Below are positions 1 through 64,000 of a DNA stretch of 64,000 nt, in pieces; the first letter of the stretch is position 1; every line of letters starts with the position of its first letter. Made by a program: the position numbers and the translations under genes. The notes under the pieces are model-generated. The model saw only the letters and a list, made by a program, of their open reading frames with translations. It was not told where the DNA came from and made no database searches. This DNA comes from Panagrolaimus kolymaensis (lineage: Eukaryota > Nematoda > Chromadorea > Rhabditida > Panagrolaimidae), in contig JAJQJQ010000072.1 in NCBI GenBank assembly GCA_028622995.1, positions 558,001 through 622,000 on the forward strand. The letters run 5' to 3'.

Positions 1-1
1 C

Positions 2-1223
2 TTTTCCAACATTTACATTGATGTAGCAACGATGTATGTTGGGATATCACCCGAAGAAGGCAGGGTTTCCATTTGTGTCAAGGATTCAACCAATATTCAT
101 AACTTTGTTTTTCCAAGAGGTAAGTTTTTTGTGTATGTTTTAGTTTCTTGTACATTTTAAAGAATTTTTGTTTAGGCTCGTCTCTGAGAACAAAAGAAAA
201 CTAGAGTTTGCGGATGATGTAAAGCCTGCTTCTGATGGATCATGGATGTTTGTTCCTATTCGACGAGTATTGGATGCTATTGAAGAACAACGAATTCCAT
301 CTGCTGATGATGTTGAAATCGTCAAACTTTCACTTCTATTTTCTGTATTATTTTTGCGTAAACAAAGTACGCTAATGATTATGTTTGGATCTCCATCAGA
401 TTCTATGTGTTGTGTATCTGAAGTATTTTTATTGGGACCTGAAGTTTATAATGATGATGTAATTGATAAATGTGTTACTGTATTGATAGATGAATATTTT
501 CTTCCATATGGATCAAATAATAAGCTTGCATTTGCTGGAACAAAACCTATTGCTCGACTTGATGCTTTCCTTCCATTGTGAGTTTTTTTATATTTTTATG
601 CATATTCACATATCAAACTAACGATGTTAGCAAACTACTAACTATGTTATTTTCAGCTACTATGATCTTATGAAAAAATACGAGCAATATGGAGGTGGTT
701 GCGTCAATTTTAGCCGTATCTTGTTCATGATGGCTTGCATGAATTCTGTTCCTCAAGATAGTTTATTATTGCTTCTAAACATATGGGATCCTGGTTGTTC
801 TATTGTTCGTCAATGTGATATCACTACTTCACAAATGGTACTTTATTTATTTTGTTTTGTTTTACTTTACATTAATGTCAAATTTTAGCAACCACTTTTG
901 CAACATTTGATCAAAACTCGAAAGAATAACGATTTTTACATTCATTCCGAATTATTCTTACAATATGGTCGACTCTTAACTCTGTATGCAGTGGCAATTA
1001 AAAGTGAAAAAGTGTTAAGGAACAGAAATCCAGGTCTCTTTAATCTTGCTGCTACTGAAATTGGTGAATTTGTAAAGTTTTGGAAATCATACAAGGTTTG
1101 CATATTTATTTTACCAATATTTTAATCAATGATGTGTTTTAGGATGACTTAAATCGCGCTGAAGAAATAATGATTTTGTCTGATAAACTTGTTGAAGCTA
1201 TGTCTGGATTTATTAGTTTTTAA
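2..1223 (+). CDS. 3' part of a multi-exon gene, possibly RPAP1-like (partial at 5' end)
   Basis: The reading frame enters from the left edge and ends at TAA 1221-1223. Proposed exons are 2-119, 205-577, 657-837, 889-1095 and 1143-1223. The last four join in phase with GT-AG introns of about 45-80 bp. The first junction is less certain: the donor at 120 is strong, but the obvious acceptor at 174-175 puts the next exon out of frame, while an acceptor at 203-204 keeps it open. The C-terminal ~230 residues resemble the helical C-terminus of RNA polymerase II-associated protein 1 in general layout (a YxxYxxGCVNFSRILFMMAC-like helix, then a segment ending in a WK.YK helix). That is a weak match by eye. 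There is no signal peptide or membrane segment in the visible part. AATAAA lies about 30 bp after the stop. The product name is tentative. Confidence 0.55.
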
Positions 1224-1811
1224 TGTTGTTGATTTTTATAATGATCTTTTGTTTAAATAAATATTTGAAAATAAGATCGTTGTTTTGTTTCAGTCTTCCT
1301 AAAAGAAGAGTTTTCATTGCTCTTATCAAAAGCTTTTTTAGATCGAAAATATTACAAACAAAATGTTTTTGTTATAAAAGAGTGCAATGCGACAAATGAA
1401 ATGCCTAAGTATCTGCTTTTTGACTTTTATAACTAAGAATCCTTGTGAAGATAACTAAAGAATGGAAAATAGCATCCAGCAATTATTAGCTCGATTTCAA
1501 ACGAAAATGTCATTTATCCATTACCTTTTTGACTTTGCATAATACATGTTGACTTTCTTAAAAATAAATTGCCAGAAAGAAAAACAAGAATAAAAGGCTT
1601 TGAAGAAATTAATACTAATAATCATATTTGTTACACAAGTTAAAGCAATCACTTGCAAGAGGATATGAGAATATGGTCCTAATTGACACGAATAAGCAAA
1701 ATAGTATAATGCTTTTTATTCAGCAATGAAATAATGTTCAGAATTCGTTAATTGTAAAATCATTTCCAAGGAAAAAAATGTATGTAAAAATGCCAGCTTT
1801 CATCACTTTTT

Positions 1812-1875
1812 GGGGCCAGCCAGAGCATGCAGCACGATCGCGAAGCGATTGTGCTGCATGCGAAAAGCTGGCCCA
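1812..1875. repeat. GC-rich imperfect hairpin
   Basis: The outer stem is GGGCCAGC paired with GCTGGCCC. The inner stem is GCATGCAGCACGATCGC paired with its complement with one mismatch, around a GAA loop. The two stems are separated by short unpaired 4-5 nt segments. The stretch is far richer in G and C than its surroundings, which suggests an inserted sequence. Confidence 0.7.
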
Positions 1876-2893
1876 AGTTGAGTTGGGACTGACGGAGCGC
1901 AAGATCTCTTTTTTTTTCAACTAGCTTAATCATGTGTTTATGTTTATTAACTATGGCTGAAATTTGGTATACTTATGAGTGCCCATCTATATATTATATC
2001 TGTAAAGAAATCAAAAAAAAAAACTTTATAGATCGAGAGTTTTGACTAAAAATGTGTCCAAAAAAAAATGTCTGTTTGTTTGTCGTTCCGTTACAATTCT
2101 TAGAACGAAAATGTCTCAATCAAAGAGCAAAATCAAAGGCGGATTATTTGTTGTTTGTTTGTTTGTATGTCACAAATCTTAGCGCGAAAAAATGCCTCAA
2201 TCGAAAGAGGAAAGAGAAACCGCATATTTTGAATTAATGTTTTTGCAAATGGATGAAGATCGATGATATTAAATATTTTTTTGGTCGGATAAAGTTTATT
2301 TATAGTAAACCCTTTTGTTAATGTAATAATAATTATTAATAAACATTGTAGGATGTAAACTAGAAATTTTAAAAATATTGGTATATGTTTCTTTGCATTT
2401 GAAACGACAAATATTTGTTATTTCTAGATCTTTGAAATAAATTTAGGAGTTTTTTTGAGGTCACAATTCTTTATCTAAAAACTGATTTTCCATTTCTTTA
2501 TATTAAGCAAGTCCCCATATTTTCCCAAATTTTCACAACTTCTCCTTTATTAAAAATCCTGATATTATTTTCTGAGAATTGTTTTTTGAAGCTAATTTAG
2601 CGCTGCTTTTCTAAAATAAGAAGTAATTTTTAATCATATTAAACTTATTTGAAGGCTGTTTTTTTGCACCTAAACGTTAATGCTTTTATCCATAAAACAA
2701 AGAAAAGTATAAATTATGGATTGTCATGAATTGTTATTAATTCAAGGTTCAAAGAACATAACATTTTGTTCAGATTAAAATTTTTTAATTGATGCATTAA
2801 AATGATTTTCTTAATCTTTAGAAGAGGGAAAAAATAAAATTTAATCGAATTCGGCGGCAGATTATATTTTTCGAACATTACAAATATCCAAAC

Positions 2894-3069
2894 ATATAAG
2901 ACGCCGATATTTAAAAAGTTTTAGGACTGTGCTAAATTTCTCACTTTTTTGAAAAAGTGTCTCTTTTGCCATTTTTTTCAATTGATTTTTTTGGCAAAAG
3001 AGACACTTTTTCAAAAAAGTGCGAAATTTAGCACTGTCCTAAAACTTTTTAAATATCGGCGTCTTATAT
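2894..3069. mobile_element. 176-bp near-perfect palindrome (MITE-like)
   Basis: The arms 2894-2970 and 2993-3069 are reverse complements with only one or two differences, around a 22-nt AT loop. The ends read ATATAAGACGCCG and CGGCGTCTTATAT. The terminal TA and the lack of any open frame fit a Tc1/mariner-type palindromic MITE, but the superfamily is not proven. Confidence 0.65.
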
Positions 3070-3889
3070 TTTTGAATGAATCACGAGGAGTTAAATTAAA
3101 AGTAACAAAACAAAAAAGTTTAAAGTAAAAATTTGTGACACGTAGTAAACTATGTTTTTCTAATGTGATTGGATTAGTATTTGAAAGGGCTATTCCATAG
3201 CAAATTTAACTAAAACTATAGAACTTTTAGAAAAACGGTGATTGACTCAAACTTCTTCTCTCTACATATATGCGAGGAGAAAAAGTAGAAAAAGTTTCTT
3301 TCGCCCGAAGGGCGGAAGAACGTTTTTCGCTTTTTCCGAGCTTTATTTTCCGATATTTAGTAGTAAGTTTTAGGTTTTTAAAGGAATTATTTTTACAGTA
3401 AAAGTTAAAAGTAAAACATCCCCGTTATTTCCCATGCATTTTTTTTTCATTAAAGAAGGGAAATTCGTTCATGTGCCTTTAAAGAAATAAAGATTAGGAC
3501 TATTAAAATTTGAATTGAGTCCGTTGCAAACGCAAAATACCAAGGTAAAAGTGAATCTTTTTAACTACACACTCTTTGGTCACTGTAAAATTAAGTTAGA
3601 AATTTTAATTAAGCTGGAGTTATTAATAAAAATGCTTTGCATTAAAACTTTTTATATAAATTCAAGATTTTTCCCATGCTACAATTTTTTACTTCCAACT
3701 TCTCCATTTGGCCAGATAGTACCGTCAGGTACTTTTTGCGAAGTATTATTTTATCGAGAGTTTATTGTTTCTCCATTTATCTTTTTAAAATAAATACTAA
3801 TACACTAGTAAAACACCTTCTTTTATTTATTTGATTTTTAAATTTTCAAATTACATCTATAAATCTCTTCGAGCTCAATAAAAGAATGG

Positions 3890-4732
3890 AAATCATAACT
3901 ATTACAAGGCTAAAAGCCTAAAAAAGGTGGAAGTTGAGTCTTGAGTCAATAAAAGCATGGAAATCATGAAAAGTTTGAGTCAATAAAAGAATGGAAATCT
4001 CAAAGATTCAAGCCGACTCAACTTCGCGCCCCAAAAAAAATTTTGCACCACCTCATTTTATTTTTGCTATAAATTTTTACATTTACTATTGTTTTAAATA
4101 AAATATAGCCGAAATTTTTTCTTCATACTTAGTTCCTAATTTCGCATTAATTGATCTGTTAATTTCTCTTTTTCTTCCTTTTTTAAATTTTTCTGACGAT
4201 ACTAACTTTGCTTTAATGCTTTGATAGCGTTTATTAATTAAAGTTTTTTATTTTACTTTTAACTTTTTTAAATCAATTTAAAATAAATAGCATCCAAAAA
4301 CATATTTCAACATCAAAAAATGTTTTTTTTGTATTTGTTTAACTTTTTGTCGCTACTTGAAGCTCCATTTTTTTCGTCATCTGAAATCTTTTTGATTTTT
4401 TTTAACGTATAATAAATAAAGTTTACAAATATGTTCAAAAGATTTATTCATTACCTCTCGTTATTGAATATAAACAACTTTATTTCACTGTTTTATTAAC
4501 ACGAAGCTTGTGAACAAACATTTCCACGATGTAAAGAAAAAAAAATCACATTAAACCAATCTACTCTTTTTTATCTAAAAATTTTTTTTGGGGCGCGAAG
4601 TTGAGTCGGCTTGAATCTTTGAGATTTCCATTCTTTTATTGACTCAAACTTTTCATGATTTCCATGCTTTTATTGACTCAAGACTCAACTTCCACCTTTT
4701 TTAGGCTTTTAGCCTTGTAATAGTTATGATTT
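3890..4732. mobile_element. ~840-bp non-autonomous element with ~150-bp terminal inverted repeats
   Basis: The left arm 3890-4044 and right arm 4579-4732 are almost exact reverse complements, starting AAATCATAACTATTACAAGG at each end. Each arm contains an internal direct repeat of about 25 bp (GAGTCAATAAAAG(A/C)ATGGAA). The central ~535 bp is AT-rich with no coding frame. Weaker inverted similarity runs on for about 25 bp outside the listed limits. No clean target-site duplication was found. This fits a fold-back or MITE-type DNA element that depends on another element for movement. Confidence 0.75.
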
Positions 4733-4939
4733 GCTATCAGTTTTATTGATGAGTTTCAAATTCTCCGCCAAACGGCTTTGTCCTAAAGCAATGATAGTAA
4801 ATGCTCGCTTCTTCTTTCTCGTGCTCATTGCTTCACTTCCATCAAACAACTTTTTTATCCTTCATCGTCAAAAACATCATTTTTTAACTAATCATTGTTG
4901 TTCAAGTTCAGCTGCTTTGAATTTTTATCTCAAATCATC

Positions 4940-5623
4940 ATGCAACAACGTTCTATCATCTTCACCTTTTTCCTTGGTTTTGTTCTTGCTGGTGTTCTCT
5001 TGGCTCAAGAAGATAATGGAACTATGAATTCAACGGAATGGGAAGGTGGAATGGATGGTTTCAATTCAACTGATCTATTTGGTGGAGACTTTGGTGGTAA
5101 TGATACTCTCAACTCAACTGACTCATTTGGTAATGAAACTTCCAACTCAACTGATTCTTTTGGATTTGATTATGAAAGCGACAACTCAACTGGATCCTCT
5201 GGAGCTCAAGGCTGTGAACGCAATGCCATCTGCTTCTCTGAAAAAGAATGTGGTGGTGAAGGAAAATGTCTAGGTGCTTTTAATGGAAAGTGCAACTGCA
5301 ATGCCTGCGTCAACTATGCTCCATGTGATGATGATTCTTCATGTGGTGGTCTTAAGAAAGCTTGTATTTCTGGTCGATGTGATTGTGTTGAAGGTAAGGA
5401 ACTTTGAATATTCTTCCATCTTATTAATACTTTGTTTGTTTTAGGTTTCAAAGCCGTTGGTTATGCTCATTTTACCGATGCTTTCACTCATCTTTGTAAC
5501 GTCAAGGAATGCTCTGGTAGTAATGGTGATGATTGTTCTGGTCTTCCTTGCCACTCAGGTCGTTGTACTTGCCCAGCTGAAACTGATGACAGTCTTGTCT
5601 CTAATGTTTTGAACAACTTCTAA
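4940..5623 (+). CDS. Secreted Cys-rich protein with NST glycosylation repeats
   Basis: Two exons, 4940-5393 and 5445-5623, encode 210 residues. The chosen ATG begins MQQRSIIFTFFLGFVLAGVL, a clear signal peptide, with cleavage probably after LLAQ. Residues ~22-85 are acidic and glycine/serine-rich with repeated NST or NDT/NET sequons, often as NSTDSFG, so heavy N-glycosylation is likely. The rest carries many cysteines in CxC and CGG contexts, including CGGEGKC, CNCNAC and CSGLPCHSGRCTC, and probably forms disulfide-bonded small modules. An upstream in-frame extension to 4895 would bury the signal peptide and was not used. The family is not recognised; nematode eggshell or cuticle-associated secreted proteins are one possibility. 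Confidence 0.8.
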
Positions 5624-6098
5624 TTTTTGTATTTTATTGTCATTTAATTAACTAACTTTCTATGTAATAATAAATTTATATTATCTTTTGTTTTTTGTGT
5701 TTTCTTTGAATCGAGATATTCGGGTTCGAGTTGGACATCTTTTGTTGGCAATGATTTCTATTTTACCTTTTAAAAGTAAACATGTCTCGTTTTTCTGAGA
5801 GTATTGCATAACGCCGAATATGGAAAGACGAATTAGGAAACCATCAAATATGGAATCTTTACCATTTTGAGGATTTATAAGTATTCTTTCGAAAACATAC
5901 ATTCTCGTTTGACCCTAAAGAAGGCTTATAAAATATTCTTGCAACGATTTCGCGCAAAGTTATCATTTTTCCCTTTCAACAATTTGGCGCCAAAAATGTT
6001 AAAGCAATATTGCTTCTAAAAATCTAAAATTTCATTCTTCAACTTTTTCTTCTTCTCTTTCAACTTTTCCCTTTCCCTTTTCAACTTTTTTTTCTCCA

Positions 6099-6303
6099 TC
6101 CATATAAAGCGAAGAAAAATAAAAAAATTTCGTGAAGCATTTGAACAAACACCCTTTTTTTTGTAAATTTATTGAAAAATATTCACAAAAAGTAGTGCAC
6201 TGCTTTTTGTACATTTTTTTCAATAAATTTACAAAAAAAGACGTGGTTTGTTGAAATGGTTCTAAAAAACGAAAATTTTTTATATTTCTTCCCTTTATAT
6301 TTA
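6099..6303. repeat. Long imperfect inverted repeat next to the tandem array
   Basis: Arms of about 100 bp (about 6099-6198 and 6206-6303) are reverse complements with scattered mismatches and small gaps. The best-matched core is TTTGTAAATTTATTGAAAAA. The outer end of the left arm is the complement of CTTCGCTTTATATG, which resembles the first unit of the array that follows. Confidence 0.6.
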
Positions 6304-6307
6304 AATT

Positions 6308-6738
6308 CCTTCGCTTTATGCGTTGCTGCCTTACCTTCACATTTATGTGTTGCTGCCTTACCTTCGCTTTATGCGTTGTTGCCTTACCTTCGCTTTATGC
6401 GTTGTTGCCTTACCTTCACATTTATGTGTTGCTGCCTTACCTTCGCTTTATGCGTTGTTGCCTTACCTTCACATTTATGTGTTGCTGCCTTACCTTCACA
6501 TATTTATATGTGTTGTTGCCTTACCTTCACATATTTATATGTGTTGTTGCCTTACCTTCACATTTATGTGTTGCTGCCTTACCTTCGCTTTATGCGTTGT
6601 TGCCTTACCTTCACATTTATGTGTTGCTGCCTTACCTTCGCTTTATGCGTTGTTGCCTTACCTTCACATTTATGTGTTGCTGCCTTACCTTCGCTTTATG
6701 CGTTGTTGCCTTACCTTCACATTTATGTGTTGCTGCCT
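6308..6738 (+). repeat. Minisatellite of 16 units (26, 27 and 31 bp types)
   Basis: Sixteen units each run CCTTC-stem-TTTA-stem-TTG(C/T)TGCCTTA. Type A has CGC/GCG stems (26 bp), type B CACA/TGTG (27 bp) and type C CACATA/TATGTG (31 bp). The order is A B A A B A B C C B A B A B A B. All three forward frames stay open through the array because the unit lacks stop codons, so the apparent long proteins here are artefacts. Confidence 0.85.
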
Positions 6739-7541
6739 TCGGATACACCTGTTAACTGGTGGGGGCGAAAGCCCTTTTCTCCTTCAATGTACAGCCGCCT
6801 TGACGTGGCGAAGGAGCTTAAGTTGTTTTGATCAAATTAATCAAAACAGCAACTAAGAGCTGTATACAATAATTTTTGGAAAGTTTTGCTTCTTAGTAAA
6901 ACAAAAAAAATCTTGACTAAAATCGCATTGAAAGCATTTTGGTAGTTAGTTGTGTGTATTACTAATTTCACTCTTGGGCGGTTTAAAACAAAAATTATCA
7001 GGAGCATATTATATGAAGCTTTTTTTTAGCAAATTTCAATAAAAAATTAGTATTATGTTTTTTAGGTTCCGATGGTTAGGTTAACATTTTTTTTAAATTA
7101 GAAGAAAACAAATAATTCCAAAACAATAAAAGTTCTAATAAAATATAAAACATAAAATTTAATTTCTGGGTAGCTTTTAAAGCAAATATTTTTATTTCGT
7201 CGAAAAGCAAGTTTTTATCCATGACTTTAAATTGCATGTGGATCATCAATGGAGTAATATACACACCTCTGCTGAATGACAAGTGGAATGTACGCTAAAG
7301 CATCGAAATTACCTTACAAAAAAATTTTTGATTCAAGCTTTTTTTGAAACATAAAATCATTCAAATTTCGCGGCATTTGTGTGGCCTTCAGTCCACTGAT
7401 TTTCAGAAGCGATGCAGGTAATAATTTTATTTTTATTTTTAGATTGAAGCTGTATGCTGCGAAGTGCCGACAATCGTTGTTTTATTCCTTTGCACGTAAA
7501 ATATCACGCTTGTAATTGTTTAAAAGAAATCAGAAAGAAGA

Positions 7542-9011
7542 ATGAAGCAAATATATCGACATATTGATAAAGATGGCTCTGGGTTAGTTTTGAATAATTT
7601 TTTGTAATATTCTTCTAATCATTACAAACTTTTAGCGTCGTCAAGCTGATGTGTGAAGAACCAGAAGATATGTGGCATCTTTTCAACATTGTCCGTATTG
7701 GTGATAAAGTTCGTGCAAAAACATTAAGAAAAGTACAAAATGAATCTTCAACTGGTTCCAAAACATCTCAAAGAATTACAATGACTTTAGAAGTTGATAT
7801 CGAAGCTATTGATTTTGATCCAACTGCTTGTGCTCTTCATTTAAAGGGACGAAATACGTTGGAAAATGAACATGTTAAACTTGGAGCTTATCACACTGTG
7901 GACTTGGAAGTTAATCGACCATTTACTTTGAAAAAGCCCATCTGGGATATTATTGATATTCAACGACTTGATGAATCTTTAGATAAATCGAAGAATGCTG
8001 ATGTTGGTGCTGTTATTATGCATGAAGGATTGGCTAATATATGCATACTCACTTCAACTATGACTATTGTGAAAGCTAAAATTGATATGCCTGTTGCAAA
8101 AAAACGCAAAGGATTATCTGGTCAACATGATAAATCTGTGATTAGATTCTTTGATGCTGTTGCTCAAGCTTTTCTTCGTCATGTAAATATGGAAAATATG
8201 AAATGTGTTATTATTGCTAGTCCGGGATTTCTTCGTGACCAATTTTTTGCTCATCTTTTAACTGTTGCTGAAAAAGAGAATAAGAAGTATTCTGGTACTG
8301 ATCGTTCTAAATTTGTTGTTGTTCATTCTTCAAGTGGCTTTAAACACGCTTTAAAAGAAGTATTAGCTGATCCTGCAATAGCTGCTCGTCTTTCTGATAC
8401 TAAAGTTGGTTTTTTATTTTACTGTTTATTCTATTACCACATTTTTAGGCTCTAGCAGAAGTAAAAGCTTTGAATCTATTTATGAAACATCTCAATGCTG
8501 ACTCTTCACGTGCTTTCTATGGTTTCAAGCATGTTTCAATGGCAAACGAAAAAGGTGCTATTGATACTTTGATGGTTTCTGATGCTTTATTCCGTTCACA
8601 AGATATTTCACAACGTCGCCAATATGTTGATCTCATTGAATCTGTTCGTAATCAAGTAAGCTTTTACATAACACGTTTTCTGATGCTTTTTAAAGTTACT
8701 AAAATGTGTTTAGAAATTACGTTTTTACATTTTAAGGCTTTTTTCTTTAAAAGTAAAACGTCGTTGCTTGTTGAAGATTTGATTTAACTTCTTTCTTTTT
8801 TCAGAGAGGAAATGTGCTAATTTTTTCTAGCATGCATCCTAGCGGCGAACAACTGAATATGATAACGGGCGTTGCAGCTATTTTGCGATTTCCTTTGCCT
8901 GAAATTGAAAATGAAGAAATGGATGATGATGAGGAAATTAAATCTTTGGAGAACCTTGATCGTGCTTTAGAAGAAGTTCATATCGATGATGACGAACCAT
9001 TTGACGGATAA
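7542..9011 (+). CDS. pelo: Protein pelota homologue (ribosome rescue factor Dom34)
   Basis: Four exons, 7542-7582, 7636-8404, 8449-8655 and 8805-9011, give a 407-residue protein, slightly longer than the usual ~385. Pelota with HBS1 recognises ribosomes stalled on an mRNA with an empty A site and promotes subunit splitting in no-go and non-stop decay. The start [14 protein letters not shown] aligns with the family N-terminus. Diagnostic stretches are [82 protein letters not shown] and [20 protein letters not shown], covering the Sm-like N domain and both eRF1-like domains. The C-terminus ends in an acidic tail. The short first exon is supported by homology and by phase. The genes on either side are unrelated. 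Confidence 0.96.
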
Positions 9012-12000
9012 AAGTATGTATTGTATGTTATAGTTATTGTATCACAAATAATAAAGAGGTGCTTTTACAAATTTATTGTTATATCTATGTTCTTTTATGT
9101 TGTTGTGTTTTATACCGGTGAATGAAGAGTTTTTATTTATCCTTTTTTGGTTTTGAAGCAAATAGCAACGACGAATCGAAGAATGAAGAAAAAAGAAAAA
9201 CAAAAATTCGTTCGTGTTTCGTTTCACCACCTTTTATAGCAAAAAAAGGTGGGGTTTGAATTTTAAATCAAGCTATAGCTTGCTGCTTGGTGAATAAAAT
9301 CAAATGAACAAAAAAAAAACCCAAACGATGAAAATTGGCCAATTTTATTAGTTTTGGCGGTATTGCTTTTTGATTAAAAATGTTTTAAAGGCGGCTAAAA
9401 ATAAAACAATCTTTTGTTGTTGTTTGCCAGACGAAGAAAGTCTCTCTCTCTCCCTCACTAATTATGTTGGCAAATGATTTTATTACCATGCGGGGTAAAT
9501 TGAATGGCAATGGCAAGCATTTTTTGCAATTGTCTTTCTCATCTCAAAATCATAAGAAGAAAAAAAGACTGTTAAACAAATGGCTAACATCAGCGGAGGT
9601 GGTGGTGTTGGTGGAATTGGATTGAAGGCTAGAAAGAAAGAAACTAGTCAGTAGGAAAAAATAAAATGAAACAAATCCTTGCTTGCGCGTTATCCCATGG
9701 GAGTGATTCTTCTTTTTCTTGTTTTAGCATACATTCATTCACTTGTTGTTGTTGGAATGTAAGCAAGCAAGCAGTATCATTTCTTTTATTTTTTTACATT
9801 TAACTGATATCTTAAATACATATTTTGTTGTTTATTTTTCTTTTCTCTCTATTTTTGAACAAACAAAAATGATACCGATGAGAAAGAAAAATATTAGGAA
9901 AAAAGGTTATCACTTTTTTCAAAATAGGTCTATCAATGTCTACGAAATAATTTTGTTATGTGTGACAAGAAATTAGAAAATTTTTTGCGATCATATGTTG
10001 GTGGTTGTTATTTGTGGTGTGCATCATTCAAGTGGAAGACGATGAAGACAAAAAAGGAAAAATATATTTTTAGCCGCATAAAAAAAAGTTCACATCTTGT
10101 TTTTCGCGCGCATTAAAGAATTTGTTGCAAATAATAGAAGGAGTGTTGCTGCTTGCTGATGTTGAGATTTTCTCCTTTCCTTTTTTTCTAAACTAAATAC
10201 ATCGACACAAATGGTCACTCGAATAAAAAAATTGTGGGTTGAAGAAACAAAAAAAAGAAAAGGGATTGGAATTAAGGCGGAAAAGGAACTAACTCACGCC
10301 CAACTTACCTTTGCCCTTTTTTCTTTATCCTAATTTGGCTTTAAATAATTTTACCCCCAATTATTTGTTCCAATTATTTTTGATGGTGGTTCCAAAGAAA
10401 AACCATTGTTAAATAATTTCACTGTTATTTGTCCTCTTTTTTCCCTTAAGCAAACCAGTTGATTAAACAAGCTTTTTTGTTTTTAGAGAAGAGGAGCTAC
10501 TCCTCTAGCCTGCATTTTTTTTCTTTAACATCTGTATCAAATATAATAATAAATAATATGGCCTGAGAAAATACGTGTTGTAAAAAAAATATTTTCCCTC
10601 TCTTTTCTGCCACAACATCTAATGTATTTATTTTTCCATCCCCAAATAAAAAATTATGTAAATAATTATTTTGCATATGGAAGTTTATATTTATTTATTT
10701 TTAAAACTTCAGCATGTTCGATAAAAATGAATTTATTTTTCTCATTTATAAATATTCAATATACTTACATATACATATACATTTTATCCTTAAATACATA
10801 TACACTAAATTTAAATATTATACTTTTTTTCACTCATTTTCTCCTTACTTTTTTTTCTTGCTCTATTTTAGAGTAAAAAAAGCCAAAGAATGAGTTGTGA
10901 CATTTTCATTTATTCCATGTTTGTTGTTTGTTGTATTTTCACCCACCGTTGCTAAGTGTATTTCTCTCAAAGTTGTCTTCCTCGTCGTGTTGATAAGAGT
11001 CTTCCTTCCTTCATTTTTTTATTTTTGAGTTGTTTGAATGATGATTTTTTGTGCTTATCAAAAAGTTAATTCTTATAATCTTTTTTTGACACCATCATCG
11101 GTTATATTTTTTTCTCTCCCAACTAATCAATGCTTAATTTTTATTCTAAATCACTGTTTTTTTTAATGCGGATCAGGGGTGAGCGGAATTCCGTTTCCGT
11201 TTCCGTGGAATTCCGTGGAATTCCGTGGTTTTTTTACTTCCGTTTCCGTTTCTGCTTCCGTAAAAAAAAAATTTAAATTTCCGCTTCCGTTTCCGCTTCC
11301 GCGTAAGCTTAAAAAAAGAAAATTCTAATACAAAATTTCCGTTCCGTTTCCGTTTCCGCGGAATTCCGGGCATTTTCAATTTCCGTTTCCGCTTCCGCCG
11401 AACTTCCTCGGTTCCGTTTCCGGTTCCTTCCGTTTAAGGAAAAGCCACTTCCGCTCACCCCTGATGAGATACACCCAAACACAGTAGCCATTCGTTTTTT
11501 TTTGCCCTTCCTAATTTTATTACTTTTGAAAGATTCCTGTTCTTCCCTTATTTTTCTTACTTGTAATTTTTATGTATCTTTTTCTTCATGCCTTTTGGGT
11601 TTTTTTTAAAATTATATTTGTACAAAAAAACTTTTTTACTTTTAAATTTAAAAAAAATAAAACTATTATTGACCAATAAAAAAAGAAGAGTTTTGTATAA
11701 ATAATTCTCCTCCGATACACATTTTTATATAATTTCCTTTTCTTAAATTGGTTTCTTTTTAACCAAATTTGAATGCGTTTTTTTGAAATTGAAATTTTAT
11801 TGAAAAATTGAAAGAACACGAGTTTGAAAATAGTCACGAACGGAGGAATGAAGAAGAAAAGATGAAATTAAAGTTTCAGGTTTACGTATCCATCTTTTAA
11901 GGCTGAATATGCATTTTGTAATTTTGATTTAAAAGAATGAAAAAATTATGCAATAGTTTAATTTTTAAAAAATAAGCATTTTTGTTATAATTTCCATTTT

Positions 12001-12515
12001 TGGCCTATTTTGATTATTATATGTTTGATTACTTTAGCACTAAAAAAAATGATACACTTTTTTTTCTTTCTCCTTTTTTTGCTCACAGCTACAATACAAT
12101 GTTTGTTTTCACAAACAATGAATAATCAAAATTCATAATATTTTTTTTCCCATTCGATAAAAATTATTTTTAAATGCCAAAATATTTTAAACTTTTTCTT
12201 GTTTTTTTTTTTCATTTTCACTTTACATTTAGTCGTTTTGATCACAAGCTTGCATCTCTTGTGTCTAGTCTCTTTTTCTAAACATTTGGACTTTTCTGAT
12301 TGCTTTGTAATAGGGCTTCTTTTTTCTTTACAATTTTTTTTGTAACAAACACTTTATTATTTTTTATTGAAATCATATTTATTCTTTTTTCTATTTTCAC
12401 TTCATATTTCATGGCGCAACAATTTGTATTTTTTTACAACACGTGCTACTTTATTAAAAAAAATATAAATTGCTCTCTAAAGCCCCTATATTTACTTTTT
12501 AATATTTTTTTTTAG
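9012..12515. other. Intergenic 3.5 kb, low-complexity, one MITE
   Basis: AT-rich with many poly-T runs, and no gene is supported. A hAT-like MITE sits at 11174-11463. The last ~300 bases presumably contain the promoter or 5' leader of the mannosidase gene. Confidence 0.7.
11174..11463. mobile_element. 290-bp hAT-like MITE with TTCCGTTTCCG array
   Basis: The element begins CAGGGGTGAGCGGAA and ends with the exact complement TTCCGCTCACCCCTG. The interior is a run of TTCCG(T/C)TTCCG variants broken by two AT-rich patches. CAGGGGTG ends are typical of hAT-superfamily elements, which make 8-bp target duplications. The flanks here (ATGCGGAT and ATGAGATA) match only in part, so the duplication is not clean. 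Confidence 0.75.
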
Positions 12516-13820
12516 ATGAAAAAATTTTCTATAGTGTTAATTAGTGTTATAGTATTTATATTATTAGTTATTTATAGTGAAGATTTATCAACTGGAACGG
12601 GTTTTTCAAAGGTAATTTATAATAATATCTTACTTTTTGGTTTCCTCTTTTTCATCCATTTTTTCTTTTAAAGGTGCTTTCATATGGTCCACTTGGTCGC
12701 AGCTTATTAAACCATGAAACGAACCATGAGAGGTCATTTTTCAAAGAAATTGACGAAGATGATTTTGAGCCGCTTCCATTACTTACTAATTATGATGTCA
12801 TGGTAACTAAAAAAATAGTATATTGGATTTTTTAATGAATACTTTAGATTTCAAATCATGAAATTTTATACAAATCTTTATTAGCCTCTTTTTCATCTTC
12901 CTCAAAGTTCTTAGAAGAAAAAACACAACAACAGCAACAACATAAAAATATTTCGAGTAGTAGTAGGCTGCCGCCACTTAGGCCTTTAAGTGTTCATGTT
13001 GTTATGCATTCTCATGTTGATCCAGGATGGTTGCAAACATTTGAAGATTATTTTCAACAAAAAGTCAAGTTCATCCTTGATTTAACAGTAAAATATTTGA
13101 ATGAAAATAATGATATGAGATTTATTTGGTCGGAAATGTCTTTTTTGGAACGATGGTGGAGAGATGCAAATGAATCACAAAAGCAAATTATGAAAAAATT
13201 AGTATTAGAAAAAAGATTAGAATTAACTGGAGGTTCATGGGTAATGACGGATGAAGCAACACCATATTTTTGGGCATCAATTGATAATATGGTTGAAGGG
13301 CATACTTTTGTGAAAGAAACTTTTAACGTTACTCCAACAACTTCATGGTCGGTTGATCCATTTGGGCATGGAATGATGATACCTTATTTAAATGCTGAAG
13401 CTGGAATAAATAATATGGTTATTGGAAGATTAAATTCACATTTAAAAGAAGAATTACGGGGAAAAAGCCTTTTAATGTTTAATTGGGCTCAAATTTGGGA
13501 TGAAGTTAGATAATTTTATTTTTCGTCCGTCATTTTTTAAAGACCTTTTAAATTTATTTTAGACTGGAATTCGTTCAACTCCATTAGTGAATGCTTTACC
13601 AAAAACTTATTACACCACGTCAGATTCATGTGGACTTGATTCAAATACTTGTTGTCAATTTGATTTGGGACCTAGTGCTCGATCATATTGCAGCAAAAGA
13701 GCCAATAATGTAAATGATCGAAATGTTGCCCAATATGCAAACAATCTTATAACTCAATATCGAACTTTACAACCATTTTACAAAGCTGATTCATTATTAG
13801 TGGCAGTTGGAGATGATTTT
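12516..13820 (+). CDS. Alpha-mannosidase II-like glycosidase (GH38), truncated at 3' end
   Basis: Exons 12516-12611, 12674-12802, 12848-13504 and 13563-~13820 encode about 380 residues of a Golgi-type GH38 enzyme that trims mannoses from N-glycans. The start ATG follows directly on a TTTTTTTTTAG, a likely spliced-leader acceptor. Residues 4-20 form a signal-anchor membrane segment, expected for a type II Golgi protein, followed by a stem. The catalytic domain begins with HSHVDPGW (~residue 128; zinc-binding His and Asp) and includes WSVDPFGHG (~residue 244; zinc-binding nucleophile Asp). It continues through YYTTSDSCG and CCQFD to VGDDF. After this last motif the similarity stops abruptly and the sequence becomes the opposite strand of a dual oxidase. 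A full enzyme is ~1100 residues, so the rest of the catalytic domain, including the fourth zinc ligand, is missing here. The apparent frame runs on to TAG at 13877 through unrelated sequence. Confidence 0.88.
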
Positions 13821-13821
13821 T

Positions 13822-15866
13822 TCTTTTCAATAATTCTTCATCAGTCCAATCAGGATTTAATTCTTGTAAACGTTTAGCTTGAATATTATGCCATCGATAC
13901 ATAACCAAACCAAAACTTAATAAACCAGGATTTTCATTTACTCGAGAATCTCCCAAAACTTAAATCGATTAAATTAAAACACTTTTATCTTCTTTTTTTG
14001 GAAACTAACTAAAAAGCCTTTCAGGATTCATTAATCGATGCACTTGGGGCGGAGCAGGGTTATTCAATGGAATGTGTTCATTATTTAATGGTGGATATCC
14101 TCTCATTGGTCCTTCTGCAAGGGTTCCATTTTGCCATGATCTCAATTCAGCCACCCATGGTTCTTGGGTGCTATAAATAAAAGAAGCATCAATCCAACTT
14201 GTGCGGTCGTTAACCTAAAGAATTTTTGTTGTTTACTTTTTGACTTATTTATTTTTACAAATATGTCTACCTGTTCACGAGGTGAATTTAATCCATGCCC
14301 AGTATTTTTATCATATTTTGCACGAGAAAATGGTATTTCTGTTTTACCTTCACATTCTTTATCAAAAACTTCATCACATTTAGGTACAGGAATTTTTAAC
14401 ATTTCAAGTGGACAACTATTTTGTGTTGAATGCATTATTTCATATGTCACAACTTGGCCTGTAAGAAATTAGTGATTTTTTAAAAGAGCTCTCTCATGTT
14501 GTGAAAGGAAACGAATGAAATGAGTTTTAAACTTAAAAGAGTGACCTCTTGAAAAAAAATGAAATTACTTTGCCGTCGTCATTTATCTTTTTTTATTTTA
14601 CTTTGAGGAAAAAAAGTTGATTGCGGAATTTTTTTAATTTCAGTTTCGTTTGCATTCAAGAATTTATGTGCAGAATGGAAAACTTTTTTTTTTGCTTGCG
14701 TAGGTGGAATGGAATGTCCAGTTTTTTCCTTCCTCGATTCTATCAAAAAAAAATTTGCTGTCGCAGTTGCATCCAAATAAAATGTGACGGTGAAGCAAAT
14801 AAAAGAAAAATTTTCTCACTTCCAAAAAATAAATATTTAACTCAGAGAAAGAAAATAAAAGAAAATAAGAAAAATGAATAAATGAAAAAAAGAAACTCAC
14901 TGAAGAATGCTAACATAGTCGTTAAATTTCGTTGTGATGGTATGCCTGATTGACCTTTGAAAACCAAATCTATAATCAAAATAAAGGAGGTCAAAAAAGA
15001 GTTTAACAAAGGATTAAAATGGGTTTAATTTACCAGAGATAACACGAGCAGATGGAAGATTAGTTGGAAGTTGATAAACACCATCTTGATAATTACTTGG
15101 TGCATCCCGATGAAGTCTACTTCCAACACTGCCCCATTGAGGATTAGCCAAATTATTAAACCATCCGTCATAACGTTGGAATTCATGAATTCTGTCTAAT
15201 GCTAAAACAAAAAAACTAATTAAATTTTGCCTTTTTGTGATTCATTTCAGCCGCCTCCAAAATTAAAAAACGCGAAAGCTTTTTCATTTTAAAAATTCTT
15301 TTTTTTCTTTGTATTTTATTTATTTATTTGTTGCAAAAAACCCTCTTTCAAATATGTCTATGATTATTATTGACAAATTGCAAAATGAAAAGAAAAAAAT
15401 GTAAGTAAGTATCTTTTTTTGTGAGGTACAACAATCAACCTAACAACGCCCATGTGCTTTGATAAAAAAGAAACGTTTCTTTTGTAAAAAAAAAAGAGTA
15501 AAAAAGTTTTTTTTTTCAAGTACTTCAATGGAATTTTTTGTTATTTAAAAGATCTTTAAAAAAAGGGCTGCTGCCAATAAAATTCGAATAAAAATTATGT
15601 AAAGGTAAGAGAAAAAAACAATGAAATAAATAGTGAAGTCAAAACCAGTATAAAAATTTTTTTTGAAAGAAAAACTACACACGTAATTTCCAAACAAACA
15701 GTAAAAAAAAACCTGTTTATGGTCATTTAAATCTAACTAACCCTATAATAAACTTGTTAAAAGTAAGTTCATAAAAAGCCGTAAAAAAATGAGGTTAAAG
15801 AAAAAAAGTGGCTTACCTGAAGCAAAAGTGACCAAAAATGAAACAATAAAAAGTAAAATAATTCAT
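13822..15866 (-). CDS. bli-3: Dual oxidase (BLI-3/DUOX-like) N-terminal peroxidase region, truncated at 3' end
   Basis: Exons in transcript order are 15866-15817, 15201-15034 (or starting at 15191), 14969-14901, 14458-14271, 14214-14010 and 13958-~13822, about 265 residues. Recognisable stretches are EFQRYDGWFNNLA, GSRLHRDAPSNY, DGVYQLP, IPVPKCDEVFDKECEGKTE, NDRTSWIDASFIYST, PLNN, PPQVHRLMNPERLF, LGDSRVNENPGLLSFG and DWTDEELL. They follow the animal haem-peroxidase-like domain of nematode dual oxidases, which make peroxide for cuticle tyrosine cross-linking. A complete protein has ~1500 residues; everything after DWTDEELL (the rest of the peroxidase domain, EF-hands, ferric reductase) is lost at the junction with the mannosidase gene. 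The first exon is uncertain: ATG 15866 gives a hydrophobic leader that is in frame only with the 15191 acceptor. The 442-bp and 615-bp introns hold nothing else recognisable. Confidence 0.88.
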
Positions 15867-18800
15867 TTTGATTTAATATCATCATCAAAACGACGACGTC
15901 GGCGCTGCATGAAGAAGCTCCGATAAAGCGTTTTGGAGCTAAAGAAATTTTTAAGTTCTAAAAAAAGTTTTAAAAAATAAGGATGATGCCAAATAAGATT
16001 TCTCAATATGGAAAAAATAAATCAATGTAAAGCGCGATTACATACAACAACTCTCTGTAGGAGATGATGGGTTTTGGGGAAAAGAATAACGCGTTTCAAA
16101 TAAAAAAGAAACACAAAGGCAAGAAGCTCCTTCGTCTTCAATTGATAGTAGTAGAATTGCTCGTCACAAAGAACAAAAAGAAAAACCGCAAAAAACAGGC
16201 CAGTCGCAAACAATATAATGCGCAATATTTGAAGAAGTAATATTGGAAGAAAAAAAATATAAAGAAACAGGGCCATAAGCATTTCCATATTTATGAAACA
16301 ATAAAAAGACCTAAGCTAATGTCAAAAAACCGCGAACATAATAGTTACGGTATGAATTAAATTTCTTTTATCATCGGTTTCTAAGAGCCAATAAAAAACT
16401 AAAAAATGATTAAATTGTAAAAAAAATTAAGCTTGCTTGTTGAATCAAACAGAAGCCAAAAAAACCTTTTTTTCTTGAAATGGTTTTTCATTGAGAGACA
16501 GTCTTTTAAGAATCAAAGACATTTTATTCTAAACTCGCCCGCCTATTTCCGAGACGACAGACAAACGAAAGAAAAAAATTGTATTAATCGCGCAAGACAT
16601 TTTTTAAAATAGGTGATCAGGCCAATAAAAAAAGTCAAACCAGTAGGATTCAGGTTACATGGATTGCTTTAAAACAAATTAATTAGGTTAATAATAAAAT
16701 AATAATAATCATAATTTGCACTTTCCCAAAAAGCAATAAAAAAAAATTTTAAGTAAGAAAAAAATCAAAAAAATTAATAATTAGTTTGATTGACTTGAAA
16801 ATTTTTTAAAATAATAAGTTTTATTTATTACAGCAGAAAAAAGTGAAACAAATAATTATGTAAAAAAGAAAAGGTTTGACAATAGAAGATGAAGAACGTC
16901 GAAAGCAAAATGAGGTGAATTGAGGTCGGACGATAGAGAGAAACTATGTATTTTATATTTCTTCATCCAGAAAAAAAAGAATCGAAAAAAAAGAAACCAA
17001 GCCGCCAGAGGCATCACCATATATTTATCCTCGTTAAATTAGATTATAAAAACGTCAAGAATTTTTTATTTGAGGACATTTGCAAAGGAAAGGGAGTCAA
17101 AACTTGAACTCGCGAACCCATTTTGTGGTCTTTATAAAAAGTAACAAGCACAGGAAGGAATAACAGTGACAAAAAAATCAAAAGAAACAAAATTCTTAAA
17201 TTTTTTACTTTTTTTACCTGATTGCATACATATTTTGGATTATTGATCTTGCACATGACGTTGACGGAAACTAAAAAAGAAAAGTTCAAAAGAAAATTTT
17301 TTAAATTTTTTTTAACTTTGATATTTATTTTTCCAAACTCAAGTGAAATCCTCCTCACTCTTTAGGTAAAACTCCATTATGATATTACGTACATACAAAA
17401 TGAAAAAATAAGTTAAGTGGAAAGCTTGTTTAAATATTAACTATCATGACAGTATAAAAAAATCAAAAGTAAATAAGAACAAAAAATAATTGACATAATA
17501 GCTAAAGGGTAAATAATAACAATAAACTTATATACACTTTAGAAAAGTAAATTCTTCGAGGTCAAACTTTCTCAACTTTTGTACGTTGGAAGCAAGCAAA
17601 AGAAAATAGGAACACGACAGCTAAGAAAGTTTATGGTAAAGAAAAAAATGCATAATGAAAGTATGTAGTTTTTTATTAACTTCATTGTGAAACCAAAAAA
17701 AACACATACATATTTTCAGACGACCGATCGCTTGTGGTTCAGCTGTTCACTGATTTTTTTTTTTTGCTTTTTTGGAAACCAAACCAGAATTGCCAGTTAA
17801 AAAGGCTTTCAAAAAAGAATTAAAAAAGAAAATATAAAGAGAAATTCCACACGCAAAACAACGCCGCCGCGAGTGAATTTATTTTTTTATATTTGGATGC
17901 ATGCAAAACTCCTCAATCAATGATGTTGCGCAGAAAATCAACCAAACCCCTTTCCTTTGATCGCCTAAAGAAAAAGAGAAGGTGAAATCGTCAGAGGCGA
18001 GATTGGCGCGACGACATTCTCTTTCATTATTTTCACCGAAAAACAAAACAAAAAAGATGCGTGTTTAATGATTTTTGAAATTATTTTTAAGATTTAAAAT
18101 CAGTGAAGTTGAAGATGTTTAAATCAAAGTTCCAGAAATGACAAAAAATGGCTGACATTCAATGATATCAGCCACAAGCGGTGTTATCATTCATCGATTT
18201 AATTAATGATCTTCGAAAAATGTTGTAAATAACAGACATCAGAAAAGGTTTAAAAATATATTGAAAATAATGCTACATAAAACCTTGACATTTGCTTGGA
18301 TAGAAAAAAAATAGAGTGTCTTTGCGCCACCACCGAGAATGGTTTGTTTTGTAAGGCGAAGATGCTTATCATTCACAAATGGTCGCGTAAGTGAGTCAGA
18401 AATACATAATATTCTCGTGAGTTTTCATACTGAGAAGAAAATCAGATTTTGTTTGATAGCAAAAAAAGTGGCAGAATAATTTTAACTCTCCAAATTTCTT
18501 TTTCTTAAATAATTTTGAAACAGGCATGCTTTTTTTGCTTCCAAAAATGAAGAATTTAAAAATTAAAAAGCCTCTATTTTAATAATAATAATAAATTAAT
18601 CATACTTCTTTCTGTCAGAAATATGGAGGCGTTTCAAACTTTTTTTGGCCTCTCTTTTGACCTTCATGAATTGACCTTTTGTTTCATAACTTTAATTTCT
18701 GCTGATTTGTTATTTTTTTCTCACTCTTCTGAATCATAGCAACCACAGTAAGGTCAAGCGTTCTCGACACGAAAGTTTTTTTTAGATTTAACTGTAATTC

Positions 18801-19480
18801 ATTTTTATGATATGATTTTTAATTATTTTTATAATTAAATTCATATTTTGGAGGCGATAAGGAAGCGAATGATACCAAGTTACATTACGATTGGTAACAA
18901 TTTGGTCGAAATCCAATCAACTCAACCTTCACTCGAACATCAGATTATCTGTACTTCTCAATTTTTTGAATGGTCTGCAAAATCAAATACCTCGCATCCT
19001 GATGAATATGGTTAACTCGTTTTTTTTCCAAAAAAGTCTGAACATCATACTTAATTATAACATTTTGTCCAAAAAACAGCTGTTTTTCGCCGCTTTTTTG
19101 GCGCCTTCTAGTACTGAATGTTATAATTAAGTATGATGTTCAGACTTTTTTGGAAAAAAAACGAGTTAACCAGGTACATATGGATGCGAGGAATTTGATT
19201 TTGCAGACCATTCAAAAAATTGAGAAGTACAGATAATCTGATGTTCGAGTGAAGGTTGAGTTGATTGGATTTCGATCAAATTGTTGTTAATCGTAATAAA
19301 ACTTGATATCATTACAATCCTTATCACCTTCCAAATACGGTTTTAATTATAAAAAAATTAAAAACATTATCAAATAATGAATTACAATTAAAACTTTAAA
19401 AAAATTATTTCGTTGGGTCTCGACACGGTCAATAATGACCTTATAGTGGATTAAGTTTTTGCAGTTGGTTGTTTGTTTCT
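15867..19480. other. Intergenic 3.6 kb upstream of the dual oxidase
   Basis: AT-rich, without a convincing gene. It contains the fold-back element at 18740-19452. One exon-like 54-bp segment (minus strand, about 17218-17271) has a TTTTTTAG acceptor and CAG-GTAAAA donor but no partner exons that I can support. Confidence 0.6.
18740..19452. mobile_element. ~710-bp fold-back element
   Basis: The inner arms 18900-19064 and 19117-19290 are nearly exact reverse complements around a ~52-nt centre. The complementarity continues outward at lower identity (about 80% by eye) to CCACAGTAAGGTCA on the left and TGACCTTATAGTGG on the right. No coding frame is present. Almost the whole element could form one long hairpin. 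Confidence 0.75.
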
Positions 19481-20995
19481 TTATTGTACAAGTGGAATAC
19501 GTTCTAATAAAAGCGAAAGTTTTTCAAAAACTGCTACTCTATTTTCTCCTAACATTGCATCAACATAATCATCATTGTTGTCTTCCAAAATAATTTTTAA
19601 AAATGATTTCAAATCCTGCAATTTTTCATTTTGATCCGCGTGTTTTGCAAGAGTTGTGTCTCGAAGTTCCTGCAAATATATTTTTATTTTATTTTTTTGT
19701 TAAGAAAGTCCCTAATTAGTAGATTATTGGTTGAAAGCAAAATCATACTTTTTCTCCTTTCAATGTTTCAAGCATTCGCCTAATTGTTTCGTCCTTATCT
19801 TTAATAGATTTTTTGTATTCTGTTATCTCCTTTTTGAGACCATTCAAAATTTCTGCATTTTTCATTGTTTCTTTTATTCGTAGCTTTTCAAAATCTTCCA
19901 ACTGCTTTCTTGTATCTTTTAAAAGCTTCTCAGTCTGAAACTTTTGATTTTATTAATTATGTAAAGCTGTCAAATTTACTTGTTGACTAGCTTTATTGAG
20001 ATGTTCTTCAAGTCGCTTTTTATCATTTTCAAGCATGGAATTATCCTTTTTAATTTGAACCAATTCTTCTGTGGTTTCATTAAGTTTATATTTCGTTGTT
20101 TCAGTTTGAGTTTTATGTTGCATAATTTCTTTGTTTAATTTATTGATTATCTGAAAAAAAGGGAAAAGAAAAGTTTAATCAATTTTTGGTGTCCATGAAA
20201 AATAGCCTGGTTTTAATTGAGAGGGAAAAAAGATAACAAAAAAAGGAAGAGTATTATTACAACTCCACCGTTTTCCATTTCCAAGAGACATAAGCTTACA
20301 TGGTTGTTGGCTTCAATTTGAGCAGCATTTTGTATCCTCAATTCTCTCGCAATTCTTTCTATTTCTGAATCAAACTCTCGCTGAACTTCTTGTCTGACTC
20401 TTTGCTCAGTAACCAAAGCAATTTCCCTCTCTCTTAGTTCTCGTTTATTCATTTTTTCATCTTTTAAAGCCATTTCACGCTTCAATTCTTTCATTTCTTT
20501 TCTCATATCCGCCATTTCAAGTTCCATTTGTTGTTGATTTCCTATTTGAGTCACTACAAACAAAAATTGTTTCAACTTTAGTTTTTTTGTCCGAGAAAAC
20601 TTACTCATTAATAAATTTTCACTTTTCATTCTTTCAAGCTCAAGCTTGAGTTCATCGGTTTCATCTTTGGCTTGTTGTTGAATATTTAAAAGTTTATTCT
20701 TTTGCTGAGTTTCTGTAGATTCTAAAAGTTCTTCAAGCCTTCTAACTTCATAATCTTGAAGTTGCATGGTTTTTTTACAAAATATTAAAACATCTTTAAA
20801 TTCGTGAGTATCAAATTCATGTTTGGATTTGAGGGATTTATGATTTTGGAGGAGAGAATTGAAAGACTTTGGAGTCTGAAAAATGCATTTTAAGGCGGAC
20901 GTAATTTGAAGTAACAAGCTTACTTCATCTTGAACAACATCAGATCGAAATGTTACCATAGCTCGAGATGATTCAAGTTCGGTGGTTTCTGTCAT
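19481..20995 (-). CDS. Coiled-coil protein of unknown function
   Basis: Six exons in transcript order, 20995-20924, 20875-20605, 20553-20300, 20150-19980, 19934-19749 and 19669-19481, encode 380 residues. All junctions are in phase and use GT-AG introns. After a short N-terminal region, residues ~60 to 320 are almost continuously Glu/Lys/Gln/Leu-rich with heptad character, for example RRLEELLES, ELKLELERM and MRKEMKELKREMALKD. The C-terminal ~60 residues (from ELRDTTLAKHAD) look globular and end LLLERIPLVQ. There is no membrane segment or signal peptide. A cytoskeletal or centrosomal scaffold role would fit, but no family was recognised. Introns 1 and 2 are 48 and 51 bp and have no stop in frame, so their retention would lengthen rather than end the protein. 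Confidence 0.85.
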
Positions 20996-21327
20996 AATTT
21001 TTATTTCATAGAAAAAAATTTATGAATTGGAAGCAAAGTAAATTGTCATTTTTTTTGTTAAAACCTTTGCTTCAAAAATTCCAAATTTTGTCGTATATTT
21101 TTTTTCTATTGCTTGAATGAACAAAATTTTTTAATCGATGCTTAATTTTTTATTTTCAACATTCCTTCTTTTTTTCTGTTAAAATTTTTTATTGAACTTT
21201 TATAAAAAGCACCCATAAACAAAAATAAAAACATTGTGTGTGTCAGCGATACTAAAGTAAATTTTTGTTTCAACAACATTTAAAAAATAAATATCCTTTT
21301 TTTTTTCTTCATAATCCCAAGGTTTTT
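20996..21327. other. Intergenic
   Basis: Spacer between two minus-strand genes. Apart from AT-rich sequence I see nothing in it. Confidence 0.6.
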
Positions 21328-21708
21328 TTAAAAATGACATTTGCCACATGTGTATTGGCAACCGGACATGCAATTAGCATAATATGTATTATTACAATAT
21401 CCAACGTAAAGATAACAATCATAACATGTATCACGACAAGCACCTAAATAAAATTAAAAGAGTAAAATAGAAGTAATGTAGCAAAGATAAACACTTACAG
21501 CACATTCCATTTTGGCACATTCTTGATGTTGGGCAATTGTCATTTATGCAAGCTTTAAAAATTGGAATTTGAATTTTAGGGTTTGAATTTCTCAACAATA
21601 GGAAAACTTACGTCCAGTTGAAGCCATACCATCGCAACAAATTTGTGAATAAACAAATGGAAGCACAGCTAAAGCTAAAATAAAACAAATAAATGCTGCG
21701 GATTTCAT
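21328..21708 (-). CDS. Small secreted Cys-rich peptide
   Basis: Three exons in transcript order, 21708-21612, 21552-21499 and 21443-21328, encode 88 residues. The N-terminus MKSAAFICFILALAVLPFVYS is a signal peptide, with the mature peptide starting near QICCDGM. The mature part (about 67 residues) has 14 cysteines, including CC, CQNGMCCAC, CYDC and CQYTCGKC. It therefore probably folds through many disulfides, like nematode defence or cuticle peptides, but it does not match the spacing of a family I know. A TATAAAA at 21758-21764 lies about 50 bp upstream of the ATG. The gene lies between the coiled-coil and F-box-like genes and reads in the same direction. Confidence 0.82.
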
Positions 21709-21757
21709 CCTTGCAGGATGTTTTTAAAATAATTTAAATGTCAAAGTTCACCGATGC

Positions 21758-21764
21758 TTTTATA
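21758..21764 (-). promoter_or_regulatory. TATA box of the Cys-rich peptide gene
   Basis: TATAAAA on the minus strand (TTTTATA as shown), about 50 bp before the start codon of the secreted Cys-rich peptide. Spacing suits a short leader. Confidence 0.6.
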
Positions 21765-22006
21765 CTCAACTTTAATTAATACAAAAAAAGATAATGAAAT
21801 GATAATTTATTCAACAAAAATATTTTTTGAACGTTTGAAATTTAAAAAAAGGCGTGTTTAATTAGCTGCTGAAATCAAAAACAAACATGGAGAGAAAAAA
21901 TGAAATTTTGAAAGTTTAAAAATTTTAACTTTACTGAGTGTAAGTAAACTGGATGATAAATAATAAATTTATTCAAAAAAACATAAAAAAGACAAAGAGA
22001 CAAAAC

Positions 22007-22797
22007 TTAATATTTTAAAATTTTAAAACCATTTAACATTGAAATTTTGATACCATGAGTATCAATAATTTTGTCTTGCTTAAGAAATTTAATCGCTTCA
22101 AACAAAAAATTAAAACCATTATTAGCGAAATGTAATGAAGAAGTTGAATGGTATAAAAGGAAACTAAAAAATGTGGTGATTTTTATTTTTCCAAAAAAAT
22201 ATGAGGAACTTACTCAACATTATCAAGCTTTAATATAAATTTAATAAATTCCAGAAATTCTTTCATTGGGCAGTTTGATCGAATACCGCCTTCAAATGTA
22301 AAAATTTTCAATCTTGGATTTATCAATGTTTTTAATGCATCAAAATCAATGCAAAATACATCGAGTTCAAGTCGTTTGTATGAATTAAAAGTAATTGGTA
22401 AATGTTGAATAAATTTATCGGTAATCATTTCTTCATTCATTCGAAATATTGTTATAGTATCCATAACATCCATTTTATTTTTTAAATCAGCCATACCTTT
22501 TTCTCCATTGCATAATTCATTTTCATTACAATAACATAAAGCAGAAAATGTGCATGAAGAATTATCAATATCGATTACTGCTTTCTCAATTGTATGACGT
22601 CGTTTTGCGAGTAGTCGGGTTACTTCTTTGATTAGAGCAAACGACTTTAAGGTTTTTGGATCACATATTTCAGCGAATCGCTTTTGACAAACCCATGGAA
22701 GCGAAATGAAATCGAATGTTGCAGCTGATGACTCTGAAGATAATTTTAAATCCTTAAAATTTGATTCAATGATGTTAATCACATTTGGACCAGACAT
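22007..22797 (-). CDS. F-box-like Cys-motif protein, paralogue 1
   Basis: Two exons, 22797-22214 and 22163-22007, encode 246 residues. An N-terminal F-box-like stretch (residues ~28-60) reads TFDFISLPWVCQKRFAEICD then PKTLKSFALI. It is followed by a C-x5-C-x-C-x5-C motif (SSCTFSALCYCNENELCNG), and then by leucine-rich segments such as LELDVFCIDFDALKTLINP and FEGGIRSNC. The same layout and the same single phase-2 intron near the C-terminus occur in three other genes in this window (44732, 49530 and 55788). F-box proteins are usually substrate adaptors of SCF ubiquitin ligases; that role is inferred and the F-box is divergent. No signal peptide or membrane segment. Confidence 0.85.
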
Positions 22798-23465
22798 ATT
22801 CGGAAATTAAATTACTGACAGAATAATAGTAATAAAAAAAGAAGTAAATATAGATAGCAAAAGTAACTAAACTTGAGAAAGCTTGGATAAAACTTCTTTT
22901 GTTTTCAAATAAAAAAACAACAAAAGAGGGGAAGTAAGTCATTTTAGTATTTTACGAAGACAAAAGGTTTTGTTATTTGTCACAAATTTTAATAGCCTAA
23001 AGCTTCAAATTATTTTTGACGAATAAATAAAAGAAGAAAGCCAAATGGGTGCAAAAGAAATTATAAGACTAATCAATAAGAAGAAGCATAACCACCAATA
23101 AATGAAAAACAAAAGAGTTTTTCTTATCGAAAAAAATTGAAGAAAGAAAAAATGGAGGAAGCACTTTTATTTTATTTTCTTTATTTTCATTCTTTCTTTT
23201 TTGCTTTCAAAAAATGTGAAAGTTAAAAAATTTTAAATTCCAATTGTTTTATAGCAAAATAAAGTTTTTTGGGGTATGCATTTATTTGATTAAAATTTAC
23301 TTGGCAATACAAAAATAATTTGAAATAACAGGGTTCAAATTATATGAAGAAAAAAAGTGCCGAAAAAAAAAGTACAAATTTATGAAAATTATTTTTTTGT
23401 TTTTCTTTTTTTAATGAATCACATATCCATGGAAGGAATGGATTGGAAGAAGCATGGAAGACCAT
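22798..23465. other. Intergenic
   Basis: AT-rich spacer between the F-box-like gene promoter side and the vitellogenin 3' end. Nothing else recognised. Confidence 0.6.
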
Positions 23466-26400
23466 TTAAAGGTACTTCATTTCTTGATCGTCATTGCCAG
23501 TGGTGCCACGACGACGGGAAGATGAAGTGTTGTTGACAACGCATTTGATTGAAAGATTTTGGGGGATGGTTTCTTGATTTCCCATGTCGTCTTCAACTTC
23601 AATGGTTTCACCTTTGTTAACAAGGCGAAGGAATTTCTTGGTTTTATTTTGGCTTCGCTTCATACAAATGAAATCAACGTCCTTGTTTTCTTTGCGGCCT
23701 TCTTTTTGGGAACCTTCTGGGCATTTGACGGGATTTTTGGAGAAGCAAATGCGATTGCGATATTCAACAACGAGGGTTTTTTCAAGGTTTTCTAAAAAAA
23801 GAAAGAAAGTTTAAAAAAAGTCAAAGAAAAAATATAAGTTATAAAATTACCTTTGTTTTCTTGATCATTAGTTACATCATTTTCTTCTTCAACATCCATG
23901 CTGTATTCTTCATTTTGCTTTTCTTCGCTTGAATCTTTTTTAACTTGTTCAACAGCTGTTGGGTCACATTCAGCATCGCGATAAAGATAGCTTTGATGGA
24001 AATCTCGAAGGCTGGTAGCTTCTTCATTATCAGGTTTTCGAAGATCATCAGTTACATCACCGTTGTAATGTCCACAAATTCCGCATTGACGATTAAGATA
24101 TTGACCTCCAATGGTGATTTTAACATTTAATCCATCGAAGCGAACGGTGATACCAGTTTTAGGGCAACGAATTTCAACAATTTCATCTCTTCCGCCAACT
24201 TTGTAAATTCCATGTTGTTCATAATCAACTTCATCAACGAGATAATTATTTACTTTGACAACCAATTTATTGGTGTGCTTGGTAATTTCATAAATCTTTT
24301 CTTGATTAACCATTTTGAGTTTGAGTTCATCGAGATATGCAACGGATTTTTTGGCCATAACAACAAAGGTGGAATCTTCGACGCAATCTTTTGCGAGAAT
24401 GGTGTAGCACATGTTCAATGGAAGTTTAAAGGTTTTTCCATCGAAAGTTCGAACCATTTGTCCTTTCTTGATGGAACATTCAGCATCATCATTACTGGAT
24501 CGGCGGAGGACATCATAAATGCTTCGAGCTTTGGATTCTCCATTACCGCGACGAGGAACAAGAACATCATCTAAATCCAATTCAAGTTGATGTTGTTTAT
24601 TGGGCATTGAAATAGTCATGTTGTAATTGTTTTCATCAAGGGTTAAACGGGTCATCAAAGTTTGGGAGCGTTTGCTGGTTTCTTTTTCAATGAGTTCACG
24701 TTCAGGCATGGAAACAAATGAAGCAAAGCTGAGATAATTGTAGAAAGTATGCATGTGGCGGGTCCATTGAGGTGATAATTTATTTTCAAAGATCATGATA
24801 TAATCATTGGGTTTCAAAATTTGTGGGGCATTTTCATAAACCATGCTATTGCTGCGAACATTTTCACGATCATTCAAAAGAAGTTTGAGGGATTCAATTT
24901 TTTCAGCTGATGGTCGACCATAAAAATTGACGATGATTTGATTTTTATCATTGCCACCAAATCCAGCATCAACTTTAGCGATGATATGACGGGATGAAAA
25001 ACCAGAAACTACTCCGCGAAGTTCAGGCATAGCAAGATGGGCAATGCTTTTGAAGGTCCATTTTGAGTCAACGTCCATTTCGTGGTTGATAACACAAAGG
25101 ATCATATCTTTATCACAGACTGAATTGAGAGTGATTTTAGCGGTATGTGGGCGAACACCTTTGACAGCTTCAGCTTTGATGGAGAAATGCGAAAGATGAT
25201 CAAGTTTTCCAGCAGCACGTTGAACTTGTTCTTTAATTAATTTTTGTTCATCGCGTTCAGTATTGGCAAACATTTGATTGTTGTGAATTCCGAAAAGGGT
25301 TTGGAAATCAGGAAGATCAACATCGCGGACATCTTTGGTGACTTTCATATGGCCATTGACGGTGAGCTTAAGGGATTTGGCAGAATCAGCAGTTGGTTGG
25401 ATTTTAAGTTCAAATGCATTTTCTCCAGAAAGTAACCAATCTCCAAGGAGTTTTTGGCTAACGGAAAGAGGACTTGCATGCCAATGAGCATCGATGTTAA
25501 TGTTCATTCCAACGAAAGCATCAACATGATTGATTCGTTTTTGATGAAGTGGACCAGTAACATCATCGATGATAAGAGTTTTTTCGGCGGCTTCAATGAA
25601 GACTCCACTCTTTTCAGGCCAAACTCGATAGAAAGTGACAGGGCGTGTTTGAAGATGTATAAGACGGACTTCTTCAGTGGGCATATGAAGTTCAATTTCA
25701 GGTAACCAATGTGGAGCTTTAACTTTAGCAACCATGTTAAGAGGTAAGCGAAGTTGAGCAGAATGGAAAGTTTTTACACCAGATGTAAATAATGGAGAGA
25801 ACATTTCCATTTTGACGATAACAGTGGTAGCAATTTTGGGTTCAACTTTGAGGTGGATTCGGGCATTTTTGAGACGATCTTCATTTTCTTTTTCATTGAA
25901 GCTGGTGGAAATGCTGCCATCAATAACGGCAATGGTGGGGATTCGAATGGTTGTGAGAAGAGGGATGCCACAGATGGTTGGAGTTTTGATTTGTTGTTCA
26001 TAACCATATGAAGCTGAAGCCCAATTGAATTTCATATTTTTTAATTCCCAATTTGAAACATCAACTTTTCCATCAACGATGAAAGATTGAAGAAGTTGTG
26101 GAAGAGAATCTTCATCAGTGAGGCAGAAGATGGTATCCATATTTTGCCAGCGAGAATAAAGCAAGATCATTGGATTTGCAGTTTCAGTGGAAACACGACG
26201 AGTGGCAATCTTCAAGCGGTTGTAAATATTCTTGAGGAAAATCATTGGATTGTATTCATCGATGACGGAACGACGATCACGAACCATAAGATCATCAAAG
26301 TTTTTGGATTCCCATGATTGATATAAACGTTCAAGAAGTTGTTCTAAATCTTGAGTGTGCATGCCAACTTGATAAGTATTTGGAGTGACACGTTTATTTG

Positions 26401-28869
26401 AAAGAAGATTCCATGAAGCCATAAGTTCTTTTGGAAGTCGGGAATCATTACTGAAGAGAGCAGCAAAGTCGAATTGGGAAGCAAGTTCTTGGAATTGCCA
26501 TTGATCAACTGCAACAACAGTTGAGAAGAATTTGGATGTGGCAAAGCTGGTTTTATCTTGGTCATTGTTGTAAAGGTTGAAATGTTTCAACATGGATTTA
26601 AGGGTTTGAGCGCTAAAAAAATAAATGAACCTTTTAGTGAAAGTTTTAAAAAAAATTAAAAGCTGCTTACGTTTCACGATCCCAAACTTTATCAGAATTT
26701 TTGATCATTTGATGGACGAGTTGATTGACAAAGTTTTTAACATGGGTGTTAGGTTCACGAATCATTTCAAGCATGATGAAATCAAGGACAGATTGATCGG
26801 GGCGGGTGTGAAGAAGTTGGTAAACGGCATTCATGCGAATTTCTGGATGTTCACGACGATCTTGGAAAATTGGAAGAAGGATGCGTTGAACTCGGCGAGA
26901 TATTTCAACTCGAAGATGTCGAAGAGCATCGATGGCTTGAATGCGGATAATTTTTTCAACATTCCAATCACGGATAATTTCTTCAAGAAAGATGACGGTA
27001 TTTTCAAGTCCCATGTTTCCCATAGTTTTTACAGCAAGAATTTTATCTGCGCGAGTTGAAGCTTTTTTGTAATAATTGATAATATCCTTTGCGATATCAT
27101 TTTTGGTTCCAGCTTCACAGTATTTGTTCATGGAGGCGGTGGTGTATTTGTCGCCGTGTTTAAAAGGGCTATCAACTGAACACATGGCATTAACCATAGC
27201 ACCATAAGTGAGCATGCAAGTGCGTTTTAAGATAGTGCATTCTTGAACTCGTGGAGTTTGGCAAAGATTGTTAAGACTCTTGACAGTTGCAGTTGAAACA
27301 ATGCGAAGGTTCATGAGTTTTGAAAGAGTGGTGGCAGCTTTGGTGGTGGAAATATCTCCCTTTTGAATTTTATCAAAAAGATGATCAAGGGTATTTTTGG
27401 TTCCAGCAATGGCCAAAGCATCAGCAAGGATGGATTGCATGAAAGTTTTTTCAATTCCATTATATCCATCACTTTCAAAAAGATTTTGATGGATGGTTTG
27501 GATGTCGGATCGTGTGGATAAGCGAAGGATGGAAATGAGTTGAGTCAAATATCGAGTGGCTTGTTCATCAATACCTTCAATGGTTTTTTGAGTTGAAGTT
27601 TCAAGAAGGCGTTTCATGATGTTGGTGACGATAGAAACAGCATTGGGCATGCGCATGTATGGATTTTGACGAAGATAGCTTTCATCACCTTCAGCAATGA
27701 AACGTTCACGCAAAACATCTAAGGCATTGGAATACACGAGGGAAGCAGAGGATTTGACTGAAGTCATTTGTTCGGAAGCTTCTTTGCGTTCAACATTCTA
27801 AAAAAAGAAAGAAATTAAAAAAAGGAAGTTTAATTTTTTTTAAAGTCTTACTTTAAGGGTAAGTTTTGCTAAGGCATAAGTGATCATATGAACGCGTTCA
27901 CCATCCATCATTTCATAGCTATATTTGCTGGAGATTTTGCTTTCTTTGATGATAAATTGGCGGCGATCTCCATTAAGAGCAAATTCATATACGGATGAAA
28001 TTCCCAAAGCTGGATTACTATGAATGTATTTTTGAGCGGTTTTATCATCCAAATTTCGAACAAGTTCAATGGGTTCAGCAAAACGGAAATAATTGTAACG
28101 AAGTTCGGGGCGATTGCGGCATTGAGAAAAGTCGATACTTTTAGTAACATTGTAAGAATCGATGGTTTCTTTTTCAGATGAGACTTGAACAACGGTGTAA
28201 AGTGATTCACATTCGCCTTCAATGGTGGTTTCATTGAGGGAGAAAGCATAACTTTTATTTTCGCGTTCTTCAACATTTTGGCTTTCTTCAGAATTTTCAA
28301 GTTGAACTTGAAGAGTATTGACAATGGCTCGTTTGATATTTTCTGAGAAAGTTACATCATCTTTATGGAAGGTAAGTTCAGAAACTTTTCCATTTGTGAA
28401 ACTAAAAAACCAATTATTAAGTTTATGAATAAAAGAAAAAAGTTAAAAACTAACCGAATTTGGAAAGGAAGATTTAATTTTTCAACATGATTGCTTTTAA
28501 TTTGAACGGGTTCAAATTTATCAAATTTATGGAATTCATATGGTCGATCAAAGTATTCATTCCATTGTCCCATTTGAGGTTGTTCAAGTTGGATGGTAAC
28601 AAGTTGGTCGGTGACAAAGTTTAACTAAAATTTGGAGATTTTGTTAAAGCTTTTTTGAAGGTTTAGAAAATGCTTACTTTTACGAGAGAGCGGAAGCGTG
28701 AAACAGAATATTGATCTCCATTTGATAAGCTGGAAGCAACTTGGCCATTGTAGTCATATGAATATTCATGACCTGAACGGAATGCTCGACTTGGTTCAAC
28801 ATCCCTGTTGGCAAAAACAGCAGCCAAAAGGCCGGCGCATAAAAGCAACAAGACACTTTTGGTGATCAT
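23466..28869 (-). CDS. vit: Vitellogenin (yolk protein precursor), complete
   Basis: Six exons in transcript order, 28869-28678, 28624-28455, 28401-27852, 27797-26671, 26612-23851 and 23791-23466, give 1708 residues with all phases consistent. Vitellogenin is a secreted lipid-transfer protein that is taken up by oocytes as yolk. The protein starts with a signal peptide (MITKSVLLLLCAGLLAAVFA). It then has the N-terminal lipoprotein domain (residues ~25-680, including helical repeats such as KTMGNMGLENTVIFLEEII), the open-sheet region (about 690-1000) and, near residues 1390-1560, a von Willebrand type D domain with CGICGHYNGDVTDDLR. The tail is acidic, then Lys-rich and Cys-containing. There is no polyserine phosvitin. 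TATA and GATA-type elements lie upstream. Strong codon uniformity and long exons fit a highly expressed gene. Confidence 0.96.
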
Positions 28870-28982
28870 CGTTGTTGTTGTTGAACCTCAAAGGCACAGC
28901 AAAGTTGAGAGTAGCAAGTAAATGAAGGAGCAAAGTGAAAACTGATTCAAAAAGCAATACTTTCCCCTATTTTTGAAACTCA

Positions 28983-28989
28983 TTTTATA
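28983..28989 (-). promoter_or_regulatory. TATA box of the vitellogenin gene
   Basis: TATAAAA on the minus strand, about 115 bp upstream of the vitellogenin ATG. Confidence 0.55.
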
Positions 28990-29050
28990 CTCGTTTTCAA
29001 GCTCTCAAGACTGCCATCTGTTTTTTCTGGAGCCATCGAAAAAATTTTTG

Positions 29051-29057
29051 TTATCAG
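29051..29057 (-). promoter_or_regulatory. VPE2-like GATA element upstream of vitellogenin
   Basis: CTGATAA on the minus strand, about 65 bp upstream of the TATA box. This is the sequence known in Caenorhabditis as vitellogenin promoter element 2, bound by the gut GATA factor ELT-2. A near-match to element 1 (TGTCAAA rather than TGTCAAT) occurs on the plus strand near 29205. A chance match is possible in AT-rich DNA. Confidence 0.45.
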
Positions 29058-30494
29058 TGGAAAAATGGAAATAAACGGAAAAAGCTATTTAATTCTGAAT
29101 GACAGCTACCCAGCTATCTTGAAATCTCGAAGTTCGTTGACTTTGAGTTTTATTTTTAATCACCTTTTTTTGCAACATCAAAAAAAAAGTATGGCGCCAG
29201 AAGATGTCAAATTAAAATTTACTCATGAGTCTCATGCTCTTTGTAAGCAAAGGTCACAGAGCCATTTATGATAAGGTTTGATTGATGGGTTTTAAGGATG
29301 AAAAACCATCGTCAGATGATTCCTTTTTTGTCCCAAAAAAATTATTTCATCAAATATTCTATTTTATTGGTAAAAATGTTAACTTTTTATTGTTCAACAG
29401 TAATATTCTTTATTTTCTACCATAATCTTTCCAGCGGATATAGAAAAAACGAATCCCATCATTTTTATCGCATTTTTTTAGTTCACTTCCAAATTGAAAA
29501 GAAAAGATAAGAAATAATTCATTTAATTTGGAAGTTGAACTGAAAATTATAGTTAATGCAACAAAACAACACATTTATTTAATTTTTGATCCTCATTATT
29601 TTATGTATTTAAAATTTTCCAAGTAAGTTGTTCTCTTAAATTTTAAAGACAAAAAAATGCAGTAATTTGAGTCCATTTTTATCAACAAAAAAATCATCGT
29701 TCTTTCTGTCACGTTTTCAAAGCTACTGTAATGAGTAATGAACCAACCACCTCTACCGCCGCATTTGGCTTTTAGATACTTGAGTTAAATTAAAAAAGCG
29801 CACCATAAATGTAAGAAATAAAATTAAAGTTATGGTGAAGAAAAAAAAAAGCAAACAAAACATTTTTCAACTTCCGCCAAATTTAGTCAAATATGAAGCT
29901 TTTTGAGGCTGCAAAAAGTTGGATTACAGTTTTGTTCTGTTTTTTCCTTATAAATCGTCCTGCTGCCAATTTTTTTAAAGATTTTGATTCATTTTTGCAC
30001 ATAGTTCATACTGTAGATTTCTTACTTTTATTCATAAATTACTATGAACAGTAAATAAGCGCCCAATTTTTATCAAACTTTAAAAAACATTTTTTCGTGG
30101 AAAAAAAATAACGACAAAGTATCTTTAAATGTGTTCTAATATTTTTTATTTTTAGAGCAACGATTATCAAAGTTACCATAATCAAAAAATAGCAACTTTT
30201 TCAGTAAAAAACAATGAATCATTAAAATCCAAAACTAATTTGCCAAAAAAAATTTGTCATTTCGATCCTTTACTTTTTACGTAATTTGTTTTCGCTTACC
30301 AAACTCCCAAACTACTTCCCATTGTTCGTCAATTTAGTTTACTTTTTCACACATGCTTCGTTCATTTCTTTGACGTCGTTTTATATAGGCAACTAACTTC
30401 CTTTTATTTGTGTCACGCTGTAAACAACTAAAGTAGTATTACACTATCGCCATGTTTTTAATCGTTGATCAAAGTTGAAGTTTAAAAAATTTAG

Positions 30495-30501
30495 TATAAA
30501 A
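30495..30501 (+). promoter_or_regulatory. TATA box of the Gly-rich protein gene
   Basis: TATAAAA about 50 bp before the start codon of the glycine-rich secreted protein. Confidence 0.6.
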
Positions 30502-30546
30502 ATCTGTCTCAAACCCAAAAATGTTATCATTTAAAGTTTATAAAAA

Positions 30547-31301
30547 ATGAACTCATTAATTTTATCTTTGCTTGTTTTATCATTTGCTGTTGTTGTGGCT
30601 CATGCTCAATGGGGATGGTTTCCTCCTCCACCACCATGGATGGGTCATCACCGTCATCATCGACATCGCGGTGGATGGGGTGATGGAGGTTTTGGTGGCG
30701 GCCAAAGTAATTTCGGTGGTCGTGGTGGTTTTGATGGTGGACAAGATGGTGGCTTTGGAGGCCGTAGAAATCCAAGTCGTGGAGGTTTTGGAGATGATGG
30801 CGGCTTTGTCGGTAAACAAGAAAATGGTGGTTTTGGAGGCCGCGGTGGTGGTGGCCGAAATGGAGGCGGACGAGGCCAAAGTGAATTTGGTGATGAAGGA
30901 GGTTTTGGTGGAGGTCGTGGTGGACAAGATAGTGGATTTAATGGAAGAGGTGGCAGCGGTTTTGGACAAGACGAAGGCGGATTTGGAGGTAAGATTTTTT
31001 ACTCGAGATCAAGAAAAAATTTACTCTAAAGCTTTTTGTTAAAAAGAAAATATAATGTCTTTCAAATAGATATTACTGTACTGCATATTATAAGTAGCTT
31101 CAAACTTTCTTTGAATTTTAAGCGATCTTATCTTATAAAAATTATTTTTTAGGTCGTGGCAGTCGTGGACAAAGCGGTGGCAGTAACTTTGGCGGTGACG
31201 AAGGCTTTAGCGAACAAAAACAAGGTGGATTTGAAGGTGGTGAAGCAGCTACCTTTGGAGGAAACCAACGACATCGTGGTGGCGGCCGTGGCTCACATTG
31301 A
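30547..31301 (+). CDS. Glycine-rich secreted protein
   Basis: Two exons, 30547-30988 and 31153-31301, encode 196 residues. The signal peptide MNSLILSLLVLSFAVVVAHA is followed by a short QWGWFPPPPPW segment and a His/Arg patch (HHRHHRHR). Then come many repeats of GGFGG, GGF(G/D)(D/E)GG and GGRGG types to the end. There is no Cys. Composition and layout are like nematode Gly-rich secreted proteins, some of which act as cuticle components or antimicrobial peptides; which applies here cannot be told. A TATA box precedes the start at the usual distance. Confidence 0.85.
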
Positions 31302-32682
31302 GAACATAAACTTTTGACAATTTGATTCACATCAATAACACATTATTTTTTGATCTCTGTTACAATGTACATTTTTTGTTCGTTGTTGTAACTTTACTTT
31401 CAAATCTATCTTTGATTTGATTAATTAACACTTTCATTTTCATCGGTTAATAAAATAATTTTTTATGTTTGTCGCCGAACAAAACTTTTCGTGCCTCGAC
31501 ATTCATTTTATTTAATAAAAAAAAACAAGATTCTTCCATCCATCGAAGAAGGCAGTAATACCACACACTCCATTAAATGGACGTGAAGTTTTATTTAAAA
31601 TTGTGATCGGTGGCGGTTTTTCTTCATCTTGAAAAAAAGAAGAGAAAACTCATCGCAATTGAAAATGGGTCATTTCATCTTCATCTTGAAAAACTTGATT
31701 ATAGCAACGCGGCGAACGTGAATCGAATCCATAACGAAGATGGAAAAGAAGACATTTTGGAAGAAGCAAACAACGATGGCAAAGCTAAAAGGCGGAGAAG
31801 AAGAAAAAGAAAAGAGTTTTGTCAACAACACATTGTACTCCCAAAAAAAGAAAGAGATATATGTTTGCTAAAAAAACATAATAAAAGTTTGGAGGATTTT
31901 TATTTATATGTCTTTTGCAACAACAAAATCAAAACTTTTATCTTTTTTCAACGTCTCTTTTCATTTCTTCCAAAAAAAGAAGTTAGGTTTTTGGTTGATT
32001 TTTGTTTGGCTCATTTTTTCTTTCTATCTTTTTTTTCTGGCCTTGAAAGACATAAATAAAGATGTGCAAACTTTTTTTTGCCCCAATCTTCTCTAATTGT
32101 TGCTGATTTGATTTGATTAGAGAGGCTACAAAAAATATTCATCATTATCTTTTTCTTTTCTTTCCCCTTTTCTTCGGCTCTTTTTTGTTGTAGTTTTTTC
32201 ATTTCATTCTTTGAACCAACCTGATAAGAGTCAAAACTGGAAGTTTTTTGTTTTGATGTTGTGATTGAATTAGAGACCGCAAAAAAATTGCGATCGAATA
32301 CAGTCGTTTTTTTTCTTCTTTCGCGCGGTATTAATATTTATTTTATTTTATTACTCTACCAATATTGAAGTTGCAAAAATTTTATTTTTACATATTAAAA
32401 ACTTTTTTTGGGCATTCTCATTTTAATTTCTAAAACAAACTTTATTCCATCAGCCAGCCTTCTTACAGAAAATTTTTAATAATGATTTTTGTCCAAGCTA
32501 TGTTTTTTTCAGGTCAATTATTGTCCTTGAAAATTTTATTTATAAAAAACCCTTCATTGCTAATTGTTGGTATTTTCAAGGTTATACGCGTGTGTCTTTT
32601 TTGAGACGTTTTTTGAGGATAAAAAATTTGTTGCATTTTCTTTTTCAAACTTCTTTTAATTTCATTTTTCAGAAAAAAAAGA
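31302..32682. other. Intergenic
   Basis: No gene supported. A 450-bp open frame at 31610-32059 lacks an ATG start, homology and splice context. The last ~12 bases before 32683 follow a TTTTTCAG that is a likely spliced-leader acceptor for the next gene. Confidence 0.6.
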
Positions 32683-34973
32683 ATGTCTTCTTCATCTCCA
32701 AAGCCTTTGCCAATATTCCCTAAACTCCCAAAATTTGATAATTATTCAAGAATATTACCTGACGATGAAAGGATTCATGAATCAGTTTTGATTCAAGAGG
32801 GCAAACTTCTTACTGGACCAGCTGATACTTCAGTGAAAACTTTATTTGATTTATTGCAGCGCGGAATTCGAGTAAGTGGAAATGGTGAATTTGTTGGTGA
32901 ACGAAAAGGTCCAAATAAAGAATACACATGGATTCGATATCAGCAGCTAGCAACCAATGCACAACTTATTGGCTCTGGTTTACTTGCTTTTGGTGTAAAA
33001 CCTGGAAGTGAAAGCCGTGTTGGAATTGCTGGAGTTAATTGCACCGAATATTTAACTGCCACGTTTGCTTTGGTTTCATATTCCATCATCAATGTTCCAC
33101 TTTATCAAAATTATAAATTTGAATCACTTAAGTAAGATAATAATATAACTTCAATTCTGGAAACGATTATACAAAGTTGGAAAACTTTTTTCAGGGAAAT
33201 TGTAAAAGCTTGCGAACTTGAAGTTATTTTTTGTGATAATTTGGAGCGAGCATTGAAGTTCCAAAATGCATCAGATGAAATGCCATCACTTCGAAAAATA
33301 ATTATTTTCCAGACAAATAAACCTATTTTTGCTAATGGTAAAACAGCTAAAGGCAAAGTGGAATTAATTGAATGGGATTATTTAATGAAATTGGGTGAAA
33401 ATAATTTGATTCCTGTCTCCCCTCCAGAACCTGATGATGTTTATATAATTTGTAATACCAGTGGAACAACAGGTAATTTTAAAGAGATTTAGGATGAGTT
33501 TGGAATTGCCTAGATTTTTGGTCCTTTTTTAATAATAAAATGGAAAAAATAAAATTAAACTAATAATTTTTAGGTCGTCCAAAAGGTGTCCAACTTTCTC
33601 ATAAAGCTATTCTCACAGCCATGGGTGGTTTATATCATCAATGGTGTGTGGATCCTAATTCTATGATTTTCGATAAAGATGATGTTTATTTGAGCTTTTT
33701 ATCACCTGCACATATTTATGAACAACTCATTCAAGTAAATGCTCAGCCATTATAAACTTTGTTTTTGACATTTGAAAACTTTTTTTCAGGCTTTCATTTG
33801 TTATAATGGTGCTAAACTTGGATTATATTCAGGTAACATTGTAAATTTATTGGATGATATGCAAGTATTAAAACCAACCATGGTTTCACTCGTCCCACGA
33901 TTATTGAATAAATTTCATGATGCAATTTGGGCTAAAGTAGCACAAGCAAATTGGTTGAAACGTTTGCTATTCCGATTTGCATTTAATGCAAAGGTTAAAC
34001 ATTTAAAGAAAGGAATACTCTCATATGAAACATTTTGGGATCGATGGATTTTAAATCCAATTCGACAAATATTTGGTGGAAATTTGAGGCTTGTTACAAG
34101 CGGTGGTGCTCCAATAACAGCAAAAGTAATGAATTTTTCTAAAATTATTTATGGTTGTCCACTTGTTGAAGGGTAAGTTGCAATACGACATTGATCTTTC
34201 ATTGTTATTTAATTCCATTTTTTAGTTATGGTCAATCTGAATGTTCAGCAGCTGGAACCCTTTCAATGCTATCCGATACTGGTAATGGCCATGTTGGAGG
34301 ACCAGCTCCATGGGCTCAAGTAAAATTAGCAGATGTTGAAGAATTGGGCTATTTCTCAGTTGATGATAAAGGCGAAGTATGCTTCCGTGGTTCAGCAGTC
34401 ATGTCAGGATATTTCCGTGAACCTGAACTCACAGCAAAAGCACTAGATTCTGATGGATGGTTGCATACTGGAGATATTGGACAATGGCTTCCAAATGGTT
34501 CTTTAAGAATTATTGATCGAAAAAATAATTTCTTTAAACTGGCACAAGGTGATTTTGTTTCACCTGAACAAGTTGAAAATGTTTACAGTCAGCACGAACT
34601 TGTAAATCAAATATTTGTGGATGGAAAAACCACCGAAAGCTTTCTTATCGCCATAGTGGTAGTAAATTTAAAAGCCCTAGAATCAGAATTGAATAAACCA
34701 GCAAATAGTCGATATAAAGCTTTGGTTGATAAAGAACCCGATTTCGTTGATAATCAATATGTTAGAGAATTTGTTGTTCAAGAATTAAGAATTTTTGGTG
34801 CTTCTAAAGGTTTAAACACACTCGAACAAATCAAAGCCGCTGAATTGATTACAGAAGAATTTACAGTTGAAAGTGGATTATTAACTCCGACATTAAAAAT
34901 TAAGCGGCAACAAATGAGACAAAAATATGAAAAAACCATTGAAAAATTGTATTCTGAAACTAACATCTTTTGA
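32683..34973 (+). CDS. Long-chain fatty-acid-CoA ligase (ACSL-type)
   Basis: Five exons, 32683-33131, 33195-33472, 33574-33734, 33790-34172 and 34226-34973, encode 672 residues, usual for the family. It activates long-chain fatty acids to acyl-CoA with ATP, normally at the ER, mitochondrial or peroxisomal surface. The AMP-binding loop is TSGTTGRPKGV (~residue 238). SPAHIYEQ is followed by TSGGAPI and YGQSEC. The signature WLHTGDIGQWLPNGSLRIID then RKNNFFKLAQGDFVSPEQVE is intact (~500-540). There is no strong N-terminal membrane anchor, unlike many ACSL proteins. A TTTTTCAG 12 bases before the ATG suggests spliced-leader trans-splicing. Confidence 0.95.
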
Positions 34974-35226
34974 TTTATAAAAAAACTGTAGCTTTTGTTT
35001 TTGTGTAAAATAAAGAATTATCCAAAAATCATATATAGTTCTAAAAACATCTATGCACCTAACTACCAAAATTATCGATAAAGCTAAAGACAAAGAAGAA
35101 TTTTCTTTCTTCAAGTACATAGTAAAAAATGATTTATTAAACTTTTATACAAAAAATGGTAAATACATAAAATGTTAGTCAAAAACCCGAAATAAATCTA
35201 ATCCTAAAGTTATTCTATCTTCTTTT

Positions 35227-36208
35227 TTACCATTCATCATCACGTTTATTTGGCGGCGGTTTATATATCATTTCTTTTAATCGTTCATTTGGTGTTTTAG
35301 TATAAACAAATTGAGGTTTCTCTTCTTTGTCCCTAAAAAATCGAAAAAGTAGTTTTTATAAAAATATTTAAAACTCACTTTAACCCTCTAGCTTGAAATA
35401 ATCCAATAACAAAGAATATAATAACATAAATAATCAACCATCGATTAAATTTTTGCCAATTTATGTAATGTGAAGGATTCATCGACATGTTATCATATGG
35501 ATATCTAAAACAACAAAAATTAACTAATCAAAGTGAAGATATGAGAGTTTACTTCTTTACATGCTCTTCAGCTCTTTTCCTCCATGCTTCTGCTCTAGAT
35601 TTTGAAAAATCATCATATACTTTTTGGCGATGTTCTCTAAACATTCGATCATAAGCTTGATGTCGAGGATCTTGAGTTTTTCGTTGAAAATCTTTCCAAA
35701 TCTATAATCAATAACCATTAAAAAGACAGAAAATTCAATATCACAAACTCGTTCAAAATCTTCTTGAGTAAACGTTTGTCCATTTTTTTGTTGATATCTA
35801 AATTCCCAACCACCATTTCGAAATCTTTGATCATAAGCTCCACTGCTATCTTGTTGATATGGAGGTGGACGAAATCCTTGCTGGTTTCCTTGATTGAAAT
35901 CTGTCGATGAATAACCACTTGAAATATGAGAATCATATACTTTTCTTTTGTCAGTATCTTTTAGAATATCGTAAGCTTCTTTAATGGCGACAAACTTCTT
36001 AGTTGCAGCTTCATTTGAACCAGTAATATCTGGATGGTACTAAAATAAAGCAAATGAATATATAGAAATGCAAAGAAAGAAAACTAACCTTTTTGGATAA
36101 AGTATAAAAAGCTTTCTTTATTTCTGCAGCTGAAGCAGTTCTTGCAACTTGTAGCACATCATAATAATTTTGACTGCTTGTCGAATAACATCTAATTAAT
36201 CTCTGCAT
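35227..36208 (-). CDS. DnaJ-transmembrane protein A (DNAJC4-like), downstream gene of a likely operon
   Basis: Five exons in transcript order, 36208-36089, 36039-35749, 35701-35553, 35504-35379 and 35332-35227, encode 263 residues. The N-terminus MQRLIRCYSTSS is basic and Ser-rich, like a mitochondrial presequence. The J domain follows directly (YYDVLQVARTASAAEIKKAF, with HPD in YHPDITG, to AYDILKDTDKRKVYD), so it can stimulate an Hsp70. After a Gln/Gly-rich linker there is one membrane segment near residues 205-225 (WLIIYVIIFFVIGLF) and a short charged tail ending KPPPNKRDDEW. Its start lies only 121 bp behind the stop of a second DnaJ gene on the same strand, with a GATTTAG just upstream of the ATG. 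Confidence 0.92.
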
Positions 36209-36329
36209 TAAAAACTAAATCAGAAAAATCAAATGTAAAATCGAACAACCAAAAAAGTAAACGGTTAAAACCATTTTAATGATAACAAATTTTCGATAAA
36301 GCCTAAGTAAGATTTATTATACCCGAATA

Positions 36330-37055
36330 TTAAAGTATTTCAACTTTCTTTTTCTTTTTCATAACAAATGAAACATAAAAGATATTGCCTAGTATCACAA
36401 ATAAAACCATTCCACCCAGATACCACCACGTTCTTTCATTTCGTTTTTCACGATCCATTTCTTTTGAAGGATCAAAAAAGTGGCCAAATCTTGTAACATT
36501 TATCGAAGGTCTTGGACCTCTATTGATACCATCACCAGGTTCACGAATATTCAAATCTATTGTATCATAATCGGAATGAGGCTAAATTATTGATATATTC
36601 TCGACATAATTATAATGGATTTCTTACATTTTCATAAAACATTTCTCTTGAAGCTTTTCGTGAGAACTCCATTTCTCGATCATATACTTTCCTTTTGTCA
36701 GGCTTTCTTAAAAAATCATAAGCTTCTTTTAATTCCATAAATTTTTCTGTTGAATTTGGCGCAGCTTTAGCATTTCTTGTATCAGGATGTAACTAAAAAA
36801 AGTTTCACGAATTACTAATCGAATACCAAAATTAAAAGCTTACTTTTCTAGTTTCTGAAGCAAAAGCATTCTTTATTTCATCCAATGTTGCAGTTTTTTC
36901 AATTCCTAAAACTTCATAATAATTTCTTTTTCTAAAAAAATGAAGAAAGTAAACAAATTTAGAAATGCTTTGAGAACATGCCTTGGAACATATGAAACAT
37001 ATCTGATGGATTTTAATCTTGATAGTAAGACAATATCACTTTTTAATAAGTTCAT
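36330..37055 (-). CDS. DnaJ-transmembrane protein B, upstream gene of a likely operon
   Basis: Four exons in transcript order, 37055-36982, 36931-36844, 36792-36628 and 36581-36330, encode 192 residues. Residues 1-25 (MNLLKSDIVLLSRLKSIRYV) are hydrophobic and basic, like a mitochondrial targeting or anchor region. The J domain runs from NYYEVLGIEKTATLDEIKNA through LHPDTRN to AYDFLRKPDKRKVYD. A membrane segment (WWYLGGMVLFVILGNIFYVSF) lies near the C-terminus, ahead of a poly-Lys tail. The first intron begins with GC rather than GT; no nearby GT gives an open frame. Same layout as the neighbour A, so the two are probably old duplicates. Confidence 0.9.
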
Positions 37056-37957
37056 TAATAAAAATAAAATTCATACATAGAAGAAATAGAGAAGCAACAT
37101 GGATAAAATAAAAATATTGCTTATTTCAAAAAGCTAGAAGAAAAAAAAGACTGAGTGTTCGCGAGTCGCGACAATGGGCGATGAACCACAAAATTATTGC
37201 AAAGTGTCTCCAATCCCAAACTCACATCAAAATCAGCAAACTTTTTAATGGAATGGAATTAAGCTAATATTAATATAAGCATAATCAAAAAAAAGTACAA
37301 TGAAGTTATGTTGTTTTTTAGATTTTTCTCGAGAATGGAAATTTCAGTAAAATATTTTGTCTTGTTTTCTAACATTATCCTATTAGCAATAATGTCAAAT
37401 TTACTCATAAATGTTACATACATATATCAAAATTCATTTCACTTTCGAGATATCGTACTAAAGAAAAATTAAAGTCATATTAATAATTTATATACAAATA
37501 CACATAAATTATCAAATAAAGCAAAATTTTAGTAGAATGCTAAAGAGAATCTCCCTCATTATTACTGTGTAATTATTAGCTTGTAAAATGAGCAAGAAAA
37601 CAATCGCAAGGTCATAAAAAAAATTCTGTTATGCATTACTGTTTATTTATTTGCTTAGATTATTTATTACCTTCAATACCAATGTTTCAAATTTATGCGG
37701 ATGGATCAAAAACAAAATATCCACATTGCTTGCTTTATTGCTTTCCCTCCTCGATGATTATTATTGGCATAGGGATTGTGCGTTCATCCCACTTTTTTTT
37801 TTCTCAAAATGATGAAGTACAAAGTTTTGCTGCTGGCGATCGTCGCTTTTTATTTGGGATATAAAAAATACGCCAGACCGACGACATTGAAAAAATTATT
37901 TTTAATTGGTGTTGTGACAAACTTTAAGCTTCCACAAAAGTGTTATTAAAAATAAAT
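37056..37957. other. Intergenic between divergent DnaJ and BTB genes
   Basis: Bidirectional promoter-side spacer. I see nothing coding: the frame at 37631-37864 has no splice or homology support. Confidence 0.6.
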
Positions 37958-38957
37958 ATGGATCATTCTGATGCGGCAGCAGCTTCAATTCGTGAAACCC
38001 TTGAAAATTTATTCATTTCTAAAACAGATAGCGATATCACTCTTGTTGTTCATGGAGAAGTAAGTTTTTTAAAAGTCATTTTCATCTAAGAAGTTTTAAA
38101 AACTTTGCAGGAAATTAAAGCTCATAAATTAATTTTAACTTCACGTTCACCAGTTTTAAAAGCAATGTTTAGTAGTTTGATGACACCGGAGGATGGTAAA
38201 CATGTAATCAATGATCCCGCAATTACAATCGAAGATTTTAATAACTTTTTAAACTTTTTATACACCGATCAATGTGAAATTAATGGATCCAATATTAAAG
38301 CTTTGTTGCATCTTGGTATGTTTTATTATTGCCACTTTGCATTGGCTTATTCCAACTTATTTTTTAAGGAAACATGTATGATGTTCGATTATTACTTGAA
38401 AAATGCGTGGAATTTGTTAAAGACACTTTCACTGCAGATAATATTCTTGAATACGCAGAATTGGGACTTATTTATTCTGACACTTGCATCCTCTATCAAC
38501 AATGTTTGGAATCACTTCCGAGATTTTTAAAAACCAATGACCTTTGTTACACAATTGATGATTCTCGAAAAGTGACATGGATTTCACCTGAATTAGCGCT
38601 AAAAATTGCTCAAGAATTTGAAAGTTTTCATAGCGATGATAAATTTCAAAGATCTCCATCAATAAGTGAAGATTTATTTTTCAAAAAAGCAAGTTCCAAT
38701 CCAATTTTTTTCACAAACTCGTCGATTGTTGTTTTTAGGTTTTTACATGGGCGAGAAAGCAATGCGAAATCAATGAAATGGCAGTGAATCCAACAAATAT
38801 AAAAATGATTTTAAAAGATATTCTTCCATTTATTAATTTTGAAAAGCTTGAACCATTTACGTTAGCAAGCATAGTTCGAGATAACGATCTCATGGAATCC
38901 GAACAGCTTTTGAATTTACTTTGTAAGAAAATTTTGGGTCGTAACAAAAGCTGTTAA
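37958..38957 (+). CDS. BTB-BACK domain protein
   Basis: Five exons, 37958-38059, 38111-38315, 38369-38688 and 38739-38957 (four junction-consistent blocks, the third running unbroken), encode 281 residues. Residues ~25-110 form a BTB/POZ domain (SDITLVVHGEEIKAHKLIL, then SRSPVLKAMFSS and the typical loss-of-gap ending FLNFLYTDQCEI). Residues ~115-280 form a BACK domain, including LEYAELGLIY and VFTWARKQCEINEMAVNP. There is no Kelch repeat after it. BTB-BACK proteins are usually Cullin-3 adaptors. The last intron (38689-38738) uses GC-AG: read without it, the frame ends at TGA 38787 and loses the BACK C-terminus. The count of coding exons is therefore four. Confidence 0.88.
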
Positions 38958-39398
38958 ATCGTGATATTATTTTGCATTATATGACTTTGTTATATAAATT
39001 TCTTTGTAATCTCATATTTTATCTATGTAATAATTGAATAATAAAATTATTTCATCAAGTCTGTTTCATGATGGACTAAAAGTTCCAATACTTACCGTTT
39101 TTTTCCATTAAATTTGTGTTATGCATACATAAATCGATGCTTTTATTTCACTCGATTCGTGAGTAAAAAACTTTGCATTCAACCGAGTTTATGCAAATTT
39201 TTTGATTTATTTATAAATTTTCCCAAGAAGGATTTCCAGGCACAAACGTTATAAAAGGGAAAATTATTATGAAGAATTTTTCATTTCCATCTCATTTTGT
39301 TTGAGAACGACTGTGGATTGTAGTGCGCTCAATTCTCTCTTGAAAGTTTCTTCTACCACAAATCAAAGCAATCCTGCTAACTGAAGATTTGACTAAGA
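38958..39398. other. Intergenic
   Basis: Holds a TATA box at 39250-39256 for the next gene; nothing else recognised. Confidence 0.55.
39250..39256 (+). promoter_or_regulatory. TATA box of the DPQYQTL-repeat gene
   Basis: TATAAAA followed by GGG, about 150 bp before the ATG at 39399. Confidence 0.45.
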
Positions 39399-40548
39399 AT
39401 GGTAAACGCTGTACTTCTTGGTATGATGGCGTTTGGAGCTGCTGCTCTTCTAGCAACTGGATGTCAAGTTGTTGCATGGTTAGTAATGTTAAAAGCATCA
39501 AAGGTATGTCAAAGGTCTATTTATATTATATGTTTCTTTATTATTATTTTTTAGATTCTGCGAAGTTTGGAATCAAGCAATGAAAAATTGGAAGCTTGCG
39601 TTCAAGCACTTGACAAGCGTGGATTCAATGCTGCTGTAATGCTTCATCTCTCAACCATAGCTAATTTTGATTTGGATGATAATGAAGAAGAAAAGAAGCT
39701 TGAAATCAATCGCGTCATTTCATCTGATGTTTGTTTTTTCTTTATTTCTAACATTTAACTGAATTTCTATTGTATTTTTAGAACAAGCCAAAAAGAATGA
39801 ATCGTAATGAACGCAAGTTACCTGCTCCAATTGAATTCAAAGCTCCTCCTCCAGCTGGTGGTCAAGGTCAACGTCTTCCTGAAGAAAATAATGGTGAACC
39901 AAAACTTGTTGGTGAAACAGCTGAAGAACCTCAATCACGTGAGAAAAATCTCGAAGAACCTGCAGCAGCTCAACCTCCACCTAAACCTGCAGCTGATTTC
40001 AAAATGCCTGAAAAGCTTGGTAAAGCTGATGCAAAAGATCCACAATATCAAACTTTAATGGGATTAAACAATGATGTTTTTGGTGTAAACAAAGAAAATG
40101 AAGTCAAAATCAAAGCTCCACAAAAATTGGGTGAAAAGGTTGATGCTAAGGATCCACAATATCAAACTTTGGCTGGTCTCAACAATGAAGATTGCTTTGG
40201 TGCTGGAAAGAAAAAGGACTTCAAACCTCCTAAAGAATTTGCTAAAGCTGATGCAAAGGATCCACAGGTATTATTTCTTTCTCAAGTTGAATCATTTTAA
40301 TCCATTATTTTTTAGTACCAAACTCTCGCAGGTCTCAACAATGATGAACTCTTTGCTGATGGAAAGAAGAAGGATGAGAAAAAAGACAAGAAAAAAGAAT
40401 TCAAGCCTCCTAAAGTAATTACCAAAGCTGATGCTAAAGATCCTCAGGTATGTATTATTTCTTTGACAATCATATCTTTACTAATTTTTGGATCATTTTT
40501 TAGTATCAAACTCTTGCTGGTCTCAACGAAGATATTTTCAAAAAGTAA
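39399..40548 (+). CDS. Membrane-anchored protein with four [10 protein letters not shown] repeats
   Basis: Five exons, 39399-39503, 39555-39728, 39782-40267, 40316-40447 and 40504-40548, encode 313 residues. The N-terminus ([20 protein letters not shown], then VAWLVML) is a membrane segment or signal-anchor. It is followed by a short helical region and a charged Pro/Glu/Lys-rich stretch. The C-terminal half holds four copies of K(A/V)[10 protein letters not shown](A/M)GLN, each separated by a Lys-rich linker with KPPK or similar. The last two copies are split by introns at the same place (DPQ|YQT), which points to exon duplication. The function is unknown. Another membrane-anchored, Lys/Pro-rich gene lies at 53158. 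Confidence 0.83.
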
Positions 40549-43373
40549 CATGACTCAAAAAACTATTTTGCATTTCTTTGGTTTCCTTTTTGTATAAAAT
40601 ATGTAATTTGTAATGATAAACCATAAACTGACTAACCTATTCTTTGCATAAAACTTTTTTACGTCAAGACATTTTTTTGTTAACCAAAGATTAGTGGAAC
40701 ATAATGAAAAGATATTTTTGGCTATAAAAAGAGATATTTTAAGCATAGGCTGTTTTTATAAATAATCTCTTACAAAGGCAATAATTACGTCGTTGCGTCC
40801 TTTTTTTTGTTGTTGCTTGCTTACATAGTTGTTTCCTTCTTAGGCGATGATGAAGAAGAAAACTCAAAATAAACGCTTATTCAATTTTATCTTTATTCTT
40901 AAATCCAGTGGAGTTGCTTTAATTTCAAGAACGGAAATATTTAAAGCTCCATTTTTAACTAATTTAGACTGTTAAATATATTTTTAATCACTTTATTTTA
41001 ATTTCTTTGACGTATGTAGTCTTCTTTCTCTTTTTAATACAAGCGGCAATCATAATTAAAAGTTTGGGTTTAATTTACTCGCGATGATAATCTTACCTGT
41101 CAGGTGGAAATAAAAAAAATCTGGAGCAAAGTTTAATTTTAAAGGCTCACATTTTCCAGTTAATTTTAACTTGAAGTAACATTTTTTGTTTAAAAAACAA
41201 TAACCATTTGGTTGTTTGTTATTGCCTTTCATTATCTCCCTCTATTTGTGTTTCAAGTTACTACATCTGCGGGGGATGGTGGATACACGAAATCACTACG
41301 CTATTTTTTTTTATTCTAAAACATAAAATTAATAAAACTTTTACATAAATTATTGGGTTCAATAAATGGAGAGTTAGATAGATACATGAGGTTGTTAACA
41401 AGCATGGTCTTAAAAACTTTTTTTTGCGTTGGTGAAAGAAAGTCGTCATCGGTGTTGAATGCAATATAAAGGTGGCTTTCTTGAAGTTTAAGATTTCAAA
41501 ATGATGAAACTATTATTAAAATTTTTGTTATTATTAATCTTTCATTTTCTAATTCAAAAAATAATACTCTTTTTATTTAAAATTTTAATAAATATTTAAT
41601 AATGTAGGAGGATGACTACCATCCACTTATTACTGCCCGATTAGACATTTTTTCTTTTATTTTATAAAAAATATCATTTCCTCTGCTTGTTTTTCATTTA
41701 AGAGATTAGACCCTTTTTCTTTTTTCCTTGTATGTTTTGACTTTAAATGTCAGACATTAATTTCCTTATTGAAAATAAAGTTATAATCGCTTGAATTGTT
41801 TTATTTGTTTCCATCTTCTTCTTTTTATTTATTTTTTTCTCGCGAAGCTTCAGACAACCTACTGAAAATTTAATCTCAAAATATATTTTTTTAATTTTTT
41901 GGGTTCATTGAAAAATAAAAATTTTAAATGTAATTATTTTTTTATAAAATAACAGTTTTCAAAAATAAATTTATATTCGATTTTACTTTTGTTGTGTCAG
42001 AGTTTTTTCTTTAGGGTATTAGTGATATCTCAAGGGAGAGAGGATGGTGAAAAATTTGTACATTTGAAATCTTTGCGATAAGTTTTTCAATTAGCAAAAG
42101 AAAAAATGGCTTCTAAATTTATATTTTTTTGCTTAAATTTTGCAGGTTTCCACCTTCAAATTATTTTTTAAGTGTTTGAAAAATCCCGGAGACTTTCAAA
42201 GGCCATTCATTTTTTGAAGGGCTGCGTTGACCCAAATTTTATACTGAATCTTTGGGTTTCATGTTCAAAATACCTATATCTTGATTTTTTAAACTTTGCT
42301 TTAAATTTATGTTTGGATATTTATTTTTAAATTTTAATCGTGTGTTATGATGAGATTCTAAAAATACCAAAAGTACAAAACAGTTAAAAAAATTTTTTAA
42401 ATAAAGTTTGGCCTTTGTAATTATCACCACAAAAAAAAAAACAGTGCGTTGTTGTTCTTTGTATCATAAATTCACAAAATTCATGATACTACATTTTATT
42501 CCCATTTGACATCAAACAAACTTGACCCTTGAGGACTTTTGTTGTTATTTTTAATATTTTGCCAATTAAAAAAATCTTTTTTTCCCAATTGACTTTTTTT
42601 ATTATTAACATATTTTTTCTTCTTCATAAAGTCCCTCCTTCAAATTGTATTTAAAAACTAAGAAAGATAAAATAAAAGCTTGAATATTATGTTATGTCGT
42701 CATCATTATTACTTCTTTCCATTTTTTTACTCAGAAGAAGAAGAGAAGAGAAAAGGAGTCCATTTTTTTTATTTATTGAAGAGTCATACTTTCTTTTTTT
42801 GAATAAGCACCTTGACGTGGTTTCTTGGAGGATGATGGAGTGTAAATTTATTTCTTTCCCTTCTTCCATTCTTACTTTTTTAATGACAAGCAAAAAAAAG
42901 GTTTTTATATGTGTTAATCAAAAGAGTATTATTAATTTTTAACATTCGAAAGTTGTTTGTAATGAATTGTAAAAATTAACTTTTGGTTTCGAGGTGTTTG
43001 AGAATGGAGTTCATTTGGGTGCATTCATCTTTTGGTAAAACTTGAAAAATGAATTCAATTTTGAAAAGCCATATTATGTTAGTAAGGATGAAGGTTGCAT
43101 AGCAAAATTTGAAGAAGGAAAAATTGTTTTAATAAAGTAGACATGAAGCTTTTTTTGTCATCTTTTTTTAACCATAAATCGATAGCTATATTTACGAGTT
43201 TTTGTTATTTAAAGTTTCTAATTGTGTTTTTAAAAATGTAATTTGTTAATTTTATTTTTTCTCGCTTTTATAAGCATCGATTACATTTGACGCGTTTGCC
43301 TTTATAACTTTTCCTTTAATTAACTTTTAAGAAGTAATCTTTACAAAAGTTTGCCATTGCTCAAAAACAAAAA
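40549..43373. other. Intergenic 2.8 kb
   Basis: AT-rich, no gene or long repeat recognised. Short frames near 41261, 42239 and 42687 lack homology and splice structure. Confidence 0.6.
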
Positions 43374-44274
43374 ATGACCGAAGTTCAAGCAAATTCCACA
43401 ACAAATCGTTCATCCAAAAAAGTTAAAAATCCAGCTCCTCATCGAGGATTCAATGCTAAAGCTAGAGAAATTCTCATTGAACCTGCAACCAAATTGTGTA
43501 AGTTTTTTTTACTCGCGGAAACTACATACAATAAACTACCGTACCAAATATGCCCAATTAAATCTAAAAAACATGTTTTTGCTTATTTCTTGCATTCAAA
43601 AAACTTTTCTGAAAAACATAGCCTTTTTTGCATAATTCTAAATTAGTTTTCGTTCTTTTTTAAGCCCCATGTGAATCATCGTAAATCCCCGATGATTCAA
43701 GCACAATTAAAAGGTCATTCCCAGAAATTTATCTAAAAAGAGTTCCTTTCTATTTTTTTTTACACTACAAAGACCCAGAAACGTAAACGCATATCTATGA
43801 CTCAGATAATATTAAGCTCATCAACATTATTTTTTTATAGTTTCAAATTCAATTCGATATTCAAGTGAACAAGAAATAATTGCATCAAAAACTCAAAAAA
43901 ATTTGGAACGTACTGATAGTCAATTAACAAATACGAGCACCAAATCACATTCTTCAACTCAATCATATCCAAAAATGGCGGAAGATTTTGATTCATTTGA
44001 AGATCTTCCAAGATGTGGTAAAAAGGCAAAAAAAATGTTAGGAGATATTGGAAAAACTCGATCTGCGGGAGATTTATTAAAAAATTCTTCTAAAAAACCT
44101 GCACCTCTCATTCGAACTTTTCAACAACTTAATATCATGAAGCTTCCAAGCGTGGATTCAGTTACAAGCGATCATTCAAGTTCTTTGACTCGTTTAAATA
44201 ATACGGGTGTTGGAGCAGATCCATTTTTGGATGAAATTGTTTACCGCCGAGAAAAAGTTTATGAAATGAAATAA
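43374..44274 (+). CDS. Uncharacterised small protein, Ser/Lys-rich
   Basis: Two exons, 43374-43497 and 43841-44274, encode 185 residues. The intron (343 bp) is longer than most here. The protein is hydrophilic, basic and Ser/Thr-rich, with no signal peptide or membrane segment. Notable stretches are FDSFEDLPRCGKKAKKMLGD and RTFQQLNIMKLPSVDSVTSD. The C-terminus reads DEIVYRREKVYEMK. It looks largely disordered with short motifs. I do not recognise the family. Confidence 0.72.
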
Positions 44275-44731
44275 ATATTTTTGGGGTTTTTAATTTTGTA
44301 CATTTACTTATGCTTTGTTTTTAAATTGGTTACACATCCCCATTTTTTGATAAATAAAAAATAAATTTTTGATATCTTCGAAGCTGATAATAGCGTTATT
44401 AGCAACTGTAAAATTAAATAATGAGTAACAGATAACTTCGAAAATAACTTTGTGATTTGAAGAAAAGCAATATTATTCAATTTTTTTTAAAAGCAAAATC
44501 CATCTTGCCGCTCAAATTTAGTTTTAGCAATTTCCCTTTGATTATTGCGCGCGCGCCAAAAACATAAGTGTGAAAATGTGCACGCTCTCGAGTCGATTGA
44601 ATCCATCTTGCAATGTAATTGAATGAAAGCCTTCTTATTTCATTTTTATAATCGCGTTTTTGACTTTGTAACAAATTTCTCAACCATTTTTTTGTTTTAG
44701 ATTTTTCACTTTCATCTCAAATTCTCTCATC
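44275..44731. other. Intergenic
   Basis: Contains a TTTTGTTTTAG ending near 44700 that may be a spliced-leader acceptor for the following gene. Nothing else recognised. Confidence 0.5.
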
Positions 44732-45519
44732 ATGTGTGCTCCAAATATGAATGGCATGGAACTAAGCCCGTTTAGACGAGCTATGAAAAATTTCAAAATT
44801 ATATTAAGAGAACGTCCACCAAAAGAAACCTTCGACTTTTCTTCGCTTCCTCCTGTTTGTCAACGTCGTTTTGTTGAAATATGTGATGGTCAAACAATAA
44901 AAACTTTTGCTCGAATCAATGTTTCAACAAGAAATTTAGTTCGTGGATGTCATGTTATTGATAAAGCTAAAATGGCCAATTCATCTTCAATCTGCAAATG
45001 GACGATCTTATGTTACTGTAATGATGATGAATTGTGTCCTGATTTCAATCTTTCTTCAATCAAAAGCAAACTTCGCATGAGTGAAATCAAAATCAGAGAT
45101 TCAATCAAAGTCTTAAAAGATGCTCACGTTCTTCAAACTATGACCATTATCTGTGTTTCAACTGAACGGCTCAATGTTAAAGTTAGTCAAATGAACCTTG
45201 ATGAATTGAAGAAGCTAATCACGCCTGAATTGAAAAGTTTGGAATTTATCGGTGGTGTTGAATCTAACTGTTCTTCGTATGAATTTCTGGATTTTATCAA
45301 AAGTGTCTCAAAGCTGGAAAATTTAAAGTTTGTTTTTTTACTTTTGTTCTCAAAAACCTTTTCAATGTTTGAATTTTCAGTTTCACTATGATATCTTCTA
45401 CAAGTTCCTTGGGTTTTAACTTCAAAGATTTGTTGCGTAAGATTCGACAGATTGGATCTCAAGTGGTTCTCGAATTTCATTTAACATCTTCCACTTTTTC
45501 TTTTAAAACTATGTTGTAA
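44732..45519 (+). CDS. F-box-like Cys-motif protein, paralogue 2
   Basis: Two exons, 44732-45327 and 45381-45519, encode 244 residues. The F-box-like region reads TFDFSSLPPVCQRRFVEICD followed by GQTIKTFARI. The Cys motif is SSICKWTILCYCNDDELC, with the exact C-x5-C-x-C-x5-C spacing of the paralogues. Leucine-rich segments follow, including NLDELKKLITPELKSLEFIG and GGVESNC, the latter equivalent to GGIRSNC in paralogue 1. The intron is phase 2 at the same place as in the other three copies. A CxC-containing adaptor role is inferred only. Confidence 0.85.
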
Positions 45520-46225
45520 TGTTCTTTATTGTTTCTTGTTAGGCTTTTTTTTTGTTTTGTTTTTATCAATTTTGTTTTTCGAATAAACGTTTTCTCTATG
45601 CATAAAAATTAGTTATTGCGAGGATGATTTAGAAGCTTTTTGAAAATGTGTTCACTCGCAGAAATTAATAACATTGTTATAAACTAACTATGTGTGCAAA
45701 GAATCTAAAACTATGTATCTTGTTTAAAGATGTGTAACAAATATCTTAATATTTTCTTGACTATTTTGAAAATGCCTTACAATAGGTTCACTAACAATTG
45801 GAAACAACACTAAATTGTAAACAAAAGTAAAATATCTTAGGAAATGGCATTAAAACAATGTATGTACGTATTTTTGTAGCTGGAATTCGGTTACTTTTAC
45901 AGGTAAATTTACTGAAAAAGTTTATGCTCCAAGCAAACTTTAAAACGAAGAAATTTTTTTTTTGAAAACGCGATATCTTTTGACACGAACTTTCATACAG
46001 TAGCATCCTATTATTTTCATGCAGCATCTCCGTCTTTTTTGTTTTGTTTCGTGTCAACCATTCTTCATTTTGCGAATGAGAACTAAATTGCTTGCTCCTA
46101 GCTCGAATATAAAATTTACGTAAACAATCAACTAATTTTGCTTTAGAAAGGTATAAAATCAACGTTTGGTCAATCAAAATCTTCCATTCTTTCATCAATT
46201 TATTCTGCTGAACTTTTGGTAAACT
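45520..46225. other. Intergenic upstream of the CPEB gene
   Basis: Holds a TATA box at 46152-46158. No exon that could supply a longer N-terminus to the CPEB gene was found. Confidence 0.55.
46152..46158 (+). promoter_or_regulatory. TATA box of the short CPEB gene
   Basis: TATAAAA about 70 bp before the ATG. It supports transcription starting just upstream of this short coding region. Confidence 0.5.
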
Positions 46226-47375
46226 ATGTTGCTACCTTATTATTCAAGAAAAGTTTTTGTTGGTGGTCTACCTTTTGATGCAACAGAAGATGATATCCTC
46301 GGAACCTTCAGTCGTTTTGGTCGTATGACAATTGATTGGCCTCGTCGTCATTCAGATAGTGGAGAGAAATCTCCAAATATGAATGGTAAAAACTTTTTTT
46401 TCTTTTATTTCTTTTATAATTTCATCTTTTTTAGATCGTCGCCAAACTTCTGGTTATGTCTTCTTGATTTATCGAAGTGAATCTCCTGTTCACAAGTTAT
46501 TAGAAGCTTGCAAAACTGATAATGGACGGTTCTTCATCTGCATGAGTACTCGCAATGTCTCTCGTAAAGCTGTGAGTTACCTTTTTGTTTGTATTTCAAC
46601 AACATTCATTGCTTTTGCTCTAGGTTCAAGTACGTCCATGGCAACTAAATGATTATGTTTATATGCCTGATCCATCTGCTTTGCTTGATGCTCGTAATAC
46701 TGTCTTCATTGGTGGTGTTCCTCGTCCAACTCGTGCTAGTAAGTATTCTTGATGTTTTCTGCCAGTATTTACTAAATTAAGCGCATTTTTAGTTGACATT
46801 GTTGATGTCTTTGAACAGAAATATGGAAAAGTTATCTATGCTAGCATCGACATCGATCCTGAACTTCGTTATCCCAAAGGTGCTGCTCGTGTTGTCTTTG
46901 ATAAACGTGCTGATTATGTTAAAGCTATGGCTGGTCGCTTCATTCATATTCCTCATTGTGGTTCTAACAAGCGAATCGACATCAAGCCTTACATCATGGA
47001 CGAACAAATGTGTACTACTTGTGGTGGTGAACGTTGCCAACATCGTTATGCAACATACTTCTGTGCTGAACCTAACTGCCTTCAGTATTATTGTGAACGT
47101 TGTTGGGACATCCTTCATTACAAATCACCTTTCCGTTCCAATGAACATCATCTTCCTTATGTTCGTAATGGTGATAGCACTCGTGTAAGTTAACTTTTAG
47201 ACTCATTTTTCTTACTATCTTTTCACCTTTCATTTTTCAGCAACTTCCATTTGTTCCTCATGCAACTGAACATCGTGTTGCTCCTCGTTATCGTATTCAA
47301 CATGCATGTCAAATCGATCAACCTCGTCCTCCAATTCGTCGTATGCTTCCTCAAATTCAACGCATTTGGATTTAA
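46226..47375 (+). CDS. Cytoplasmic polyadenylation element-binding protein, C-terminal half only
   Basis: Five exons, 46226-46385, 46435-46571, 46624-46738, 46793-47184 and 47241-47375, encode 312 residues. CPEB proteins bind U-rich 3' UTR elements and control translation, often in the germ line. RRM1 starts at once ([18 protein letters not shown], later IDWPRRH and GYVFLIYRS). VRPWQLND and [14 protein letters not shown] lead into RRM2, with [17 protein letters not shown]. The C-terminal ZZ-type zinc domain has [27 protein letters not shown] and the final His pair. The long N-terminal regulatory region of most CPEBs is absent, and a TATA box just upstream suggests that this is genuine. The tail is basic (RPPIRRMLP). 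Confidence 0.93.
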
Positions 47376-47959
47376 TTTAATATTATTTTAGTTTTTTATT
47401 TTGTTAGCATATTTTGATAGAGTATTTTAAATTTTTATTTTTGTATTACTCTAAGTTTTTGTATTTTTTAAATTATAAGCTAACTTGATTTTTGTTGATT
47501 TTAATGCACAACCGCTTATTTATTAATTGTTAAGGTTGTTGTGCTTTGTTTTTAAATAAATTGATTATAAACATACCTTTTTGTACTTATTCTGTTCTGT
47601 GGTTGAAGATTTTGAATGTTAGTGATATTTGAACTATGTTTTTGGATTAGTTTTGTGTGTGTTCAAGGTATTATTGCTCATGCAAAAAATGTCATATTTT
47701 TTCTTGTTATTTTGACTTTAGTTATTCCAAACCAAATCCATAATTTTCTTGATTGACTCTGAACCAAAAAAATAATTAGCGGCTATACCCTCAAGTGCAG
47801 TTATTGTTTTGACCAATAATTGATTGCAACCTTTTATTTTTTGTTTTGGTTTGGTTGCTCTCTCATAAACATCTCGAGCGAATGAATCATCGATAAAAGC
47901 AGTCATAGCTTTTCTTAATTTTTCTTTAAAAATATTTTTGGCAGTAGCGATGAAAAAAT
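47376..47959. other. Intergenic apart from the orphan fragment
   Basis: 3' side of the CPEB gene with AAATAAA near 47553, then the minus-strand fragment listed separately. Nothing else seen. Confidence 0.5.
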
Positions 47960-47962
47960 ATG
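47718..47962 (-). pseudogene. Orphan exon-like fragment of an unidentified conserved protein
   Basis: An open frame of about 80 codons on the minus strand ends in TAA at 47718-47720. Its last ~60 residues (DDSFARDVYERATKPKQKIK, then GCNQLLVKTITALEGIAANY and a tail ending IMDLVWNN) have a balanced, globular-protein composition, unlike the AT-driven noise nearby. An AG at 47963-47964 could be an acceptor, but no upstream exon is visible because a plus-strand gene starts at 47960. It may be the last exon of a gene broken by rearrangement, or a retained 3' fragment. I cannot name the family. Confidence 0.35.
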
Positions 47963-49178
47963 CTCATTGAAAGCAAACTTTTCTCAGCATCTTCAAACGT
48001 TATTGGCGTTAAAGATGATTATATTTATATTTCGGCGGATAATGAAGAAGCGCTTCGAATATATCGAAAGAAATTAATTGATATAGGAGAATGGGAATTA
48101 TTTTGGTTTAAAAATTGTGACCTTGCCATTTCCAAATGTTCCAAATGTGTTCAAGCGTTTATTTCCGTTTATTCCTTAGCTTCAAATTCAATTTTAATTT
48201 TTTATGGAACCGCAAATAAAGTATTTTATTTCATTAAACTCGATTTTGTAACTGGTCGAACAATAGAAGTTGATTGTCAAGAAATTTTCGGGGATAATGA
48301 TATGTACGAATTACATGCATCTGAAATATGTAATGTATGTCAAAATTCTACCCTTCGTTATCAAAATTCCGATGAATCATCCATTGTTTTAACCCATTCA
48401 GAAAATTATTTAACTACAATGTATTTTAAAATTGATTATTCCATTCCAGAAATTATCGATTCTTTCATTGAATTTTCTGATGATTATCCACATGTGAATG
48501 AGGATTATGGATTTCCGTTAATTTCTAGCAACGTTGCTATTACCAATGATGGAGATATCGCTGTTATTAATAATGATGAATTGATTTTGGTTAGAGATGA
48601 TGAGGGTAAGAAAAAAAAACTCATAAACTATGAGTAACTTCATTTAATTTTTTAGATGATGGCTTTACTGAAATCGTTCATACACTTGATGATTGCTCAG
48701 ATATTTCATCCGATGTCCTTTCAAAAGCATACAAAATTTATTTTTACACGACAAAATGTGACAAGTTTGAATGTATTATTTGGAGCAGCATCGGCAAAAA
48801 TAATTTTACGACTTACAGTATTAAATTAAAGCATAATAATTTTACGTAAGCAAAAATTAGTTGTTTCTTCCTATCGGCTTCTTTTTTCAAATATGTCATA
48901 CTTTTAGATTAACAAAAAAGACTGATCTTGTAAATTTTAAACCTCCAAAAGTTCGAAATCCATATGGCTTGAATGATCTAAAATTTTATGTTAGCGATGA
49001 ATATGTACTTATGAGTTACAAAGATACTTTGACAATGCAAATGAATCGAGTTTTATCTCTTTCTGAATGCGCTTATCTTGGATTTTTGAATAATCGACGT
49101 TTGTCAATTAATCAAATTCGAAAAGGATTAAAACTACCAAAAACTATTCAACTTGTTCGACGATCACCAAAAATTTAA
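47960..49178 (+). CDS. Uncharacterised 368-residue protein
   Basis: Three exons, 47960-48605, 48656-48845 and 48908-49178, encode 368 residues. There is no signal peptide or membrane segment. Repeating short hydrophobic stretches alternate with acidic loops (GVKDDYIYISADNEEALRIY, SSNVAITNDGDIAVINNDEL, NDLKFYVSDEYVLMSY). This could mean a beta-propeller-like fold, but no repeat consensus is clear. The last ~30 residues are basic (NNRRLSINQIRKGLKLPKTI then QLVRRSPKI). It lies between two F-box-like paralogues and reads the same way. The family is not recognised. Confidence 0.75.
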
Positions 49179-49529
49179 ACCGTTGTTTCACATTTTATAT
49201 TTTGTTTTTTATGTATGTATTTGTCATCAATAAACTTGCTAATAACCCAACACAATAAAAAGTTGGTTGGAAAAATTGAGAGATTCCAAAAAGGGAGTTT
49301 ATTCGATATACCAAATAATGCTTCGATAAACAGCCATAAAAGATATTCAAACACGGCGCCAAGATTTCTCTTTTAGCAAGAAAGTATGCGATGTGAGAGA
49401 CTTCATTGTCTCTTCCATTTCTCTTGCTAATTTTTTATGTTTGTAAAAAGTTTTCATTTTGAACACCTTCAATCTTGTTTGTTTCAATCAATTTTTTTTA
49501 TTCATCAGCTTCATTTGTGGTCTTTCAAT
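49179..49529. other. Intergenic
   Basis: Spacer between the uncharacterised gene and F-box-like paralogue 3. AATAAA near 49229 belongs to the upstream gene. Confidence 0.5.
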
Positions 49530-50298
49530 ATGAGTGATTCGAAGATAGATGTTATGGAATCAACTCTCAAGAATATGAACTTGTCATCTGGTGGCTCGAC
49601 AACCTTCGACTTCACAAATCTTCCATATCGCTTCCAAAAACGTTTTGTTGAAGTTTGTGATCCTACAACTTTGAAGACGTTTGCTCGAATCAATGCTGAT
49701 ACAAGAAATCTTACTAAACGCTGTCATGCTGTTGAACGTGTTGAAATCAAAGACGATAGCTGTAAATGTATTCTATCTTGTTACTGTACCATGAATGAAG
49801 TTTGTAATGGCGTTTCTGCGTCTTCAATCAAAACTTTCAAAAAGAAAATTCAAGTTATGAACATGCTCAAAATTTCAAAGTCAAAGGAAACAATCGACGC
49901 TTACTTTCTTGAAAATTTGCCATTTGCCTTCAATTCAATCAAACATCTCGAACTCGTCATTGGAAATATTGATTTTGATCTTTTGAAATCATTGTTCAAT
50001 CCTGGATTGAAGGAATTCACATTTTGTGGTGGAATTGAATCTGATTGCGCATTTGTCGAATTCCTTGGTTTCGTTTGTGGTTTATTGAAACTTGATAAAT
50101 TCTTGTAAGTTCATACTTTTTTAACGATAATGTTTATAACGATTCTTATATTTCAGCTTCGTTTTGATTCGCTCCACCTGTGCTCTATCCTTCAACATTG
50201 ATGATATATTTCAACGTGGTCAAATTCTCAAAGCTTTGAACCACATTGATGAATGTGTTCGTGATGATGTCTCTATTGCATTGGAAAAGAACAACTAA
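49530..50298 (+). CDS. F-box-like Cys-motif protein, paralogue 3
   Basis: Two exons, 49530-50104 and 50157-50298, encode 238 residues. I start at MSDSKIDVMES, which matches the start of the paralogues; an upstream non-ATG extension is unsupported. The F-box-like region reads TFDFTNLPYRFQKRFVEVCD followed by PTTLKTFARI. The Cys motif is DSCKCILSCYCTMNEVCNG, again C-x5-C-x-C-x5-C. Leucine-rich segments follow (LELVIGNIDFDLLKSLFNP, FCGGIESDC). The phase-2 intron is in the conserved position. Confidence 0.86.
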
Positions 50299-50958
50299 TG
50301 GCTGATGATCTTTGCTTTTCTTGCTTTTTGAACTCACGTCTTTCTTAAATTTTTGTATTCATCTTTTTATGTTTTGCAATGTGATTCATGTGTTTAAATT
50401 CTTGTCTCTATTAATGTATTTTATATTTCTTCTTTTGTTTAATTACTGGATTTTTTTCAATAAATTTCATTCTTTATTCTCTAACTTTTCCATCTTATTT
50501 TGCTATTTTCTTAGCGAACAATATTTTGGCTAGCGTTAGTGCGACAATAAAAAACAACACTCATCGCTACAAATTTTATAAAACCTTCATTTTGTGTTTA
50601 TTGTGATAGTTGATAACTTGGACACGCTTTTTTAGAAAAAAACTAACAACACTTTTGCCTTTAAAATGTATGGGTCTCTCTTGGAATCAACGATGATGAG
50701 TTTGTGTCCCCTTATTTTTGCTTGATTTTGATCAAACTTTGTGCAAACGCATGTAATTCACTGAGAAAAGAAATCAGGCAGGTGCACAAAAAAAATCAAA
50801 TGGCTGCATTAAATTTAATGTTAGTGAACCTTTGTGAGACACAAAAATAAAAAGGTAGTCCATCACAAGAAAAGCGACTACGTAACGACGATGTATCGCG
50901 CAAAGTATAAAAGAGTCAAATCAAAAATGATGGAAGTATGGGTTTTTCCTCCTTAAAA
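50299..50958. other. Intergenic upstream of the UGT gene
   Basis: Holds a TATA box at 50906-50912; otherwise nothing recognised. Confidence 0.55.
50906..50912 (+). promoter_or_regulatory. TATA box of the UGT gene
   Basis: TATAAAA followed by GAG. Transcription would start around 50935, which favours the ATG at 50959 over the in-frame ATG at 50938. Confidence 0.5.
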
Positions 50959-52773
50959 ATGTTATCAAAAATAAATTTTCTTTTATTATTATTATTTATT
51001 TCAACCGCAAATGGATATAAAATAGCGATATTAGTGCCGGATATGTCCGGAAGTCAAGTAAGCTCAAATTCTTATCAAAGTCATTTGCAGAAGAAAATTA
51101 TTTAGGTTCTTTTTAATCAAAGAGTTGGAGAAGTTCTTGCTGATGCAGGACATAATGTAACTTTGATTAGACTCAAAACTCTTTTATATGGTAAAGATAT
51201 TGAAACTCCATCAAAACCTGGATTAGATGAATGGAAAATTAATGGATTACTTAAACATATTGATTATGAATGGGTTAAAGCTCAACATAGTGCTATGACA
51301 TTTACGGATGTATCAATGTGGTCATATTTGAGATCGGATAAATGGGCAGCTATGCAAAAATTAATTAGTGTTATGCATGAATCATGTGAACGTAAGAAAA
51401 TTTCTTAAAAGCTTTGAAGAAAATTAGAGGTGTTTTAGAAATTATTACTAATAAAGAATTTATTGATCGTTTCAAAGCAGCTAACTTTGATGTAGTTTTT
51501 TCACATATGTATAGTTTCTGCCCCATTGGTTTGATTCATATTGTTAAACCTAAAAGTTGGGTTTGGGTTAATTCTGGAACTTTAATGGATTATGTTGGTA
51601 ATTATATGGGATTACCAATGCCAGCAAGCTATGTTGCACGTAAGATACATGCCCATTTTCTCTAAAACCCTAAAAATATCCATTTAAACTTTTTAGCAAT
51701 AATGAGTGATGCCGGAGATTCTTTAACCTTTACTCAAAGAATGAAATCCATTATTGGACATACAATAACTCCATATATGACTCGAAAAATAAATGCTGAT
51801 GCTGAAAATAAAATTTTTCGTAAACATTTTGGTGAAGATTTTCCTGATGTTGTTGATATTGCTAAAAATGCTTCATTGGTTTTTGTTAATAGCAATGAAC
51901 TATATGATATTCCTCGGCCAACTTTGCACAAAATTGTTAATATTGGTGGACTTGGAATGAAACCTTCATCGGCGAAACCCCTTGAAAAAGAATATTCTGA
52001 AAAGGTTGATAAAGCTGAAAGTGTTGCGGTTTTTACTTTTGGTTCAAATGCGAATGCAACTTTAATGCCAATGGAATGGAAGCAAGCTTTTATGAAAGCA
52101 TTCGCTAGATTTCCAAAAACTCAATTTTTCTTCCGCTATGATGGCAACGATCTTGAACCTCCAGCTAATGTACATCTTTCCAAATGGCTTCCACAAGTCG
52201 ATCTTCTTCGTAAGTTTCGTTCTTTTATTTTTCGGATGATTAATTTTAAAAAATGTTTCAGAACATCCCAAAACTCGAGCTTTCATTACTCATGGCGGCT
52301 TTAATGGCCTTCAAGAAGCAATTCTCTCGGCTCGCCCTCTCATTGTCATTCCACTCATGGGCGATCAATTTCGAAATGGACGCATTGCAGAAAAACATGG
52401 TTTTGGAATAGTTTTAACTAAATATGAACTCACTGAAGAAAATATTGTTGCAGCATTGGAAAAAATTTTATTCGATACAAAATATTTAAAAGCTGTAAAA
52501 AATATGAATGACATGGTTCTTAAAAAACCCATTTCACCTGAAACCCTTTTAATTCGTTGGACTGAATTTATTGCAGAATTCAATACTCTTGATAACTTAA
52601 GACCCATGGGTGCTCAATTGGATACAATCACTTATTATAACATTGATGTTTATGCAACAGTAATTGGAATAATTGGATTGCTTATGTTTATTATTTGGAA
52701 AACTATTGCTTTAGTTATTAGAAAACTGTTGAGTATATTAGGATTTAGAAAAGAGAAGAGTAAGAAGGAATAA
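50959..52773 (+). CDS. UDP-glucuronosyltransferase (UGT)
   Basis: Five exons, 50959-51057, 51106-51391, 51439-51639, 51697-52209 and 52262-52773, encode 536 residues. UGTs attach sugars from UDP-glucuronate or UDP-glucose to lipophilic compounds in the ER lumen, a detoxification role in nematodes. A signal peptide (MLSKINFLLLLLFISTANG) precedes the variable acceptor half. The donor-binding signature runs WLPQVDLL, then FITHGGFNGLQEAILSARPL and MGDQFRNG. A C-terminal membrane segment (VIGIIGLLMFIIWKTIALVI) and Lys-rich tail (KEKSKKE) are typical. The short intron at 51392-51438 is 47 bp. The ATG at 50959 was chosen over the in-frame one 21 bp upstream because of the TATA box position. Confidence 0.95.
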
Positions 52774-53157
52774 AATGAGTACATTTTTTTTAAAATTGAA
52801 TTTCATGTATTAAAAAAATAAAAAACATTTTTCTTTAAACCAATTTACGTACACATTCATATCATTTTTAACTATTAGAAGCCATTTTTAAAGTCTCTAA
52901 ACTATAAAACCATCCAAAGTAAAAAACCAGAAACTTATCACCGCTTTCATTTATTCTTTTGCAACTTTCCTATGAATGGCGTCTATGTGAAACGGCACGC
53001 ACTAGCAATGGAAATTACGAGAATGCAAAACTTTTGTATGCGAGCATAAAATTTGCATGAGTGGTTTGATTGCAAACACTTCTTCATAAAATGAGAAAAT
53101 TTTTGTTGTCTCAAAATTAGTTGTATTGGCTCGAACTCGTTTCCACCGGTCGCAAAA
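52774..53157. other. Intergenic
   Basis: Spacer; nothing recognised beyond AATAAA-like sequence for the UGT gene. Confidence 0.5.
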
Positions 53158-53864
53158 ATGAATGGAGATATGATGATGGAACTTGCTGCAACATCTGGAG
53201 CTGTTATAACAATTCTAAGTATATCTGCTATGATTACATGTACAAAGAAGAAGAAGAAACCAGTTGAATCTGCATGCTCCAATCCAGCTCCATTGCATAT
53301 GCCAATGGCTGCTGTTGAAAAGAAGGATGGAAGCAAAACAGGGGTTAATAATGGAAAAAATGTAAGTGTTTTTAAGGTTTACACGTTTAATGAAATCTTC
53401 TTTTTTACAGAGTGCTGAAAAGAAACCTGAAGAGAAAAAGCCAGCTGATGCTCCTCCTCCACCACCGCCACCACCGCCACCACCACCATCAAAAGAAGTG
53501 AAAAAAGAGGATGAAAAAAAGGATGATAAGAAAGGTGAAAAGACAAATGTGAAAACGGTAAGTAACTTTACACAAGGATCATCTACAAATGTTATACAAC
53601 TTAAAGCGATTAAAGACATATTGATTAAACTTTTTTCATTTTCAGGACAACCCTCCTGTTGCTGCAAATAAAGCTGATTCAAATCATGCCAAGCCAGAAA
53701 AATCAAAGGAAGCAAAAGATGGTTCAAAGAAAGATGGTTCAAAGAAAGAGGTTTCAAAGAAAGAGGAAAAGAAAAATGATGAAAAGAATGAAGAAACTGA
53801 TGATCAATATCAACAAGTTGATTTTGGTCCTGGTGATGCACCTCCTCCACCTCCACCGAAATAG
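53158..53864 (+). CDS. Membrane-anchored Lys/Pro-rich low-complexity protein
   Basis: Three exons, 53158-53361, 53411-53557 and 53646-53864, encode 189 residues. An N-terminal membrane segment (ELAATSGAVITILSISAMIT) is followed by a KKKKK stop-transfer and a Cys/Pro/Met stretch. The rest is Lys/Glu/Asp-rich with a run of about 12 prolines in exon 2, SKKDGSKKE repeats in exon 3 and a final PPPPPPK. The intracellular part is probably disordered. The general layout resembles the gene at 39399, without its DPQYQTL repeats. The function is unknown. Confidence 0.78.
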
Positions 53865-55787
53865 AAGCATCAATCCTTTCATCATCAAGCGTCATCGGAA
53901 AACAACAACAACAGAAGAATTAACACATTTCATAATGAATTTTCTTTGGCAAATTTTCAATCTGTATCTCGATAAAATAAATTATTTTTTTGATTAACCT
54001 TCTCCTTTGTTTATTTATTTGCATTTAACAGTTTGAAAAAAGATTGTATCGAAATCAAAGAGAAGCAAAGCTGAAAGTTTTGGATAATAATAATTTGAAC
54101 ATAGCACAATCTTACAGGGATTTTTTTATAAGCGCGAATACGATGCATTTTCTTTTTCATTCAATCATTTTATAAATTTTCATAAATCCAAACGAATTTT
54201 CTATTTTTTTCTTCTTGAATTTTGTTAAATTGTCGATTTAATTTTTCTTACAAGAACATTGGGGCCTTACCTTCGGTAAGTCCCTCAAACTAAACATACA
54301 AACAAACAATCTTCGAAACCGTTACATTTTTACAATCAAAACGTGGACATTTTACACATTAAGGTATTTTTTGAGAACCCTAGAGAGTAGACCTGCTTTT
54401 AGGAATTCTAAAAAATTATCAAAGGGGAGATTATGTGCTTTTTTAGAGGGTGCAAAATTGGAAAAAAATAGAGTGCCCAAACACCCATGCGTGTCTACAA
54501 CAATACAATTAAAATAAACAACATTGTCCATGGCCTTACAGGCTTACATTCCATTTTTCATGGTAAATTTTGGAGCCCTGCCTACGGCAGACCTCCTAAA
54601 TTTTACAAAAAAATCTTCTCCAATAATCAACGGTTTCCTGGGCCATGCATTTCCATATCTCTCATATTGGGCTACATCTTAACCACTTCGAGGTCCATTC
54701 CATAGGTCTAATTACACATGGGCCCTTCAGGCCCCAAAACACATTTCAACCCAAAAACAACCAAATATCGAACCAAACATAATCAAACAATCACCCGAAA
54801 ATCATTAAATATCAACCCGAAAACCATCTTACATCTCACCAAAAACAACTAAACATTCACCCAAAAACAACTAAATATCCACCCAAATATTATAAAAAAA
54901 ATGTGCCGAACGCTTACATGTTTACAACAATGCAATTACAATAAACAACAGGGCCCTTCGGCCAACATTCCATTTTCATGGTTAATTTTGGAGCTCTGCC
55001 TTCGGCAGACCTTCAAAATTTACGATATAAATCGTCTCCAATTAACGACGGTTTCTCTGGGCCACGCTTTTCATATATCTCATAGTCGGATATATCTTGA
55101 CATCTTCGGGGTTCATTCCATAAGCCAAATTATACTTGGACTCTTCGGAACCAAATCCGTTTTGACCCAAAAACCACCAAATATCCACCCAAAAATTAGC
55201 TAAAGATCCACCCAAAAACATTTAAATATCGATTAATACATTACAACACAAACAACTAAACATTCACCCAAAAGCCACCAAATATCTAACCAAACTCAAT
55301 CAAACATCTCACCAAAAACAACTAAATGTCCACTCAAAAACCATTTTACATCTCACCAAACACAACTAAACATTCGCCCAAACACAACTAAATGTGCACC
55401 CAAAAGCCACCCAAAAGTCATCCAAAAGCCACCAAATATCCACCCAAAAACTCCTAAATATCCACCTAAAAATTTCAATGCAGACAATCAGAGAAAAAAC
55501 AAATTTTTCACTTCCAAAAATGCTTTCAAAAAACACACAAAGAGAACTTTCGTGTCGAGAAAAATTTCAAAAAATGCAAATTTAAATTGACCAAAACATA
55601 GGGATCCTTGACTCTCCGAAGCGTGAGACCAACATATTCGGAATCAGCGTAAAAAACTGATCTAGGCTATCGGGACAAAACAAAAAAAAAGCAGAAACGA
55701 CATACAGACAAACATACAGACAGAAACGACACTCCAAATTAAAAAGGAGGATTTTTAGGCTTTTACATAGTTCCTGATTGCCTCAAT
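53865..55787. other. Repeat-rich intergenic region
   Basis: No gene is supported. Most of it is covered by the repeat entry at 54240-55740. Confidence 0.6.
54240..55740. repeat. Two diverged ~420-bp tandem copies plus short-period repeats
   Basis: Copy 1 (about 54480-54900) and copy 2 (about 54900-55190) share an ordered set of blocks. These are TACAACAAT(A/G)CAATTA, a small hairpin CTGCC-T(A/T)CG-GGCAG, a CGACGGTTTC-like block, GGCCCTTCGGCC-like palindromes and a tail of AACAACTAAATATCCACCCAAA-type short repeats that continues to ~55470. A partial relative (CTTACCTTCGGTAAG) lies at 54265. Near 55590-55735 a GC-richer tail ends in ACAGACAAACATACAGACAG. The GC content and block order suggest an inserted element, type unknown. 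Confidence 0.65.
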
Positions 55788-56578
55788 ATGAATGATTCAA
55801 ACATGGATGATATGGAACCAACAGGCTCAACAAAAGATTTGGAAGAAAAGTTACCTATTGTTGAAGAAGAAACAACTTTTGATTTCGACGGTCTTCCATG
55901 GGTAATTCAGAAGCGTTTTGCCGAAATTTGTGATCCTTCAACGTTGAAAACGTTTGCTGAAATTAATACATCAACTCGAAGCCTTTCAAAACGCTGTCAT
56001 TTTATTAGTACAGCTGAAATTCATATGGATGATTCAACTTGCATTTACACTGTTTTCTGTAACTGTAATGAAAATGAGCACTGCAATGGAGTGAATCTTT
56101 CATCGTCCAAAGGAAAAATTCCTGTTATGAACGCGCTTCAAATTACGAATTGGAAAAAAGTTACTCATGCTCACGTTCTTCAAACTTCATTTCAAACGTT
56201 ACCTGTTACTTTTGATTCAATCAAATTTCTTGATCTCTGTATTCGTTGCATGCCTTTAGATGAATTGAAGAAGATGATCATCCCGGGATTGAAACATTTG
56301 AACTTTTATGGTGGCATACAATTAGGCTGTTCTTTAAATGAATTATCTGATTTCATTAAAAGCTTATCAAATCTTGATACTTTCCAGTAAGTGCTTTCCT
56401 TTCTTTACTAAATAATGTTGTTTGCATTTATAGTTTCTCATTGAATTATTTCTATTCTTTCTCACTCTTTGATATTGGTGGTTTTATCGAATGCTGTCGA
56501 ACTCTTAAATCCCAGAAATTTATTGATCACTATTTTGCCGGGTTCGATGGTTACGTTCATTTTAGCAATAAATGGTAA
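55788..56578 (+). CDS. F-box-like Cys-motif protein, paralogue 4
   Basis: Two exons, 55788-56386 and 56434-56578, encode 247 residues. An acidic N-terminus precedes the F-box-like region TFDFDGLPWVIQKRFAEICD followed by PSTLKTFAEI. The Cys motif is STCIYTVFCNCNENEHCNG, with the family's C-x5-C-x-C-x5-C spacing. Then LDLCIRCMPLDELKKMIIPG and FYGGIQLGC follow. The phase-2 intron is in the conserved position. It is closest to paralogue 1 around the F-box (LPWV, EICDP). Confidence 0.86.
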
Positions 56579-59500
56579 ATTGTAATGTTTTTCTATTTTT
56601 TTGTGAATAAATTTTTTGTTTCTGTAAATATGTTAACTTTGTCTTTTTGCATTTCGGGGATATAAAAAAAGTTATTATTTTTTCATCGAAAGCCGATGCC
56701 ATTTGTTATGGTATCAAAGTTAACCAAGATTATCCATTTTTTGCTCAACCTTTTGACATTGGATTGTTGAGAGAATCAATTCTCGTCAAAAATATTAGAA
56801 ATTTTGTAAGAACAAACCATAAAAGGCTTAGAAATTAAAGCATTTTTGTCTTGCTTTTTATCATAAAAAAATCAAAAGCCTTGATTTGATTATTTCTTCC
56901 ATTGTTGCATTCCCCTTTCTTCCATAAAGTTTTAAGACATTGTCTTTGGCTTCAAGCAGCCATTCATTCACAATAAAAGAAGCTATTTCAAGCTGAAGAC
57001 AAGCAAAAAATATTATTATTGGAAATATTTTTTTGAGTTGTGAAAAAAAATCAAGCAATTTTTTATTTGTTTTGTTATTGTTTTATAAAGACACCATTGT
57101 TTCAACAACAACAAAAATAAAAATACCTCACATTCGTTAAACCTTTTCCTCCTCTATCATGTTTCCTACTACTAATTCTGCTAATATTAATCGCGACTCG
57201 TTTTCTTTTTGTTAATCGTTTTATTTTTGGTCGTTTTAACTAACACCTAACTATCCTCTCTCATCACATTTCATGTTTTCCTTTCTCCCTCATATGTTTG
57301 CTATAAATACAAAGAAATTTCCAAACATTTATGTATGTTATTTTTTTCTTGTTGTTTTTCTTTCTCATCCATCCCTTTTTTAAATATATCAATGAAACAA
57401 CAATAACAAAAATCAAAAAATAAAATAAAAAAGAATCTGACGACGTTTACCGAGGAGAAAAGTTTGTTTTTATTTAACAAAAAAAAACATACATGCATAA
57501 TTCAGGATGGAAATTTGTTTTTGATGAAAAAGATAGAGACACGAAGAGATCAAAAAGTTGGATTATTTATTTTTGGGCGGTGTCGGCGTCATTGTTATTG
57601 TTGTTTCTGTTGATGATTTTTAATCGTAATTTTTTAGTGAATCAGCCAGTTTAGTATTCATTTTGTGTTTTCACTTGTTTTTTAGCATTATTGGAACTTT
57701 TTTGGCTGATTTATAAAAGTGCATAGTCCGTCAATAAAAAAGTTTCTCTTTGGTTATGAATGAGTTTTTAAAATAGTTGTAACTGTTTCATTATATTAGA
57801 TTTGTTCTAACAGAAATTAAATTACTTTTTTCATTATTAAAATATCATTAGAAATTTGCTGATATGTTTCAAGTTTTTTACTTTTCGAAAACTAAAATCG
57901 CGCGAAAATGAGACAAGAAAAATGAGGGATATGGAACATTGTTACGTGGTCGTTATTTCCAAGTGACCACGATAGCTTGAACAAACGAACTTCAATTTGA
58001 CTATAAAATATAATAATAAAGCGGCCATTTTGGGGAAATTAAAAATATAATTCAAGTTTGTCCGAAAACTTTTTTGAAGTTTATTGCAACGTTCTTTGCT
58101 TAATAAAAAATAAAATACAAAAGATCAAAGCTTTGAAACTTTGTTTCGTAAAATACGATTTTTATTTTAATCGCAAGATTTTTTATTGCGTAATTATTAC
58201 ATTCCAAGCTAGTATTAGACCTGCTAATGTAAGTTTAAAGCTTATCAAATAAATAAATATGCCGACTTTTTACACTTTTTTCTTCTTCATTAATTCTATA
58301 AATTTACCTTTCAATATAACGCTTTATGGTTTTATTTATTTCGCTATTAATTTTGCTCACATCTAAACTTTGGAATGTCTTGGCAGCTTCTTCTTTTCGT
58401 TCTCCAAAAAAAGGTTGTCTTTGGTGTTTGATAAAAGATAGTTAAAAGATGAAATTTTTTACTCTAATAAAAAAGCATAAATTGATTTTAATGGCCGACA
58501 TAATGAAACCGAAGTAAATTTTCGACCTTTTTTTTATTCCTCCAGAAAAAATGTGCAAAAGAATTTCTCATCATTCTGACCTTATCATTATTCATCAAAT
58601 CCTTCAATCGCCCACTTTTTTATTATCAAAAAAGTAAGCGAAACTTTCCAATCATGTAACCATCATAACAATCATAATGATGCTACCAACCTACAGCTCA
58701 AAAAAGATCAATGTCTCTTTTGCTCTCAACTTTCATTTCTTTGTTCTTTACTTTGAAATCATCAATTTCCTTTTTGCTTCCAAAAATTTCCCGAATGCTT
58801 AGATTTTTTTTGTTAATCTTTTAAACTCTGCTTCTTGATAGACAATAGATTAAATTTTCTTACAAGTGCATCATGTTCTTCTTTTTATTCGATATAAAAC
58901 CACCACCACTTCGATAAAAGGCATTACCGTCAGCAAAAAATGATCATTTGAGGTGATAGGTTCTGCAATTCACTGATACCCACGCCTTCAAAAACAAGCA
59001 AAGTTTTATCTTTGAAATCAGACGATCTGTCGGTCGCCAACAAAAAGGAAGTTCCCATATATTTTAAACTTTCGATTTTTATTTACACTTTTTGCTCTAC
59101 CGTTGGGTATTTTTGGAAGAAAATTAATTAACTCAAATATATAAAGCAGGTTTTTTAATTTTTTATCACGAAGAAGGACTTCATAAATATTTTACAATGA
59201 ATTAAATTATTTGTTGTTGCTTATTTTTTTAACTTCTTTAAAAACGAAGGAAAATGTTTTTCTTAGATTTTTAATAAAGATAAACTTTAATGTTCTTTAA
59301 AATAATAATAACTCAAAGTTTTTTTCTTTCAATTCTAAAGATCAGCGCCATCGGAGTTACAGCTATGATTTTTTCTTGGATGAAAAACATTTTTCATAAA
59401 ACAAAAAATGGTTTGCTTATTGAAATGAAAAAATAAATAAAAAACAGAAAATTAGAATATTTGTATTTTTTGAAAGCGCGCCGAGTACTCCAAAATGATT

Positions 59501-59601
59501 TGTGCGGTAATTGTTTTCGAGTTCGCGATAGTTTTTTTTCCTTGTCATTATTTGTGTTGCATTTTTTTCGCTGACTAACTTCTTTTTTTTTTCAGACAAA
59601 A
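56579..59601. other. Intergenic 3 kb
   Basis: AT-rich. A 190-bp open frame at 56647-56838 looks slightly protein-like but has no ATG, splice or homology support. A TTTTTTTTTTCAG just before 59595 is a likely spliced-leader acceptor for the transporter gene. Confidence 0.6.
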
Positions 59602-61515
59602 ATGGAAAAAGGTACTTACAAAACCCGAAATAATTCATTTCCATTAACATCCATCAAAGAAAAATCTGATCATCTTCTTTCTGAACTGGACGAATCACAA
59701 ACGAATAAAAGTATATCTTCTGGATCATCCGAACATCCTGATTACACATTTGAAAATGGAGTATTTGTAAAGAAGAAAGGTTTAAGTTGGCCTATCACAG
59801 GATTATTTGTGGTGGGTGATATGGCGGGAGGAGGCCTTGTAGCTCTTCCGACTGCCATGATCCAATTAGGTAGGTTCGTTTTGTTTAATTGGTTTTTTCA
59901 TGTCAAAATTGTTTTTGAAATGTTTTAGGAATTATCTTTGGAATGGCTTTTCTTTTGATTATGAATGTATTAACGATGTTTACATCATTTATGCTTGGAT
60001 CTTCATGGAATATTCTTATTCGTCGATGGCCTGAATATCGATCACATTGTCGAAAAGTGTGTTACATTACTATGCTTTTGTCTTTTAATTAATGGATCCT
60101 CCAAATTTTAGCCTTATCCTGAAATGGCGTATCGTGCAATGGGACCTCTTTGTAAGACTCTTGTTTCTGTATGTATTGATGTAACTCAATTTGGAATTGC
60201 TGTGGTGTATTTGTTACTTTCTGCAAAGAACATCCATGACGCCATCAAATCTTTCTCTGATGCCGAAATAAGCTTTTGTTATGTCATTTTGATTGTTGCT
60301 GTTTCTTTGATGCCAATTTTATTCTTAAAATCTCCACAAGATTTCTGGTGGGCTGTTGTTCTTGCAATGTTTACAACTGCTTGTGCCATCATTCTCATTC
60401 TTATTGGATCTACTATTGATTTCGGTGAATGTCATAAAGATCTTCATACTCCCAAATTTCGAATAACCAATTATTTCCTTGGTCTTGGTACTCTTCTATT
60501 TTCATATGGTGGTCATTCAGCTTTTCCTACAATTCAACATGATATGAAAAAACCATCTGAATTTAATAAAAGTACTATTCTCGCATTTGCAAGTATGTTT
60601 TCTTTATTCTTATTTGCAGCTTTACAGTGTTTTTTGTTTTTAGTTTTATTATGCATGTATGCTCCTGTATGTATTATGGGTTATGTTACTTATGGTGATT
60701 CGCTTCGTGATTCTGTAATTAATTCAATTCAAACTCAATGGATTCAACAAGCTGTGAATTTACTTATTACCATACATTGCATTTTGACATTAACAATTAT
60801 TTTTAATCCTTTAAATCAAGAAATCGAAGATTTATTGAATGTGCCACAAAGTTAGTTTAATATTCTAATTATGTAGCTTATACGTGATCCTTAATCTTAT
60901 CTTCTCCTTTTTTTCATTAACTCACATGTTATTTTTAGGATTTGGTATCAAGCGTGTTCTTGTTCGTACAACAATGATGGTGGCAGTTGCTTTTGTTGCA
61001 GAATCTGTTCCAACATTTGGTCCATTGCTTGATCTTATGGGTGGTACTACTCTTGCTTTAACATGCTTAATTCTTCCTCCTATTTTCTATGTATTCCTAA
61101 TATCTGGTGAGAAAAAAGCAGAGAAAATGAAAATTGCTCAAGGATATCAAGATGAAAAGGATTTTGAACCTTTAAGCTTCTCAGAAATGGTAAAAGAAGC
61201 TCCAAAACTAGCTTTAATTATTTCTGGAATCATTGTTGGTAAGTTTTGGCATACTCTAATGGTTCAAACTAATCTTTTATGTTTTTAGCCGTTGGCTTCT
61301 TCGGTGGTTTAGCTGCAACATATTCTGCTATCAATGAACTTTCAACCACTCAATTCAAAATTCCATGCTATGTTCAACCATTTGTTTCTCAAACAGCAGA
61401 AAATTCAACTGCATCGACAAATTGTTGTGGAAAGTATCAAAATATCACATCTCATCATGGCGTCACTTGCAGCGATACTAAATTGGACTTTTATGGGAAA
61501 CGTAATGAACTTTGA
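59602..61515 (+). CDS. Amino-acid transporter (Aa_trans family, SLC36-like)
   Basis: Six exons, 59602-59869, 59929-60056, 60112-60592, 60644-60850, 60939-61238 and 61289-61515, encode 536 residues. The cytosolic N-terminus (~65 residues) precedes about ten membrane segments. The first includes the family-typical GLFVVGDMAGGGLVALPTAM. Others include FLLIMNVLTMFTSFMLGSSW, YVILIVAVSLMPILF, VVLAMFTTACAIILILIG, LLFSYGGHSAFPTIQHDM (a hallmark of the family), GYVTYGD, NLLITIHCILTLTIIFNPLN and PTFGPLLDLMGGTTLALTCL. Near the C-terminus there is a Cys/Asn-glycosylation loop (NSTASTNCCGKYQNIT). Intron 60593-60643 is 51 bp and open in frame. The substrate cannot be read from the sequence. Confidence 0.93.
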
Positions 61516-61758
61516 AGAGGACAAAGCTTTTATTTTCTAAACTTTATAATACTCGGGTTTATTTTTAAAGAAACATTTATTTGAACGTAAAGACTCTTTT
61601 CCATTTTTGTTTTACTTTTTACTAACCATTAATAAGTTGAGTTATAATAACTTTTTTTAAACTTGTTTGTGTACATATTTTGTTTTGTTTATTTTGTATA
61701 TTACATATGTTTTAAAACAAATAATGAAATAATAAATAGAAAATAATAATAGTGATGA

Positions 61759-62240
61759 TTACTTTTTCTTTGGTGGAACAGAAGCATTTGGACGTGCTGA
61801 TGCATGATTAATTGGAACAACATCTTTTGGATTTGGAGGAGGAGCAGTTGTTTCATTTTTTCGGATTTTCTTTGGTGCACTTGAACTATCGAAAAGATTA
61901 TTTGCTTCTTTATCATCAGCAGCAGCATTCAATGGTTGTTGTTTCTAAAAAAATAAAGACTGAAGGATTTTCCGAAATCATAATCAACGAACCTTTAAAG
62001 CATTTTCAACTTCAAGCTCAAACTTTTCTTTTTTCTTTTTATAAAAATATAAAATGGTAATAAAATATGATCCACCATAACCAAGTAAAGCAGCAAATAT
62101 CAATGAAGCACTAAAAAACGACACAAATAAAATTGAACAAAATCTAAAAAAAAAACTTACATAAAAACACTAAAAAATATTGCATTATCAATATAAATAT
62201 CATCAGAATATTCTTTCAAACAAGTTGGATCAATTTCCAT
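61759..62240 (-). CDS. Small single-pass membrane protein
   Basis: Three exons in transcript order, 62240-62161, 62110-61993 and 61944-61759, encode 127 residues. A short N-terminus (MEIDPTCLKEYSDDIYIDN) precedes one membrane segment (IFFSVFMIASLIFAALLGYG, SYFITILYF), then a Lys-rich stop-transfer (KKKKEKFE). The tail is hydrophilic and Pro-rich, ending ASVPPKKK. It converges on the transporter gene and is divergent from the gene at 62418. Family not recognised. Confidence 0.8.
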
Positions 62241-62417
62241 GATTTATTGATGATAATAAGAAAAAACGAAGAATAACAATTCATCATCATCGCCAATATC
62301 GTTGAAAAGAAAACTAAAAAAAATAAATTATATGCAAATTTTTTTTACCACAAAAAACGCAAAATAATTTTTTTCTTCTTCGCCGACAACACACCTCAAT
62401 GAAATGAAAAAGTTAAA

Positions 62418-62963
62418 ATGCGTTTGTTACATCGCCTAAGAATCTACGTATTTATTATGCTGAATATAATAATATCAACAACATCAATGATGGAACTTCA
62501 AGGTTTTCTTTTCTTCTTTATACTCGAGCTTAATTTTACAATAAACCTTTTTTTAGATCCTGCAATGATTTCAACATCAAACTCCACGATTTTACAAACT
62601 TCAACGTCTGATGAAGGTTATCGACAACTTTTTCAACGATCATCTGATATTTCTGACAAATTTCATAATGGATCACATTCAAATGATAATTCTTCATTAA
62701 ATGGAACTTCAATTACACCAAAAACAGCAATATTTTATCCACAAAATTTGACTTCAGATGATAGTGATACCACCAACAACAACAGAAGCAATAATAATAA
62801 GAAAGAAAAGAAATCTTCAAATCTTCTTGGTTTATGGATAACGATTGGTCTTGCATCTTTTTTATTTTTACTTTCATTAATTCTATCAATTCCTGCTTTA
62901 ATTTGGAGATTACGATATGCTAAAGAAAAAGAAACTTTAAAGGATATCTTTGAATGGAAATAA
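62418..62963 (+). CDS. Small type I membrane protein with Asn-rich ectodomain
   Basis: Two exons, 62418-62502 and 62557-62963, encode 163 residues. A likely signal peptide (MRLLHRLRIYVFIMLNIIIS) precedes a Ser/Asn/Thr-rich ectodomain with several sequons (NST, NGS, NSS-like, NGT, NLT). The membrane segment is LLGLWITIGLASFLFLLSLI, followed by a basic short tail (WRLRYAKEKETLKDIFEWK). The 54-bp intron is open in frame, so unspliced mRNA would give a slightly longer protein. A 177-bp spacer separates it from the divergent gene at 62240. Family not recognised. Confidence 0.78.
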   Translation: MRLLHRLRIYVFIMLNIIISTTSMMELQGFLFFFILELNFTINLFLDPAMISTSNSTILQTSTSDEGYRQLFQRSSDISDKFHNGSHSNDNSSLNGTSITPKTAIFYPQNLTSDDSDTTNNNRSNNNKKEKKSSNLLGLWITIGLASFLFLLSLILSIPALIWRLRYAKEKETLKDIFEWK

Positions 62964-63237
62964 AAAATATTCTTCCTTTTTTTGTATGTGTGTTTTTTGT
63001 TAATAAATTATTGTACACTTTTTTTATTTATGTATGTTAAATCATTCGAAGATGAGAAGAAGCATTTATTTTTTTTCATCAAAGTTGAAAGTTTTGAATT
63101 TCCGGGAAAATTTTTGGCAAAATGGAACCTTCATTTAAAAGTTTCACGGACCTATTTGTTTTCGAGAAAGTTTTCCATTCTTCCAACATTTGTCAATTTT
63201 TTTATTATTAGATTTTGAACGCTATAAATTTATTAAA

Positions 63238-64000
63238 ATGACTCATATTTCTGTTAAAAGACCTCCTGGTGGTGGCGTTGGTGATCAACTTATTGTTAAA
63301 ACGGAGAAACCAAAGCGTAGAAAGCTACAAGAAGCTGCTCCTTCATCATCATCGGATTCGGAAGATGAATCTGAAAATTCGCTCAGCGAATCAACTGAAA
63401 CTGAATCAGAATCAGAACGTAATATCACTGCATTAAAGCCTATAAAAGAATTTGGTGTTAATGTCCAAATTAGAAATGAAGTGAAAGAAGAAAAGCCAAA
63501 AACTAAGGTATGTTTGTTTTTAATACATTTATTTTATTTTATATATGCAAGTTTTTAGCTAACAAGAAAGCAAAAACAGAAGTTAACCCGTGTTGATAGA
63601 TTAAAAAAGATGAAAGAAAGTGTTGCACATTTGAAACTTGGAATGGTTAAACCTGATATTGTTGCTGATCGTGAAAAGGAACGTCTTCTTGCTCATATTG
63701 CTACCAAGTATGTTCATCTTCTCTTTAACATAATCTAAACGTTTATTTTTTTAGAGGTGTTACCCAACTTTTTAATAAAGTTGCAGAAAGACAATCTGAG
63801 ATTGAAAATCAAGCAAAGAAGGCTAAAGCCGATAAGAAACCTGTTAACAAACACTCATTGATGGCTGAACCCGCTCGTCCTCCACTTTCTCATCAACTAA
63901 AAATTCGTGTTCCAATGGGTCCTCCTGCTTCAGTTAAGAAAGAAGAAGACGTAAAGATCGATGGTATAAAAGAAACTGTAACTTTAAATGATACTGACAC
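63238..64000 (+). CDS. RRP15-like ribosome-biogenesis protein (partial at 3' end)
   Basis: Exons 63238-63507, 63559-63707 and 63755 onward past the window edge. The N-terminus is basic then Ser/Glu-rich (SSSSDSEDESENSLSESTET), as expected for a nucleolar protein. The conserved core reads DREKERLLAHIATKGVTQLF followed by NKV, close to the ERxLxRIATRGVVQLFNAV segment of Rrp15-like proteins, which act in 60S subunit maturation. The rest is Lys-rich (QAKKAKADKKPVNKHSLM). A TTATTAG about 25 bp before the ATG may be a spliced-leader site. Confidence 0.82.

What the first reader, a model, noticed from the sequence alone, without database searches (positions are those of the whole stretch)
13563..14010. 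Alpha-mannosidase II and dual oxidase genes are cut and joined head-on inside both catalytic domains
On the plus strand a GH38 mannosidase reads normally to the conserved GDDF motif ending at 13820. On the minus strand a BLI-3-like dual oxidase reads normally to DWTDEELL, whose codons end near 13832. Neither gene continues in the window, and the ~10 bases between are T/C-rich. Two unrelated genes losing their 3' halves at exactly the same point, in opposite orientation, is what an inversion breakpoint or a chimeric contig would produce. If real, it would remove a Golgi glycosidase and a cuticle cross-linking enzyme at one stroke, unless intact copies exist elsewhere.
Basis: partly seen in the sequence, partly recalled or inferred. 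Interest (0 to 1): 0.75.

Follow-up and report, generated by a model that had tools for sequence, protein, structure and literature searches.

The report
Ectopic duplicate with two truncated genes
In what is probably the triploid permafrost nematode Panagrolaimus kolymaensis, two neighbouring genes look fused head-on because this is a spare copy of their block, set into another genome region with about 7.4 kb missing from its middle; counterparts of all their exons remain elsewhere, so the case is tidy but ordinary in kind.

Summary
The head-on join is present in the assembly, exactly between 13828 and 13829. It needs no inversion. In three homoeologous contigs (C9, C17, C2) the GH38 mannosidase and the dual oxidase are convergent neighbours; the window lacks the 7,437 bp that C9 has between the two points, so a deletion removed both 3' halves, joined without microhomology or inserted bases. 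The copy is not at the native place either: window 131-18743 is a fourth copy of the C9-type block (at least 99% identical to C9 in 28 of 33 bins of 500 bp) inside a locus where C3 and C5 carry about 1.9 kb instead, and its right end abuts a 705-bp palindromic element. Right of the join a 1.1-kb tract differs by 6-8% from C9, C17 and C2, so the copy is a mosaic. Neither enzyme need be lost: C9, C17 and C2 have counterparts of all 18 exon pieces tested. Assembly numbers match triploid, HiFi-sequenced P. kolymaensis. Private features argue against a chimeric contig, but no reads were available.

The parts
13828..13829 (.). Head-on junction (deletion point): mannosidase up to 13828, dual oxidase (antisense) from 13829; no microhomology, no inserted base
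   Evidence: Comparison with both breakpoints in C9, C17 and C2 and the right one in C61; BLAST split at query 266/267. C9 has 7,437 bp between the points (2966100-2973536), C17 7,462, C2 7,454 (from coordinates)
12516..13877 (+). 5' half of a Golgi alpha-mannosidase II-like (GH38) gene; the frame reads 15 codons past the codon at the join and stops at 13875-13877. Start codon at 12516 and the first exons are my reading
   Evidence: Pfam PF01074, mannosidase II structures, frame
13829..15241 (-). 5' part of a dual oxidase gene (peroxidase-like region; further 5' exons probably continue to about 15.9 kb); the frame reads 26 codons past the codon at the join and stops at 13747-13749
   Evidence: Pfam PF03098 pieces, dual oxidase 1 structures, frame
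131..18743 (.). Ectopic block: extra copy of the C9:2961186-2983933 region, minus the 7.4 kb and plus two insertions
   Evidence: Homology to C9, C17 and C2 covers 131-18743 only; identity bins
13829..14941 (.). Mosaic tract directly right of the junction, 6-8% different from C9, C17 and C2
   Evidence: 61 of 1114 (BLAST) or 75 of 1106 (MAFFT) differences to C9; Fisher p 1.6e-22 against 14951-18000
18001..18440 (.). Second divergent patch, 4.8% from C9 and 3.9% from C2
18744..19448 (.). 705-bp palindromic (foldback) element between block and host, without target-site duplication
   Evidence: Self-complementary at 33-661, 84.7%; 99% copy in C11, 90% copy in C98
1812..4729 (.). 2.9-kb repeat insertion absent from C9; nine other near-full-length copies at about 100%
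   Evidence: 40 of 381 candidates scored
11174..11467 (.). 294-bp insertion with short terminal inverted repeats, absent from C9
7619..9008 (+). Pelota-like gene (eRF1 domains 1-3) carried in the block, apparently open
   Evidence: pieces 97.4-100% identical to C9
1..130 (.). Left host flank (C3/C5-type); contains the end of a host exon and about 11 bases of its likely intron
19448..24000 (.). Right host flank (C3/C5-type)

Best explanation
The window holds an extra, ectopic and broken copy of a gene block, not a broken native locus. DNA corresponding to C9:2961186-2983933 (22.7 kb, with the convergent mannosidase and dual oxidase genes inside) was copied into the C71 homoeologue of the C3/C5 locus, with about 1.9 kb of target sequence lost and a palindromic element at one end (identity of the block and its edges shown; direction and process inferred). 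In the copy, 7.4 kb holding both 3' halves is missing and the ends are joined bluntly, which leaves the two 5' halves head-on (shown). Because ancestry changes sharply at the join, the gap probably arose when repair or copying jumped from the C9-type template to another dual oxidase copy and was closed by end joining (inferred). Both frames run into short nonsense tails, so the products would lack most of their catalytic domains; most likely they are pseudogenes, tolerated because C9, C17 and C2 keep the genes.
For: Convergent order and 7.4-kb spacing in C9, C17 and C2; blunt join; the missing interval in C9 carries the remaining domains of both genes; a 4-kb probe from inside it has 3 matches, C9, C2 and C17, none in C71; counterparts of 18 of 18 exon pieces in C17 and C2; host flanks match C3 and C5, with 1,874 and 1,893 bp at the empty site; block 99% or more identical to C9 in 28 of 33 bins; private insertions and tract.
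Against: No reads were available, so no join is confirmed physically. The source of the tract 13829-14941 is not found in the assembly: covering 13829-14214, lists only C17, C9, C2 and C61 besides the window, all at 92-94%. Order of events (copy first or deletion first, template switch or later conversion) is not determined. Dates and expression are unknown. Some in-frame stops appear in C17 and C2 exon pieces; I read them as intronic, from their places, without transcripts.
Confidence: 0.78

Rival explanations
1. Old copy overwritten: the ectopic block is about as old as the homoeologue split; its middle was deleted long ago, and later gene conversion from C9 homogenised most of it, except next to the deletion, where missing homology stops conversion, and near 18 kb.
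For: Two divergent islands in an otherwise C9-like block, one starting at the deletion; the island is about equally far from C9, C17 and C2 (6.8, 6.0, 7.7%) as these are from each other (6.1-6.7%).
Against: Needs several conversion tracts with one ending within tens of bases of the junction; no independent evidence of direction. It agrees with the main explanation on anatomy (ectopic block, deletion) and differs only on history.
Confidence: 0.35
2. Chimeric contig or misassembly: reads from the C9-type region and from the C3/C5-type region were wrongly joined, including the head-on join.
For: No reads examined; three breakpoints in 19 kb; a triploid with diverged haplotypes is hard to assemble.
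Against: Host homology resumes in the same order and orientation on the far side of the block with only 1.9 kb missing; block has private insertions and a private tract not held elsewhere; join to right edge is 5.6 kb, within the published mean HiFi read length of 14.4 kb if the organism is P. kolymaensis.
Confidence: 0.12
3. Inversion breakpoint inside both genes.
For: The genes meet head-on.
Against: They are convergent neighbours in C9, C17 and C2, so no inversion is needed; the tested 4 kb of the missing interval occurs only in those three contigs.
Confidence: 0.02

Closest known systems
Non-processed pseudogenes made by ectopic segmental duplication with internal deletion (recalled category)
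   Same: Introns kept, neighbouring genes copied together, truncated frames, intact parents elsewhere
   Different: Two convergent genes truncated by one blunt deletion; ancestry changes exactly at the join; palindromic element at one edge
Template-switching or end-joining insertions with target-site deletion (recalled category)
   Same: Joins with no or at most 2 bp of shared bases, sequence from another chromosome region, loss of target sequence
   Different: Mechanism is inferred from sequence only; no time series or reads
Triploid parthenogenetic Panagrolaimus genomes (P. kolymaensis, PS1159; passages of PMC10374039 and PMC10879605)
   Same: Three diverged copies per region and about 265 Mb in total, which gives redundancy for broken copies
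   Different: The passages I saw describe ploidy and contiguity, not single rearrangements like this one

Membership tests
Deletion between convergent genes | Both sides lie in the same order and orientation in relatives, with extra sequence between them | tested here: met
   C9 7,437 bp, C17 7,462 bp, C2 7,454 bp
Inversion breakpoint | One side reversed relative to the ancestral order | tested here: not met
   Both sides match C9, C17 and C2 on the same strand
Ectopic segmental duplication | Block flanked on both sides by sequence of another locus, with an unoccupied site in homoeologues | tested here: met
   C3 and C5 flanks and 1,874 or 1,893 bp at the site
Ordinary transposon insertion (for the palindromic element) | Target-site duplication on both sides | tested here: not met
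   Block on the left, host on the right, no repeated bases seen in the window or in the C11 copy; the C98 copy has CAATCC on both sides, read by eye
Functional GH38 mannosidase II gene | Complete catalytic, middle and C-terminal domains | tested here: not met
   Frame stops at 13875-13877; middle and C-terminal pieces absent from the window
Functional dual oxidase gene | Complete peroxidase-like, EF-hand, ferric reductase, FAD and NAD regions | tested here: not met
   Cut in the peroxidase-like region; later pieces absent from the window
Chimeric contig | No reads span the joins | not testable with these tools
   No reads held

The most novel reading that the evidence does not exclude
The head-on fragment works as a trans-acting antisense locus: a transcript from either truncated gene runs across the join into the antisense of the other, giving double-stranded RNA that matches the complete mannosidase and dual oxidase genes and lowers both in an RNAi-capable genus, so that one blunt deletion would have created a joint dosage control.
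Probability: 0.04. Interest if true: 0.65.

Novelty: new member of a known kind. Interest (0 to 1): 0.28.

Why it matters
It shows that a 'two genes lost at one stroke' signal in a polyploid assembly can be an extra broken copy, and how to tell: find the homoeologues, the empty site and the missing interval. If reads confirm it, it is a well-resolved case of ectopic duplication, blunt deletion and mosaic ancestry in a clonal triploid animal. It also warns that counts of mannosidase II, dual oxidase and Pelota genes in this assembly include partial or extra copies.

Tried and rejected
Inversion: rejected, because the genes are convergent neighbours in C9, C17 and C2.

Missing exons elsewhere in the window: of 18 exon pieces cut from C9, 13 had no match in window 1-24000 at E 1e-6 or in the whole window at E 1e-4.

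Block as an unchanged copy of C9: rejected for 13829-14941 and 18001-18440. Tract derived from C17, C2 or C61: rejected, alleles follow none of them throughout (C61 could be compared only over 13829-14237).

Organism: Meloidogyne was my first guess (also in my notebook note), dropped because the M. enterolobii dual oxidase fragment is 72% identical over 262 aligned positions. P. kolymaensis is inferred from 265.84 Mb and 807 contigs against 266 Mb and 856 contigs, with 49 contigs called mitochondrial (856 - 49 = 807, my arithmetic). The phased PS1159 assembly (264.7 Mb, 876 contigs, N50 559 kb) fits less well, since contigs here reach 12.9 Mb and C17 still has 4.4 Mb. A vitellogenin search listed 5 proteins, the named ones Halicephalobus (52%), P. 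superbus (60%) and Acrobeloides nanus (39%): this fits the family, not a species.

An HSP70-like reading of the host gene (in my note): 254 aa of it had no Pfam match at E 0.01, so not used.

Family search for PF01074 in the genome: not completed, so the total number of GH38 genes was not counted.

Papers: searches listed nothing on this locus; this does not show that it is not in print. PMC10374039 and PMC10879605: passages found by term. PMC2453295: title and start of abstract in a search listing.

Full report
WHAT WAS CLAIMED AND WHAT IS THERE. The identifications hold: PF01074 at 12848-13510 (E 7.6e-54), mannosidase II structures matching 13563-13874 past GDDF, animal haem peroxidase in four minus-strand pieces (one of them below Pfam's cut-off), and dual oxidase 1 the best solved match next to the join. 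The cut is at 13828|13829, not 13820/13832: against C9, the mannosidase runs to 13828 and the dual oxidase begins at 13829.

THE MISSING PIECE. The window is G000:C71:558001-622000 of a 265.8-Mb assembly in 807 contigs. A search with 13563-14214 gave 8 matches: the window itself, three of the mannosidase side alone (C9 100%, C17 96%, C2 94%) and four of the dual oxidase side alone (C17 94%, C9 94%, C2 93%, C61 92%). In C9, C17 and C2 the two sides have the same order and orientation, 7,437, 7,462 and 7,454 bp apart (from the coordinates). The interval in C9 holds the rest of both genes: peroxidase remainder, EF hands, ferric reductase, FAD- and NAD-binding pieces, and the mannosidase middle and C-terminal domains. 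A 4-kb probe from inside it has three matches in the genome, C9, C2 and C17. So the head-on join is a deletion between convergent genes, with no microhomology and no inserted bases.

ARE THE OTHER COPIES COMPLETE? All 18 exon pieces cut from C9 have counterparts in C17 and C2. In-frame stops do occur: in C17 in DUOX_c (2), DUOX_e2 (1), DUOX_i (1) and GH_g (113, 122, and 128 in a second match); in C2 in DUOX_e2 (1), DUOX_j (1) and GH_g (1). The pieces are stop-to-stop frames and include intron or downstream bases; the stops lie at piece ends or where similarity to C9 drops, so I read them as intronic or downstream. Without transcripts I did not resolve every exon edge.

AN ECTOPIC COPY. Homology to C9, C17 and C2 covers window 131-18743, although those three contigs continue to match one another beyond both edges. 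To the left, C71:554001-558000 matches C3 and C5 at 94%, the only other matches listed. From 19449 rightwards the contig matches C5 (96%) and C3 (95%); at 52000-54250 it matches C5 (93%), with no C3 row listed. The host edges are at 130 (C3) or 129 (C5) and at 19448 (C3) or 19470 (C5). Between them C3 has 1,874 bp and C5 1,893 bp that C71 lacks; 254 aa of an open frame there had no Pfam match. The right end of the block touches a 705-bp element that is its own inverted repeat (84.7% over 33-661), with a 99% copy in C11 and a 90% copy in C98. It sits between block and host without a target-site duplication, so I infer that it belongs to the junction rather than to a later ordinary insertion.

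A MOSAIC. In 500-bp bins the block is at least 99% identical to C9 in 28 of 33 bins; the exceptions are 6501-7000 (96.75%, partly in a tandem repeat), the three bins of 13501-15000 and 18001-18500. C17 and C2 range from 88.8 to 99.2%. Directly right of the join, 13829-14941 differs from C9 at 61 of 1,114 bases (BLAST alignment) or 75 of 1,106 (MAFFT), and from C17 and C2 by 5.99 and 7.72%. The next 3 kb differ from C9 at 15 of 3,031 bases (Fisher p 1.6e-22). The tract follows none of C9, C17, C2 or, where comparable, C61. Either copying jumped to a dual oxidase lineage that I did not find elsewhere in the assembly, or an older copy was overwritten from C9 up to the deletion. Both remain open.

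PRIVATE FEATURES. The block carries a 2.9-kb repeat at 1812-4729, of which nine other near-full-length copies at about 100% were listed (40 of 381 candidates scored), and a 294-bp insertion at 11174-11467, both absent from C9. With the tract, these argue that C71 holds a separate locus and not a misplaced piece of C9. This is inference; no reads were available.

CONSEQUENCE. The mannosidase frame continues 15 codons past the codon at the join and stops at 13875-13877; the dual oxidase frame continues 26 codons and stops at 13747-13749. Neither product would have a complete catalytic domain. The block also carries a Pelota-like gene (eRF1 domains 1-3) whose three pieces, cut by eye, are 99.7, 100 and 97.4% identical to C9, the last with a 3-base gap, so the copy may add one intact gene. 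I read the locus as a duplicated, non-processed pseudogene pair next to a possibly working duplicate.

ORGANISM. Assembly size, contig number and three-fold redundancy match P. kolymaensis: 266 Mb, 856 contigs, 49 called mitochondrial, triploid, HiFi reads of mean 14.4 kb, HiCanu (PMC10374039, passages). This is inference from numbers; protein searches support nematodes and, for vitellogenin, the family.

NOVEL READING. Transcripts crossing the join would be antisense to the other gene, and P. superbus is reported to show systemic RNAi (PMC2453295, title and start of abstract). Against it: polyadenylation-like AATAAA strings follow soon on both sides (first at 13919 on plus and 13558 on minus), though such strings are common in this AT-rich DNA, and no expression data were available. 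Probability 0.04.

Noticed in passing
G000:C61:1001714-1006594 (L021, L022, L005): A further partial dual oxidase copy: 4 of 11 dual oxidase pieces match (b, c, d and part of e), no mannosidase piece, no other C9-type matches of 400 bp or more in the fetched 50 kb. Probably another ectopic truncated copy.
   Followed up: partly
window 18744-19448: 705-bp near-perfect palindromic element with related copies on many contigs; its two ends join different loci here, without target-site duplication.
   Followed up: partly
window 1812-4729: 2.9-kb repeat with nine near-identical copies listed elsewhere, which suggests recent activity of an unnamed mobile element.
   Followed up: no
window 54250-55000: Repeat found at about 97-100% identity on many contigs, in the stretch with the strongest GC skew of the window, -0.276 at 54001-56000.
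   Followed up: no
window 120-180: Block edge lies between a likely host splice donor and a donor-gene intron, so a spliced chimeric transcript is conceivable; not tested.
   Followed up: no
window 23798-26704 (minus): Long vitellogenin exon (open beta-sheet and VWD domains); best named relatives only 52-60% identical.
   Followed up: no
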